Shown: one piece after another, positions 1 through 64,000 of the stretch
Layout of the letters: each line of letters begins with the position of its first letter
Numbering within the stretch: the stretch's first letter is position 1
DNA from: Limnomonas spitsbergensis
Lineage: Eukaryota; Chlorophyta; Chlorophyceae; Chlamydomonadales
DNA: 64,000 nt
NCBI GenBank assembly: GCA_037349105.1
Contig: JAYJMM010000118.1
Location: forward strand, 3,653,501-3,717,500
Direction of reading: 5' to 3'
Program-made: the position numbers and the translations under genes
Notes under the pieces: model-generated
Told to the model about the DNA's origin: nothing
The model's database searches: none
What the model saw: only the letters and a program-made list of their open reading frames with translations

Positions 1-1149
1 GCCATCTGTTCGGCTGTAGCACGAGGTAGGCTACTATGCTGATGCTGATTCTGGAGCTGATGTTCATGTTGGTGCTGGTGACGATGCTGATGCTGACATT
101 GCTACTTGTGCTGGTGCTGATGCTGATGCTGATTCCAGTCTCATGTCGATGCCAATGCTCAGGCTCAGCCTCACCTTCAACCTTAAATACCTGAGCCCCA
201 CACCTTCAGCCCTACTCTGATGTGACCTTGAACCTACGTTCCCAGGGGCTAGTCTATCAAGAAATTATTGACCCTAAATCCTTGACCCTAAAGCAAATTT
301 GCCTTCACCCGTTTTGTCTGATGTACATCCTGGTGTGGAACTGGGTCAACAATATTACGCACGTCCTGATGTACAACATGATGTACAACCATACAAATTG
401 ATTTGTTCTTCGGCAGGTATTTTTCCTGATGGCCTGGCGCAGCAGCTGGGCTTACCATGGTTACTTCAGCTGTTGAGGTCCTTCTGTTCAGTGCTGGTGG
501 TGTGCTGGCAACAACGGCGGCAGCGGCCTCATCTGCCCCTTTCGTCTCCAATTCAGAGGGCTGGGCCCTCCCACCAGGCCAAGGACCTCTAAGTTGATCG
601 GAGGCCAGCTGCTAGGCCATCCTGGCCGTCCTGAGGGGTCTGATGCTAGCGGAGGGCCTGCCAGCAAGGTATGTCGGCAAAGAGGGGCACTCGCCTGAAA
701 CAACTAATATGCCCTGAGGTGTGGATAAAGGGAACCATCTGTTCGGCTGTAGCACGAGGTAGGCTACTATGCTGATGTTGATTCTGGAGCTGATGTTGAT
801 GTTGGTGCTGGTGATGATTCTGATGCTGACATTGCTACGTGTGCTGGTGCTGATGCTGATGCTGATTCCAGTCTCATGTCGATGCCAATGCTCAGGCTCA
901 GCCTCACCTTCAACCTTGAATACCTGAGCCCCACACCTTCAGCCCTACTCTGATGTGACCTTGAACCTACGTTCCCAAGGGCTGGACTGTCAAGAAATTC
1001 TTGACCCTAAATCCTTGACCCTAAAGCAAAATTTTCATCACCCGTTTTGTCTGATGTACATCCTGGTGTGGAACTGGGTCAACAATAGTACGCACATCCT
1101 GATGTACAACATGATGTTCAACCATACGAATTGATTTGTTTTTCCGCAG

Positions 1150-1401
1150 GTATTTTTCCTGATGGCCTGGTGCATCAGCAAGGCTTGCCATGGTTACTTC
1201 AGCTGCTGCTGTCCTTCTGTTCAGTGCTGGTGGCGTGCTAGCAACAACGGTGGCAGCGGCCTCATCTGCCCCTTTCGTCTCCAACTCGGAGGGCTGGGCC
1301 CTCTCACCAGGCCAAGGACCTCTAAGTTGATCGGAGGCCAGCTGCTAGGCCATCCTTGCCGTCCTGAGGGGTCTGATGCTAGCGGAGGGCCTGCCAGCAA
1401 G
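1150..1401 (+). other. Exon-like 252-nt block, A2 type (representative)
   Basis: A pyrimidine-rich tract ending in CCGCAG precedes the block and CAAG|GTATGT follows it; these match the consensus 3' and 5' splice sites of eukaryotic introns. The block is 252 nt, a multiple of three, and in A2 monomers one frame is open from end to end (84 codons) and cysteine/tryptophan-rich at its start. Other open A2 copies include 12720-12971. The A1 version has TGA in the same frame (CTG TTG AGG read as TGT TGA GGT) and the TTTAG version of B has TAG. Whether it is ever spliced is unknown; this may be chance preserved by repetition. Confidence 0.35.
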
Positions 1402-1500
1402 GTATGTCGGCAAAGAGGGGCACTCGCCTGAAAAAACGAATATGCCCTGAGGTGTGGATAAAGGGAGCCATCTGTTCGGCTGTAGCACTAGGTAGGCTAC

Positions 1501-1645
1501 TATGCTGATGCTGATTCTGGAGCTGATGTTGATGTTGGTGCTGGTGATGATGCTGATGCTGACATTGCTACGTGTGCTGGTGCTGATGCTGATGCTGACA
1601 TTGCTACGGGTGCTGGTGCTGATGCTGATGCTGATTCCAGTCTCA
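1501..1645. repeat. GCTGAT hexamer-rich segment with 36-bp duplication (representative)
   Basis: Each monomer holds about 100-140 bp rich in GCTGAT/GATGCT hexamers and GGTGCTG. In B monomers such as this one a 36-bp block ending in GACATTGCTACGTGTGCTGG occurs twice in tandem; A and C monomers have it once. Because the unit length is a multiple of three, every frame stays open, giving Leu/Met-rich and Ser/Ala/Pro-rich spurious peptides on the two strands. No function is indicated. Confidence 0.85.
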
Positions 1646-3654
1646 TGTCGATGCCAATGCTCAGGCTCAGCCTCACCTTCAACCTTGAATACCTGAGCCC
1701 CACACCTTCAGCCCTACTCTGATGTGACCTTGAACCTACGTTCCCAGGGGCTGGACTGTCAATAATTTATTGACCCTACATGTCTGGTGTGGAAGTGGGT
1801 CAACAATATTACGCACATCCTGATGTACAACATGATGTACAACCATACAAATTGATTTGTTCTTCCGCAGGTATTTTACCTGTTGGCCTGGTGCAGCAGC
1901 TGGGCTTGCCATGGTTACTTCAGCTGCTGCTGTCCTTCTGTTTAGTGCTGGTGGCGTGCTGCCAACAACGGCGGCAGCGGCCCCATCTGCCCCTTTCGTC
2001 TCCAACTCAGAGGGCTGGGCCCTCCCACCAGGCCAAGGACCTCCAAGTTGATCGGAGGCCAGCTGCTAGGCCATCCTGGCCGTCCTGAGGGGTCTGATGC
2101 TAGCAGAGGGCCTGCCAGCAAGGTATGTCGGCAAAGAGGGGCACTCGCCTGAAACAACTAATATGCCCTGAGGTGTGGATAAGGGGAGCCATCTGTTCGG
2201 CTGTAGCACGAGGTAGGCTACTATGCTGATGTTGATTCTGGAGCTGATGTTGATGTTGGTGCTGGTGACGATGCTGATGCTGACATTGCTACTTGTGCTG
2301 GTGCTGATGCTGATGCTGATTCCAGTCTCATGTCGATGCCAATGCTCAGGCTCAGCCTCACCTTCAACCTTAAATACCTGAGCCCCACACCTTCAGCCCT
2401 ACTCTGATGTGACCTTGAACCTACGTTCCCAGGGGCTAGTCTATCAAGAAATTATTGACCCTAAATCCTTGACCCTAAAGCAAATTTGCCTTCACCCGTT
2501 TTGTCTGATGTACATCCTGGTGTGGAACTGGGTCAACAATATTACGCACGTCCTGATGTACAACATGATGTACAACCATACAAATTGATTTGTTCTTCGG
2601 CAGGTATTTTTCCTGATGGCCTGGCGCAGCAGCTGGGCTTACCATGGTTACTTCAGCTGTTGAGGTCCTTCTGTTCAGTGCTGGTGGCGTGCTGGCAGCA
2701 ACGGTGGCAGCGGCCTCATCTGCCCCTTTCGTCTCCAACTCAGAGGGCTGGGCCCTCCCACCAGGCCAAGGACCTCCAAGTTGATCGGAGGCCAGCTGCT
2801 AGGCCATCCTTGCCGTCCTGAGGGGTCTGATGCTAGCGGAGGGCCTGCCAGCAAGGTATGTCGGCAAAGAGGGGCACTCGCCTGAAACAACTAATATGCC
2901 CTGAGGTGTGGATAAAGGGAACCATCTGTTTGGCTGTAGCACGAGGTAGGCTACTATGCTGATGTTGATTCTGGAGCTGATGTTGATGTTGGTGCTGGTG
3001 ATGATTCTGATGCTGACATTGCTACTTGTGCTGGTGCTGATGCTGATGCTGATTCCAGTCTCATGTCGATGCCAATGCTCAGGCTCAGCCTCACCTTCAA
3101 CCTTGAATACCTGAGCCCCACACCTTCAGCCCTACTCTGATGTGACCTTGAACCTACGTTCCCAAGGGCTGGACTGTCAAGAAATTATTGACCCTAAATC
3201 CTTGACCCTAAAGCAAATTTTCATCACCCGTTTTGTCTGATGTACATCCTGGTGTGGAACTGGGTCAACAATATTACGCACGTCCTGATGTACAACATGA
3301 TGTACAACCATACAAATTGATTTGTTCTTCCGCAGGTTTTTTTCCCCTGATGGCCTGGTGCAGCAGCTGGGCTTGCCATGGTTACTTCAGCTGCTGCTGT
3401 CCTTCTGTTCAGTGCTGGTGGTGTGCTGGCAACAACGGCGGCAGCGGCCCCATCTGCCCCTTTCGTCTCCAACTCGGAGGGCTGGGCCCTCCCACCATGC
3501 CAAGGACCTCAAAGTTGATCGGAGGCCAGCTGCTAGGCCATCCTTGCCGTCCTGAGGGGTCTGATGCTAGCTGAGGGCCTGCCAGCAAGGTACGTCGGCA
3601 AAGAGGGGCACTCGCCTGAAACAACTAAAATGCCCTGAGGTGTGGATAAAGGGA

Positions 3655-6517
3655 GCCATCTGTTCGGCTGTAGCACTAGGTAGGCTACTATGCTGATGCT
3701 GATTCTGGAGCTGATGTTGATGTTGGTGCTGGTGATGATGCTGATGCTGACATTGCTACGTGTGCTGGTGCTGATGCTGATGCTGACATTGCTACGTGTG
3801 CTGGTGCTGATGCTGATGCTGATTCCAGTCTCATGTCGATGCCAATGCTCAGGCTCAGCCTCACCTTCAACCTTGAATACCTGAGCCCCACACCTTCAGC
3901 CCTACTCTGATGTGACCTTGAACCTACGTTCCCGGGGGCTGGACTGTCAAGAATTTATTGACCCTACATGTCTGGTGTGGAAGTGGGTCAACAATATTAC
4001 GCACATCCTGATGTACAACATGATGTACAACCATACAAATTGATTTGTTCTTCCGCAGGTATTTTACCTGTTGGCCTGGTGCAGCAGCTGGGCTTGCCAT
4101 GGTTACTTCAGCTGCTGCTGTCCTTCTGTTTAGTGCTGGTGGCGTGCTGCCAACAACGGCGGCAGCGGCCCCATCTGCCCCTTTCGTCTCCAACTCAGAG
4201 GGCTGGGCCCTCCCACCAGGCCAAGGACCTCCAAGTTGATCGGAGGCCAGCTGCTAGGCCATCCTGGCCGTCCTGAGGGGTCTGATGCTAGCAGAGGGCC
4301 TGCCAGCAAGGTATGTCGGCAAAGAGGGGCACTCGCCTGAAACAACTAATATGCCCTGAGGTGTGGATAAGGGGAGCCATCTGTTCGGCTGTAGCACGAG
4401 GTAGGCTACTATGCTGATGCTGATTCTGGAGCTGATGTTGATGTTGGTGCTGGTGACAATGCTGATGCTGACATTGCTACGTGTGCTGGTGCTGATGCTG
4501 ATGCTGATTCCAGTCTCATGTCGATGCCAATGCTCAGGCTCAGCCTCACCTTCAACCTTGAATACCTGAGCCCCACACCTTCAGCCCTACTCTGATGTGA
4601 CCTTGAACCTACGTTCCCAGGGGCTGGACTGTCAATAATTTATTGACCCTACATGTCTGGTGTGGAAGTGGGTCAACAATATTACGCACATCCTGATGTA
4701 CAACATGATGTACAACCATACAAATTGATTTGTTCTTCCGCAGGTATTTTACCTGTTGGCCTGGTGCAGCAGCTGGGCTTGCCATGGTTACTTCAGCTGC
4801 TGCTGTCCTTCTGTTTAGTGCTGGTGGCGTGCTGCCAACAACGGCGGCAGCGGCCTCATCTGCCCCTTTCGTCTCCAACTCAGAGGGCTGGGCCCTCCCA
4901 CCAGGCCAAGGACCTCCAAGTTGATCGGAGGCCAGCTGCTAGGCCATCCTGGCCGTCCTGAGGGGTCTGATGCTAGCGGAGGGCCTGCCAGCAAGGTATG
5001 TCGGCAAAGAGGGGCACTCGCCTGAAACAACTAATATGCCCTGAGGTGTGGATAAGGGGAGCCATCTGTTCGGCTGTAGCACGAGGTAGGCTACTATGCT
5101 GATGCTGATTCTGGAGCTGATGTTCATGTTGGTGCTGGTGACGATGCTGATGCTGACATTGCTACTTGTGCTGGTGCTGATGCTGATGCTGATTCCAGTC
5201 TCATGTCGATGCCAATGCTCAGGCTCAGCCTCACCTTCAACCTTAAATACCTGAGCCCCACACCTTCAGCCCTACTCTGATGTGACCTTGAACCTACGTT
5301 CCCAAGGGCTGGACTGTCAAGAAATTATTGACCCTAAATCCTTGACCCTAAAGCAAATTTCCCTTCACCCGTTTTGTCTGATGTACATCCTGGTGTGGAA
5401 CTGGGTCAACAATATTACGCACGTCCTGATGTACAACATGATGTACAACCATACAAATTGATTTGTTCTTCCGCAGGTTTTTTTCCCCTGATGGCCTGGT
5501 GCAGCAGCTGGGCTTGCCATGGTTACTTCAGCTGCTGCTGTCCTTCTGTTCAGTGCTGGTGGTGTGCTGGCAACAACGGCGGCAGCGGCCCCATCTGCCC
5601 CTTTCGTCTCCAACTCGGAGGGCTGGGCCCTCCCACCATGCCAAGGACCTCAAAGTTGATCGGAGGCCAGCTGCTAGGCCATCCTTGCCGTCCTGAGGGG
5701 TCTGATGCTAGCGGAGGGCCTCCCAGCAAGGTACGTCGGCAAAGAGGGGCACTCGCCTGAAACAACTAAAATGCCCTGAGGTGTGGATAAAGGGAGCCAT
5801 CTGTTCGGCTGTAGCACGAGGTAGGCTACTATCCTAATGCTGATTCTGGAGCTGATGTTGATGTTGGTGCTGGTGATGATGCTGATGCTGACATTGCTAC
5901 GTGTGCTGGTGCTGATGCTGATGCTGACATTGCTACGTGTGCTGGTGCTGATGCTGATGCTGATTCCAGTCTCATGTCGATGCCAATGCTCAGGCTCAGC
6001 CTCACCTTCAACCTTGAATACCTGAGCCCCACACCTTCAGCCCTACTCTGATGTGACCTTGAACCTACGTTCCCAGGGGCTGGACTGTCAAGAATTTTTT
6101 TGACCCTACATGTCTGGTGTGGAAGTGGGTCAACAATATTACGCACATCCTGATGTACAACATGATGTACAACCATACAAATTGATTTGTTCTTCCGCAG
6201 GTATTTTACCTGTTGGCCTGGTGCAGCAGCTGGGCTTGCCATGGTTACTTCAGCTGCTGCTGTCCTTCTGTTTAGTGCTGGTGGCGTGCTGCCAACAACG
6301 GCGGCAGCGGCCTCATCTGCCCCTTTCGTCTCCAACTCAGAGGGCTGGGCCCTCCCACCAGGCCAAGGACCTCCAAGTTGATCGGAGGCCAGCTGCTAGG
6401 CCATCCTGGCCGTCCTGAGGGGTCTGATGCTAGCGGAGGGCCTGCCAGCAAGGTATGTCGGCAAAGAGGGGCACTCGCCTGAAACGACTAATATGCCCTG
6501 AGGTGTGGATAAGGGGA
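3655..6517. repeat. Four-monomer block B-C-A3-B, copy 1
   Basis: Monomers starting 3655, 4376, 5061 and 5796 form the order B (721), C (685), A3 (735), B (722). The same order with the same lengths recurs exactly 5053 bp downstream. A3 monomers are recognised by a T-run followed by CCCCTGATGG just after the acceptor-like CAG. The A3-B pair (about 1457 bp) is itself repeated at once, at 6518-7974. Confidence 0.85.
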
Positions 6518-7657
6518 GCCATCTGTTCGGCTGTAGCACGAGGTAGGCTACTATGCTGATGCTGATTCTGGAGCTGATGTTCATGTTGGTGCTGGTGACG
6601 ATGCTGATGCTGACATTGCTACTTGTGCTGGTGCTGATGCTGATGCTGATTCCAGTCTCATGTCGATGCCAATGCTCAGGCTCAGCCTCACCTTCAACCT
6701 TAAATACCTGAGCCCCACACCTTCAGCCCTACTCTGATGTGACCTTGAACCTACGTTCCCAAGGGCTGGACTGTCAAGAAATTATTGACCCTAAATCCTT
6801 GACCCTAAAGCAAATTTCCCTTCACCCGTTTTGTCTGATGTACATCCTGGTGTGGAACTGGGTCAACAATATTACGCACGTCCTGATGTACAACATGATG
6901 TACAACCATACAAATTGATTTGTTCTTCCGCAGGTTTTTTTCCCCTGATGGCCTGGTGCAGCAGCTGGGCTTGCCATGGTTACTTCAGCTGCTGCTGTCC
7001 TTCTGTTCAGTGCTGGTGGTGTGCTGGCAACAACGGCGGCAGCGGCCCCATCTGCCCCTTTCGTCTCCAACTCGGAGGGCTGGGCCCTCCCACCATGCCA
7101 AGGACCTCAAAGTTGATCGGAGGCCAGCTGCTAGGCCATCCTTGCCGTCCTGAGGGGTCTGATGCTAGCTGAGGGCCTGCCAGCAAGGTACGTCGGCAAA
7201 GAGGGGCACTCGCCTGAAACAACTAAAATGCCCTGAGGTGTGGATAAAGGGAGCCATCTGTTCGGCTGTAGCACGAGGTAGGCTACTATCCTAATGCTGA
7301 TCCTGGAGCTGATGTTGATGTTGGTGCTGGTGATGATGCTGATGCTGACATTGCTACGTGTGCTGGTGCTGATGCTGATGCTGACATTGCTACGTGTGCT
7401 GGTGCTGATGCTGATGCTGATTCCAGTCTCATGTCGATGCCAATGCTCAGGCTCAGCCTCACCTTCAACCTTGAATACCTGAGCCCCACACCTTCAGCCC
7501 TACTCTGATGTGACCTTGAACCTACGTTCCCAGGGGCTGGACTGTCAAGAATTTTTTTGACCCTACATGTCTGGTGTGGAAGTGGGTCAACAATATTACG
7601 CACATCCTGATGTACAACATGATGTACAACCATACAAATTGATTTGTTCTTCCGCAG

Positions 7658-7909
7658 GTATTTTACCTGTTGGCCTGGTGCAGCAGCTGGGCTTGCCATG
7701 GTTACTTCAGCTGCTGCTGTCCTTCTGTTCAGTGCTGGTGGTGTGCTGGCAACAACGGCGGCAGCGGCCCCATCTGCCCCTTTTGTCTCCAACTCAGAGG
7801 GCTGGGCCCTTCCACCAGGCCAAGGACCTCCAAGTTGATCGGAGGCCAGCTGCTAGGCCATCCTGGCCGTCCTGAGGGGTCTGATGCTAGCGGAGGGCCT
7901 GCCAGCAAG
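7658..7909 (+). other. Exon-like 252-nt block, open B type (representative)
   Basis: The same splice-like borders (TTCTTCCGCAG before, CAAG|GTATGT after) and the same 252-nt length as the A2 version. This B monomer has CTGTTCAG rather than CTGTTTAG, so the phase-0 frame is uninterrupted. Comparable open B copies occur at 11254-11505 and in the B monomers from 28349 onward. In A3 monomers the T-run lengthens the block by about 2 nt and the donor reads GTACGT. Confidence 0.33.
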
Positions 7910-8707
7910 GTATGTCGGCAAAGAGGGGCACTCGCCTGAAACAACTAATATGCCCTGAGGTGTGGATAAGGGGAGCCATCTGTTCGGCTGTAGCACGAGG
8001 TAGGCTACTATGCTGATGCTGATTCTGGAGCTGATGTTGATGTTGGTGCTGGTGACGATGCTGATGCTGACATTGCTACTTGTGCTGGTGCTGATGCTGA
8101 TGCTGATTCCAGTCTCATGTCGATGCCAATGCTCAGGCTCAGCCTCACCTTCAACCTTGAATACCTGAGCCCCACACCTTCAGCCCTACTCTGATGTGAC
8201 CTTGAACCTACGTTCCCAGGGGCTAGTCTATCAAGAAATTCTTGACCCTAAATCCTTGACCCTAAAGCAAATTTGCCTTCACCCGTTTTGTCTGATGTAC
8301 ATCCTGGTGTGGAACTGGGTCAACAATATTACGCACGTCCTGATGTACAACATGATGTACAACCATACAAATTGATTTGTTCTTCGGCAGGTATTTTTCC
8401 TGATGGCCTGGCGCAGCAGCTGGGCTTACCATGGTTACTTCAGCTGTTGAGGTCCTTCTGTTCAGTGCTGGTGGTGTGCTGGCAACAACGGCGGCAGCGG
8501 CCTCATCTGCCCCTTTCGTCTCCAACTCAGAGGGCTGGGCCCTCCCACCAGGCCAAGGACCTCTAAGTTGATCGGAGGCCAGCTGCTAGGCCATCCTTGC
8601 CGTCCTGAGGGGTCTGATGCTAGCTGAGGGCCTGCCAGCAAGGTACGTCGGCAAAGAGGGGCACTCGCCTGAAACAACTAAAATGCCCTGAGGTGTGGAT
8701 AAAGGGA

Positions 8708-11570
8708 GCCATCTGTTCGGCTGTAGCACTAGGTAGGCTACTATGCTGATGCTGATTCTGGAGCTGATGTTGATGTTGGTGCTGGTGATGATGCTGATGC
8801 TGACATTGCTACGTGTGCTGGTGCTGATGCTGATGCTGACATTGCTACGTGTGCTGGTGCTGATGCTGATGCTGATTCCAGTCTCATGTCGATGCCAATG
8901 CTCAGGCTCAGCCTCACCTTCAACCTTGAATACCTGAGCCCCACACCTTCAGCCCTACTCTGATGTGACCTTGAACCTACGTTCCCAGGGGCTGGACTGT
9001 CAAGAATTTATTGACCCTACATGTCTGGTGTGGAAGTGGGTCAACAATATTACGCACATCCTGATGTACAACATGATGTACAACCATACAAATTGATTTG
9101 TTCTTCCGCAGGTATTTTACCTGTTGGCCTGGTGCAGCAGCTGGGCTTGCCATGGTTACTTCAGCTGCTGCTGTCCTTCTGTTTAGTGCTGGTGGCGTGC
9201 TGCCAACAACGGCGGCAGCGGCCCCATCTGCCCCTTTCGTCTCCAACTCAGAGGGCTGGGCCCTCCCACCAGGCCAAGGACCTCCAAGTTGATCGGAGGC
9301 CAGCTGCTAGGCCATCCTGGCCGTCCTGAGGGGTCTGATGCTAGCAGAGGGCCTGCCAGCAAGGTATGTCGGCAAAGAGGGGCACTCGCCTGAAACAACT
9401 AATATGCCCTGAGGTGTGGATAAGGGGAGCCATCTGTTCGGCTGTAGCACGAGGTAGGCTACTATGCTGATGCTGATTCTGGAGCTGATGTTGATGTTGG
9501 TGCTGGTGACAATGCTGATGCTGACATTGCTACGTGTGCTGGTGCTGATGCTGATGCTGATTCCAGTCTCATGTCGATGCCAATGCTCAGGCTCAGCCTC
9601 ACCTTCAACCTTGAATACCTGAGCCCCACACCTTCAGCCCTACTCTGATGTGACCTTGAACCTACGTTCCCAGGGGCTGGACTGTCAATAATTTATTGAC
9701 CCTACATGTCTGGTGTGGAAGTGGGTCAACAATATTACGCACATCCTGATGTACAACATGATGTACAACCATACAAATTGATTTGTTCTTCCGCAGGTAT
9801 TTTACCTGTTGGCCTGGTGCAGCAGCTGGGCTTGCCATGGTTACTTCAGCTGCTGCTGTCCTTCTGTTTAGTGCTGGTGGCGTGCTGCCAACAACGGCGG
9901 CAGCGGCCTCATCTGCCCCTTTCGTCTCCAACTCAGAGGGCTGGGCCCTCCCACCAGGCCAAGGACCTCCAAGTTGATCGGAGGCCAGCTGCTAGGCCAT
10001 CCTGGCCGTCCTGAGGGGTCTGATGCTAGCGGAGGGCCTGCCAGCAAGGTATGTCGGCAAAGAGGGGCACTCGCCTGAAACAACTAATATGCCCTGAGGT
10101 GTGGATAAGGGGAGCCATCTGTTCGGCTGTAGCACGAGGTAGGCTACTATGCTGATGCTGATTCTGGAGCTGATGTTCATGTTGGTGCTGGTGACGATGC
10201 TGATGCTGACATTGCTACTTGTGCTGGTGCTGATGCTGATGCTGATTCCAGTCTCATGTCGATGCCAATGCTCAGGCTCAGCCTCACCTTCAACCTTAAA
10301 TACCTGAGCCCCACACCTTCAGCCCTACTCTGATGTGACCTTGAACCTACGTTCCCAAGGGCTGGACTGTCAAGAAATTATTGACCCTAAATCCTTGACC
10401 CTAAAGCAAATTTCCCTTCACCCGTTTTGTCTGATGTACATCCTGGTGTGGAACTGGGTCAACAATATTACGCACGTCCTGATGTACAACATGATGTACA
10501 ACCATACAAATTGATTTGTTCTTCCGCAGGTTTTTTTCCCCTGATGGCCTGGTGCAGCAGCTGGGCTTGCCATGGTTACTTCAGCTGCTGCTGTCCTTCT
10601 GTTCAGTGCTGGTGGTGTGCTGGCAACAACGGCGGCAGCGGCCCCATCTGCCCCTTTCGTCTCCAACTCGGAGGGCTGGGCCCTCCCACCATGCCAAGGA
10701 CCTCAAAGTTGATCGGAGGCCAGCTGCTAGGCCATCCTTGCCGTCCTGAGGGGTCTGATGCTAGCTGAGGGCCTGCCAGCAAGGTACGTCGGCAAAGAGG
10801 GGCACTCGCCTGAAACAACTAAAATGCCCTGAGGTGTGGATAAAGGGAGCCATCTGTTCGGCTGTAGCACGAGGTAGGCTACTATCCTAATGCTGATTCT
10901 GGAGCTGATGTTGATGTTGGTGCTGGTGATGATTCTGATGCTGACATTGCTACGTGTGCTGGTGCTGATGCTGATGCTGACATTGCTACGTGTGCTGGTG
11001 CTGATGCTGATGCTGATTCCAGTCTCATGTCGATGCCAATGCTCAGGCTCAGCCTCACCTTCAACCTTGAATACCTGAGCCCCACACCTTCAGCCCTACT
11101 CTGATGTGACCTTGAACCTACGTTCCCAGGGGCTGGACTGTCAAGAATTTTTTTGACCCTACATGTCTGGTGTGGAAGTGGGTCAACAATATTACGCACA
11201 TCCTGATGTACAACATGATGTACAACCATACAAATTGATTTGTTCTTCCGCAGGTATTTTACCTGTTGGCCTGGTGCAGCAGCTGGGCTTGCCATGGTTA
11301 CTTCAGCTGCTGCTGTCCTTCTGTTCAGTGCTGGTGGTGTGCTGGCAACAACGGCGGCAGCGGCCCCATCTGCCCCTTTTGTCTCCAACTCAGAGGGCTG
11401 GGCCCTCCCACCAGGCCAAGGACCTCCAAGTTGATCGGAGGCCAGCTGCTAGGCCATCCTGGCCGTCCTGAGGGGTCTGATGCTAGCGGAGGGCCTGCCA
11501 GCAAGGTATGTCGGCAAAGAGGGGCACTCGCCTGAAACAACTAATATGCCCTGAGGTGTGGATAAGGGGA
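8708..11570. repeat. Four-monomer block B-C-A3-B, copy 2
   Basis: Counterpart of the block at 3655-6517 at a constant offset of 5053 bp through all four monomers (8708, 9429, 10114, 10849). Only scattered substitutions separate the copies, for example CTGTTTAG versus CTGTTCAG in the last monomer. Inferred to be a segmental duplication within the array by unequal exchange or a similar process. Confidence 0.85.
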
Positions 11571-14500
11571 GCCATCTGTTCGGCTGTAGCACGAGGTAGG
11601 CTACTATGCTGATGCTGATTCTGGAGCTGATGTTCATGTTGGTGCTGGTGACGATGCTGATGCTGACATTGCTACTTGTGCTGGTGCTGATGCTGATGCT
11701 GATTCCAGTCTCATGTCGATGCCAATGCTCAGGCTCAGCCTCACCTTCAACCTTAAATACCTGAGCCCCACACCTTCAGCCCTACTCTGATGTGACCTTG
11801 AACCTACGTTCCCAGGGGCTAGTCTATCAAGAAATTATTGACCCTAAATCCTTGACCCTAAAGCAAATTTGCCTTCACCCGTTTTGTCTGATGTACATCC
11901 TGGTGTGGAACTGGGTCAACAATATTACGCACATCCTGATGTACAACATGATGTACAACCATACAAATTGATTTGTTCTTCGGCAGGTATTTTTCCTGAT
12001 GGCCTGGCGCAGCAGCTGGGCTTACCATGGTTACTTCAGCTGTTGAGGTCCTTCTGTTCAGTGCTGGTGGTGTGCTGGCAACAACGGCGGCAGCGGCCTC
12101 ATCTGCCCCTTTCGTCTCCAACTCAGAGGGCTGGGCCCTCCCACCAGGCCAAGGACCTCTAAGTTGATCGGAGGCCAGCTGCTAGGCCATCCTGGCCGTC
12201 CTGAGGGGTCTGATGCTAGCGGAGGGCCTGCCAGCAAGGTATGTCAGCAAAGAGGGGCACTCGCCTGAAACAACTAATATGCCCTGAGGTGTGGATAAAG
12301 GGAACCATCTGTTCGGCTGTAGCACGAGGTAGGCTACTATGCTGATGTTGATTCTGGAGCTGATGCTGATGTTGGTGCTGGTGATGATTCTGATGCTGAC
12401 ATTGCTACTTGTGCTGGTGCTGATGCTGATGCTGATTCCAGTCTCATGTCGATGCCAATGCTCAGGCTCAGCCTCACCTTCAACCTTGAATACCTGAGCC
12501 CCACACCTTCAGCCCTACTCTGATGTGACCTTGAACCTACGTTCCCAAGGGCTGGACTGTCAAGAAATTCTTGACCCTAAATCCTTGACCCTAAAGCAAA
12601 ATTTTCATCACCCGTTTTGTCTGATGTACATCCTGGTGTGGAACTGGGTCAACAATAGTACGCACATCCTGATGTACAACATGATGTTCAACCATACGAA
12701 TTGATTTGTTCTTCGGCAGGTATTTTTCCTGATGGCCTGGTGCATCAGCAAGGCTTGCCATGGTTACTTCAGCTGCTGCTGTCCTTCTGGTCAGTGCTGG
12801 TGGCGTGCTAGCAACAACGGTGGCAGCGGCCTCATCTGCCCCTTTCGTCTCCAACTCGGAGGGCTGGGCCCTCTCACCAGGCCAAGGACCTCTAAGTTGA
12901 TCGGAGGCCAGCTGCTAGGCCATCCTTGCCGTCCTGAGGGGTCTGATGCTAGCGGAGGGCCTGCCAGCAAGGTATGTCGGCAAAGAGGGGCACTCGCCTG
13001 AAAAAACTAAAATGCCCTGAGGTGTGGATAAAGGGAGCCATCTGTTCGGCTGTAGCGCTAGGTAGGCTACTATGCTGATGCTGATTCTGGAGCTGATGTT
13101 GATGTTGGTGCTGGTGATGATGCTGATGCTGACATTGCTACGTGTGCTGGTGCTGATGCTGATGCTGACATTGCTACGTGTGCTGGTGCTGATGCTGATG
13201 CTGATTCCAGTCTCATGTCGATGCCAATGCTCAGGCTCAGCCTCACCTTCAACCTTGAATACCTGAGCCCCACACCTTCAGCCCTACTCTGATGTGACCT
13301 TGAACCTACGTTCCCAGGGGCTGGACTGTCAATAATTTATTGACCCTACATGTCTGGTGTGGAAGTGGGTCAACAATATTACGCACATCCTGATGTACAA
13401 CATGATGTACAACCATACAAATTGATTTGTTCTTCCGCAGGTATTTTACCTGTTGGCCTGGTGCAGCAGCTGGGCTTGCCATGGTTACTTCAGCTGCTGC
13501 TGTCCTTCTGTTTAGTGCTGGTGGCGTGCTGGCAACAACGGCGGCAGCGGCCCCATCTGCCCCTTTCGTCTCCAGCTCAGAGGGCTGGGCCCTCCCACCA
13601 GGCCAAGGACCTCCAAGTTGATCGGAGGCCAGCTGCTAGGCCATCCTGGCCGTCCTGAGGGGTCTGATGCTAGCAGAGGGCCTGCCAGCAAGGTATGTCG
13701 GCAAAGAGGGGCACTCGCCTGAAACAACTAATATGCCCTGAGGTGTGGATAAGGGGAGCCATCTGTTCGGCTGTAGCACGAGGTAGGCTACTATGCTGAT
13801 GCTGATTCTGGAGCTGATGTTGATGTTGGTGCTGGTGACGATGCTGATGCTGACATTGCTACTTGTGCTGGTGCTGATGCTGATGCTGATTCCAGTCTCA
13901 TGTCGATGCCAATGCTCAGGCTCAGCCTCACCTTCAACCTTGAATACCTGAGCCCCACACCTTCAGCCCTACTCTGATGTGACCTTGAACCTACGTTCCC
14001 AGGGGCTAGTCTATCAAGAAATTCTTGACCCTAAATCCTTGACCCTAAAGCAAATTTGCCTTCACCCGTTTTGTCTGATGTACATCCTGGTGTGGAACTG
14101 GGTCAACAATATTACGCACGTCCTGATGTACAACATGATGTACAACCATACAAATTGATTTGTTCTTCGGCAGGTATTTTTCCTGATGGCCTGGCGCAGC
14201 AGCTGGGCTTACCATGGTTACTTCAGCTGTTGAGGTCCTTCTGTTCAGTGCTGGTGGTGTGCTGGCAACAACGGCGGCAGCGGCCTCATCTGCCCCTTTC
14301 GTCTCCAACTCAGAGGGCTGGGCCCTCCCACCAGGCCAAGGACCTCTAAGTTGATCGGAGGCCAGCTGCTAGGCCATCCTGGCCGTCCTGAGGGGTCTGA
14401 TGCTAGCGGAGGGCCTGCCAGCAAGGTATGTCGGCAAAGAGGGGCACTCGCCTGAAAAAACGAATATGCCCTGAGGTGTGGATAAAGGGAACCATCTGTT

Positions 14501-17500
14501 CGGCTGTAGCACGAGGTAGGCTACTATGCTGATGTTGATTCTGGAGCTGATGTTGATGTTGGTGCTGGTGATGATTCTGATGCTGACATTGCTACTTGTG
14601 CTGGTGCTGATGCTGATGCTGATTCCAGTCTCATGTCGATGCCAATGCTCAGGCTCAGCCTCACCTTCAACCTTGAATACCTGAGCCCCACACCTTCAGC
14701 CCTACTCTGATGTGACCTTGAACCTACGTTCCCAAGGGCTGGACTGTCAAGAAATTCTTGACCCTAAATCCTTGACCCTAAAGCAAAATTTTCATCACCC
14801 GTTTTGTCTGATGTACATCCTGGTGTGGAACTGGGTCAACAATAGTACGCACATCCTGATGTACAACATGATGTTCAACCATACGAATTGATTTGTTTTT
14901 CCGCAGGTATTTTTCCCTGATGGCCTGGTGCATCAGCAAGGCTTGCCATGGTTACTTCAGCTGCTGCTGTCCTTCTGTTCAGTGCTGGTGGCGTGCTAGC
15001 AACAACGGTGGCAGCGGCCTCATCTGCCCCTTTCGTCTCCAACTCGGAGGGCTGGGCCCTCTCACCAGGCCAAGGACCTCTAAGTTGATCGGAGGCCAGC
15101 TGCTAGGCCATCCTTGCCGTCCTGAGGGGTCTGATGCTAGCGGAGGGCCTGCCAGCAAGGTATGTCGGCAAAGAGGGGCACTCGCCTGAAAAAACGAATA
15201 TGCCCTGAGGTGTGGATAAAGGGAGCCATCTGTTCGGCTGTAGCACTAGGTAGGCTACTATGCTGATGCTGATTCTGGAGCTGATGTTGATGTTGGTGCT
15301 GGTGATGATGCTGATGCTGACATTGCTACGTGTGCTGGTGCTGATGCTGATGCTGACATTGCTACGTGTGCTGGTGCTGATGCTGATGCTGATTCCAGTC
15401 TCATGTCGATGCCAATGCTCAGGCTCAGCCTCACCTTCAACCTTGAATACCTGAGCCCCACACCTTCAGCCCTACTCTGATGTGACCTTGAACCTACGTT
15501 CCCAGGGGCTGGACTGTCAATAATTTTATTGACCCTACATGTCTGGTGTGGAAGTGGGTCAACAATATTACGCACATCCTGATGTACAACATGATGTACA
15601 ACCATACAAATTGATTTGTTCTTCCGCAGGTATTTTACCTGTTGGCCTGGTGCAGCAGCTGGGCTTGCCATGGTTACTTCAGCTGCTGCTGTCCTTCTGT
15701 TCAGTGCTGGTGGCGTGCTGGCAACAACGGCGGCAGCGGCCCCATCTGCCCCTTTCGTCTCCAACTCAGAGGGCTGGGCCCTCCCACCAGGCCAAGGACC
15801 TCCAAGTTGATCGGAGGCCAGCTGCTAGGCCATCCTGGCCGTCCTGAGGGGTCTGATGCTAGCAGGAGGGCCTGCCAGCAAGGTATGTCGGCAAAGAGGG
15901 GCACTCGCCTGAAACAACTAATATGCCCTGAGGTGTGGATAAGGGGAGCCATCTGTTCGGCTGTAGCACGAGGTAGGCTACTATGCTGATGCTGATTCTG
16001 GAGCTGATGTTCATGTTGGTGCTGGTGACGATGCTGATGCTGACATTGCTACTTGTGCTGGTGCTGATGCTGATGCTGATTCCAGTCTCATGTCGATGCC
16101 AATGCTCAGGCTCAGCCTCACCTTCAACCTTAATACCTGAGCCCCACACCTTCAGCCCTACTCTGATGTGACCTTGAACCTACGTTCCCAGGGGCTAGTC
16201 TATCAAGAAATTATTGACCCTAAATCCTTGACCCTAAAGCAAATTTGCCTTCACCCGTTTTGTCTGATGTACATCCTGGTGTGGAACTGGGTCAACAATA
16301 TTACGCACATCCTGATGTACAACATGATGTACAACCATACAAATTGATTTGTTCTTCGGCAGGTATTTTTCCTGATGGCCTGGCGCAGCAGCTGGGCTTA
16401 CCATGGTTACTTCAGCTGTTGAGGTCCTTCTGTTCAGTGCTGGTGGTGTGCTGGCAACAACGGCGGCAGCGGCCTCATCTGCCCCTTTCGTCTCCAACTC
16501 AGAGGGCTGGGCCCTCCCACCAGGCCAAGGACCTCTAAGTTGATCGGAGGCCAGCTGCTAGGCCATCCTGGCCGTCCTGAGGGGTCTGATGCTAGCGGAG
16601 GGCCTGCCAGCAAGGTATGTCAGCAAAGAGGGGCACTCGCCTGAAACAACTAATATGCCCTGAGGTGTGGATAAAGGGAACCATCTGTTCGGCTGTAGCA
16701 CGAGGTAGGCTACTATGCTGATGTTGATTCTGGAGCTGATGCTGATGTTGGTGCTGGTGATGATTCTGATGCTGACATTGCTACTTGTGCTGGTGCTGAT
16801 GCTGATGCTGATTCCAGTCTCATGTCGATGCCAATGCTCAGGCTCAGCCTCACCTTCAACCTTGAATACCTGAGCCCCACACCTTCAGCCCTACTCTGAT
16901 GTGACCTTGAACCTACGTTCCCAAGGGCTGGACTGTCAAGAAATTCTTGACCCTAAATCCTTGACCCTAAAGCAAAATTTTCATCACCCGTTTTGTCTGA
17001 TGTACATCCTGGTGTGGAACTGGGTCAACAATAGTACGCACATCCTGATGTACAACATGATGTTCAACCATACGAATTGATTTGTTCTTCGGCAGGTATT
17101 TTTCCTGATGGCCTGGTGCATCAGCAAGGCTTGCCATGGTTACTTCAGCTGCTGCTGTCCTTCTGGTCAGTGCTGGTGGCGTGCTAGCAACAACGGTGGC
17201 AGCGGCCTCATCTGCCCCTTTCGTCTCCAACTCGGAGGGCTGGGCCCTCTCACCAGGCCAAGGACCTCTAAGTTGATCGGAGGCCAGCTGCTAGGCCATC
17301 CTTGCCGTCCTGAGGGGTCTGATGCTAGCGGAGGGCCTGCCAGCAAGGTATGTCGGCAAAGAGGGGCACTCGCCTGAAAAAACTAAATATGCCCTGAGGT
17401 GTGGATAAAGGGAGCCATCTGTTCGGCTGTAGCGCTAGGTAGGCTACTATGCTGATGCTGATTCTGGAGCTGATGTTGATGTTGGTGCTGGTGATGATGC

Positions 17501-20500
17501 TGATGCTGACATTGCTACGTGTGCTGGTGCTGATGCTGATGCTGACATTGCTACGTGTGCTGGTGCTGATGCTGATGCTGATTCCAGTCTCATGTCGATG
17601 CCAATGCTCAGGCTCAGCCTCACCTTCAACCTTGAATACCTGAGCCCCACACCTTCAGCCCTACTCTGATGTGACCTTGAACCTACGTTCCCAGGGGCTG
17701 GACTGTCAATAATTTATTGACCCTACATGTCTGGTGTGGAAGTGGGTCAACAATATTACGCACATCCTGATGTACAACATGATGTACAACCATACAAATT
17801 GATTTGTTCTTCCGCAGGTATTTTACCTGTTGGCCTGGTGCAGCAGCTGGGCTTGCCATGGTTACTTCAGCTGCTGCTGTCCTTCTGTTTAGTGCTGGTG
17901 GCGTGCTGGCAACAACGGCGGCAGCGGCCCCATCTGCCCCTTTCGTCTCCAGCTCAGAGGGCTGGGCCCTCCCACCAGGCCAAGGACCTCCAAGTTGATC
18001 GGAGGCCAGCTGCTAGGCCATCCTGGCCGTCCTGAGGGGTCTGATGCTAGCAGAGGGCCTGCCAGCAAGGTATGTCGGCAAAGAGGGGCACTCGCCTGAA
18101 ACAACTAATATGCCCTGAGGTGTGGATAAGGGGAGCCATCTGTTCGGCTGTAGCACGAGGTAGGCTACTATGCTGATGCTGATTCTGGAGCTGATGTTGA
18201 TGTTGGTGCTGGTGACGATGCTGATGCTGACATTGCTACTTGTGCTGGTGCTGATGCTGATGCTGATTCCAGTCTCATGTCGATGCCAATGCTCAGGCTC
18301 AGCCTCACCTTCAACCTTGAATACCTGAGCCCCACACCTTCAGCCCTACTCTGATGTGACCTTGAACCTACGTTCCCAGGGGCTAGTCTATCAAGAAATT
18401 CTTGACCCTAAATCCTTGACCCTAAAGCAAATTTGCCTTCACCCGTTTTGTCTGATGTACATCCTGGTGTGGAACTGGGTCAACAATATTACGCACGTCC
18501 TGATGTACAACATGATGTACAACCATACAAATTGATTTGTTCTTCGGCAGGTATTTTTCCTGATGGCCTGGCGCAGCAGCTGGGCTTACCATGGTTACTT
18601 CAGCTGTTGAGGTCCTTCTGTTCAGTGCTGGTGGTGTGCTGGCAACAACGGCGGCAGCGGCCTCATCTGCCCCTTTCGTCTCCAACTCAGAGGGCTGGGC
18701 CCTCCCACCAGGCCAAGGACCTCTAAGTTGATCGGAGGCCAGCTGCTAGGCCATCCTGGCCGTCCTGAGGGGTCTGATGCTAGCGGAGGGCCTGCCAGCA
18801 AGGTATGTCGGCAAAGAGGGGCACTCGCCTGAAAAAACGAATATGCCCTGAGGTGTGGATAAAGGGAACCATCTGTTCGGCTGTAGCACGAGGTAGGCTA
18901 CTATGCTGATGTTGATTCTGGAGCTGATGTTGATGTTGGTGCTGGTGATGATTCTGATGCTGACATTGCTACTTGTGCTGGTGCTGATGCTGATGCTGAT
19001 TCCAGTCTCATGTCGATGCCAATGCTCAGGCTCAGCCTCACCTTCAACCTTGAATACCTGAGCCCCACACCTTCAGCCCTACTCTGATGTGACCTTGAAC
19101 CTACGTTCCCAAGGGCTGGACTGTCAAGAAATTCTTGACCCTAAATCCTTGACCCTAAAGCAAAATTTTCATCACCCGTTTTGTCTGATGTACATCCTGG
19201 TGTGGAACTGGGTCAACAATAGTACGCACATCCTGATGTACAACATGATGTTCAACCATACGAATTGATTTGTTTTTCCGCAGGTATTTTTCCTGATGGC
19301 CTGGTGCATCAGCAAGGCTTGCCATGGTTACTTCAGCTGCTGCTGTCCTTCTGTTCAGTGCTGGTGGCGTGCTAGCAACAACGGTGGCAGCGGCCTCATC
19401 TGCCCCTTTCGTCTCCAACTCGGAGGGCTGGGCCCTCTCACCAGGCCAAGGACCTCTAAGTTGATCGGAGGCCAGCTGCTAGGCCATCCTTGCCGTCCTG
19501 AGGGGTCTGATGCTAGCGGAGGGCCTGCCAGCAAGGTATGTCGGCAAAGAGGGGCACTCGCCTGAAAAAACGAATATGCCCTGAGGTGTGGATAAAGGGA
19601 GCCATCTGTTCGGCTGTAGCACTAGGTAGGCTACTATGCTGATGCTGATTCTGGAGCTGATGTTGATGTTGGTGCTGGTGATGATGCTGATGCTGACATT
19701 GCTACGTGTGCTGGTGCTGATGCTGATGCTGACATTGCTACGTGTGCTGGTGCTGATGCTGATGCTGATTCCAGTCTCATGTCGATGCCAATGCTCAGGC
19801 TCAGCCTCACCTTCAACCTTGAATACCTGAGCCCCACACCTTCAGCCCTACTCTGATGTGACCTTGAACCTACGTTCCCAGGGGCTGGACTGTCAATAAT
19901 TTATTGACCCTACATGTCTGGTGTGGAAGTGGGTCAACAATATTACGCACATCCTGATGTACAACATGATGTACAACCATACAAATTGATTTGTTCTTCC
20001 GCAGGTATTTTACCTGTTGGCCTGGTGCAGCAGCTGGGCTTGCCATGGTTACTTCAGCTGCTGCTGTCCTTCTGTTTAGTGCTGGTGGCGTGCTGGCAAC
20101 AACGGCGGCAGCGGCCCCATCTGCCCCTTTCGTCTCCAGCTCAGAGGGCTGGGCCCTCCCACCAGGCCAAGGACCTCCAAGTTGATCGGAGGCCAGCTGC
20201 TAGGCCATCCTGGCCGTCCTGAGGGGTCTGATGCTAGCAGAGGGCCTGCCAGCAAGGTATGTCGGCAAAGAGGGGCACTCGCCTGAAACAACTAATATGC
20301 CCTGAGGTGTGGATAAGGGGAGCCATCTGTTCGGCTGTAGCACGAGGTAGGCTACTATGCTGATGCTGATTCTGGAGCTGATGTTGATGTTGGTGCTGGT
20401 GACGATGCTGATGCTGACATTGCTACTTGTGCTGGTGCTGATGCTGATGCTGATTCCAGTCTCATGTCGATGCCAATGCTCAGGCTCAGCCTCACCTTCA

Positions 20501-23500
20501 ACCTTGAATACCTGAGCCCCACACCTTCAGCCCTACTCTGATGTGACCTTGAACCTACGTTCCCAGGGGCTAGTCTATCAAGAAATTCTTGACCCTAAAT
20601 CCTTGACCCTAAAGCAAATTTGCCTTCACCCGTTTTGTCTGATGTACATCCTGGTGTGGAACTGGGTCAACAATATTACGCACGTCCTGATGTACAACAT
20701 GATGTACAACCATACAAATTGATTTGTTCTTCGGCAGGTATTTTTCCTGATGGCCTGGCGCAGCAGCTGGGCTTACCATGGTTACTTCAGCTGTTGAGGT
20801 CCTTCTGTTCAGTGCTGGTGGTGTGCTGGCAACAACGGCGGCAGCGGCCTCATCTGCCCCTTTCGTCTCCAACTCAGAGGGCTGGGCCCTCCCACCAGGC
20901 CAAGGACCTCTAAGTTGATCGGAGGCCAGCTGCTAGGCCATCCTGGCCGTCCTGAGGGGTCTGATGCTAGCGGAGGGCCTGCCAGCAAGGTATGTCGGCA
21001 AAGAGGGGCACTCGCCTGAAACAACTAATATGCCCTGAGGTGTGGATAAAGGGAACCATCTGTTCGGCTGTAGCACGAGGTAGGCTACTATGCTGATGTT
21101 GATTCTGGAGCTGATGTTGATGTTGGTGCTGGTGATGATTCTGATGCTGACATTGCTACTTGTGCTGGTGCTGATGCTGATGCTGATTCCAGTCTCATGT
21201 CGATGCCAATGCTCAGGCTCAGCCTCACCTTCAACCTTGAATACCTGAGCCCCACACCTTCAGCCCTACTCTGATGTGACCTTGAACCTACGTTCCCAAG
21301 GGCTGGACTGTCAAGAAATTCTTGACCCTAAATCCTTGACCCTAAAGCAAAATTTTCATCACCCGTTTTGTCTGATGTACATCCTGGTGTGGAACTGGGT
21401 CAACAATAGTACGCACATCCTGATGTACAACATGATGTTCAACCATACGAATTGATTTGTTTTTCCGCAGGTATTTTTCCTGATGGCCTGGTGCATCAGC
21501 AAGGCTTGCCATGGTTACTTCAGCTGCTGCTGTCCTTCTGTTCAGTGCTGGTGGCGTGCTAGCAACAACGGTGGCAGCGGCCTCATCTGCCCCTTTCGTC
21601 TCCAACTCGGAGGGCTGGGCCCTCTCACCAGGCCAAGGACCTCTAAGTTGATCGGAGGCCAGCTGCTAGGCCATCCTTGCCGTCCTGAGGGGTCTGATGC
21701 TAGCGGAGGGCCTGCCAGCAAGGTATGTCGGCAAAGAGGGGCACTCGCCTGAAAAAACGAATATGCCCTGAGGTGTGGATAAAGGGAGCCATCTGTTCGG
21801 CTGTAGCACTAGGTAGGCTACTATGCTGATGCTGATTCTGGAGCTGATGTTGATGTTGGTGCTGGTGATGATGCTGATGCTGACATTGCTACGTGTGCTG
21901 GTGCTGATGCTGATGCTGACATTGCTACGTGTGCTGGTGCTGATGCTGATGCTGATTCCAGTCTCATGTCGATGCCAATGCTCAGGCTCAGCCTCACCTT
22001 CAACCTTGAATACCTGAGCCCCACACCTTCAGCCCTACTCTGATGTGACCTTGAACCTACGTTCCCAGGGGCTGGACTGTCAATAATTTATTGACCCTAC
22101 ATGTCTGGTGTGGAAGTGGGTCAACAATATTACGCACATCCTGATGTACAACATGATGTACAACCATACAAATTGATTTGTTCTTCCGCAGGTATTTTAC
22201 CTGTTGGCCTGGTGCAGCAGCTGGGCTTGCCATGGTTACTTCAGCTGCTGCTGTCCTTCTGTTTAGTGCTGGTGGCGTGCTGCCAACAACGGCGGCAGCG
22301 GCCCCATCTGCCCCTTTCGTCTCCAACTCAGAGGGCTGGGCCCTCCCACCAGGCCAAGGACCTCCAAGTTGATCGGAGGCCAGCTGCTAGGCCATCCTGG
22401 CCGTCCTGAGGGGTCTGATGCTAGCAGAGGGCCTGCCAGCAAGGTATGTCGGCAAAGAGGGGCACTCGCCTGAAACAACTAATATGCCCTGAGGTGTGGA
22501 TAAGGGGAGCCATCTGTTCGGCTGTAGCACGAGGTAGGCTACTATGCTGATGCTGATTCTGGAGCTGATGTTGATGTTGGTGCTGGTGACGATGCTGATG
22601 CTGACATTGCTACTTGTGCTGGTGCTGATGCTGATGCTGATTCCAGTCTCATGTCGATGCCAATGCTCAGGCTCAGCCTCACCTTCAACCTTGAATACCT
22701 GAGCCCCACACCTTCAGCCCTACTCTGATGTGACCTTGAACCTACGTTCCCAGGGGCTAGTCTATCAAGAAATTCTTGACCCTAAATCCTTGACCCTAAA
22801 GCAAATTTGCCTTCACCCGTTTTGTCTGATGTACATCCTGGTGTGGAACTGGGTCAACAATATTACGCACGTCCTGATGTACAACATGATGTACAACCAT
22901 ACAAATTGATTTGTTCTTCGGCAGGTATTTTACCTGATGGCCTGGCGCAGCAGCTGGGCTTACCATGGTTACTTCAGCTGTTGAGGTCCTTCTGTTCAGT
23001 GCTGGTGGTGTGCTGGCAACAACGGCGGCAGCGGCCTCATCTGCCCCTTTCGTCTCCAACTCAGAGGGCTGGGCCCTCCCACCAGGCCAAGGACCTCTAA
23101 GTTGATCGGAGGCCAGCTGCTAGGCCATCCTGGCCGTCCTGAGGGGTCTGATGCTAGCGGAGGGCCTGCCAGCAAGGTATGTCGGCAAAGAGGGGCACTC
23201 GCCTGAAACAACTAATATGCCCTGAGGTGTGGATAAAGGGAACCATCTGTTCGGCTGTAGCACGAGGTAGGCTACTATGCTGATGCTGATTCTGGAGCTG
23301 ATGTTGATGTTGGTGCTGGTGATGATTCTGATGCTGACATTGCTACTTGTGCTGGTGCTGATGCTGATGCTGATTCCAGTCTCATGTTGATGCCAATGCT
23401 CAGGCTCAGCCTCACCTTCAACCTTGAATACCTGAGCCCCACACCTTCAGCCCTACTCTGATGTGACCTTGAACCTACGTTCCCAAGGGCTGGACTGTCA

Positions 23501-26500
23501 AGAAATTCTTGACCCTAAATCCTTGACCCTAAAGCAACATTTTCATCACCCGTTTTGTCTGATGTACATCCTGGTGTGGAACTGGGTCAACAATAGTACG
23601 CACATCCTGATGTACAACATGATGTTCAACCATACGAATTGATTTGTTTTTCCGCAGGTATTTTTCCTGATGGCCTGGTGCATCAGCAAGGCTTGCCATG
23701 GTTACTTCAGCTGCTGCTGTCCTTCTGTTCAGTGCTGGTGGCGTGCTAGCAACAACGGTGGCAGCGGCCTCATCTGCCCCTTTCGTCTCCAACTCGGAGG
23801 GCTGGGCCCTCTCACCAGGCCAAGGACCTCTAAGTTGATCGGAGGCCAGCTGCTAGGCCATCCTTGCCGTCCTGAGGGGTCTGATGCTAGCGGAGGGCCT
23901 GCCAGCAAGGTATGTCGGCAAAGAGGGGCACTCGCCTGAAAAAACGAATATGCCCTGAGGTGTGGATAAAGGGAGCCATCTGTTCGGCTGTAGCACTAGG
24001 TAGGCTACTATGCTGATGCTGATTCTGGAGCTGATGTTGATGTTGGTGCTGGTGATGATGCTGATGCTGACATTGCTACGTGTGCTGGTGCTGATGCTGA
24101 TGCTGACATTGCTACGTGTGCTGGTGCTGATGCTGATGCTGATTCCAGTCTCATGTCGATGCCAATGCTCAGGCTCAGCCTCACCTTCAACCTTGAATAC
24201 CTGAGCCCCACACCTTCAGCCCTACTCTGATGTGACCTTGAACCTACGTTCCCAGGGGCTGGACTGTCAATAATTTATTGACCCTACATGTCTGGTGTGG
24301 AAGTGGGTCAACAATATTACGCACATCCTGATGTACAACATGATGTACAACCATACAAATTGATTTGTTCTTCCGCAGGTATTTTACCTGTTGGCCTGGT
24401 GCAGCAGCTGGGCTTGCCATGGTTACTTCAGCTGCTGCTGTCCTTCTGTTTAGTGCTGGTGGCGTGCTGCCAACAACGGCGGCAGCGGCCCCATCTGCCC
24501 CTTTCGTCTCCAACTCAGAGGGCTGGGCCCTCCCACCAGGCCAAGGACCTCCAAGTTGATCGGAGGCCAGCTGCTAGGCCATCCTGGCCGTCCTGAGGGG
24601 TCTGATGCTAGCAGAGGGCCTGCCAGCAAGGTATGTCGGCAAAGAGGGGCACTCGCCTGAAACAACTAATATGCCCTGAGGTGTGGATAAGGGGAGCCAT
24701 CTGTTCGGCTGTAGCACGAGGTAGGCTACTATGCTGATGCTGATTCTGGAGCTGATGTTGATGTTGGTGCTGGTGACGATGCTGATGCTGACATTGCTAC
24801 TTGTGCTGGTGCTGATGCTGATGCTGATTCCAGTCTCATGTCGATGCCAATGCTCAGGCTCAGCCTCACCTTCAACCTTGAATACCTGAGCCCCACACCT
24901 TCAGCCCTACTCTGATGTGACCTTGAACCTACGTTCCCAGGGGCTAGTCTATCAAGAAATTCTTGACCCTAAATCCTTGACCCTAAAGCAAATTTGCCTT
25001 CACCCGTTTTGTCTGATGTACATCCTGGTGTGGAACTGGGTCAACAATATTACGCACGTCCTGATGTACAACATGATGTACAACCATACAAATTGATTTG
25101 TTCTTCGGCAGGTATTTTACCTGATGGCCTGGCGCAGCAGCTGGGCTTACCATGGTTACTTCAGCTGTTGAGGTCCTTCTGTTCAGTGCTGGTGGTGTGC
25201 TGGCAACAACGGCGGCAGCGGCCTCATCTGCCCCTTTCGTCTCCAACTCAGAGGGCTGGGCCCTCCCACCAGGCCAAGGACCTCTAAGTTGATCGGAGGC
25301 CAGCTGCTAGGCCATCCTGGCCGTCCTGAGGGGTCTGATGCTAGCGGAGGGCCTGCCAGCAAGGTATGTCGGCAAAGAGGGGCACTCGCCTGAAACAACT
25401 AATATGCCCTGAGGTGTGGATAAAGGGAACCATCTGTTCGGCTGTAGCACGAGGTAGGCTACTATGCTGATGCTGATTCTGGAGCTGATGTTGATGTTGG
25501 TGCTGGTGATGATTCTGATGCTGACATTGCTACTTGTGCTGGTGCTGATGCTGATGCTGATTCCAGTCTCATGTTGATGCCAATGCTCAGGCTCAGCCTC
25601 ACCTTCAACCTTGAATACCTGAGCCCCACACCTTCAGCCCTACTCTGATGTGACCTTGAACCTACGTTCCCAAGGGCTGGACTGTCAAGAAATTCTTGAC
25701 CCTAAATCCTTGACCCTAAAGCAACATTTTCATCACCCGTTTTGTCTGATGTACATCCTGGTGTGGAACTGGGTCAACAATAGTACGCACATCCTGATGT
25801 ACAACATGATGTTCAACCATACGAATTGATTTGTTTTTCCGCAGGTATTTTTCCTGATGGCCTGGTGCATCAGCAAGGCTTGCCATGGTTACTTCAGCTG
25901 CTGCTGTCCTTCTGTTCAGTGCTGGTGGCGTGCTAGCAACAACGGTGGCAGCGGCCTCATCTGCCCCTTTCGTCTCCAACTCGGAGGGCTGGGCCCTCTC
26001 ACCAGGCCAAGGACCTCTAAGTTGATCGGAGGCCAGCTGCTAGGCCATCCTTGCCGTCCTGAGGGGTCTGATGCTAGCGGAGGGCCTGCCAGCAAGGTAT
26101 GTCGGCAAAGAGGGGCACTCGCCTGAAAAAACGAATATGCCCTGAGGTGTGGATAAAGGGAGCCATCTGTTCGGCTGTAGCACTAGGTAGGCTACTATGC
26201 TGATGCTGATTCTGGAGCTGATGTTGATGTTGGTGCTGGTGATGATGCTGATGCTGACATTGCTACGTGTGCTGGTGCTGATGCTGATGCTGACATTGCT
26301 ACGTGTGCTGGTGCTGATGCTGATGCTGATTCCAGTCTCATGTCGATGCCAATGCTCAGGCTCAGCCTCACCTTCAACCTTGAATACCTGAGCCCCACAC
26401 CTTCAGCCCTACTCTGATGTGACCTTGAACCTACGTTCCCAGGGGCTGGACTGTCAATAATTTATTGACCCTACATGTCTGGTGTGGAAGTGGGTCAACA

Positions 26501-29069
26501 ATATTACGCACATCCTGATGTACAACATGATGTACAACCATACAAATTGATTTGTTCTTCCGCAGGTATTTTACCTGTTGGCCTGGTGCAGCAGCTGGGC
26601 TTGCCATGGTTACTTCAGCTGCTGCTGTCCTTCTGTTTAGTGCTGGTGGCGTGCTGGCAACAACGGCGGCAGCGGCCCCATCTGCCCCTTTCGTCTCCAA
26701 CTCAGAGGGCTGGGCCCTCCCACCAGGCCAAGGACCTCCAAGTTGATCGGAGGCCAGCTGCTAGGCCATCCTGGCCGTCCTGAGGGGTCTGATGCTAGCA
26801 GAGGGCCTGCCAGCAAGGTATGTCGGCAAAGAGGGGCACTCGCCTGAAACAACTAATATGCCCTGAGGTGTGGATAAGGGGAGCCATCTGTTCGGCTGTA
26901 GCACGAGGTAGGCTACTATGCTGATGCTGATTCTGGAGCTGATGTTGATGTTGGTGCTGGTGACGATGCTGATGCTGACATTGCTACTTGTGCTGGTGCT
27001 GATGCTGATGCTGATTCCAGTCTCATGTCGATGCCAATGCTCAGGCTCAGCCTCACCTTCAACCTTGAATACCTGAGCCCCACACCTTCAGCCCTACTCT
27101 GATGTGACCTTGAACCTACGTTCCCAGGGGCTAGTCTATCAAGAAATTCTTGACCCTAAATCCTTGACCCTAAAGCAAATTTGCCTTCACCCGTTTTGTC
27201 TGATGTACATCCTGGTGTGGAACTGGGTCAACAATATTACGCACGTCCTGATGTACAACATGATGTACAACCATACAAATTGATTTGTTCTTCGGCAGGT
27301 ATTTTTCCTGATGGCCTGGCGCAGCAGCTGGGCTTACCATGGTTACTTCAGCTGTTGAGGTCCTTCTGTTCAGTGCTGGTGGTGTGCTGGCAACAACGGC
27401 GGCAGCGGCCTCATCTGCCCCTTTCGTCTCCAACTCAGAGGGCTGGGCCCTCCCACCAGGCCAAGGACCTCTAAGTTGATCGGAGGCCAGCTGCTAGGCC
27501 ATCCTGGCCGTCCTGAGGGGTCTGATGCTAGCGGAGGGCCTGCCAGCAAGGTATGTCGGCAAAGAGGGGCACTCGCCTGAAACAACTAATATGCCCTGAG
27601 GTGTGGATAAAGGGAACCATCTGTTCGGCTGTAGCACGAGGTAGGCTACTATGCTGATGTTGATTCTGGAGCTGATGTTGATGTTGGTGCTGGTGATGAT
27701 TCTGATGCTGACATTGCTACTTGTGCTGGTGCTGATGCTGATGCTGATTCCAGTCTCATGTTGATGCCAATGCTCAGGCTCAGCCTCACCTTCAACCTTG
27801 AATACCTGAGCCCCACACCTTCAGCCCTACTCTGATGTGACCTTGAACCTACGTTCCCAAGGGCTGGACTGTCAAGAAATTCTTGACCCTAAATCCTTGA
27901 CCCTAAAGCAACATTTTCATCACCCGTTTTGTCTGATGTACATCCTGGTGTGGAACTGGGTCAACAATAGTACGCACATCCTGATGTACAACATGATGTT
28001 CAACCATACGAATTGATTTGTTTTTCCGCAGGTATTTTTCCTGATGGCCTGGTGCATCAGCAAGGCTTGCCATGGTTACTTCAGCTGCTGCTGTCCTTCT
28101 CTTCAGTGCTGGTGGCGCGCTAGCAACAACGGTGGCAGCGGCCTCATCTGCCCCTTTCGTCTCCAACTCGGAGGGCTGGGCCCTCTCACCAGGCCAAGGA
28201 CCTCTAAGTTGATCGGAGGCCAGCTGCTAGGCCATCCTTGCCGTCCTGAGGGGTCTGATGCTAGCGGAGGGCCTGCCAGCAAGGTATGTCGGCAAAGAGG
28301 GGCACTCGCCTGAAAAAACGAATATGCCCTGAGGTGTGGATAAAGGGAGCCATCTGTTCGGCTGTAGCACTAGGTAGGCTACTATGCTGATGCTGATTCT
28401 GGAGCTGATGTTGATGTTGGTGCTGGTGATGATGCTGATGCTGACATTGCTACGTGTGCTGGTGCTGATGCTGATGCTGACATTGCTACGTGTGCTGGTG
28501 CTGATGCTGATGCTGATTCCAGTCTCATGTCGATGCCAATGCTCAGGCTCAGCCTCACCTTCAACCTTGAATACCTGAGCCCCACACCTTCAGCCCTACT
28601 CTGATGTGACCTTGAACCTACGTTCCCAGGGGCTGGACTGTCAATAATTTATTGACCCTACATGTCTGGTGTGGAAGTGGGTCAACAATATTACGCACAT
28701 CCTAATGTACAACATGATGTACAACCATACAAATTGATTTGTTCTTCCGCAGGTATTTTACCTGTTGGCCTGGTGCAGCAGCTGGGCTTGCCATGGTTAC
28801 TTCAGCTGCTGCTGTCCTTCTGTTCAGTGCTGGTGGCGTGCTGCCAACAACGGCGGCAGCGGCCCCATCTGCCCCTTTCGTCTCCAACTCAGAGGGCTGG
28901 GCCCTCCCACCAGGCCAAGGACCTCCAAGTTGATCGGAGGCCAGCTGCTAGGCCATCCTGGCCGTCCTGAGGGGTCTGATGCTAGCAGAGGGCCTGCCAG
29001 CAAGGTATGTCGGCAAAGAGGGGCACTCGCCTGAAACAACTAATATGCCCTGAGGTGTGGATAAGGGGA
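11571..29069. repeat. Higher-order repeat: A1-A2-B trimer, eight copies
   Basis: Twenty-four consecutive monomers follow the fixed order A1 (733), A2 (733), B (721), giving a period of 2187 bp (2187-2189). Trimers start at 11571, 13758, 15948, 18135, 20322, 22509, 24696 and 26883. A1 is marked by CAGCTGTTGAGGTCC and a CGGCAG before the conserved block; A2 by TGCATCAGCAAGGC; B by ACATGTCTGGTGTGGAAGTGG split across its junction and loss of the CCCTAAA segment. The three types differ clearly from each other, while the same type in successive trimers is nearly identical, which is the definition of higher-order satellite organisation. Confidence 0.93.
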
Positions 29070-32000
29070 GCCATCTGTTCGGCTGTAGCACGAGGTAGGC
29101 TACTATGCTGATGCTGATTCTGGAGCTGATGTTGATGTTGGTGCTGGTGACGATGCTGATGCTGACATTGCTACTTGTGCTGGTGCTGATGCTGATGCTG
29201 ATTCCAGTCTCATGTCGATGCCAATGCTCAGGCTCAGCCTCACCTTCAACCTTAAATACCTGAGCCCCACACCTTCAGCCCTACTCTGATGTGACCTTGA
29301 ACCTACGTTCCCAGGGGCTAGTCTATCAAGAAATTATTGACCCTAAATCCTTGACCCTAAAGCAAATTTGCCTTCACCCGTTTTGTCTGATGTACATCCT
29401 GGTGTGGAACTGGGTCAACAATATTACGCACGTCCTGATGTACAACATGATGTACAACCATACAAATTGATTTGTTCTTCGGCAGGTATTTTTCCTGATG
29501 GCCTGGCGCAGCAGCTGGGCTTACCATGGTTACTTCAGCTGTTGAGGTCCTTCTGTGCAGTGCTGGTGGCGTGCTGCCAACAACGGCGGCAGCGGCCCCA
29601 TCTGCCCCTTTCGTCTCCAACTCAGAGGGCTGGGCCCTCCCACCAGGCCAAGGACCTCAAAGTTGATCGGAGGCCAGCTGCTAGGCCATCCTGGCCGTCC
29701 TGAGGGGTCTGATGCTAGCGGAGGGCCTGCCAGCAAGGTATGTCGGCAAAGAGGGGCACTCGCCTGAAACAACTAATATGCCCTGAGGTGTGGATAAGGG
29801 GAGCCATCTGTTCGGCTGTAGCACGAGGTAGGCTACTATGCTGATGCTGATTCTGGAGCTGATGTTGATGTTGGTGCTGGTGATGATGCTGATGCTGACA
29901 TTGCTACGTGTGCTGGTGCTGATGCTGATGCTGACATTGCTACGTGTGCTGGTGCTGATGCTGATGCTGATTCCAGTCTCATGTCGATGCCAATGCTCAG
30001 GCTCAGCCTCACCTTCAACCTTGAATACCTGAGCCCCACACCTTCAGCCCTACTCTGATGTGACCTTGAACCTACGTTCCCAGGGGCTGGACTGTCAATA
30101 ATTTATTGACCCTACATGTCTGGTGTGGAAGTGGGTCAACAATATTACGCACATCCTAATGTACAACATGATGTACAACCATACAAATTGATTTGTTCTT
30201 CCGCAGGTATTTTACCTGTTGGCCTGGTGCAGCAGCTGGGCTTGCCATGGTTACTTCAGCTGCTGCTGTCCTTCTGTTCAGTGCTGGTGGCGTGCTGCCA
30301 ACAACGGCGGCAGCGGCCCCATCTGCCCCTTTCGTCTCCAACTCAGAGGGCTGGGCCCTCCCACCAGGCCAAGGACCTCCAAGTTGATCGGAGGCCAGCT
30401 GCTAGGCCATCCTGGCCGTCCTGAGGGGTCTGATGCTAGCAGAGGGCCTGCCAGCAAGGTATGTCGGCAAAGAGGGGCACTCGCCTGAAACAACTAATAT
30501 GCCCTGAGGTGTGGATAAGGGGAGCCATCTGTTCGGCTGTAGCACGAGGTAGGCTACTATGCTGATGCTGATTCTGGAGCTGATGTTGATGTTGGTGCTG
30601 GTGACGATGCTGATGCTGACATTGCTACTTGTGCTGGTGCTGATGCTGATGCTGATTCCAGTCTCATGTCGATGCCAATGCTCAGGCTCAGCCTCACCTT
30701 CAACCTTAAATACCTGAGCCCCACACCTTCAGCCCTACTCTGATGTGACCTTGAACCTACGTTCCCAGGGGCTAGTCTATCAAGAAATTATTGACCCTAA
30801 ATCCTTGACCCTAAAGCAAATTTGCCTTCACCCGTTTTGTCTGATGTACATCCTGGTGTGGAACTGGGTCAACAATATTACGCACGTCCTGATGTACAAC
30901 ATGATGTACAACCATACAAATTGATTTGTTCTTCGGCAGGTATTTTTCCTGATGGCCTGGCGCAGCAGCTGGGCTTACCATGGTTACTTCAGCTGTTGAG
31001 GTCCTTCTGTTCAGTGCTGGTGGCGTGCTGCCAACAACGGCGGCAGCGGCCCCATCTGCCCCTTTCGTCTCCAACTCAGAGGGCTGGGCCCTCCCACCAG
31101 GCCAAGGACCTCAAAGTTGATCGGAGGCCAGCTGCTAGGCCATCCTGGCCGTCCTGAGGGGTCTGATGCTAGCGGAGGGCCTGCCAGCAAGGTATGTCGG
31201 CAAAGAGGGGCACTCGCCTGAAACAACTAATATGCCCTGAGGTGTGGATAAGGGGAGCCATCTGTTCGGCTGTAGCACGAGGTAGGCTACTATGCTGATG
31301 CTGATTCTGGAGCTGATGTTGATGTTGGTGCTGGTGACGATGCTGATGCTGACATTGCTACTTGTGCTGGTGCTGATGCTGATGCTGATTCCAGTCTCAT
31401 GTCGATGCCAATGCTCAGGCTCAGCCTCACCTTCAACCTTAAATACCTGAGCCCCACACCTTCAGCCCTACTCTGATGTGACCTTGAACCTACGTTCCCA
31501 GGGGCTAGTCTATCAAGAAATTATTGACCCTAAATCCTTGACCCTAAAGCAAATTTGCCTTCACCCGTTTTGTCTGATGTACATCCTGGTGTGGAACTGG
31601 GTCAACAATATTACGCACGTCCTGATGTACAACATGATGTACAACCATACAAATTGATTTGTTCTTCGGCAGGTATTTTTCCTGATGGCCTGGCGCAGCA
31701 GCTGGGCTTACCATGGTTACTTCAGCTGTTGAGGTCCTTCTGTGCAGTGCTGGTGGCGTGCTGCCAACAACGGCGGCAGCGGCCCCATCTGCCCCTTTCG
31801 TCTCCAACTCAGAGGGCTGGGCCCTCCCACCAGGCCAAGGACCTCAAAGTTGATCGGAGGCCAGCTGCTAGGCCATCCTGGCCGTCCTGAGGGGTCTGAT
31901 GCTAGCGGAGGGCCTGCCAGCAAGGTATGTCGGCAAAGAGGGGCACTCGCCTGAAACAACTAATATGCCCTGAGGTGTGGATAAGGGGAGCCATCTGTTC

Positions 32001-33454
32001 GGCTGTAGCACGAGGTAGGCTACTATGCTGATGCTGATTCTGGAGCTGATGTTGATGTTGGTGCTGGTGACGATGCTGATGCTGACATTGCTACTTGTGC
32101 TGGTGCTGATGCTGATGCTGATTCCAGTCTCATGTCGATGCCAATGCTCAGGCTCAGCCTCACCTTCAACCTTAAATACCTGAGCCCCACACCTTCAGCC
32201 CTACTCTGATGTGACCTTGAACCTACGTTCCCAGGGGCTAGTCTATCAAGAAATTATTGACCCTAAATCCTTGACCCTAAAGCAAATTTGCCTTCACCCG
32301 TTTTGTCTGATGTACATCCTGGTGTGGAACTGGATCAACAATATTACGCACGTCCTGATGTACAACATGATGTACAACCATACAAATTGATTTGTTCTTC
32401 GGCAGGTATTTTCCTGATGGCCTGGCGCAGCAGCTGGGCTTACCATGGTTACTTCAGCTGTTGAGGTCCTTCTGTTCAGTGCTGGTGGCGTGCTGGCAGC
32501 AACGGTGGCAGCGGCCTCATTTGCCCCTTTCGTCTCCAACTCAGAGGGCTGGGCCCTCCCACCAGGCCAAGGACCTCCAAGTTGATCGGAGGCCAGCTGC
32601 TAGGCCATCCTGGCCGTCCTGAGGGGTCTGATGCTAGCTGAGGGCCTGCCAACAAGGTATGTCGGCAAAGAGGGGCACTCGCCTGAAACAACTAATATGC
32701 CCTGAGGTGTGGATAAGGGGAGCCATCTGTTCGGCTGTAGCACGAGGTAGGCTACTATGCTGATGCTGATTCTGGAGCTGATGTTGATGTTGGTGCTGGT
32801 GATGATGCTGATGCTGACATTGCTACGTGTGCTGGTGCTGATGCTGATGCTGATTCCAGTCTCATGTCGATGCCAATGCTCAGGCTCAGCCTCACCTTCA
32901 ACCTTGAATACCTGAGCCCCACACCTTCAGCCCTACTTTGATGTGACCTTGGGCCTACGTTCCCAGGGGCTGGTCTATCAAGAAATTCTTGACCCTAAAT
33001 CCTTGACCCTGAAGCAAATTTGCCTTCACCCGTTTTGTCTGATGTACATCCTGGTGTGGAACTGGTTCAATAATATTACGCACATCCTGATGTACAACAT
33101 GATGTACAACCATACAAATTGATTTGTTCTTCCGCAGGTTTTTTCCCTGATGGCCTGGTGCAGCAGCTGGGCTTGCCATGGTTACTTCAGCTGCTGCTGT
33201 CCTTCTGTTCAGTGCTGGTGGTGTGCTGGCATCAACGGCGGCAGCGGCCCCATCTGCCCCTTTCGTCTCCAACTCAGAGGGCTGGGCCCTCCCACCAGGC
33301 CAAGGACCTCCAAGTTGATCGGAGGCCAGCTGCTAGGCCATCCTGGCCGTCCTGAGGGGTCTGATGCTAGCAGAGGGCCTGCCAGCAAGGTATGTCGGCA
33401 AAGAGGGGCACTCGCCTGAAACAACTAATATGCCCTGAGGTGTGGATAAGGGGA
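26883..33454. repeat. Nine-monomer block, copy 1 of 13,818-bp-spaced duplication
   Basis: Monomers starting 26883 to 32722 correspond one to one with those starting 40701 to 46540, nearly all at a constant offset of 13818 bp; both blocks are 6572 bp. Shared private variants include CTTCTGTGCAGTGC in the A1 monomers at 29070 and 42888, and TACTTTGATGTGACCTTGGG in the monomers at 32722 and 46540. The 31990 monomer is a chimera of the two monomers at 45075 and 45807 (see findings). Confidence 0.85.
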
Positions 33455-36400
33455 GCCATCTGTTCGGCTGTAGCACGAGGTAGGCTACTATGCTGATGCT
33501 GATTCTGGAGCTGATGTTGATGTTGGTGCTGGTGACGATGCTGATGCTGACATTGCTACTTGTGCTGGTGCTGATGCTGATGCTGATTCCAGTCTCATGT
33601 CGATGCCAATGCTCAGGCTCAGCCTCACCTTCAACCTTGAATACCTGAGCCCCACACCTTCAGCCCTACTCTGATGTGACCTTGAACCTACGTTCCCAGG
33701 GGCTAGTCTATCAAGAAATTCTTGACCCTAAATCCTTGACCCTAAAGCAAATTTGCCTTCACCCGTTTTGTCTGATGTACATCCTGGTGTGGAACTGGGT
33801 CAACAATATTACGCACGTCCTGATGTACAACATGATGTACAACCATACAAATTGATTTGTTCTTCGGCAGGTATTTTACCTGATGGCCTGGCGCAGCAGC
33901 TGGGCTTACCATGGTTACTTCAGCTGTTGAGGTCCTTCTGTTCAGTGCTGGTGGTGTGCTGGCAACAACGGCGGCAGCGGCCTCATCTGCCCCTTTCGTC
34001 TCCAACTCAGAGGGCTGGGCCCTCCCACCAGGCCAAGGACCTCTAAGTTGATCGGAGGCCAGCTGCTAGGCCATCCTGGCCGTCCTGAGGGGTCTGATGC
34101 TAGCGGAGGGCCTGCCAGCAAGGTATGTCGGCAAAGAGGGGCACTCGCCTGAAACAACTAATATGCCCTGAGGTGTGGATAAAGGGAACCATCTGTTCGG
34201 CTGTAGCACGAGGTAGGCTACTATGCTGATGCTGATTCTGGAGCTGATGTTGATGTTGGTGCTGGTGATGATTCTGATGCTGACATTGCTACTTGTGCTG
34301 GTGCTGATGCTGATGCTGATTCCAGTCTCATGTTGATGCCAATGCTCAGGCTCAGCCTCACCTTCAACCTTGAATACCTGAGCCCCACACCTTCAGCCCT
34401 ACTCTGATGTGACCTTGAACCTACGTTCCCAAGGGCTGGACTGTCAAGAAATTCTTGACCCTAAATCCTTGACCCTAAAGCAACATTTTCATCACCCGTT
34501 TTGTCTGATGTACATCCTGGTGTGGAACTGGGTCAACAATAGTACGCACATCCTGATGTACAACATGATGTTCAACCATACGAATTGATTTGTTTTTCCG
34601 CAGGTATTTTTCCTGATGGCCTGGTGCATCAGCAAGGCTTGCCATGGTTACTTCAGCTGCTGCTGTCCTTCTGTTCAGTGCTGGTGGCGTGCTAGCAACA
34701 ACGGTGGCAGCGGCCTCATCTGCCCCTTTCGTCTCCAACTCGGAGGGCTGGGCCCTCTCACCAGGCCAAGGACCTCTAAGTTGATCGGAGGCCAGCTGCT
34801 AGGCCATCCTTGCCGTCCTGAGGGGTCTGATGCTAGCGGAGGGCCTGCCAGCAAGGTATGTCGGCAAAGAGGGGCACTCGCCTGAAAAAACGAATATGCC
34901 CTGAGGTGTGGATAAAGGGAGCCATCTGTTCGGCTGTAGCACTAGGTAGGCTACTATGCTGATGCTGATTCTGGAGCTGATGTTGATGTTGGTGCTGGTG
35001 ATGATGCTGATGCTGACATTGCTACGTGTGCTGGTGCTGATGCTGATGCTGACATTGCTACGTGTGCTGGTGCTGATGCTGATGCTGATTCCAGTCTCAT
35101 GTCGATGCCAATGCTCAGGCTCAGCCTCACCTTCAACCTTGAATACCTGAGCCCCACACCTTCAGCCCTACTCTGATGTGACCTTGAACCTACGTTCCCA
35201 GGGGCTGGACTGTCAATAATTTATTGACCCTACATGTCTGGTGTGGAAGTGGGTCAACAATATTACGCACATCCTGATGTACAACATGATGTACAACCAT
35301 ACAAATTGATTTGTTCTTCCGCAGGTATTTTACCTGTTGGCCTGGTGCAGCAGCTGGGCTTGCCATGGTTACTTCAGCTGCTGCTGTCCTTCTGTTTAGT
35401 GCTGGTGGCGTGCTGCCAACAACGGCGGCAGCGGCCCCATCTGCCCCTTTCGTCTCCAACTCAGAGGGCTGGGCCCTCCCACCAGGCCAAGGACCTCCAA
35501 GTTGATCGGAGGCCAGCTGCTAGGCCATCCTGGCCGTCCTGAGGGGTCTGATGCTAGCAGAGGGCCTGCCAGCAAGGTATGTCGGCAAAGAGGGGCACTC
35601 GCCTGAAACAACTAATATGCCCTGAGGTGTGGATAAGGGGAGCCATCTGTTCGGCTGTAGCACGAGGTAGGCTACTATGCTGATGCTGATTCTGGAGCTG
35701 ATGTTGATGTTGGTGCTGGTGACGATGCTGATGCTGACATTGCTACTTGTGCTGGTGCTGATGCTGATGCTGATTCCAGTCTCATGTCGATGCCAATGCT
35801 CAGGCTCAGCCTCACCTTCAACCTTAAATACCTGAGCCCCACACCTTCAGCCCTACTCTGATGTGACCTTGAACCTACGTTCCCAGGGGCTGGACTGTCA
35901 ATAATTTATTGACCCTAAATCCTTGACCCTAAAGCAAAATTTTCATCACCCGTTTTGTCTGATGTACATCCTGGTGTGGAACTGGGTCAACAATAGTACG
36001 CACATCCTGATGTACAACATGATGTTCAACCATACGAATTGATTTGTTTTTCCGCAGGTATTTTTCCTGATGGCCTGGTGCATCAGCAAGGCTTGCCATG
36101 GTTACTTCAGCTGCTGCTGTCCTTCTCTTCAGTGCTGGTGGCGTGCTAGCAACAACGGTGGCAGCGGCCTCATCTGCCCCTTTTGTCTCCAACTCGGAGA
36201 GCTGGGCCCTCTCACCAGGCCAAGGACCTCTAAGTTGATCGGAGGCCAGCTGCTAGGCCATCCTTGCCGTCCTGAGGGGTCTGATGCTAGCGGAGGGCCT
36301 GCCAGCAAGGTATGTCGGCAAAGAGGGGCACTCGCCTGAAAAAACGAATATGCCCTGAGGTGTGGATAAAGGGAGCCATCTGTTCGGCTGTAGCACTAGG

Positions 36401-39400
36401 TAGGCTACTATGCTGATGCTGATTCTGGAGCTGATGTTGATGTTGGTGCTGGTGATGATGCTGATGCTGACATTGCTACGTGTGCTGGTGCTGATGCTGA
36501 TGCTGACATTGCTACGTGTGCTGGTGCTGATGCTGATGCTGATTCCAGTCTCATGTCGATGCCAATGCTCAGGCTCAGCCTCACCTTCAACCTTGAATAC
36601 CTGAGCCCCACACCTTCAGCCCTACTCTGATGTGACCTTGAACCTACGTTCCCAGGGGCTGGACTGTCAATAATTTATTGACCCTACATGTCTGGTGTGG
36701 AAGTGGGTCAACAATATTACGCACATCCTAATGTACAACATGATGTACAACCATACAAATTGATTTGTTCTTCCGCAGGTATTTTACCTGTTGGCCTGGT
36801 GCAGCAGCTGGGCTTGCCATGGTTACTTCAGCTGCTGCTGTCCTTCTGTTCAGTGCTGGTGGCGTGCTGCCAACAACGGCGGCAGCGGCCCCATCTGCCC
36901 CTTTCGTCTCCAACTCAGAGGGCTGGGCCCTCCCACCAGGCCAAGGACCTCCAAGTTGATCGGAGGCCAGCTGCTAGGCCATCCTGGCCGTCCTGAGGGG
37001 TCTGATGCTAGCAGAGGGCCTGACAGCAAGGTATGTCGGCAAAGAGGGGCACTCGCCTGAAACAACTAATATGCCCTGAGGTGTGGATAAGGGGAGCCAT
37101 CTGTTCGGCTGTAGCACGAGGTAGGCTACTATGCTGATGCTGATTCTGGAGCTGATGTTGATGTTGGTGCTGGTGACGATGCTGATGCTGACATTGCTAC
37201 TTGTGCTGGTGCTGATGCTGATGCTGATTCCAGTCTCATGTCGATGCCAATGCTCAGGCTCAGCCTCACCTTCAACCTTGAATACCTGAGCCCCACACCT
37301 TCAGCCCTACTCTGATGTGACCTTGAACCTACGTTCCCAGGGGCTAGTCTATCAAGAAATTCTTGACCCTAAATCCTTGACCCTAAAGCAAATTTGCCTT
37401 CACCCGTTTTGTCTGATGTACATCCTGGTGTGGAACTGGGTCAACAATATTACGCACGTCCTGATGTACAACATGATGTACAACCATACAAATTGATTTG
37501 TTCTTCGGCAGGTATTTTTCCTGATGGCCTGGCGCAGCAGCTGGGCTTACCATGGTTACTTCAGCTGTTGAGGTCCTTCTGTTCAGTGCTGGTGGTGTGC
37601 TGGCAACAACGGCGGCAGCGGCCTCATCTGCCCCTTTCGTCTCCAACTCAGAGGGCTGGGCCCTCCCACCAGGCCAAGGACCTCTAAGTTGATCGGAGGC
37701 CAGCTGCTAGGCCATCCTGGCCGTCCTGAGGGGTCTGATGCTAGCGGAGGGCCTGCCAGCAAGGTATGTCGGCAAAGAGGGGCACTCGCCTGAAACAACT
37801 AATATGCCCTGAGGTGTGGATAAAGGGAACCATCTGTTCGGCTGTAGCACGAGGTAGGCTACTATGCTGATGTTGATTCTGGAGCTGATGTTGATGTTGG
37901 TGCTGGTGATGATTCTGATGCTGACATTGCTACTTGTGCTGGTGCTGATGCTGATGCTGATTCCAGTCTCATGTTGATGCCAATGCTCAGGCTCAGCCTC
38001 ACCTTCAACCTTGAATACCTGAGCCCCACACCTTCAGCCCTACTCTGATGTGACCTTGAACCTACGTTCCCAGGGGCTGGACTGTCAATAATTTATTGAC
38101 CCTACATGTCTGGTGTGGAAGTGGGTCAACAATATTACGCACATCCTAATGTACAACATGATGTACAACCATACAAATTGATTTGTTCTTCCGCAGGTAT
38201 TTTACCTGTTGGCCTGGTGCAGCAGCTGGGCTTGCCATGGTTACTTCAGCTGCTGCTGTCCTTCTGTTCAGTGCTGGTGGCGTGCTGCCAACAACGGCGG
38301 CAGCGGCCCCATCTGCCCCTTTCGTCTCCAACTCAGAGGGCTGGGCCCTCCCACCAGGCCAAGGACCTCCAAGTTGATCGGAGGCCAGCTGCTAGGCCAT
38401 CCTGGCCGTCCTGAGGGGTCTGATGCTAGCAGAGGGCCTGACAGCAAGGTATGTCGGCAAAGAGGGGCACTCGCCTGAAACAACTAATATGCCCTGAGGT
38501 GTGGATAAGGGGAGCCATCTGTTCGGCTGTAGCACGAGGTAGGCTACTATGCTGATGCTGATTCTGGAGCTGATGTTGATGTTGGTGCTGGTGACGATGC
38601 TGATGCTGACATTGCTACTTGTGCTGGTGCTGATGCTGATGCTGATTCCAGTCTCATGTCGATGCCAATGCTCAGGCTCAGCCTCACCTTCAACCTTGAA
38701 TACCTGAGCCCCACACCTTCAGCCCTACTCTGATGTGACCTTGAACCTACGTTCCCAGGGGCTAGTCTATCAAGAAATTCTTGACCCTAAATCCTTGACC
38801 CTAAAGCAAATTTGCCTTCACCCGTTTTGTCTGATGTACATCCTGGTGTGGAACTGGGTCAACAATATTACGCACGTCCTGATGTACAACATGATGTACA
38901 ACCATACAAATTGATTTGTTCTTCGGCAGGTATTTTTCCTGATGGCCTGGCGCAGCAGCTGGGCTTACCATGGTTACTTCAGCTGTTGAGGTCCTTCTGT
39001 TCAGTGCTGGTGGTGTGCTGGCAACAACGGCGGCAGCGGCCTCATCTGCCCCTTTCGTCTCCAACTCAGAGGGCTGGGCCCTCCCACCAGGCCAAGGACC
39101 TCTAAGTTGATCGGAGGCCAGCTGCTAGGCCATCCTGGCCGTCCTGAGGGGTCTGATGCTAGCGGAGGGCCTGCCAGCAAGGTATGTCGGCAAAGAGGGG
39201 CACTCGCCTGAAACAACTAATATGCCCTGAGGTGTGGATAAAGGGAACCATCTGTTCGGCTGTAGCACGAGGTAGGCTACTATGCTGATGTTGATTCTGG
39301 AGCTGATGTTGATGTTGGTGCTGGTGATGATTCTGATGCTGACATTGCTACTTGTGCTGGTGCTGATGCTGATGCTGATTCCAGTCTCATGTTGATGCCA

Positions 39401-40700
39401 ATGCTCAGGCTCAGCCTCACCTTCAACCTTGAATACCTGAGCCCCACACCTTCAGCCCTACTCTGATGTGACCTTGAACCTACGTTCCCAAGGGCTGGAC
39501 TGTCAAGAAATTCTTGACCCTAAATCCTTGACCCTAAAGCAACATTTTCATCACCCGTTTTGTCTGATGTACATCCTGGTGTGGAACTGGGTCAACAATA
39601 GTACGCACATCCTGATGTACAACATGATGTTCAACCATACGAATTGATTTGTTTTTCCGCAGGTATTTTTCCTGATGGCCTGGTGCATCAGCAAGGCTTG
39701 CCATGGTTACTTCAGCTGCTGCTGTCCTTCTCTTCAGTGCTGGTGGCGTGCTAGCAACAACGGTGGCAGCGGCCTCATCTGCCCCTTTCGTCTCCAACTC
39801 GGAGGGCTGGGCCCTCTCACCAGGCCAAGGACCTCTAAGTTGATCGGAGGCCAGCTGCTAGGCCATCCTTGCCGTCCTGAGGGGTCTGATGCTAGCGGAG
39901 GGCCTGCCAGCAAGGTATGTCGGCAAAGAGGGGCACTCGCCTGAAAAAACGAATATGCCCTGAGGTGTGGATAAAGGGAGCCATCTGTTCGGCTGTAGCA
40001 CTAGGTAGGCTACTATGCTGATGCTGATTCTGGAGCTGATGTTGATGTTGGTGCTGGTGATGATGCTGATGCTGACATTGCTACGTGTGCTGGTGCTGAT
40101 GCTGATGCTGACATTGCTACGTGTGCTGGTGCTGATGCTGATGCTGATTCCAGTCTCATGTCGATGCCAATGCTCAGGCTCAGCCTCACCTTCAACCTTG
40201 AATACCTGAGCCCCACACCTTCAGCCCTACTCTGATGTGACCTTGAACCTACGTTCCCAGGGGCTGGACTGTCAATAATTTATTGACCCTACATGTCTGG
40301 TGTGGAAGTGGGTCAACAATATTACGCACATCCTAATGTACAACATGATGTACAACCATACAAATTGATTTGTTCTTCCGCAGGTATTTTACCTGTTGGC
40401 CTGGTGCAGCAGCTGGGCTTGCCATGGTTACTTCAGCTGCTGCTGTCCTTCTGTTCAGTGCTGGTGGCGTGCTGCCAACAACGGCGGCAGCGGCCCCATC
40501 TGCCCCTTTCGTCTCCAACTCAGAGGGCTGGGCCCTCCCACCAGGCCAAGGACCTCCAAGTTGATCGGAGGCCAGCTGCTAGGCCATCCTGGCCGTCCTG
40601 AGGGGTCTGATGCTAGCAGAGGGCCTGACAGCAAGGTATGTCGGCAAAGAGGGGCACTCGCCTGAAACAACTAATATGCCCTGAGGTGTGGATAAGGGGA

Positions 40701-43700
40701 GCCATCTGTTCGGCTGTAGCACGAGGTAGGCTACTATGCTGATGCTGATTCTGGAGCTGATGTTGATGTTGGTGCTGGTGACGATGCTGATGCTGACATT
40801 GCTACTTGTGCTGGTGCTGATGCTGATGCTGATTCCAGTCTCATGTCGATGCCAATGCTCAGGCTCAGCCTCACCTTCAACCTTGAATACCTGAGCCCCA
40901 CACCTTCAGCCCTACTCTGATGTGACCTTGAACCTACGTTCCCAGGGGCTAGTCTATCAAGAAATTCTTGACCCTAAATCCTTGACCCTAAAGCAAATTT
41001 GCCTTCACCCGTTTTGTCTGATGTACATCCTGGTGTGGAACTGGGTCAACAATATTACGCACGTCCTGATGTACAACATGATGTACAACCATACAAATTG
41101 ATTTGTTCTTCGGCAGGTATTTTTCCTGATGGCCTGGCGCAGCAGCTGGGCTTACCATGGTTACTTCAGCTGTTGAGGTCCTTCTGTTCAGTGCTGGTGG
41201 TGTGCTGGCAACAACGGCGGCAGCGGCCTCATCTGCCCCTTTCGTCTCCAACTCAGAGGGCTGGGCCCTCCCACCAGGCCAAGGACCTCTAAGTTGATCG
41301 GAGGCCAGCTGCTAGGCCATCCTGGCCGTCCTGAGGGGTCTGATGCTAGCGGAGGGCCTGCCAGCAAGGTATGTCGGCAAAGAGGGGCACTCGCCTGAAA
41401 CAACTAATATGCCCTGAGGTGTGGATAAAGGGAACCATCTGTTCGGCTGTAGCACGAGGTAGGCTACTATGCTGATGTTGATTCTGGAGCTGATGTTGAT
41501 GTTGGTGCTGGTGATGATTCTGATGCTGACATTGCTACTTGTGCTGGTGCTGATGCTGATGCTGATTCCAGTCTCATGTTGATGCCAATGCTCAGGCTCA
41601 GCCTCACCTTCAACCTTGAATACCTGAGCCCCACACCTTCAGCCCTACTCTGATGTGACCTTGAACCTACGTTCCCAAGGGCTGGACTGTCAAGAAATTC
41701 TTGACCCTAAATCCTTGACCCTAAAGCAACATTTTCATCACCCGTTTTGTCTGATGTACATCCTGGTGTGGAACTGGGTCAACAATAGTACGCACATCCT
41801 GATGTACAACATGATGTTCAACCATACGAATTGATTTGTTTTTCCGCAGGTATTTTTCCTGATGGCCTGGTGCATCAGCAAGGCTTGCCATGGTTACTTC
41901 AGCTGCTGCTGTCCTTCTCTTCAGTGCTGGTGGCGTGCTAGCAACAACGGTGGCAGCGGCCTCATCTGCCCCTTTCGTCTCCAACTCGGAGGGCTGGGCC
42001 CTCTCACCAGGCCAAGGACCTCTAAGTTGATCGGAGGCCAGCTGCTAGGCCATCCTTGCCGTCCTGAGGGGTCTGATGCTAGCGGAGGGCCTGCCAGCAA
42101 GGTATGTCGGCAAAGAGGGGCACTCGCCTGAAAAAACGAATATGCCCTGAGGTGTGGATAAAGGGAGCCATCTGTTCGGCTGTAGCACTAGGTAGGCTAC
42201 TATGCTGATGCTGATTCTGGAGCTGATGTTGATGTTGGTGCTGGTGATGATGCTGATGCTGACATTGCTACGTGTGCTGGTGCTGATGCTGATGCTGACA
42301 TTGCTACGTGTGCTGGTGCTGATGCTGATGCTGATTCCAGTCTCATGTCGATGCCAATGCTCAGGCTCAGCCTCACCTTCAACCTTGAATACCTGAGCCC
42401 CACACCTTCAGCCCTACTCTGATGTGACCTTGAACCTACGTTCCCAGGGGCTGGACTGTCAATAATTTATTGACCCTACATGTCTGGTGTGGAAGTGGGT
42501 CAACAATATTACGCACATCCTAATGTACAACATGATGTACAACCATACAAATTGATTTGTTCTTCCGCAGGTATTTTACCTGTTGGCCTGGTGCAGCAGC
42601 TGGGCTTGCCATGGTTACTTCAGCTGCTGCTGTCCTTCTGTTCAGTGCTGGTGGCGTGCTGCCAACAACGGCGGCAGCGGCCCCATCTGCCCCTTTCGTC
42701 TCCAACTCAGAGGGCTGGGCCCTCCCACCAGGCCAAGGACCTCCAAGTTGATCGGAGGCCAGCTGCTAGGCCATCCTGGCCGTCCTGAGGGGTCTGATGC
42801 TAGCAGAGGGCCTGACAGCAAGGTATGTCGGCAAAGAGGGGCACTCGCCTGAAACAACTAATATGCCCTGAGGTGTGGATAAGGGGAGCCATCTGTTCGG
42901 CTGTAGCACGAGGTAGGCTACTATGCTGATGCTGATTCTGGAGCTGATGTTGATGTTGGTGCTGGTGACGATGCTGATGCTGACATTGCTACTTGTGCTG
43001 GTGCTGATGCTGATGCTGATTCCAGTCTCATGTCGATGCCAATGCTCAGGCTCAGCCTCACCTTCAACCTTAAATACCTGAGCCCCACACCTTCAGCCCT
43101 ACTCTGATGTGACCTTGAACCTACGTTCCCAGGGGCTAGTCTATCAAGAAATTATTGACCCTAAATCCTTGACCCTAAAGCAAATTTGCCTTCACCCGTT
43201 TTGTCTGATGTACATCCTGGTGTGGAACTGGGTCAACAATATTACGCACGTCCTGATGTACAACATGATGTACAACCATACAAATTGATTTGTTCTTCGG
43301 CAGGTATTTTTCCTGATGGCCTGGCGCAGCAGCTGGGCTTACCATGGTTACTTCAGCTGTTGAGGTCCTTCTGTGCAGTGCTGGTGGCGTGCTGCCAACA
43401 ACGGCGGCAGCGGCCCCATCTGCCCCTTTCGTCTCCAACTCAGAGGGCTGGGCCCTCCCACCAGGCCAAGGACCTCAAAGTTGATCGGAGGCCAGCTGCT
43501 AGGCCATCCTGGCCGTCCTGAGGGGTCTGATGCTAGCGGAGGGCCTGCCAGCAAGGTATGTCGGCAAAGAGGGGCACTCGCCTGAAACAACTAATATGCC
43601 CTGAGGTGTGGATAAGGGGAGCCATCTGTTCGGCTGTAGCACGAGGTAGGCTACTATGCTGATGCTGATTCTGGAGCTGATGTTGATGTTGGTGCTGGTG

Positions 43701-46700
43701 ATGATGCTGATGCTGACATTGCTACGTGTGCTGGTGCTGATGCTGATGCTGACATTGCTACGTGTGCTGGTGCTGATGCTGATGCTGATTCCAGTCTCAT
43801 GTCGATGCCAATGCTCAGGCTCAGCCTCACCTTCAACCTTGAATACCTGAGCCCCACACCTTCAGCCCTACTCTGATGTGACCTTGAACCTACGTTCCCA
43901 GGGGCTGGACTGTCAATAATTTATTGACCCTACATGTCTGGTGTGGAAGTGGGTCAACAATATTACGCACATCCTAATGTACAACATGATGTACAACCAT
44001 ACAAATTGATTTGTTCTTCCGCAGGTATTTTACCTGTTGGCCTGGTGCAGCAGCTGGGCTTGCCATGGTTACTTCAGCTGCTGCTGTCCTTCTGTTCAGT
44101 GCTGGTGGCGTGCTGCCAACAACGGCGGCAGCGGCCCCATCTGCCCCTTTCGTCTCCAACTCAGAGGGCTGGGCCCTCCCACCAGGCCAAGGACCTCCAA
44201 GTTGATCGGAGGCCAGCTGCTAGGCCATCCTGGCCGTCCTGAGGGGTCTGATGCTAGCAGAGGGCCTGCCAGCAAGGTATGTCGGCAAAGAGGGGCACTC
44301 GCCTGAAACAACTAATATGCCCTGAGGTGTGGATAAGGGGAGCCATCTGTTCGGCTGTAGCACGAGGTAGGCTACTATGCTGATGCTGATTCTGGAGCTG
44401 ATGTTGATGTTGGTGCTGGTGACGATGCTGATGCTGACATTGCTACTTGTGCTGGTGCTGATGCTGATGCTGATTCCAGTCTCATGTCGATGCCAATGCT
44501 CAGGCTCAGCCTCACCTTCAACCTTAAATACCTGAGCCCCACACCTTCAGCCCTACTCTGATGTGACCTTGAACCTACGTTCCCAGGGGCTAGTCTATCA
44601 AGAAATTATTGACCCTAAATCCTTGACCCTAAAGCAAATTTGCCTTCACCCGTTTTGTCTGATGTACATCCTGGTGTGGAACTGGGTCAACAATATTACG
44701 CACGTCCTGATGTACAACATGATGTACAACCATACAAATTGATTTGTTCTTCGGCAGGTATTTTTCCTGATGGCCTGGCGCAGCAGCTGGGCTTACCATG
44801 GTTACTTCAGCTGTTGAGGTCCTTCTGTTCAGTGCTGGTGGCGTGCTGCCAACAACGGCGGCAGCGGCCCCATCTGCCCCTTTCGTCTCCAACTCAGAGG
44901 GCTGGGCCCTCCCACCAGGCCAAGGACCTCAAAGTTGATCGGAGGCCAGCTGCTAGGCCATCCTGGCCGTCCTGAGGGGTCTGATGCTAGCGGAGGGCCT
45001 GCCAGCAAGGTATGTCGGCAAAGAGGGGCACTCGCCTGAAACAACTAATATGCCCTGAGGTGTGGATAAGGGGAGCCATCTGTTCGGCTGTAGCACGAGG
45101 TAGGCTACTATGCTGATGCTGATTCTGGAGCTGATGTTGATGTTGGTGCTGGTGACGATGCTGATGCTGACATTGCTACTTGTGCTGGTGCTGATGCTGA
45201 TGCTGATTCCAGTCTCATGTCGATGCCAATGCTCAGGCTCAGCCTCACCTTCAACCTTAAATACCTGAGCCCCACACCTTCAGCCCTACTCTGATGTGAC
45301 CTTGAACCTACGTTCCCAGGGGCTAGTCTATCAAGAAATTATTGACCCTAAATCCTTGACCCTAAAGCAAATTTGCCTTCACCCGTTTTGTCTGATGTAC
45401 ATCCTGGTGTGGAACTGGATCAACAATATTACGCACGTCCTGATGTACAACATGATGTACAACCATACAAATTGATTTGTTCTTCGGCAGGTATTTTCCT
45501 GATGGCCTGGCGCAGCAGCTGGGCTTACCATGGTTACTTCAGCTGTTGAGGTCCTTCTGTTCAGTGCTGGTGGTGTGCTGGCAACAACGGCGGCAGCGGC
45601 CCCATCTGCCCCTTTCGTCTCCAACTCAGAGGGCTGGGCCCTCCCACCAGGCCAAGGACCTCCAAGTTGATCGAAGGCCAGCTGCTAGGCCATCCTGGCC
45701 GTCCTGAGGGGTCTGATGCTAGCGGAGGGCCTGCCAGCAAGGTATGTCGGCAAAGAGGGGCACTCGCCTGAAACAACTAATATGCCCTGAGGTGTGGATA
45801 AAGGGAACCATCTGTTCGGCTGTAGCACGAGGTAGGCTACTATGCTGATGCTGATTCTGGAGCTGATGTTGATGTTGGTGCTGGTGATGATTCTGATGCT
45901 GACATTGCTACTTGTGCTGGTGCTGATGCTGATGCTGATTCCAGTCTCATGTCGATGCCAATGCTCAGGCTCAGCCTCACCTTCAACCTTGAATACCTGA
46001 GCCCCACACCTTCAGCCCTACTCTGATGTGCCCTTGAACCTACGTTCCCAAGGGCTGGACTGTCAAGAAATTCCTGACCCTCAATCCTTGACCCTAAAGC
46101 AAATTTTACGTCACCTGTTTTGTCTGATGTACATCCTGGTGTGGAAGTGGGTCAACAATATTACGCACGTCCTGATGTACAACATGATGTACAACCATAC
46201 AAATTGATTTGTTCTTCCACAGGTATTTTTCCTGATGGCCTGGTGCAGCAGCTGGGCTTGCCATGGTTACATCAGCTGCTGCTGTCCTTCTGTTCAGTGC
46301 TGGTGGCGTGCTGGCAGCAACGGTGGCAGCGGCCTCATTTGCCCCTTTCGTCTCCAACTCAGAGGGCTGGGCCCTCCCACCAGGCCAAGGACCTCCAAGT
46401 TGATCGGAGGCCAGCTGCTAGGCCATCCTGGCCGTCCTGAGGGGTCTGATGCTAGCTGAGGGCCTGCCAACAAGGTATGTCGGCAAAGAGGGGCACTCGC
46501 CTGAAACAACTAATATGCCCTGAGGTGTGGATAAAGGGAGCCATCTGTTCGGCTGTAGCACGAGGTAGGCTACTATGCTGATGCTGATTCTGGAGCTGAT
46601 GTTGATGTTGGTGCTGGTGATGATGCTGATGCTGACATTGCTACGTGTGCTGGTGCTGATGCTGATGCTGATTCCAGTCTCATGTCGATGCCAATGCTCA

Positions 46701-47272
46701 GGCTCAGCCTCACCTTCAACCTTGAATACCTGAGCCCCACACCTTCAGCCCTACTTTGATGTGACCTTGGGCCTACGTTCCCAGGGGCTGGTCTATCAAG
46801 AAATTCTTGACCCTAAATCCTTGACCCTGAAGCAAATTTGCCTTCACCCGTTTTGTCTGATGTACATCCTGGTGTGGAACTGGGTCAATAATATTACGCA
46901 CATCCTGATGTACAACATGATGTACAACCATACAAATTGATTTGTTCTTCCGCAGGTTTTTTCCCTGATGGCCTGGTGCAGCAGCTGGGCTTGCCATGGT
47001 TACTTCAGCTGCTGCTGTCCTTCTGTTCAGTGCTGGTGGTGTGCTGGCATCAACGGCGGCAGCGGCCCCATCTGCCCCTTTCGTCTCCAACTCAGAGGGC
47101 TGGGCCCTCCCACCAGGCCAAGGACCTCCAAGTTGATCGGAGGCCAGCTGCTAGGCCATCGTGGCCGTCCTGAGGGGTCTGATGCTAGCGGAGGGCCTGC
47201 CAGCAAGGTATGTCGGCAAAGAGGGGCACTCGCCTGAAACAACTAATATGCCCTGAGGTGTGGATAAGGGGA
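40701..47272. repeat. Nine-monomer block, copy 2 of 13,818-bp-spaced duplication
   Basis: Counterpart of 26883-33454. The order is A1, A2, B, A1, B, A1, then three more diverged A-type monomers (45075, 45807, 46540). Here the diverged monomers at 45075 and 45807 are both complete, whereas the left copy carries one fused version plus an extra ordinary A1 monomer at 31257. This suggests, as inference, that the right block is closer to the ancestral arrangement. Confidence 0.83.
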
Positions 47273-49118
47273 GCCATCTGTTCGGCTGTAGCACGAGGTT
47301 GGCTACTATGCTAATGCTGATGCTGATTCTGGAGCTGATGTTGATGTTGGTGCTGGTGACGATGCTGATGCTGACATTGCTACGTGTGCTGGTGCTGATG
47401 CTGATGCTGATTCCAGTCTCATGTCGATACCAATGCTCAGGCTCAGCCTCACCTTCAACCTTAAATACCTGAGCCCCACACCTTCAGCCCTACTTTGATG
47501 TGACCTTGAACCTACGTTCCCAGGGGCTGGTCTATCAAGAAATTCTTGACCCTAAATCCTTGACCCTAAAGCAAATTTGCCTTCACCCGTTTTGTCTGAT
47601 GTACATCCTGGTGTGGAACTGGGTCAACAATATTACGCACGTCCTGATGTACAACATGATGTACCACCATACAAATTGATTTGTTCTTCGGCAGGTATTT
47701 TCCTGATGGCCTGGTGCAGCAGCTGGGCTTACCATGGTTACTTCAGCTGTTGAGGTCCTTCTGTTCAGTGCTGGTGGTGTGCTGGCAACAACGGCGGCAG
47801 CGGCCTCATCTGCCCCTTTCGTCTCCAACTCAGAGGGCTGGGCCCTCCCACCAGGCCAAGGACCTCTAAGTTGATCGGAGGCCAGCTGCTAGGCCATCCT
47901 AGCCGTCCTGAGGGGTCTGATGCTAGCGGAGGGCCTGCCAGCAAGGTATGTCGGCAAAGAGGGTCCCTCGCCTGAAACAAATAATATGCCCTGAGGTGTG
48001 GATAAAGGGAGCCATCTGTTGGCTGTAGCACGAGGTAGGCTACTATGCTGATGCTGATTCTGGAGCTGATGTTGATGTTGGTGCTGGTGACGATGCTGAT
48101 GCTGACATTGCTACTTGTGCTGGTGCTGATGCTGATGCTGATTCCAGTCTCATGTCGATGCCAATGCTCAGGCTCAGCCTCACCTTCAACCTTGAATACC
48201 TGAGCCCCACACCTTCAGCCCTACTCTGATGTGACCTTGAACCTACGTTCCCAAGGGCTGGACTGTCAAGAAATTCTTGACCCTAAATCCTTGACCCTTA
48301 AGCAATTTTTTCGTCACCCGTTCTGTCCGATGTACATCCTGGTGGAAGTGGGTCAACAATAGTACGCACGTCCTGATGTACAACATGATGTTCAACCATA
48401 CAAATTGATTTGTTCTTCCGCAGGTATTTTACCTGATGGCTTGGTGCAGCAGCAGGGATTGCCATGGTTACTTCAGCTGCTGAGGTCCTTCTGTTCAGTG
48501 CTGGTGGTGTGCTGGCAACAACAGGGGCAGCGGCCCCATCTGCCCCTTTCGTCTCCAACTCAGAGGGCTGGGCCCTCCCACCAGGCCAAGGACCTCCAAG
48601 TTGATCGGAGGCCAGCTGCTAGGCCATCGTGGCCGTCCTGAGGGGTCTGATGCTAGCTGAGGGCCTTCCAGCAAGGTATGTCGGCAAAGAGGGTCACTCG
48701 CCTGAAACAAATAATATGCCCTGAGGTGTGGATAAAGGGAGCCATCTCTTCGGCTGTAGCACGAGGTAGGCTACTATGATAATGCTGATGCTGATTCTGG
48801 AGCTGATGTTGATGTTGGTGCTGGTGACGATGCTGATGCTGACATTGCTACTTGTGCTGGTGCTGATGCTGATGCTGATTCCAGTCTCATGTCCATGCCA
48901 ATGCTCAGGCTCAGCCTCACGTTCAACCTTGAATACCTGAGCCCCACACCTTCAGCCCTACTCTGATGTGTCCTTGAACCTACGTTCCCAAGGGCTGGAC
49001 TGTCAAGAAATTCTTGACTCTAAATTCTTGACTCTAAAGCACACTTTCTATCACCCGTTTTGTCTGATGTACATCCTGGTGTAGAAATGGGTTGACAATA
49101 TTACGCACGTCCTGATGT
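47273..49118. repeat. Diverging edge monomers of the satellite
   Basis: The monomers starting 47273, 48011 and 48741 carry many private changes, for instance GAGGGTCCCTCG or GAGGGTCACTCG in place of GAGGGGCACTCG, and ATGATAATGCTG in the microsatellite start. The last one breaks off at about 49118 inside the GATGTACAAC region. Rising divergence at an array edge is the usual pattern when homogenisation is weaker at the margins. Confidence 0.85.
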
Positions 49119-49511
49119 AGCCCTATGTTGACGTGGCCTCGAACCCACATTCTTTTGGTCTGGCCTTTAATTAATCTTCGACCTTCAATCCTGGGCCCTC
49201 AAGTAAACTGTCCTTTACCCGTTTTGTCTGGTGTACATCCAGGTGTAGAATTTGTTCAACAATATTACGCACAACCTGATGTACAACATATCATGTTTAC
49301 TTGTTCTCCCGCAGGAATTATTTCTTGATGTTGAGGTTCAGCAGCTTGGCTTGCCATTGGTTGTTCAGCTGCTGCTACCCTTCTTTGGAGTGTTTGCCGG
49401 CAGCAAAGTGACAGCGACCCCATGTGCCCCTTTGGGCTCCAACTCTCAGGGCTTGGCCCTCCCTTCGGGCCAAGGACCTCAGAGTCGTATATTGGTAGCC
49501 AGCTGATTTCT
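49119..49511. repeat. Strongly diverged partial satellite monomer
   Basis: Sequence resumes at an earlier phase of the monomer (GCCCTATGTTGACGTGGCC corresponds to GCCCTACTCTGATGTGACC) and stays alignable through the CCCGTTTTGTCTG, AACAATATTACGCAC, acceptor-like TTCTCCCGCAG and GGGCCAAGGACCTC landmarks up to about 49470, with many substitutions and indels. It is far more diverged than any array monomer, so it is either an older array relic or the single-copy source. Homology ends where reverse-transcriptase-like codons begin. Confidence 0.75.
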
Positions 49512-50015
49512 AGCATTTATTTGATGAATTTCCTGACATTATTCACGAGTCCCAGCAAGTGGATGGAGCAGAGGTTGAGAACCTCACTTACACTATTGAG
49601 CTCATTCTGGGCTCAAAATTTCTTTTCGTCGCAATTACCGGCTCTCTTTCTAACACCTGATTGAGCTCGGCCTTCATGTTCCGGAGTATGTGAAAAGGGT
49701 ATATCCCTTGATAACTTTTCTTTTGGAGCTCCCGTTATTTCTTTTCCCAAACCTTACGGTCGTCTTCGGTTTTGCCTTGACTATCGTGCACTCAATGACA
49801 ACGCGGTCAAAATGCGGTATTAGTTGCCCCATATAGACGATCTGGATGATGCTCGAGGTGTTAGCCTTTTTGGTGGTGGCCGGGGGCTATCATAAACTCA
49901 AAATTGCTGAGAAAAAAATATGGCTTAAACTGCCTTCATCTCCCCTTTCGGTCATTTCGAATGGCGTTGCCTTCACATGGATCTCACTAATGTGCCTTCT
50001 TCCCTCATGCGCCAA
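49512..50015 (+). pseudogene. Decayed Ty3/gypsy reverse transcriptase fragment
   Basis: Conserved landmarks of the gypsy RT N-terminal half appear in the right order but spread over all three frames. They are FDEFPD at 49520, YTIELI at 49589, RRNYRL at 49627, a PKP-then-RFCLDYRALN block at about 49746-49796, a PHIDDL-like stretch near 49825, GYHKLKIAE at 49885, HFEWR at 49953 and LTNVPSS at 49983. Frame changes and at least one stop (TAG near 49819, where the family has RYPLP) show it is dead. The catalytic Y-x-D-D segment and everything beyond (RNase H, integrase) are absent, so it is truncated at about 50015. No LTRs are recognised. It lies directly against the diverged satellite monomer. 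The family call rests on motif order and is secure; the precise lineage is not. Confidence 0.85.
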
Positions 50016-51243
50016 GTGGGTGGGAAACCACGGGGGCCGGATCTGCAATTTGGGGGCAGCTTGGCCTAATATGGATGGAACTATATGATTTGAACGTAAA
50101 CAAATACATTTGATCCCGCTGGAGACATGGCATGACAATTCTGAACACATGTGGATGGTTCCGAGGCCAAAGACATGCCGAGGTTTCCATTGTCACCTTG
50201 GACGAAGATTGCGTGTCTTAAAATACAAAAAAATTATCAGTTCATGGAGCTAGGTGTTCGCCTCGACACACTCAAGGCTTGCACGTAAAAGGTCACACAT
50301 GGGAGAGTGGGAGTGTCATTGTTGCAAGCCCTCGTGCAGTTGACGAACGTTAGAGATAAATGTAACATAGTGATTACATGAGGGGTATGTTGCGGGAATT
50401 TGGCACAATAGCGCCAAATGGCTCCATGTCTCATGAAACCAGCTAACATGGCGTGCAACATGCGGGGACTCATGGGCTGATAGGGAAAGACCAAGCAATG
50501 CTCAAAGATATCACCAACTAATTATCAAAATTACCAATATGTAATAAGAGGAACTGCCGAATGGGGTAAAGCCTTATAAATCGGGCATGCACGGAATAGA
50601 ACAACCATGTACATGCTATCACGACGATTCATGTTCAACGCCTATCGATGATGGAAAGCTTTTCTGTCTGTTTCCAAGTCCATGTGGCGTGAGCGATCGA
50701 TGACAACCCTCGCCCAATTTATGTCCGAGGTTGATGATTAGGAATGATTGTACTTGATCCCGTTCGAAATAAACGTGGTCAAATGTTTGCCAAGGCATAT
50801 TCGTTTTCCCCCTGTGTCGTGTTGTATAAATTCGGACAAGGACATTTCGAAGAGAATTGATATTGTATGGCTTTATTCTTAAGTAAACTTTCTTATGCGC
50901 GCATGTTTCCGCCCAAGCGTGGTTATAATGCGACATCTGCTTAATCCCGGACTTTTGTGCCAGGAAGGCCTAGTCCCTATCAAATCGTCGTGAATGATTG
51001 TGAAACATTCATATGAGCTTTAAATCTAGCCTCTTGGCCCTGCTTAAATAATAAAGCTCGGCCACGTTGTCAAATAATTAATTGAAATACGTATACCGGT
51101 ATATTAATACAGCACCAAGCAAAAATTTACCACTTTTCATCGTGAAAGGGCAACAAACAATACCCCTATTGGGTAATATGGCATATTGTCTTATATAAAC
51201 CAGATATTGGGTCCACAAGATTATGAATGTGCATTCATAGAAT
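50016..51243. other. Unannotated intergenic stretch
   Basis: No gene is recognised here. Short open frames of 60-105 codons on the minus strand (for example 50619-50936) show no family motif and no consistent codon pattern. A TATA-like CTTATAAAT lies near 50574, and the GC content falls towards 51050-51240. It could include an LTR or other remnant of the neighbouring gypsy element, but no TG...CA pair of repeats can be shown within the window. Confidence 0.5.
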
Positions 51244-51264
51244 ATAATATGTAGGCATCGGCAA

Positions 51265-51297
51265 TATACTTTACATGCCCCACCAATGTAAAGTATA
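51265..51297. repeat. Subterminal hairpin in the left end of hAT-1
   Basis: TATACTTTACAT and its exact reverse complement ATGTAAAGTATA (12-bp arms) flank a 9-nt loop. ACTTTA/TAAAGT motifs recur through both subterminal regions, including the 14-bp palindrome ACTTTATATAAAGT at 52005-52018. Repeated short subterminal motifs are where hAT transposases bind; that role is inferred here. Confidence 0.7.
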
Positions 51298-51582
51298 TAT
51301 TATACCATATATATAGTATATAAAGTCAGAAAAAAGTGGGCCAAAGTAAAAAAAAACAGAGGTCTGGATTCAGCTTAATCAGGGCATTCAGAATCTGCAG
51401 CTAACTCGTCCCATCTAAGAAAGCTAAGTCCTCAAACACATAAAAACACTGTATTTGTTTGACGCGGATCACGGGTTCGAAAAATGGGGCAGGTCTAGTC
51501 CAGAAGTTCAGTTTAAGTACCACTACATGATCACTAGATATACATTTGAGTCTCATAGCATGACTGTTCCGAAGTTATCAAG

Positions 51583-51765
51583 TCAGTCGGAGTGATAGTT
51601 CAGAGAAACCTCCTCGTACTGAACCTCCTTGACCTCGCCGTCGTCACGGTTCGCCTTGACATAAATCAGCTTCTCAGCCCGCGCGATGCCTAGGCGAGAG
51701 CGGCTACTGGTGTATGTCCGCCCCCATGCTGACCAGTTCCGCTGGACCGATTGTTCCAAACTCGC
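51583..51765 (-). pseudogene. hAT transposase C-terminal (dimerisation) domain remnant
   Basis: On the minus strand a 60-codon open stretch ends in TGA at 51583-51585. It contains QRNWSAWG, then RSRLGIARAEKLIYVKAN, matching the conserved hAT C-terminal pattern (ER-N-W-S ... R-N-R-L ... A-E-K-L-V-Y-V ... N) that mediates transposase dimerisation. An acidic tail follows. In-frame TAA codons lie just upstream (51766-51768 and beyond), and the RNase-H-like catalytic core is missing, so this is the 3' end of a deleted gene inside hAT-1. A different minus-strand frame, 51690-51887, overlaps it and is a shadow. Confidence 0.8.
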
Positions 51766-52116
51766 TTAATCTTATTCAGCTCGGCACACAAAGCCTCAGG
51801 CTCCCACTCGGTTCCTAAGTGCAGTTGCTTGCCATTGTCGAGAAGGATAGATCGTTTCACTTTCTCAGGGGCAATTCCAAGTAACACGAGTATTATTGGA
51901 GTATAGAATCGGACGAGAACGCATGCGCTTGTCTCACAAGTAGCCCACAGTAGCTGAAATGCCGTATTTCCACGTTTTCAGTCGCGACATTCGGGATTTT
52001 CGCGACTTTATATAAAGTATATATGATATGCCGAATTCGAATATACTTTATATAATATATAATATACTTTATATACTATATAATATTATATAATATTGCC
52101 GATGCCTAATAATATG

Positions 52117-52350
52117 TATTTGCATATGTGATATAAGCGTGGACACCTCGACCGGCTCCAACATTTTCCATATGCCAAACTATATGCCATCGCAATTACG
52201 GCGGACTTGAAGAATGTGTAAGACACATACAACACACAATCATGCGATGGCGGGATTTCTCATACCTCAATAATGTACACCCAAAGTTGCCTTTGCCAAC
52301 TTCCAAGCATTTGCAAGTCATGAGAGCTGCACTAGTCATGAGACATTCTT
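52117..52350. other. Spacer between hAT-1 and the minisatellite
   Basis: Unique-looking sequence with no recognisable feature. A 229-codon frame begins at 52242 and runs into the minisatellite; it is not supported as a gene. Confidence 0.5.
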
Positions 52351-53139
52351 CAATGGCACCACGGGAATCATTGATGCCACGGGATTCAGCGTTTCCACAG
52401 GATTCATTGTTCCCACGTGATTCAGTGCTCCCACGTGATTCAGTGCTCCCACGTGATTCAGTGCTCCTACGGGATTCAGTGCTCCCATGGGATTCAGTGC
52501 AGCCACGGGATTTTCAGTGTTGCCACGGGCTTAATTGCTTCCGCGGGATTTGTGATGCCACGCGACTCAATTATACCACGGGATTGAGTGCTTATGCGGG
52601 ATTCAGTGCCACAACGGGATTCAATGTTGCCACGGGATTCAGTGTTGCCACGGGATTGACTAGTGGTAATACGGGATACAATTCTAGTACAAGATTCAGT
52701 GCTTCCACACAATTGAGTGCTACCACGGGATCCAGTGCTTCCACAAAGTTCAATGTTACCATGAGATACAATGCTACCACGGGATTCAGTGGTGCCACGG
52801 GATTTAGTTCTCCCATGGGATTCAATGGCACCACGGGAATTTTTGTTGCCACGGGATTCAATGCTCCCACGGGATTCAGTGATGCCACGAGACTCGTTGA
52901 TTCCACGGGATGTAGTGATTCCACGCGCTGAAGTGCTGCCACGGGATTCAGTGATTCTGTGATCCCGCCGGATTCAGTGCCACCAAGGGATTCTGTGATG
53001 CCACGAATTTAATGTAACCATGGGATTCAGTGTTGCCATGGGAATCATTGCTCCCATGAGCAGGATTGCCCCATGGGAATCATGATGCCATGGGATTCAT
53101 TGATGTCACGGGATTCAATGCTATCACATGATTTAGTTC
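52351..53139. repeat. 18-bp minisatellite (CCACGGGATTCAGTGCTC)
   Basis: Roughly forty imperfect copies of an 18-bp unit, CCACGGGATTCAGTGCTC and variants (CCATGGGATTCAATG..., CCACGTGATTCAGTG...). Occasional 1-2 nt shifts change the reading frame, so the encoded hexapeptide switches from PRDSVL to ATTGFS. Since 18 is a multiple of three, long open frames arise on both strands without selection. Three adjacent copies near 52415-52460 carry the palindrome CACGTG. Related copies reappear on the other side of hAT-2 (from about 55136), so the transposon entered this minisatellite neighbourhood. Confidence 0.92.
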
Positions 53140-53219
53140 ATGACATTACAAGTATGGGCCATGTTGAAATGAAGCTCAGCTATGTCGGCAAATAGAGAGA
53201 CACAGGGTTGTTACCGGGG

Positions 53220-54970
53220 TCAGCCATATGGCCGGTTTTTGCCGGGCTGGGGATTCCTTTTTGGTCGGCTGCGCCGGCCGGGGGGTCTGAGAATGGCCGG
53301 CAGGTGTGGACGGATTTTTTTTTCCACGTTTTTTTTTACATTTTTCTTAAATTGTCTAACAGTGCTCCTAAGCAGGTGAATAAGAAGCAAATCGTCCTCG
53401 TCAGAATCGTAAGGATCAACCGGTGGGGGAGCACCAACAGGTGTCTCAACTAGTTCCGGCTCCCCATCACCATCCTCCACATGAACACCAGCGGCCAAAT
53501 CCATGCCCAAAAGCTGGGTAGTAATACCATTCATTTCCTCGTGTGGAGGTGGAAAACTCGAAAGTGGAGGTGGAAAACTCGAACTCATGCTTGATGCCAT
53601 TGAAGGTCTTCGGACTACAACCCATAATCACACTCTGACAGTAACAAAGACAAGGACCCCTTCTTTGACTCTAAATCACAATCAGGCTCGCCCTCTTCAT
53701 GAAGTGAGGTATAACATATGATGCGGCTTTTCGCAACCTTGACATGCTCGCTAACATGGTGTGGCATGAGGCTATCTAACTGGAGCTGCTTGCTCAAACC
53801 TCAATGGGATCCAAGAGATCTTTAAGAAGGAACAAGGTAGCCACAAAATACTGACTCTCCAACATTTTCAGCATGAGCCTAGCCCACTCTGCGGTTTCCG
53901 ACTTAGCTTCAAGGAAGAGCTGAAACGGCATCATATTGCACGTTAAACAATAATGCATTGCATCCTACTGAACCAACGAGTGGTATTGAATAAAGGAAAC
54001 TTAAGCCTTGTGACATTAAAAGCAGATGCAAACACTTCCCATGCGCCTTGGCGCTTACTGTTGCAGAAAATAAAGTGAACACCTTTTAAACAGGCGTCCA
54101 CTTATTGGAAAAGCTTCAGCTTCTGGACTGAAGACATCACTAAATTGCATCTGTGGGAGACGCAATAGACAGCGAGCATGAAGGGGATTTTTACCTTCAA
54201 TTTCACAGCCACACCGTTCACCCTCCCACAGAATACAGCAGCGCCATCTGAGCAGAAGCCCGCCATTTTCTGGGGATCCAAGCCCAAACACTTGAACAGT
54301 AGAAAAATAACTGATAAAATATCGTCGGCAGTTGAGGCAACTACCTGCACGCAGCAGAGGGCTGCATGGTGGCTGCTAACGTTACGGGGTTTATATACTG
54401 GATGTAGACGAGGAGGTGGTCTTGCGTTCCCACGTCGGTGCTGCTGTCGGTCACATTGTCGCGTAGGATCAGCCGGCCTTCATTTTCCCCTTACATACAT
54501 CTCCACACACCGCCCAGTCCTTGTGCAAGGCTTTGTCCAGCCACTTGGCGAGAAGGCTGTTTGAGGCAGCAGTCTTGGTCGGCTTTCTTGACTGCACGCA
54601 CGATTCGAGATGAAATCGATTAACTTCGAGAATCGAATCAAGCGTACAAAAACGAGTCAATTTAGGGACGCACCGTGTCCACCGGAGCCGCGTTGGTTTG
54701 AGCTGATGTATGAGCTTCGTCAGGCGGTGGGGGACCTTCGCCGGGCTGCGGTGTTGGCTGATGTGCTGCAGACCGCGTTAGCCAAGACATGAGGTTGCCT
54801 GATCTTGTTATCTTCGCAGGAGGTGGGTCTGTTCTTACTTCAACGTCAGGCATCATCTCCATATCGCCATCAAAGTTAGTGTTCGCCATTTCAATGATGT
54901 ATGATTTAGCCGGGGAGCCTTGTGAGAATATGAAAAAAAACCGGCTGACGCCGGGGGCAGAGGCGGCCAA
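53220..54970 (-). pseudogene. Broken hAT transposase gene of hAT-2 (ZNF862/KRBA2-like)
   Basis: Reading on the minus strand from the right end. An N-terminal segment (54970-54662; a likely start is the methionine at about 54889, MANTNFDG) is followed, after a frame change, by 54660-54469 (KWLDKALHKDWAVC). A stretch of about 54465-54340 contains RDNVTDSSTDVGTQDHLLVY, and 54350-54102 carries the strongest signature, GFCSDGAAVFCGRVNGV and CVSHRCNLV. These match the core of animal ZNF862/KRBA2-like and related hAT transposases (D-G-A...G...H-C-x-x-H-R). Further segments include TTRWFSR near 53975 and YFVATLFLLKDLLDP near 53840, then a proline-rich, acidic tail (53600-53220). At least four frame changes or stops break the gene; some could be introns but most look like decay. 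No clear hAT dimerisation domain is seen at the left end. Confidence 0.8.
53540..53586. repeat. 21-bp tandem duplication in hAT-2
   Basis: GTGGAGGTGGAAAACTCGAA occurs twice in direct succession, giving a repeated SFPPP peptide in the minus-strand transposase remnant. A small local duplication inside the decaying gene. Confidence 0.75.
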
Positions 54971-55135
54971 ACCCCCATTTCCGCCGCCGCCGCCTTCGGC
55001 CCATTTCCCCGGCGCCGGCCCCGGAGTAACAACCCTGGAGAGACAACTAAGAAATTAAAGGGAGAAGGCGTAGGGAGAAAAACATAATAACAAGTTCACC
55101 CACGAAACAAACAGAAGCCAAGGCCCGTTTAGCGC

Positions 55136-55200
55136 TACCATGGGATTAAGTGTTGCCACGGGATTTCTAGTGATACCACGGGAATTCTCAGCGATGCCAC
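55136..55200. repeat. Minisatellite remnant right of hAT-2 (in every 1327-bp unit)
   Basis: CCATGGGATTAAGTG, CCACGGGATTTCTAGTG, CCACGGGAATTCTCAGCG and GCCACGTG are diverged copies of the 18-bp minisatellite that lies left of hAT-2. They begin about 90 bp beyond the right target duplication and recur at 1327-bp steps through the array. Confidence 0.8.
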
Positions 55201-55478
55201 GTGCTTACATCCACATGATGCCCCACACTTTATCCACATGCTCCTCATGCATAGACATGCTCACATATTCTCCATCCCTAGGCAAATGTTGATATATTGG
55301 GGACCCTCCGCACGATCTTTTCTCGCTCTATGGTCATGTTTGTGCATGGTGCCCCGTCCTCTAAACCCTATTTGAAGATTTTGAGTCAAACGTACGTTCT
55401 CTAGAGAGTGAGAGAAAGAGTAAGAGGGTTGTTCGACCAACTGATGTTTTAAAATGAGTGATAGGTGTTAATGACCAG

Positions 55479-55552
55479 GGTTGGCAGAGTGGGGATCGAA
55501 CCCGCCACCTGCGTGCCTGCCACGGACGGCAAGTAGACAAACTACACATGTC
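55479..55552 (-). ncRNA. tRNA-like (SINE-type) segment, unit 1
   Basis: On the minus strand GGGTTCGATCCC (55492-55503) is a near-perfect pol III B box / T-arm. Upstream, TGTGTAGTTTGTCTACTTG (55530-55548) resembles a degenerate A box, followed by a TTGCC...GGCAG hairpin like an anticodon arm. The A-to-B spacing of about 26 nt is short for a tRNA. A complete acceptor stem cannot be drawn, so this is more likely a tRNA-derived SINE head or tRNA pseudogene than a working tRNA. Confidence 0.45.
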
Positions 55553-55621
55553 ATGTTTCCTCAATATTTTCAAAATTTAAGAGGTCGGGCATTCCAGATA
55601 TAATTAATACTCATTAGGAGT

Positions 55622-55649
55622 AACTGATAAAATATAACTGATAAAATAT
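55622..55649. repeat. 14-bp duplication at the unit seam
   Basis: AACTGATAAAATAT is present twice in a row at the junction of units 1 and 2 (55622-55635 and 55636-55649) and at every later seam. At the left edge of the array, in hAT-2 at 54309, it occurs once. It marks the breakpoint of the founding tandem duplication. Confidence 0.9.
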
Positions 55650-56805
55650 CGTCGGCAGTTGAGGCAACTACCTGCACGCAGCAGAGGGCTGCATGGTGGC
55701 TGCTAACGTTACGGGGTTTATATACTGGATGTAGACGAGGAGGTGGTCTTGCGTTCCCACGTCGGTGCTGCTGTCGGTCACATTGTCGCGTAGGATCAGC
55801 CGGCCTTCATTTTCCCCTTACATACATCTCCACACACCGCCCAGTCCTTGTGCAAGGCTTTGTCCAGCCACTTGGCGAGAAGGCTGTTTGAGGCAGCAGT
55901 CTTGGTCGGCTTTCTTGACTGCACGCACGATTCGAGATGAAATCGATTAACTTCGAGAATCGAATCAAGCGTACAAAAACGAGTCAATTTAGGGACGCAC
56001 CGTGTCCACCGGAGCCGCGTTGGTTTGAGCTGATGTATGAGCTTCGTCAGGCGGTGGGGGACCTTCGCCGGGCTGCGGTGTTGGCTGATGTGCTGCAGAC
56101 CGCGTTAGCCAAGACATGAGGTTGCCTGATCTTGTTATCTTCGCAGGAGGTGGGTCTGTTCTTACTTCAACGTCAGGCATCATCTCCATATCGCCATCAA
56201 AGTTAGTGTTCGCCATTTCAATGATGTATGATTTAGCCGGGGAGCCTTGTGAGAATATGAAAAAAAACCGGCTGACGCCGGGGGCAGAGGCGGCCAAACC
56301 CCCATTTCCGCCGCCGCCGCCTTCGGCCCATTTCCCCGGCGCCGGCCCCGGAGTAACAACCCTGGAGAGACAACTAAGAAATTAAAGGGAGAAGGCGTAG
56401 GGAGAAAAACATAATAACAAGTTCACCCACGAAACAAACAGAAGCCAAGGCCCGTTTAGCGCTACCATGGGATTAAGTGTTGCCACGGGATTTCTAGTGA
56501 TACCACGGGAATTCTCAGCGATGCCACGTGCTTACATCCACATGATGCCCCACACTTTATCCACATGCTCCTCATGCATAGACATGCTCACATATTCTCC
56601 ATCCCTAGGCAAATGTTGATATATTGGGGACCCTCCGCACGATCTTTTCTCGCTCTATGGTCATGTTTGTGCATGGTGCCCCGTCCTCTAAACCCTATTT
56701 GAAGATTTTGAGTCAAACGTACGTTCTCTAGAGAGTGAGAGAAAGAGTAAGAGGGTTGTTCGACCAACTGATGTTTTAAAATGAGTGATAGGTGTTAATG
56801 ACCAG

Positions 56806-56879
56806 GGTTGGCAGAGTGGGGATCGAACCCGCCACCTGCGTGCCTGCCACGGACGGCAAGTAGACAAACTACACATGTC
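56806..56879 (-). ncRNA. tRNA-like segment, unit 2
   Basis: Copy of the unit 1 segment; the B-box-like GGGTTCGATCCC lies at 56819-56830. Confidence 0.43.
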
Positions 56880-58132
56880 ATGTTTCCTCAATATTTTCAA
56901 AATTTAAGAGGTCGGGCATTCCAGATATAATTAATACTCATTAGGAGTAACTGATAAAATATAACTGATAAAATATCGTCGGCAGTTGAGGCAACTACCT
57001 GCACGCAGCAGAGGGCTGCATGGTGGCTGCTAACGTTACGGGGTTTATATACTGGATGTAGACGAGGAGGTGGTCTTGCGTTCCCACGTCGGTGCTGCTG
57101 TCGGTCACATTGTCGCGTAGGATCAGCCGGCCTTCATTTTCCCCTTACATACATCTCCACACACCGCCCAGTCCTTGTGCAAGGCTTTGTCCAGCCACTT
57201 GGCGAGAAGGCTGTTTGAGGCAGCAGTCTTGGTCGGCTTTCTTGACTGCACGCACGATTCGAGATGAAATCGATTAACTTCGAGAATCGAATCAAGCGTA
57301 CAAAAACGAGTCAATTTAGGGACGCACCGTGTCCACCGGAGCCGCGTTGGTTTGAGCTGATGTATGAGCTTCGTCAGGCGGTGGGGGACCTTCGCCGGGC
57401 TGCGGTGTTGGCTGATGTGCTGCAGACCGCGTTAGCCAAGACATGAGGTTGCCTGATCTTGTTATCTTCGCAGGAGGTGGGTCTGTTCTTACTTCAACGT
57501 CAGGCATCATCTCCATATCGCCATCAAAGTTAGTGTTCGCCATTTCAATGATGTATGATTTAGCCGGGGAGCCTTGTGAGAATATGAAAAAAAACCGGCT
57601 GACGCCGGGGGCAGAGGCGGCCAAACCCCCATTTCCGCCGCCGCCGCCTTCGGCCCATTTCCCCGGCGCCGGCCCCGGAGTAACAACCCTGGAGAGACAA
57701 CTAAGAAATTAAAGGGAGAAGGCGTAGGGAGAAAAACATAATAACAAGTTCACCCACGAAACAAACAGAAGCCAAGGCCCGTTTAGCGCTACCATGGGAT
57801 TAAGTGTTGCCACGGGATTTCTAGTGATACCACGGGAATTCTCAGCGATGCCACGTGCTTACATCCACATGATGCCCCACACTTTATCCACATGCTCCTC
57901 ATGCATAGACATGCTCACATATTCTCCATCCCTAGGCAAATGTTGATATATTGGGGACCCTCCGCACGATCTTTTCTCGCTCTATGGTCATGTTTGTGCA
58001 TGGTGCCCCGTCCTCTAAACCCTATTTGAAGATTTTGAGTCAAACGTACGTTCTCTAGAGAGTGAGAGAAAGAGTAAGAGGGTTGTTCGACCAACTGATG
58101 TTTTAAAATGAGTGATAGGTGTTAATGACCAG

Positions 58133-58206
58133 GGTTGGCAGAGTGGGGATCGAACCCGCCACCTGCGTGCCTGCCACGGACGGCAAGTAGACAAACTACA
58201 CATGTC
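58133..58206 (-). ncRNA. tRNA-like segment, unit 3
   Basis: Copy of the unit 1 segment; B-box-like motif at 58146-58157. Confidence 0.43.
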
Positions 58207-59459
58207 ATGTTTCCTCAATATTTTCAAAATTTAAGAGGTCGGGCATTCCAGATATAATTAATACTCATTAGGAGTAACTGATAAAATATAACTGATAAAA
58301 TATCGTCGGCAGTTGAGGCAACTACCTGCACGCAGCAGAGGGCTGCATGGTGGCTGCTAACGTTACGGGGTTTATATACTGGATGTAGACGAGGAGGTGG
58401 TCTTGCGTTCCCACGTCGGTGCTGCTGTCGGTCACATTGTCGCGTAGGATCAGCCGGCCTTCATTTTCCCCTTACATACATCTCCACACACCGCCCAGTC
58501 CTTGTGCAAGGCTTTGTCCAGCCACTTGGCGAGAAGGCTGTTTGAGGCAGCAGTCTTGGTCGGCTTTCTTGACTGCACGCACGATTCGAGATGAAATCGA
58601 TTAACTTCGAGAATCGAATCAAGCGTACAAAAACGAGTCAATTTAGGGACGCACCGTGTCCACCGGAGCCGCGTTGGTTTGAGCTGATGTATGAGCTTCG
58701 TCAGGCGGTGGGGGACCTTCGCCGGGCTGCGGTGTTGGCTGATGTGCTGCAGACCGCGTTAGCCAAGACATGAGGTTGCCTGATCTTGTTATCTTCGCAG
58801 GAGGTGGGTCTGTTCTTACTTCAACGTCAGGCATCATCTCCATATCGCCATCAAAGTTAGTGTTCGCCATTTCAATGATGTATGATTTAGCCGGGGAGCC
58901 TTGTGAGAATATGAAAAAAAACCGGCTGACGCCGGGGGCAGAGGCGGCCAAACCCCCATTTCCGCCGCCGCCGCCTTCGGCCCATTTCCCCGGCGCCGGC
59001 CCCGGAGTAACAACCCTGGAGAGACAACTAAGAAATTAAAGGGAGAAGGCGTAGGGAGAAAAACATAATAACAAGTTCACCCACGAAACAAACAGAAGCC
59101 AAGGCCCGTTTAGCGCTACCATGGGATTAAGTGTTGCCACGGGATTTCTAGTGATACCACGGGAATTCTCAGCGATGCCACGTGCTTACATCCACATGAT
59201 GCCCCACACTTTATCCACATGCTCCTCATGCATAGACATGCTCACATATTCTCCATCCCTAGGCAAATGTTGATATATTGGGGACCCTCCGCACGATCTT
59301 TTCTCGCTCTATGGTCATGTTTGTGCATGGTGCCCCGTCCTCTAAACCCTATTTGAAGATTTTGAGTCAAACGTACGTTCTCTAGAGAGTGAGAGAAAGA
59401 GTAAGAGGGTTGTTCGACCAACTGATGTTTTAAAATGAGTGATAGGTGTTAATGACCAG

Positions 59460-59533
59460 GGTTGGCAGAGTGGGGATCGAACCCGCCACCTGCGTGCCTG
59501 CCACGGACGGCAAGTAGACAAACTACACATGTC
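59460..59533 (-). ncRNA. tRNA-like segment, unit 4
   Basis: Copy of the unit 1 segment; B-box-like motif at 59473-59484. Confidence 0.43.
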
Positions 59534-60786
59534 ATGTTTCCTCAATATTTTCAAAATTTAAGAGGTCGGGCATTCCAGATATAATTAATACTCATTAGGA
59601 GTAACTGATAAAATATAACTGATAAAATATCGTCGGCAGTTGAGGCAACTACCTGCACGCAGCAGAGGGCTGCATGGTGGCTGCTAACGTTACGGGGTTT
59701 ATATACTGGATGTAGACGAGGAGGTGGTCTTGCGTTCCCACGTCGGTGCTGCTGTCGGTCACATTGTCGCGTAGGATCAGCCGGCCTTCATTTTCCCCTT
59801 ACATACATCTCCACACACCGCCCAGTCCTTGTGCAAGGCTTTGTCCAGCCACTTGGCGAGAAGGCTGTTTGAGGCAGCAGTCTTGGTCGGCTTTCTTGAC
59901 TGCACGCACGATTCGAGATGAAATCGATTAACTTCGAGAATCGAATCAAGCGTACAAAAACGAGTCAATTTAGGGACGCACCGTGTCCACCGGAGCCGCG
60001 TTGGTTTGAGCTGATGTATGAGCTTCGTCAGGCGGTGGGGGACCTTCGCCGGGCTGCGGTGTTGGCTGATGTGCTGCAGACCGCGTTAGCCAAGACATGA
60101 GGTTGCCTGATCTTGTTATCTTCGCAGGAGGTGGGTCTGTTCTTACTTCAACGTCAGGCATCATCTCCATATCGCCATCAAAGTTAGTGTTCGCCATTTC
60201 AATGATGTATGATTTAGCCGGGGAGCCTTGTGAGAATATGAAAAAAAACCGGCTGACGCCGGGGGCAGAGGCGGCCAAACCCCCATTTCCGCCGCCGCCG
60301 CCTTCGGCCCATTTCCCCGGCGCCGGCCCCGGAGTAACAACCCTGGAGAGACAACTAAGAAATTAAAGGGAGAAGGCGTAGGGAGAAAAACATAATAACA
60401 AGTTCACCCACGAAACAAACAGAAGCCAAGGCCCGTTTAGCGCTACCATGGGATTAAGTGTTGCCACGGGATTTCTAGTGATACCACGGGAATTCTCAGC
60501 GATGCCACGTGCTTACATCCACATGATGCCCCACACTTTATCCACATGCTCCTCATGCATAGACATGCTCACATATTCTCCATCCCTAGGCAAATGTTGA
60601 TATATTGGGGACCCTCCGCACGATCTTTTCTCGCTCTATGGTCATGTTTGTGCATGGTGCCCCGTCCTCTAAACCCTATTTGAAGATTTTGAGTCAAACG
60701 TACGTTCTCTAGAGAGTGAGAGAAAGAGTAAGAGGGTTGTTCGACCAACTGATGTTTTAAAATGAGTGATAGGTGTTAATGACCAG

Positions 60787-60860
60787 GGTTGGCAGAGTGG
60801 GGATCGAACCCGCCACCTGCGTGCCTGCCACGGACGGCAAGTAGACAAACTACACATGTC
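60787..60860 (-). ncRNA. tRNA-like segment, unit 5
   Basis: Copy of the unit 1 segment; B-box-like motif at 60800-60811. Confidence 0.43.
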
Positions 60861-62113
60861 ATGTTTCCTCAATATTTTCAAAATTTAAGAGGTCGGGCAT
60901 TCCAGATATAATTAATACTCATTAGGAGTAACTGATAAAATATAACTGATAAAATATCGTCGGCAGTTGAGGCAACTACCTGCACGCAGCAGAGGGCTGC
61001 ATGGTGGCTGCTAACGTTACGGGGTTTATATACTGGATGTAGACGAGGAGGTGGTCTTGCGTTCCCACGTCGGTGCTGCTGTCGGTCACATTGTCGCGTA
61101 GGATCAGCCGGCCTTCATTTTCCCCTTACATACATCTCCACACACCGCCCAGTCCTTGTGCAAGGCTTTGTCCAGCCACTTGGCGAGAAGGCTGTTTGAG
61201 GCAGCAGTCTTGGTCGGCTTTCTTGACTGCACGCACGATTCGAGATGAAATCGATTAACTTCGAGAATCGAATCAAGCGTACAAAAACGAGTCAATTTAG
61301 GGACGCACCGTGTCCACCGGAGCCGCGTTGGTTTGAGCTGATGTATGAGCTTCGTCAGGCGGTGGGGGACCTTCGCCGGGCTGCGGTGTTGGCTGATGTG
61401 CTGCAGACCGCGTTAGCCAAGACATGAGGTTGCCTGATCTTGTTATCTTCGCAGGAGGTGGGTCTGTTCTTACTTCAACGTCAGGCATCATCTCCATATC
61501 GCCATCAAAGTTAGTGTTCGCCATTTCAATGATGTATGATTTAGCCGGGGAGCCTTGTGAGAATATGAAAAAAAACCGGCTGACGCCGGGGGCAGAGGCG
61601 GCCAAACCCCCATTTCCGCCGCCGCCGCCTTCGGCCCATTTCCCCGGCGCCGGCCCCGGAGTAACAACCCTGGAGAGACAACTAAGAAATTAAAGGGAGA
61701 AGGCGTAGGGAGAAAAACATAATAACAAGTTCACCCACGAAACAAACAGAAGCCAAGGCCCGTTTAGCGCTACCATGGGATTAAGTGTTGCCACGGGATT
61801 TCTAGTGATACCACGGGAATTCTCAGCGATGCCACGTGCTTACATCCACATGATGCCCCACACTTTATCCACATGCTCCTCATGCATAGACATGCTCACA
61901 TATTCTCCATCCCTAGGCAAATGTTGATATATTGGGGACCCTCCGCACGATCTTTTCTCGCTCTATGGTCATGTTTGTGCATGGTGCCCCGTCCTCTAAA
62001 CCCTATTTGAAGATTTTGAGTCAAACGTACGTTCTCTAGAGAGTGAGAGAAAGAGTAAGAGGGTTGTTCGACCAACTGATGTTTTAAAATGAGTGATAGG
62101 TGTTAATGACCAG

Positions 62114-62187
62114 GGTTGGCAGAGTGGGGATCGAACCCGCCACCTGCGTGCCTGCCACGGACGGCAAGTAGACAAACTACACATGTC
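62114..62187 (-). ncRNA. tRNA-like segment, unit 6
   Basis: Copy of the unit 1 segment; B-box-like motif at 62127-62138. Confidence 0.43.
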
Positions 62188-63440
62188 ATGTTTCCTCAAT
62201 ATTTTCAAAATTTAAGAGGTCGGGCATTCCAGATATAATTAATACTCATTAGGAGTAACTGATAAAATATAACTGATAAAATATCGTCGGCAGTTGAGGC
62301 AACTACCTGCACGCAGCAGAGGGCTGCATGGTGGCTGCTAACGTTACGGGGTTTATATACTGGATGTAGACGAGGAGGTGGTCTTGCGTTCCCACGTCGG
62401 TGCTGCTGTCGGTCACATTGTCGCGTAGGATCAGCCGGCCTTCATTTTCCCCTTACATACATCTCCACACACCGCCCAGTCCTTGTGCAAGGCTTTGTCC
62501 AGCCACTTGGCGAGAAGGCTGTTTGAGGCAGCAGTCTTGGTCGGCTTTCTTGACTGCACGCACGATTCGAGATGAAATCGATTAACTTCGAGAATCGAAT
62601 CAAGCGTACAAAAACGAGTCAATTTAGGGACGCACCGTGTCCACCGGAGCCGCGTTGGTTTGAGCTGATGTATGAGCTTCGTCAGGCGGTGGGGGACCTT
62701 CGCCGGGCTGCGGTGTTGGCTGATGTGCTGCAGACCGCGTTAGCCAAGACATGAGGTTGCCTGATCTTGTTATCTTCGCAGGAGGTGGGTCTGTTCTTAC
62801 TTCAACGTCAGGCATCATCTCCATATCGCCATCAAAGTTAGTGTTCGCCATTTCAATGATGTATGATTTAGCCGGGGAGCCTTGTGAGAATATGAAAAAA
62901 AACCGGCTGACGCCGGGGGCAGAGGCGGCCAAACCCCCATTTCCGCCGCCGCCGCCTTCGGCCCATTTCCCCGGCGCCGGCCCCGGAGTAACAACCCTGG
63001 AGAGACAACTAAGAAATTAAAGGGAGAAGGCGTAGGGAGAAAAACATAATAACAAGTTCACCCACGAAACAAACAGAAGCCAAGGCCCGTTTAGCGCTAC
63101 CATGGGATTAAGTGTTGCCACGGGATTTCTAGTGATACCACGGGAATTCTCAGCGATGCCACGTGCTTACATCCACATGATGCCCCACACTTTATCCACA
63201 TGCTCCTCATGCATAGACATGCTCACATATTCTCCATCCCTAGGCAAATGTTGATATATTGGGGACCCTCCGCACGATCTTTTCTCGCTCTATGGTCATG
63301 TTTGTGCATGGTGCCCCGTCCTCTAAACCCTATTTGAAGATTTTGAGTCAAACGTACGTTCTCTAGAGAGTGAGAGAAAGAGTAAGAGGGTTGTTCGACC
63401 AACTGATGTTTTAAAATGAGTGATAGGTGTTAATGACCAG

Positions 63441-63514
63441 GGTTGGCAGAGTGGGGATCGAACCCGCCACCTGCGTGCCTGCCACGGACGGCAAGTAGAC
63501 AAACTACACATGTC
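63441..63514 (-). ncRNA. tRNA-like segment, unit 7
   Basis: Copy of the unit 1 segment; B-box-like motif at 63454-63465. The partial eighth unit ends before this point in the unit. Confidence 0.43.
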
Positions 63515-63870
63515 ATGTTTCCTCAATATTTTCAAAATTTAAGAGGTCGGGCATTCCAGATATAATTAATACTCATTAGGAGTAACTGATAAAATATAAC
63601 TGATAAAATATCGTCGGCAGTTGAGGCAACTACCTGCACGCAGCAGAGGGCTGCATGGTGGCTGCTAACGTTACGGGGTTTATATACTGGATGTAGACGA
63701 GGAGGTGGTCTTGCGTTCCCACGTCGGTGCTGCTGTCGGTCACATTGTCGCGTAGGATCAGCCGGCCTTCATTTTCCCCTTACATACATCTCCACACACC
63801 GCCCAGTCCTTGTGCAAGGCTTTGTCCAGCCACTTGGCGAGAAGGCTGTTTGAGGCAGCAGTCTTGGTCG

Positions 63871-64000
63871 TTACTGTTCGCCATTCCAACCGCACTCCCA
63901 CCGCATTCCCGCCGCAGCCTTTGAGAATACCGCAAAAAAACCGCTACGCCGGGGCAGACCGGCCAAACCCCCACTCCCGCCGCCGCCGCCTTCGCCATTC
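63871..64000. repeat. Diverged hAT-2-end-like sequence at the window edge
   Basis: After GTCTTGGTCG the unit sequence stops and the text continues with TTACTGTTCGCCATT, matching hAT-2 about 290 bp further on (from about 54875). It then follows the right-end landmarks (GAGAATA, AAAAAACCG, CGGCCAAACCCCCA, CCGCCGCCGCCTTCG) with many substitutions and small deletions. It may be a related, deleted hAT copy bordering the array, or a low-accuracy contig end. Confidence 0.65.

What the first reader, a model, noticed from the sequence alone, without database searches (positions are those of the whole stretch)
54309..63870. A tandem array caught at birth: a 1327-bp unit made from a hAT transposon's right part plus its flank
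The complete parent transposon, with both ends and its target duplication, sits at the left edge of the array. Each unit contains only its right part, its terminus, one copy of the target duplication and about 590 bp of neighbouring DNA. This lets the founding breakpoints be read directly, showing how a transposon insertion can seed a satellite-like array. The seven full units look identical.
Basis: partly seen in the sequence, partly recalled or inferred. Interest (0 to 1): 0.78.

Follow-up and report, generated by a model that had tools for sequence, protein, structure and literature searches.

The report
Tandem array from half a transposon
Half of an old jumping gene, together with the DNA beside it, stands head to tail in seven copies without a single difference between them; it is a clean example of a known way in which repeats arise, not a new kind of system.

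Summary
A tandem array of exact period 1327 bp runs from 54307 to 63870: seven full units plus 275 bp, 0 mismatches at 8237 compared positions. Its left edge lies inside a hAT-type element (53203-55037; 12-bp terminal repeats, GAGAGACA on both sides). Each unit is 731 bp of the element's right part, one target duplication and 588 bp of flank. Dispersed copies of the host repeat show the unoccupied site, so the insertion came first.

Three corrections. The parent is a decayed, internally deleted copy. Only one founding joint can be read: it lies inside the element and carries a 14-bp duplication, so transposon ends did not make it. The right edge is not the original flank: 275 bp into unit 8 the sequence skips 294 bp and enters a diverged copy of this element's own right end, a form found nowhere else in the readable genome. 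"Caught at birth" is therefore unproven: recent amplification or homogenisation beside an older duplicate fits too. The next 10 kb read N and no reads could be checked. Filed as a new member of a known kind: tandem duplication of transposon plus flank, expanded by unequal exchange.

The parts
53203..55037 (-). Parent hAT-type element A, 1835 bp, internally deleted and decayed; transposase remnants on the minus strand in three frames
   Evidence: 12-bp exact TIR; tblastn of the family's 841-aa stop-to-stop frame gives six pieces at 39-76% identity in three frames, with stops; family copies with 8-bp duplications
53195..53202 (.). Left target site duplication GAGAGACA
55038..55045 (.). Right target site duplication GAGAGACA; repeated once per full unit (55038, 56365, 57692, 59019, 60346, 61673, 63000)
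54307..63595 (+). Seven full identical 1327-bp units
   Evidence: 0 mismatches in each unit against unit 1
54307..55633 (+). Unit 1: element right part 54307-55037 (731 bp), target duplication 55038-55045 (8 bp), flank 55046-55633 (588 bp, of which 575 bp to 55620 are flank proper and the last 13 belong to the 14-bp patch)
63596..63870 (+). Eighth, partial unit: first 275 bp only, identical to the others
55621..55648 (+). Founding joint: flank joined to the element interior with the 14-mer TAACTGATAAAATA in two tandem copies; present at 7 of 7 joints; the parent has it once (54308) and the long family copy on C124 has the matching stretch once
63871..64000 (+). b2: diverged relative of the parent's right end (matches the parent from 54876 on; parent 54582-54875, 294 bp, skipped; one-base overlap at the joint); carries the parent's private CCGCCGCCGCCGCCTTCG form
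53140..53202 (+). Left part of host repeat X (dispersed, about 140 bp), into which the element inserted; the right part follows 55046 to about 55125 (approximate limits)
   Evidence: gap-free alignment of the joined flanks to L060, L061, L062 (80-81%), one gap away from the join in L059
52341..53140 (+). 18-bp minisatellite (CCACGGGATTCAGTGCT-like) on the left, approximate limits; a short stretch continues at about 55128-55207 in each unit's flank

Best explanation
A hAT-type element, already or later internally deleted, inserted into a copy of a small dispersed repeat and made an 8-bp target duplication (shown). Later a head-to-tail tandem duplication joined a break in the flank, 575 bp beyond the target duplication, to a break inside the element, about 731 bp from its right end; a 14-bp patch at the joint copies the edge of the element, as expected of end joining with a templated insertion or of template switching with slippage (joint shown, pathway inferred). 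The resulting direct repeat of 1.3 kb was then expanded and kept uniform by unequal exchange or gene conversion (inferred from identical units). On the right, identity stops where a 294-bp deletion breaks alignment with a diverged, probably older copy of the same element end (joint shown, order of events inferred). The transposon supplies sequence but no enzymatic step.
For: Exact period and 0 differences. Insertion first: joined flanks with one target copy match 32 listed dispersed copies of the host repeat across the join, gap-free in L060-L062. Neither the break at 54307 nor the one in the flank coincides with a transposon end. The 14-mer stands twice at 7 of 7 joints, once in the parent, and its matching stretch once in the C124 family copy. 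The unit is unique to this locus: of 51 rows for the flank, 7 are full-length and all are here, the other 44 are partial matches to the dispersed pieces; the last 261 bp give 7 matches, all here. In C. elegans, tandem duplications with insertions at the joint are reported, templated insertions are counted at deletion joints, and polymerase theta is held responsible (PMC7368036, passages seen). The neighbourhood also holds another array with a 2187-bp higher-order period (84 mismatches of 9813 at that lag in 18001-30000).
Against: A single tandem duplication predicts that the last flank copy runs on into the original downstream DNA; here all 7 flank copies run into the joint, so a further event at the right edge must be assumed. 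b2 is far more diverged from the parent than the C39 insertion is, which fits badly with b2 being a young duplicate of the parent. No reads, no second strain. Slippage after an ordinary joint would explain the 14-bp patch equally well.
Confidence: 0.55

Rival explanations
1. Two-element substrate: a second, truncated copy of the same element (B: the 275 bp plus b2) already lay about 0.6 kb downstream in the same orientation, and non-allelic homologous recombination between A and B made the array. The flank-to-element joint is then the old left edge of B, and the right end of the array is the rest of B.
For: It accounts for both edges without any lost DNA: all 7 flank copies run into the same joint and the last copy runs into a diverged element end. 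The private right-end form occurs without mismatch in 8 places, the 7 units and b2, all at this locus; 6 further hits have 3 mismatches, against 5 hits of the reversed control.
Against: B's 275 bp are identical to A while b2 is clearly diverged; a pre-existing diverged B should leave differences at the outer units unless conversion ran exactly to both ends of the homology.
Confidence: 0.22
2. A circle of 1327 bp, formed by end joining of the segment, was amplified by rolling-circle copying and re-integrated at the element by homology.
For: Identical units and one recurrent joint; rolling-circle copying is named as a route to transposon-derived arrays (PMC12628747 and PMC9659126, passages seen).
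Against: Integration by homology should leave the original downstream DNA after the last flank copy; not seen in the window. No independent sign of a circle.
Confidence: 0.08
3. Assembly error: the true locus has fewer (or more) units and the assembler repeated one or two of them.
For: No differences at all between units; copy number cannot be verified here. b2 differs from the parent by many single-base gaps, which could also mark a poorly assembled edge.
Against: The joint sequence (flank to element interior with a 14-bp patch) needs at least one true duplication; a partial eighth copy and a distinct right joint; the same assembly shows a neighbouring array with unit variants.
Confidence: 0.12
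4. Alternative (reversed-ends or sister-chromatid) transposition of hAT ends made the duplication, as known for maize Ac.
For: A hAT-type element with both ends lies at the edge; Ac makes tandem direct duplications (PMC3744419, abstract; PMC4270019, passages).
Against: Those duplication breakpoints carry 8-bp target duplications at transposon ends; here the repeat joint lies inside the element and inside the flank.
Confidence: 0.03

Closest known systems
Tandem direct duplications and composite insertions from maize Ac/Ds alternative transposition (PMC3744419, abstract; PMC4270019, passages)
   Same: A hAT element and its flank are duplicated head to tail; in PMC4270019 several internal joints show short microhomology (3, 4 and 9 bp in passages seen; one shows none)
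   Different: There the duplication ends carry target duplications at transposon termini and two elements are needed; here the joint is inside the element and the array has 7 units
Tandem arrays of transposon nests in Drosophila melanogaster high-density regions (PMC1794594, passages)
   Same: Transposon plus neighbouring DNA copied as a block by tandem duplication
   Different: Here one element half plus flank, an exact period, and the parent preserved at the edge
Satellite DNA from transposon parts by unequal exchange or NAHR (reviews PMC12628747, one section and passages; PMC9659126, passages)
   Same: Part of a DNA transposon serves in the repeat unit; expansion by unequal exchange
   Different: Seven units, found at one locus only, so not a satellite in the usual sense
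Double insertion model of McGurk and Barbash 2018 (seen only as cited and summarised in PMC12628747; the paper is not held)
   Same: Direct repeats around a transposon as substrate for expansion
   Different: No second insertion into the target duplication is seen; the flank is part of the unit

Membership tests
hAT superfamily of DNA transposons | 8-bp target site duplication | tested here: met
   Exact in 7 of 8 copies inspected (parent, C39, C119, C114, C38, C124, C70), 7 of 8 bases in C28; empty site in the dispersed host repeat. Other family copies were not inspected
hAT superfamily of DNA transposons | Short terminal inverted repeats beginning CAGGG | tested here: met
   12-bp exact TIR CAGGGTTGTTAC; that such ends are typical of hAT is recalled
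hAT superfamily of DNA transposons | hAT transposase with C-terminal dimerisation domain | tested here: inconclusive
   The parent has only remnants; the 841-aa family frame scores only a sub-cutoff zinc finger in Pfam (24.6 against 29.5 bits); its 40%-identical relative P0002 has a sub-cutoff Dimer_Tnp_hAT match (20.3 against 21.4), and 4 of the 5 relatives found are pre-annotated with PF14291, DUF4371
Satellite DNA | Long homogenised tandem array | tested here: inconclusive
   Homogeneous but only 7.2 units, 9.6 kb
Satellite DNA | Many copies or several loci in the genome | tested here: not met
   Full flank and unit end found only at this locus in the readable genome
Ac/Ds-type alternative transposition product | Repeat joint at transposon termini with 8-bp duplication | tested here: not met
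   Joint lies 731 bp inside the element and 575 bp into the flank
Polymerase-theta-type end joining product | Short templated insertion at the joint | tested here: inconclusive
   A 14-bp duplication of the element edge stands at the joint, but slippage would leave the same trace, and the enzyme is not testable here

The most novel reading that the evidence does not exclude
The array is a growing ladder of macrotransposons: the single left end of the element can pair with any of seven identical right ends, each followed by the same GAGAGACA, so seven nested composite elements of 1835 to 9797 bp (steps of 1327) all have matching ends and target duplications. If a family transposase still acts on these ends, the array could excise or move in unit steps and would carry a spreading satellite with it.
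Probability: 0.06. Interest if true: 0.65.

Novelty: new member of a known kind. Interest (0 to 1): 0.36.

Why it matters
Transposon-derived arrays are often seen long after the founding event, with the parent and the joint erased (general knowledge, not a count made here). Here the parent, its target duplication, paralogous empty sites and a founding joint are all readable at one locus, so the order insertion first, duplication later, and the type of joint can be stated from sequence. It also shows that an element can be part of a new tandem unit without its ends taking part.

Tried and rejected
Rejected: an older dispersed satellite (full flank and unit end found only here); direct action of transposon ends (joint inside the element); a tRNA or known structured RNA in the unit (ARAGORN 0 genes in 42000-64000; Rfam 0 at gathering score there; at E up to 1 over 54307-55640 one chance-level hit at 0.43). 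Left open: b2 as a separate older insertion, as an older unit, or as a poorly assembled stretch (many single-base gaps against the parent). b2 was compared with the parent and 9 family loci; identity to the parent is 65% of 118 ungapped columns in that multiple alignment, but 86% over the 91 columns that align best; both are given because they differ. My own notebook entry gives the skipped stretch as 303 bp; one search shows 294 bp, which is used here. The whole-unit genome search did not list the array itself, probably because common words are skipped; the flank searches did. Dating: 0 differences in 7 x 1327 bp gives a 95% upper bound of 3.2e-4 substitutions per site on a star model; no time is derived, because the organism and its mutation rate are not known. 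Papers: McGurk and Barbash 2018 was not held. Listings for transposon- or hAT-derived satellites were seen, for double insertion, for tandem duplication with Chlamydomonas, for theta end joining and for macrotransposons; from these I make no claim that this exact arrangement is unpublished.

Full report
OBSERVATION. The window lies at G000:C118:3653501-3717500 of a 260-Mb assembly in 124 contigs. Its right end holds an array with exact period 1327: identity at that lag is unbroken over 8237 positions, so the array runs from 54307 to 63870. Units 1 to 7 (54307-63595) are identical letter for letter; the eighth agrees for 275 bp and then departs. This is far beyond chance.

PARENT. The element that contains the left edge is 53203-55037, 1835 bp, with a 12-bp exact terminal inverted repeat and GAGAGACA on both sides. 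Its family is dispersed: a search with its left part gives 49 rows, one of them the parent itself, and a search with the unit gives 66 rows, some of which match only the flank's own repeats; a copy can fill several rows and the listings are capped, so these are not copy counts. Of the eight copies whose ends I inspected, seven have exact 8-bp duplications and one has 7 of 8 bases. Two copies (C124 and C70) are about 3.15 kb long, hold an 841-aa stop-to-stop open frame, have different target duplications and differ from each other at 2 of 3153 positions, so the family has moved recently. The parent is not such a copy: it keeps only pieces of that frame, in three frames and with stops. Membership of hAT rests on the 8-bp duplication and the ends; the protein evidence is weak, with sub-cutoff Pfam matches only and relatives pre-annotated with DUF4371.

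INSERTION CAME FIRST. When the two flanks are joined with one copy of GAGAGACA, the result matches a short dispersed repeat straight across the join. One search lists 40 rows: 7 array copies, 1 left flank and 32 dispersed copies at 78-81%, each of which spans the target site. In three of the four whose alignments I read (L060, L061, L062) there is no gap over 138-139 bp; the fourth (L059) has one gap away from the join. So the element landed inside a copy of this repeat, which itself sits beside an 18-bp minisatellite.

UNIT AND JOINT. A unit is 731 bp of the element's right part, 8 bp of target duplication and 588 bp of flank, the last 13 of which belong to the patch at the joint (575 bp are flank proper). 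The left 1104 bp of the element are not repeated in the array. At each of 7 joints the flank is followed by TAACTGATAAAATA twice and then by the element interior; the parent has this 14-mer once at 54308, and the long copy on C124 has the matching stretch once, with one base changed. A 14-bp tandem copy of the element edge at the joint is what end joining with a templated insertion, or template switching with slippage, would leave. Neither break lies at a transposon end, unlike the duplications made by Ac in maize (PMC3744419, abstract).

RIGHT EDGE. After 275 bp of unit 8 the sequence skips 294 bp of element (parent 54582-54875, with a one-base overlap) and enters 130 bp (b2) that resemble the parent's right end: 86% over the best 91 columns, alignment score 104 against at most 28 in 300 shuffles. 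b2 carries a form of the right end, CCGCCGCCGCCGCCTTCG in place of a longer stretch, that 9 of 9 other family loci compared lack. In a genome-wide pattern search this form occurs without mismatch in 8 places, the seven units and b2; six further hits have 3 mismatches, against five hits of the reversed control. b2 is therefore kin to this very element, yet far more diverged from it (65% of 118 columns in the multiple alignment) than the C39 insertion is (96% of 118 columns). All 7 flank copies run into the joint, so the original continuation of the flank is lost or beyond the window. The 10 kb beyond 64000 read N, and of the next 20 kb two blocks of 2500 bases are readable and hold no match; I did not seek the N stretch otherwise.

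READING. The simplest history is insertion, later tandem duplication with a patched joint, then expansion and homogenisation by unequal exchange up to the deletion that marks the border with b2. A rival in which a truncated second copy already lay downstream explains both edges with fewer losses but must assume conversion of 275 bp exactly to its ends. Both make the array younger than the insertion; neither lets one say that the array is newborn. The full unit flank is found nowhere else in the readable genome, so this is not a dispersed satellite.

LIMITS. No reads, no related strain and no DNA just beyond 64000. Genome searches skip very common words, so counts are lower bounds. Identical units are also what an assembly expansion would give, although the distinct right edge and the variant-bearing neighbouring array (2187-bp period, 84 mismatches of 9813) speak for a resolved assembly.

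PLACE AMONG KNOWN THINGS. Arrays made of transposon pieces and tandemly duplicated transposon nests are well described (PMC12628747, one section and passages; PMC9659126 and PMC1794594, passages). This is a new, unusually legible member. The boldest reading not excluded is that the seven identical right ends make the locus a ladder of macrotransposons; excision of a 28-kb Ac macrotransposon is reported in maize (PMC9910405, passages). I saw nothing here that shows movement of this locus.

Noticed in passing
1-48000: A second tandem array (limits approximate) with a monomer of about 730 bp containing (ATGCTG)n-like stretches, organised in places into a higher-order unit of 2187 bp that is about 99% identical over 18001-30000.
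   Followed up: partly
63877-64000: The 10-mer TTCGCCATTC occurs at 63877 and again at 63991, 114 bp apart and nowhere else on this strand of the window; b2 may be the first unit of a further, shorter tandem array that continues into unreadable DNA.
   Followed up: no
L013 4166-7318 and L014 3909-7061: Two long copies of the same hAT-type family with different 8-bp duplications differ at 2 of 3153 positions, a sign of recent transposition.
   Followed up: partly
L059-L062: The host repeat X is a short dispersed repeat of about 140-165 bp with at least 32 listed copies; its class is not known.
   Followed up: partly
55479-55550: The unit's flank holds a stretch that, read on the minus strand, looks like a tRNA T-arm (GGTTCGATCCC; recalled motif), but neither ARAGORN nor Rfam reports a tRNA.
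   Followed up: partly
G000:C1:14-828: Contig C1 begins with TTTAGGG repeats, with TTTTAGGG variants at a few places; the plant or green-alga telomere type (recalled), so at least one contig seems to reach a chromosome end.
   Followed up: no
L063 (C113): The 18-bp minisatellite and the repeat that follows it in the unit's flank stand in the same order on another contig, so that neighbourhood is itself a recurrent composite.
   Followed up: partly
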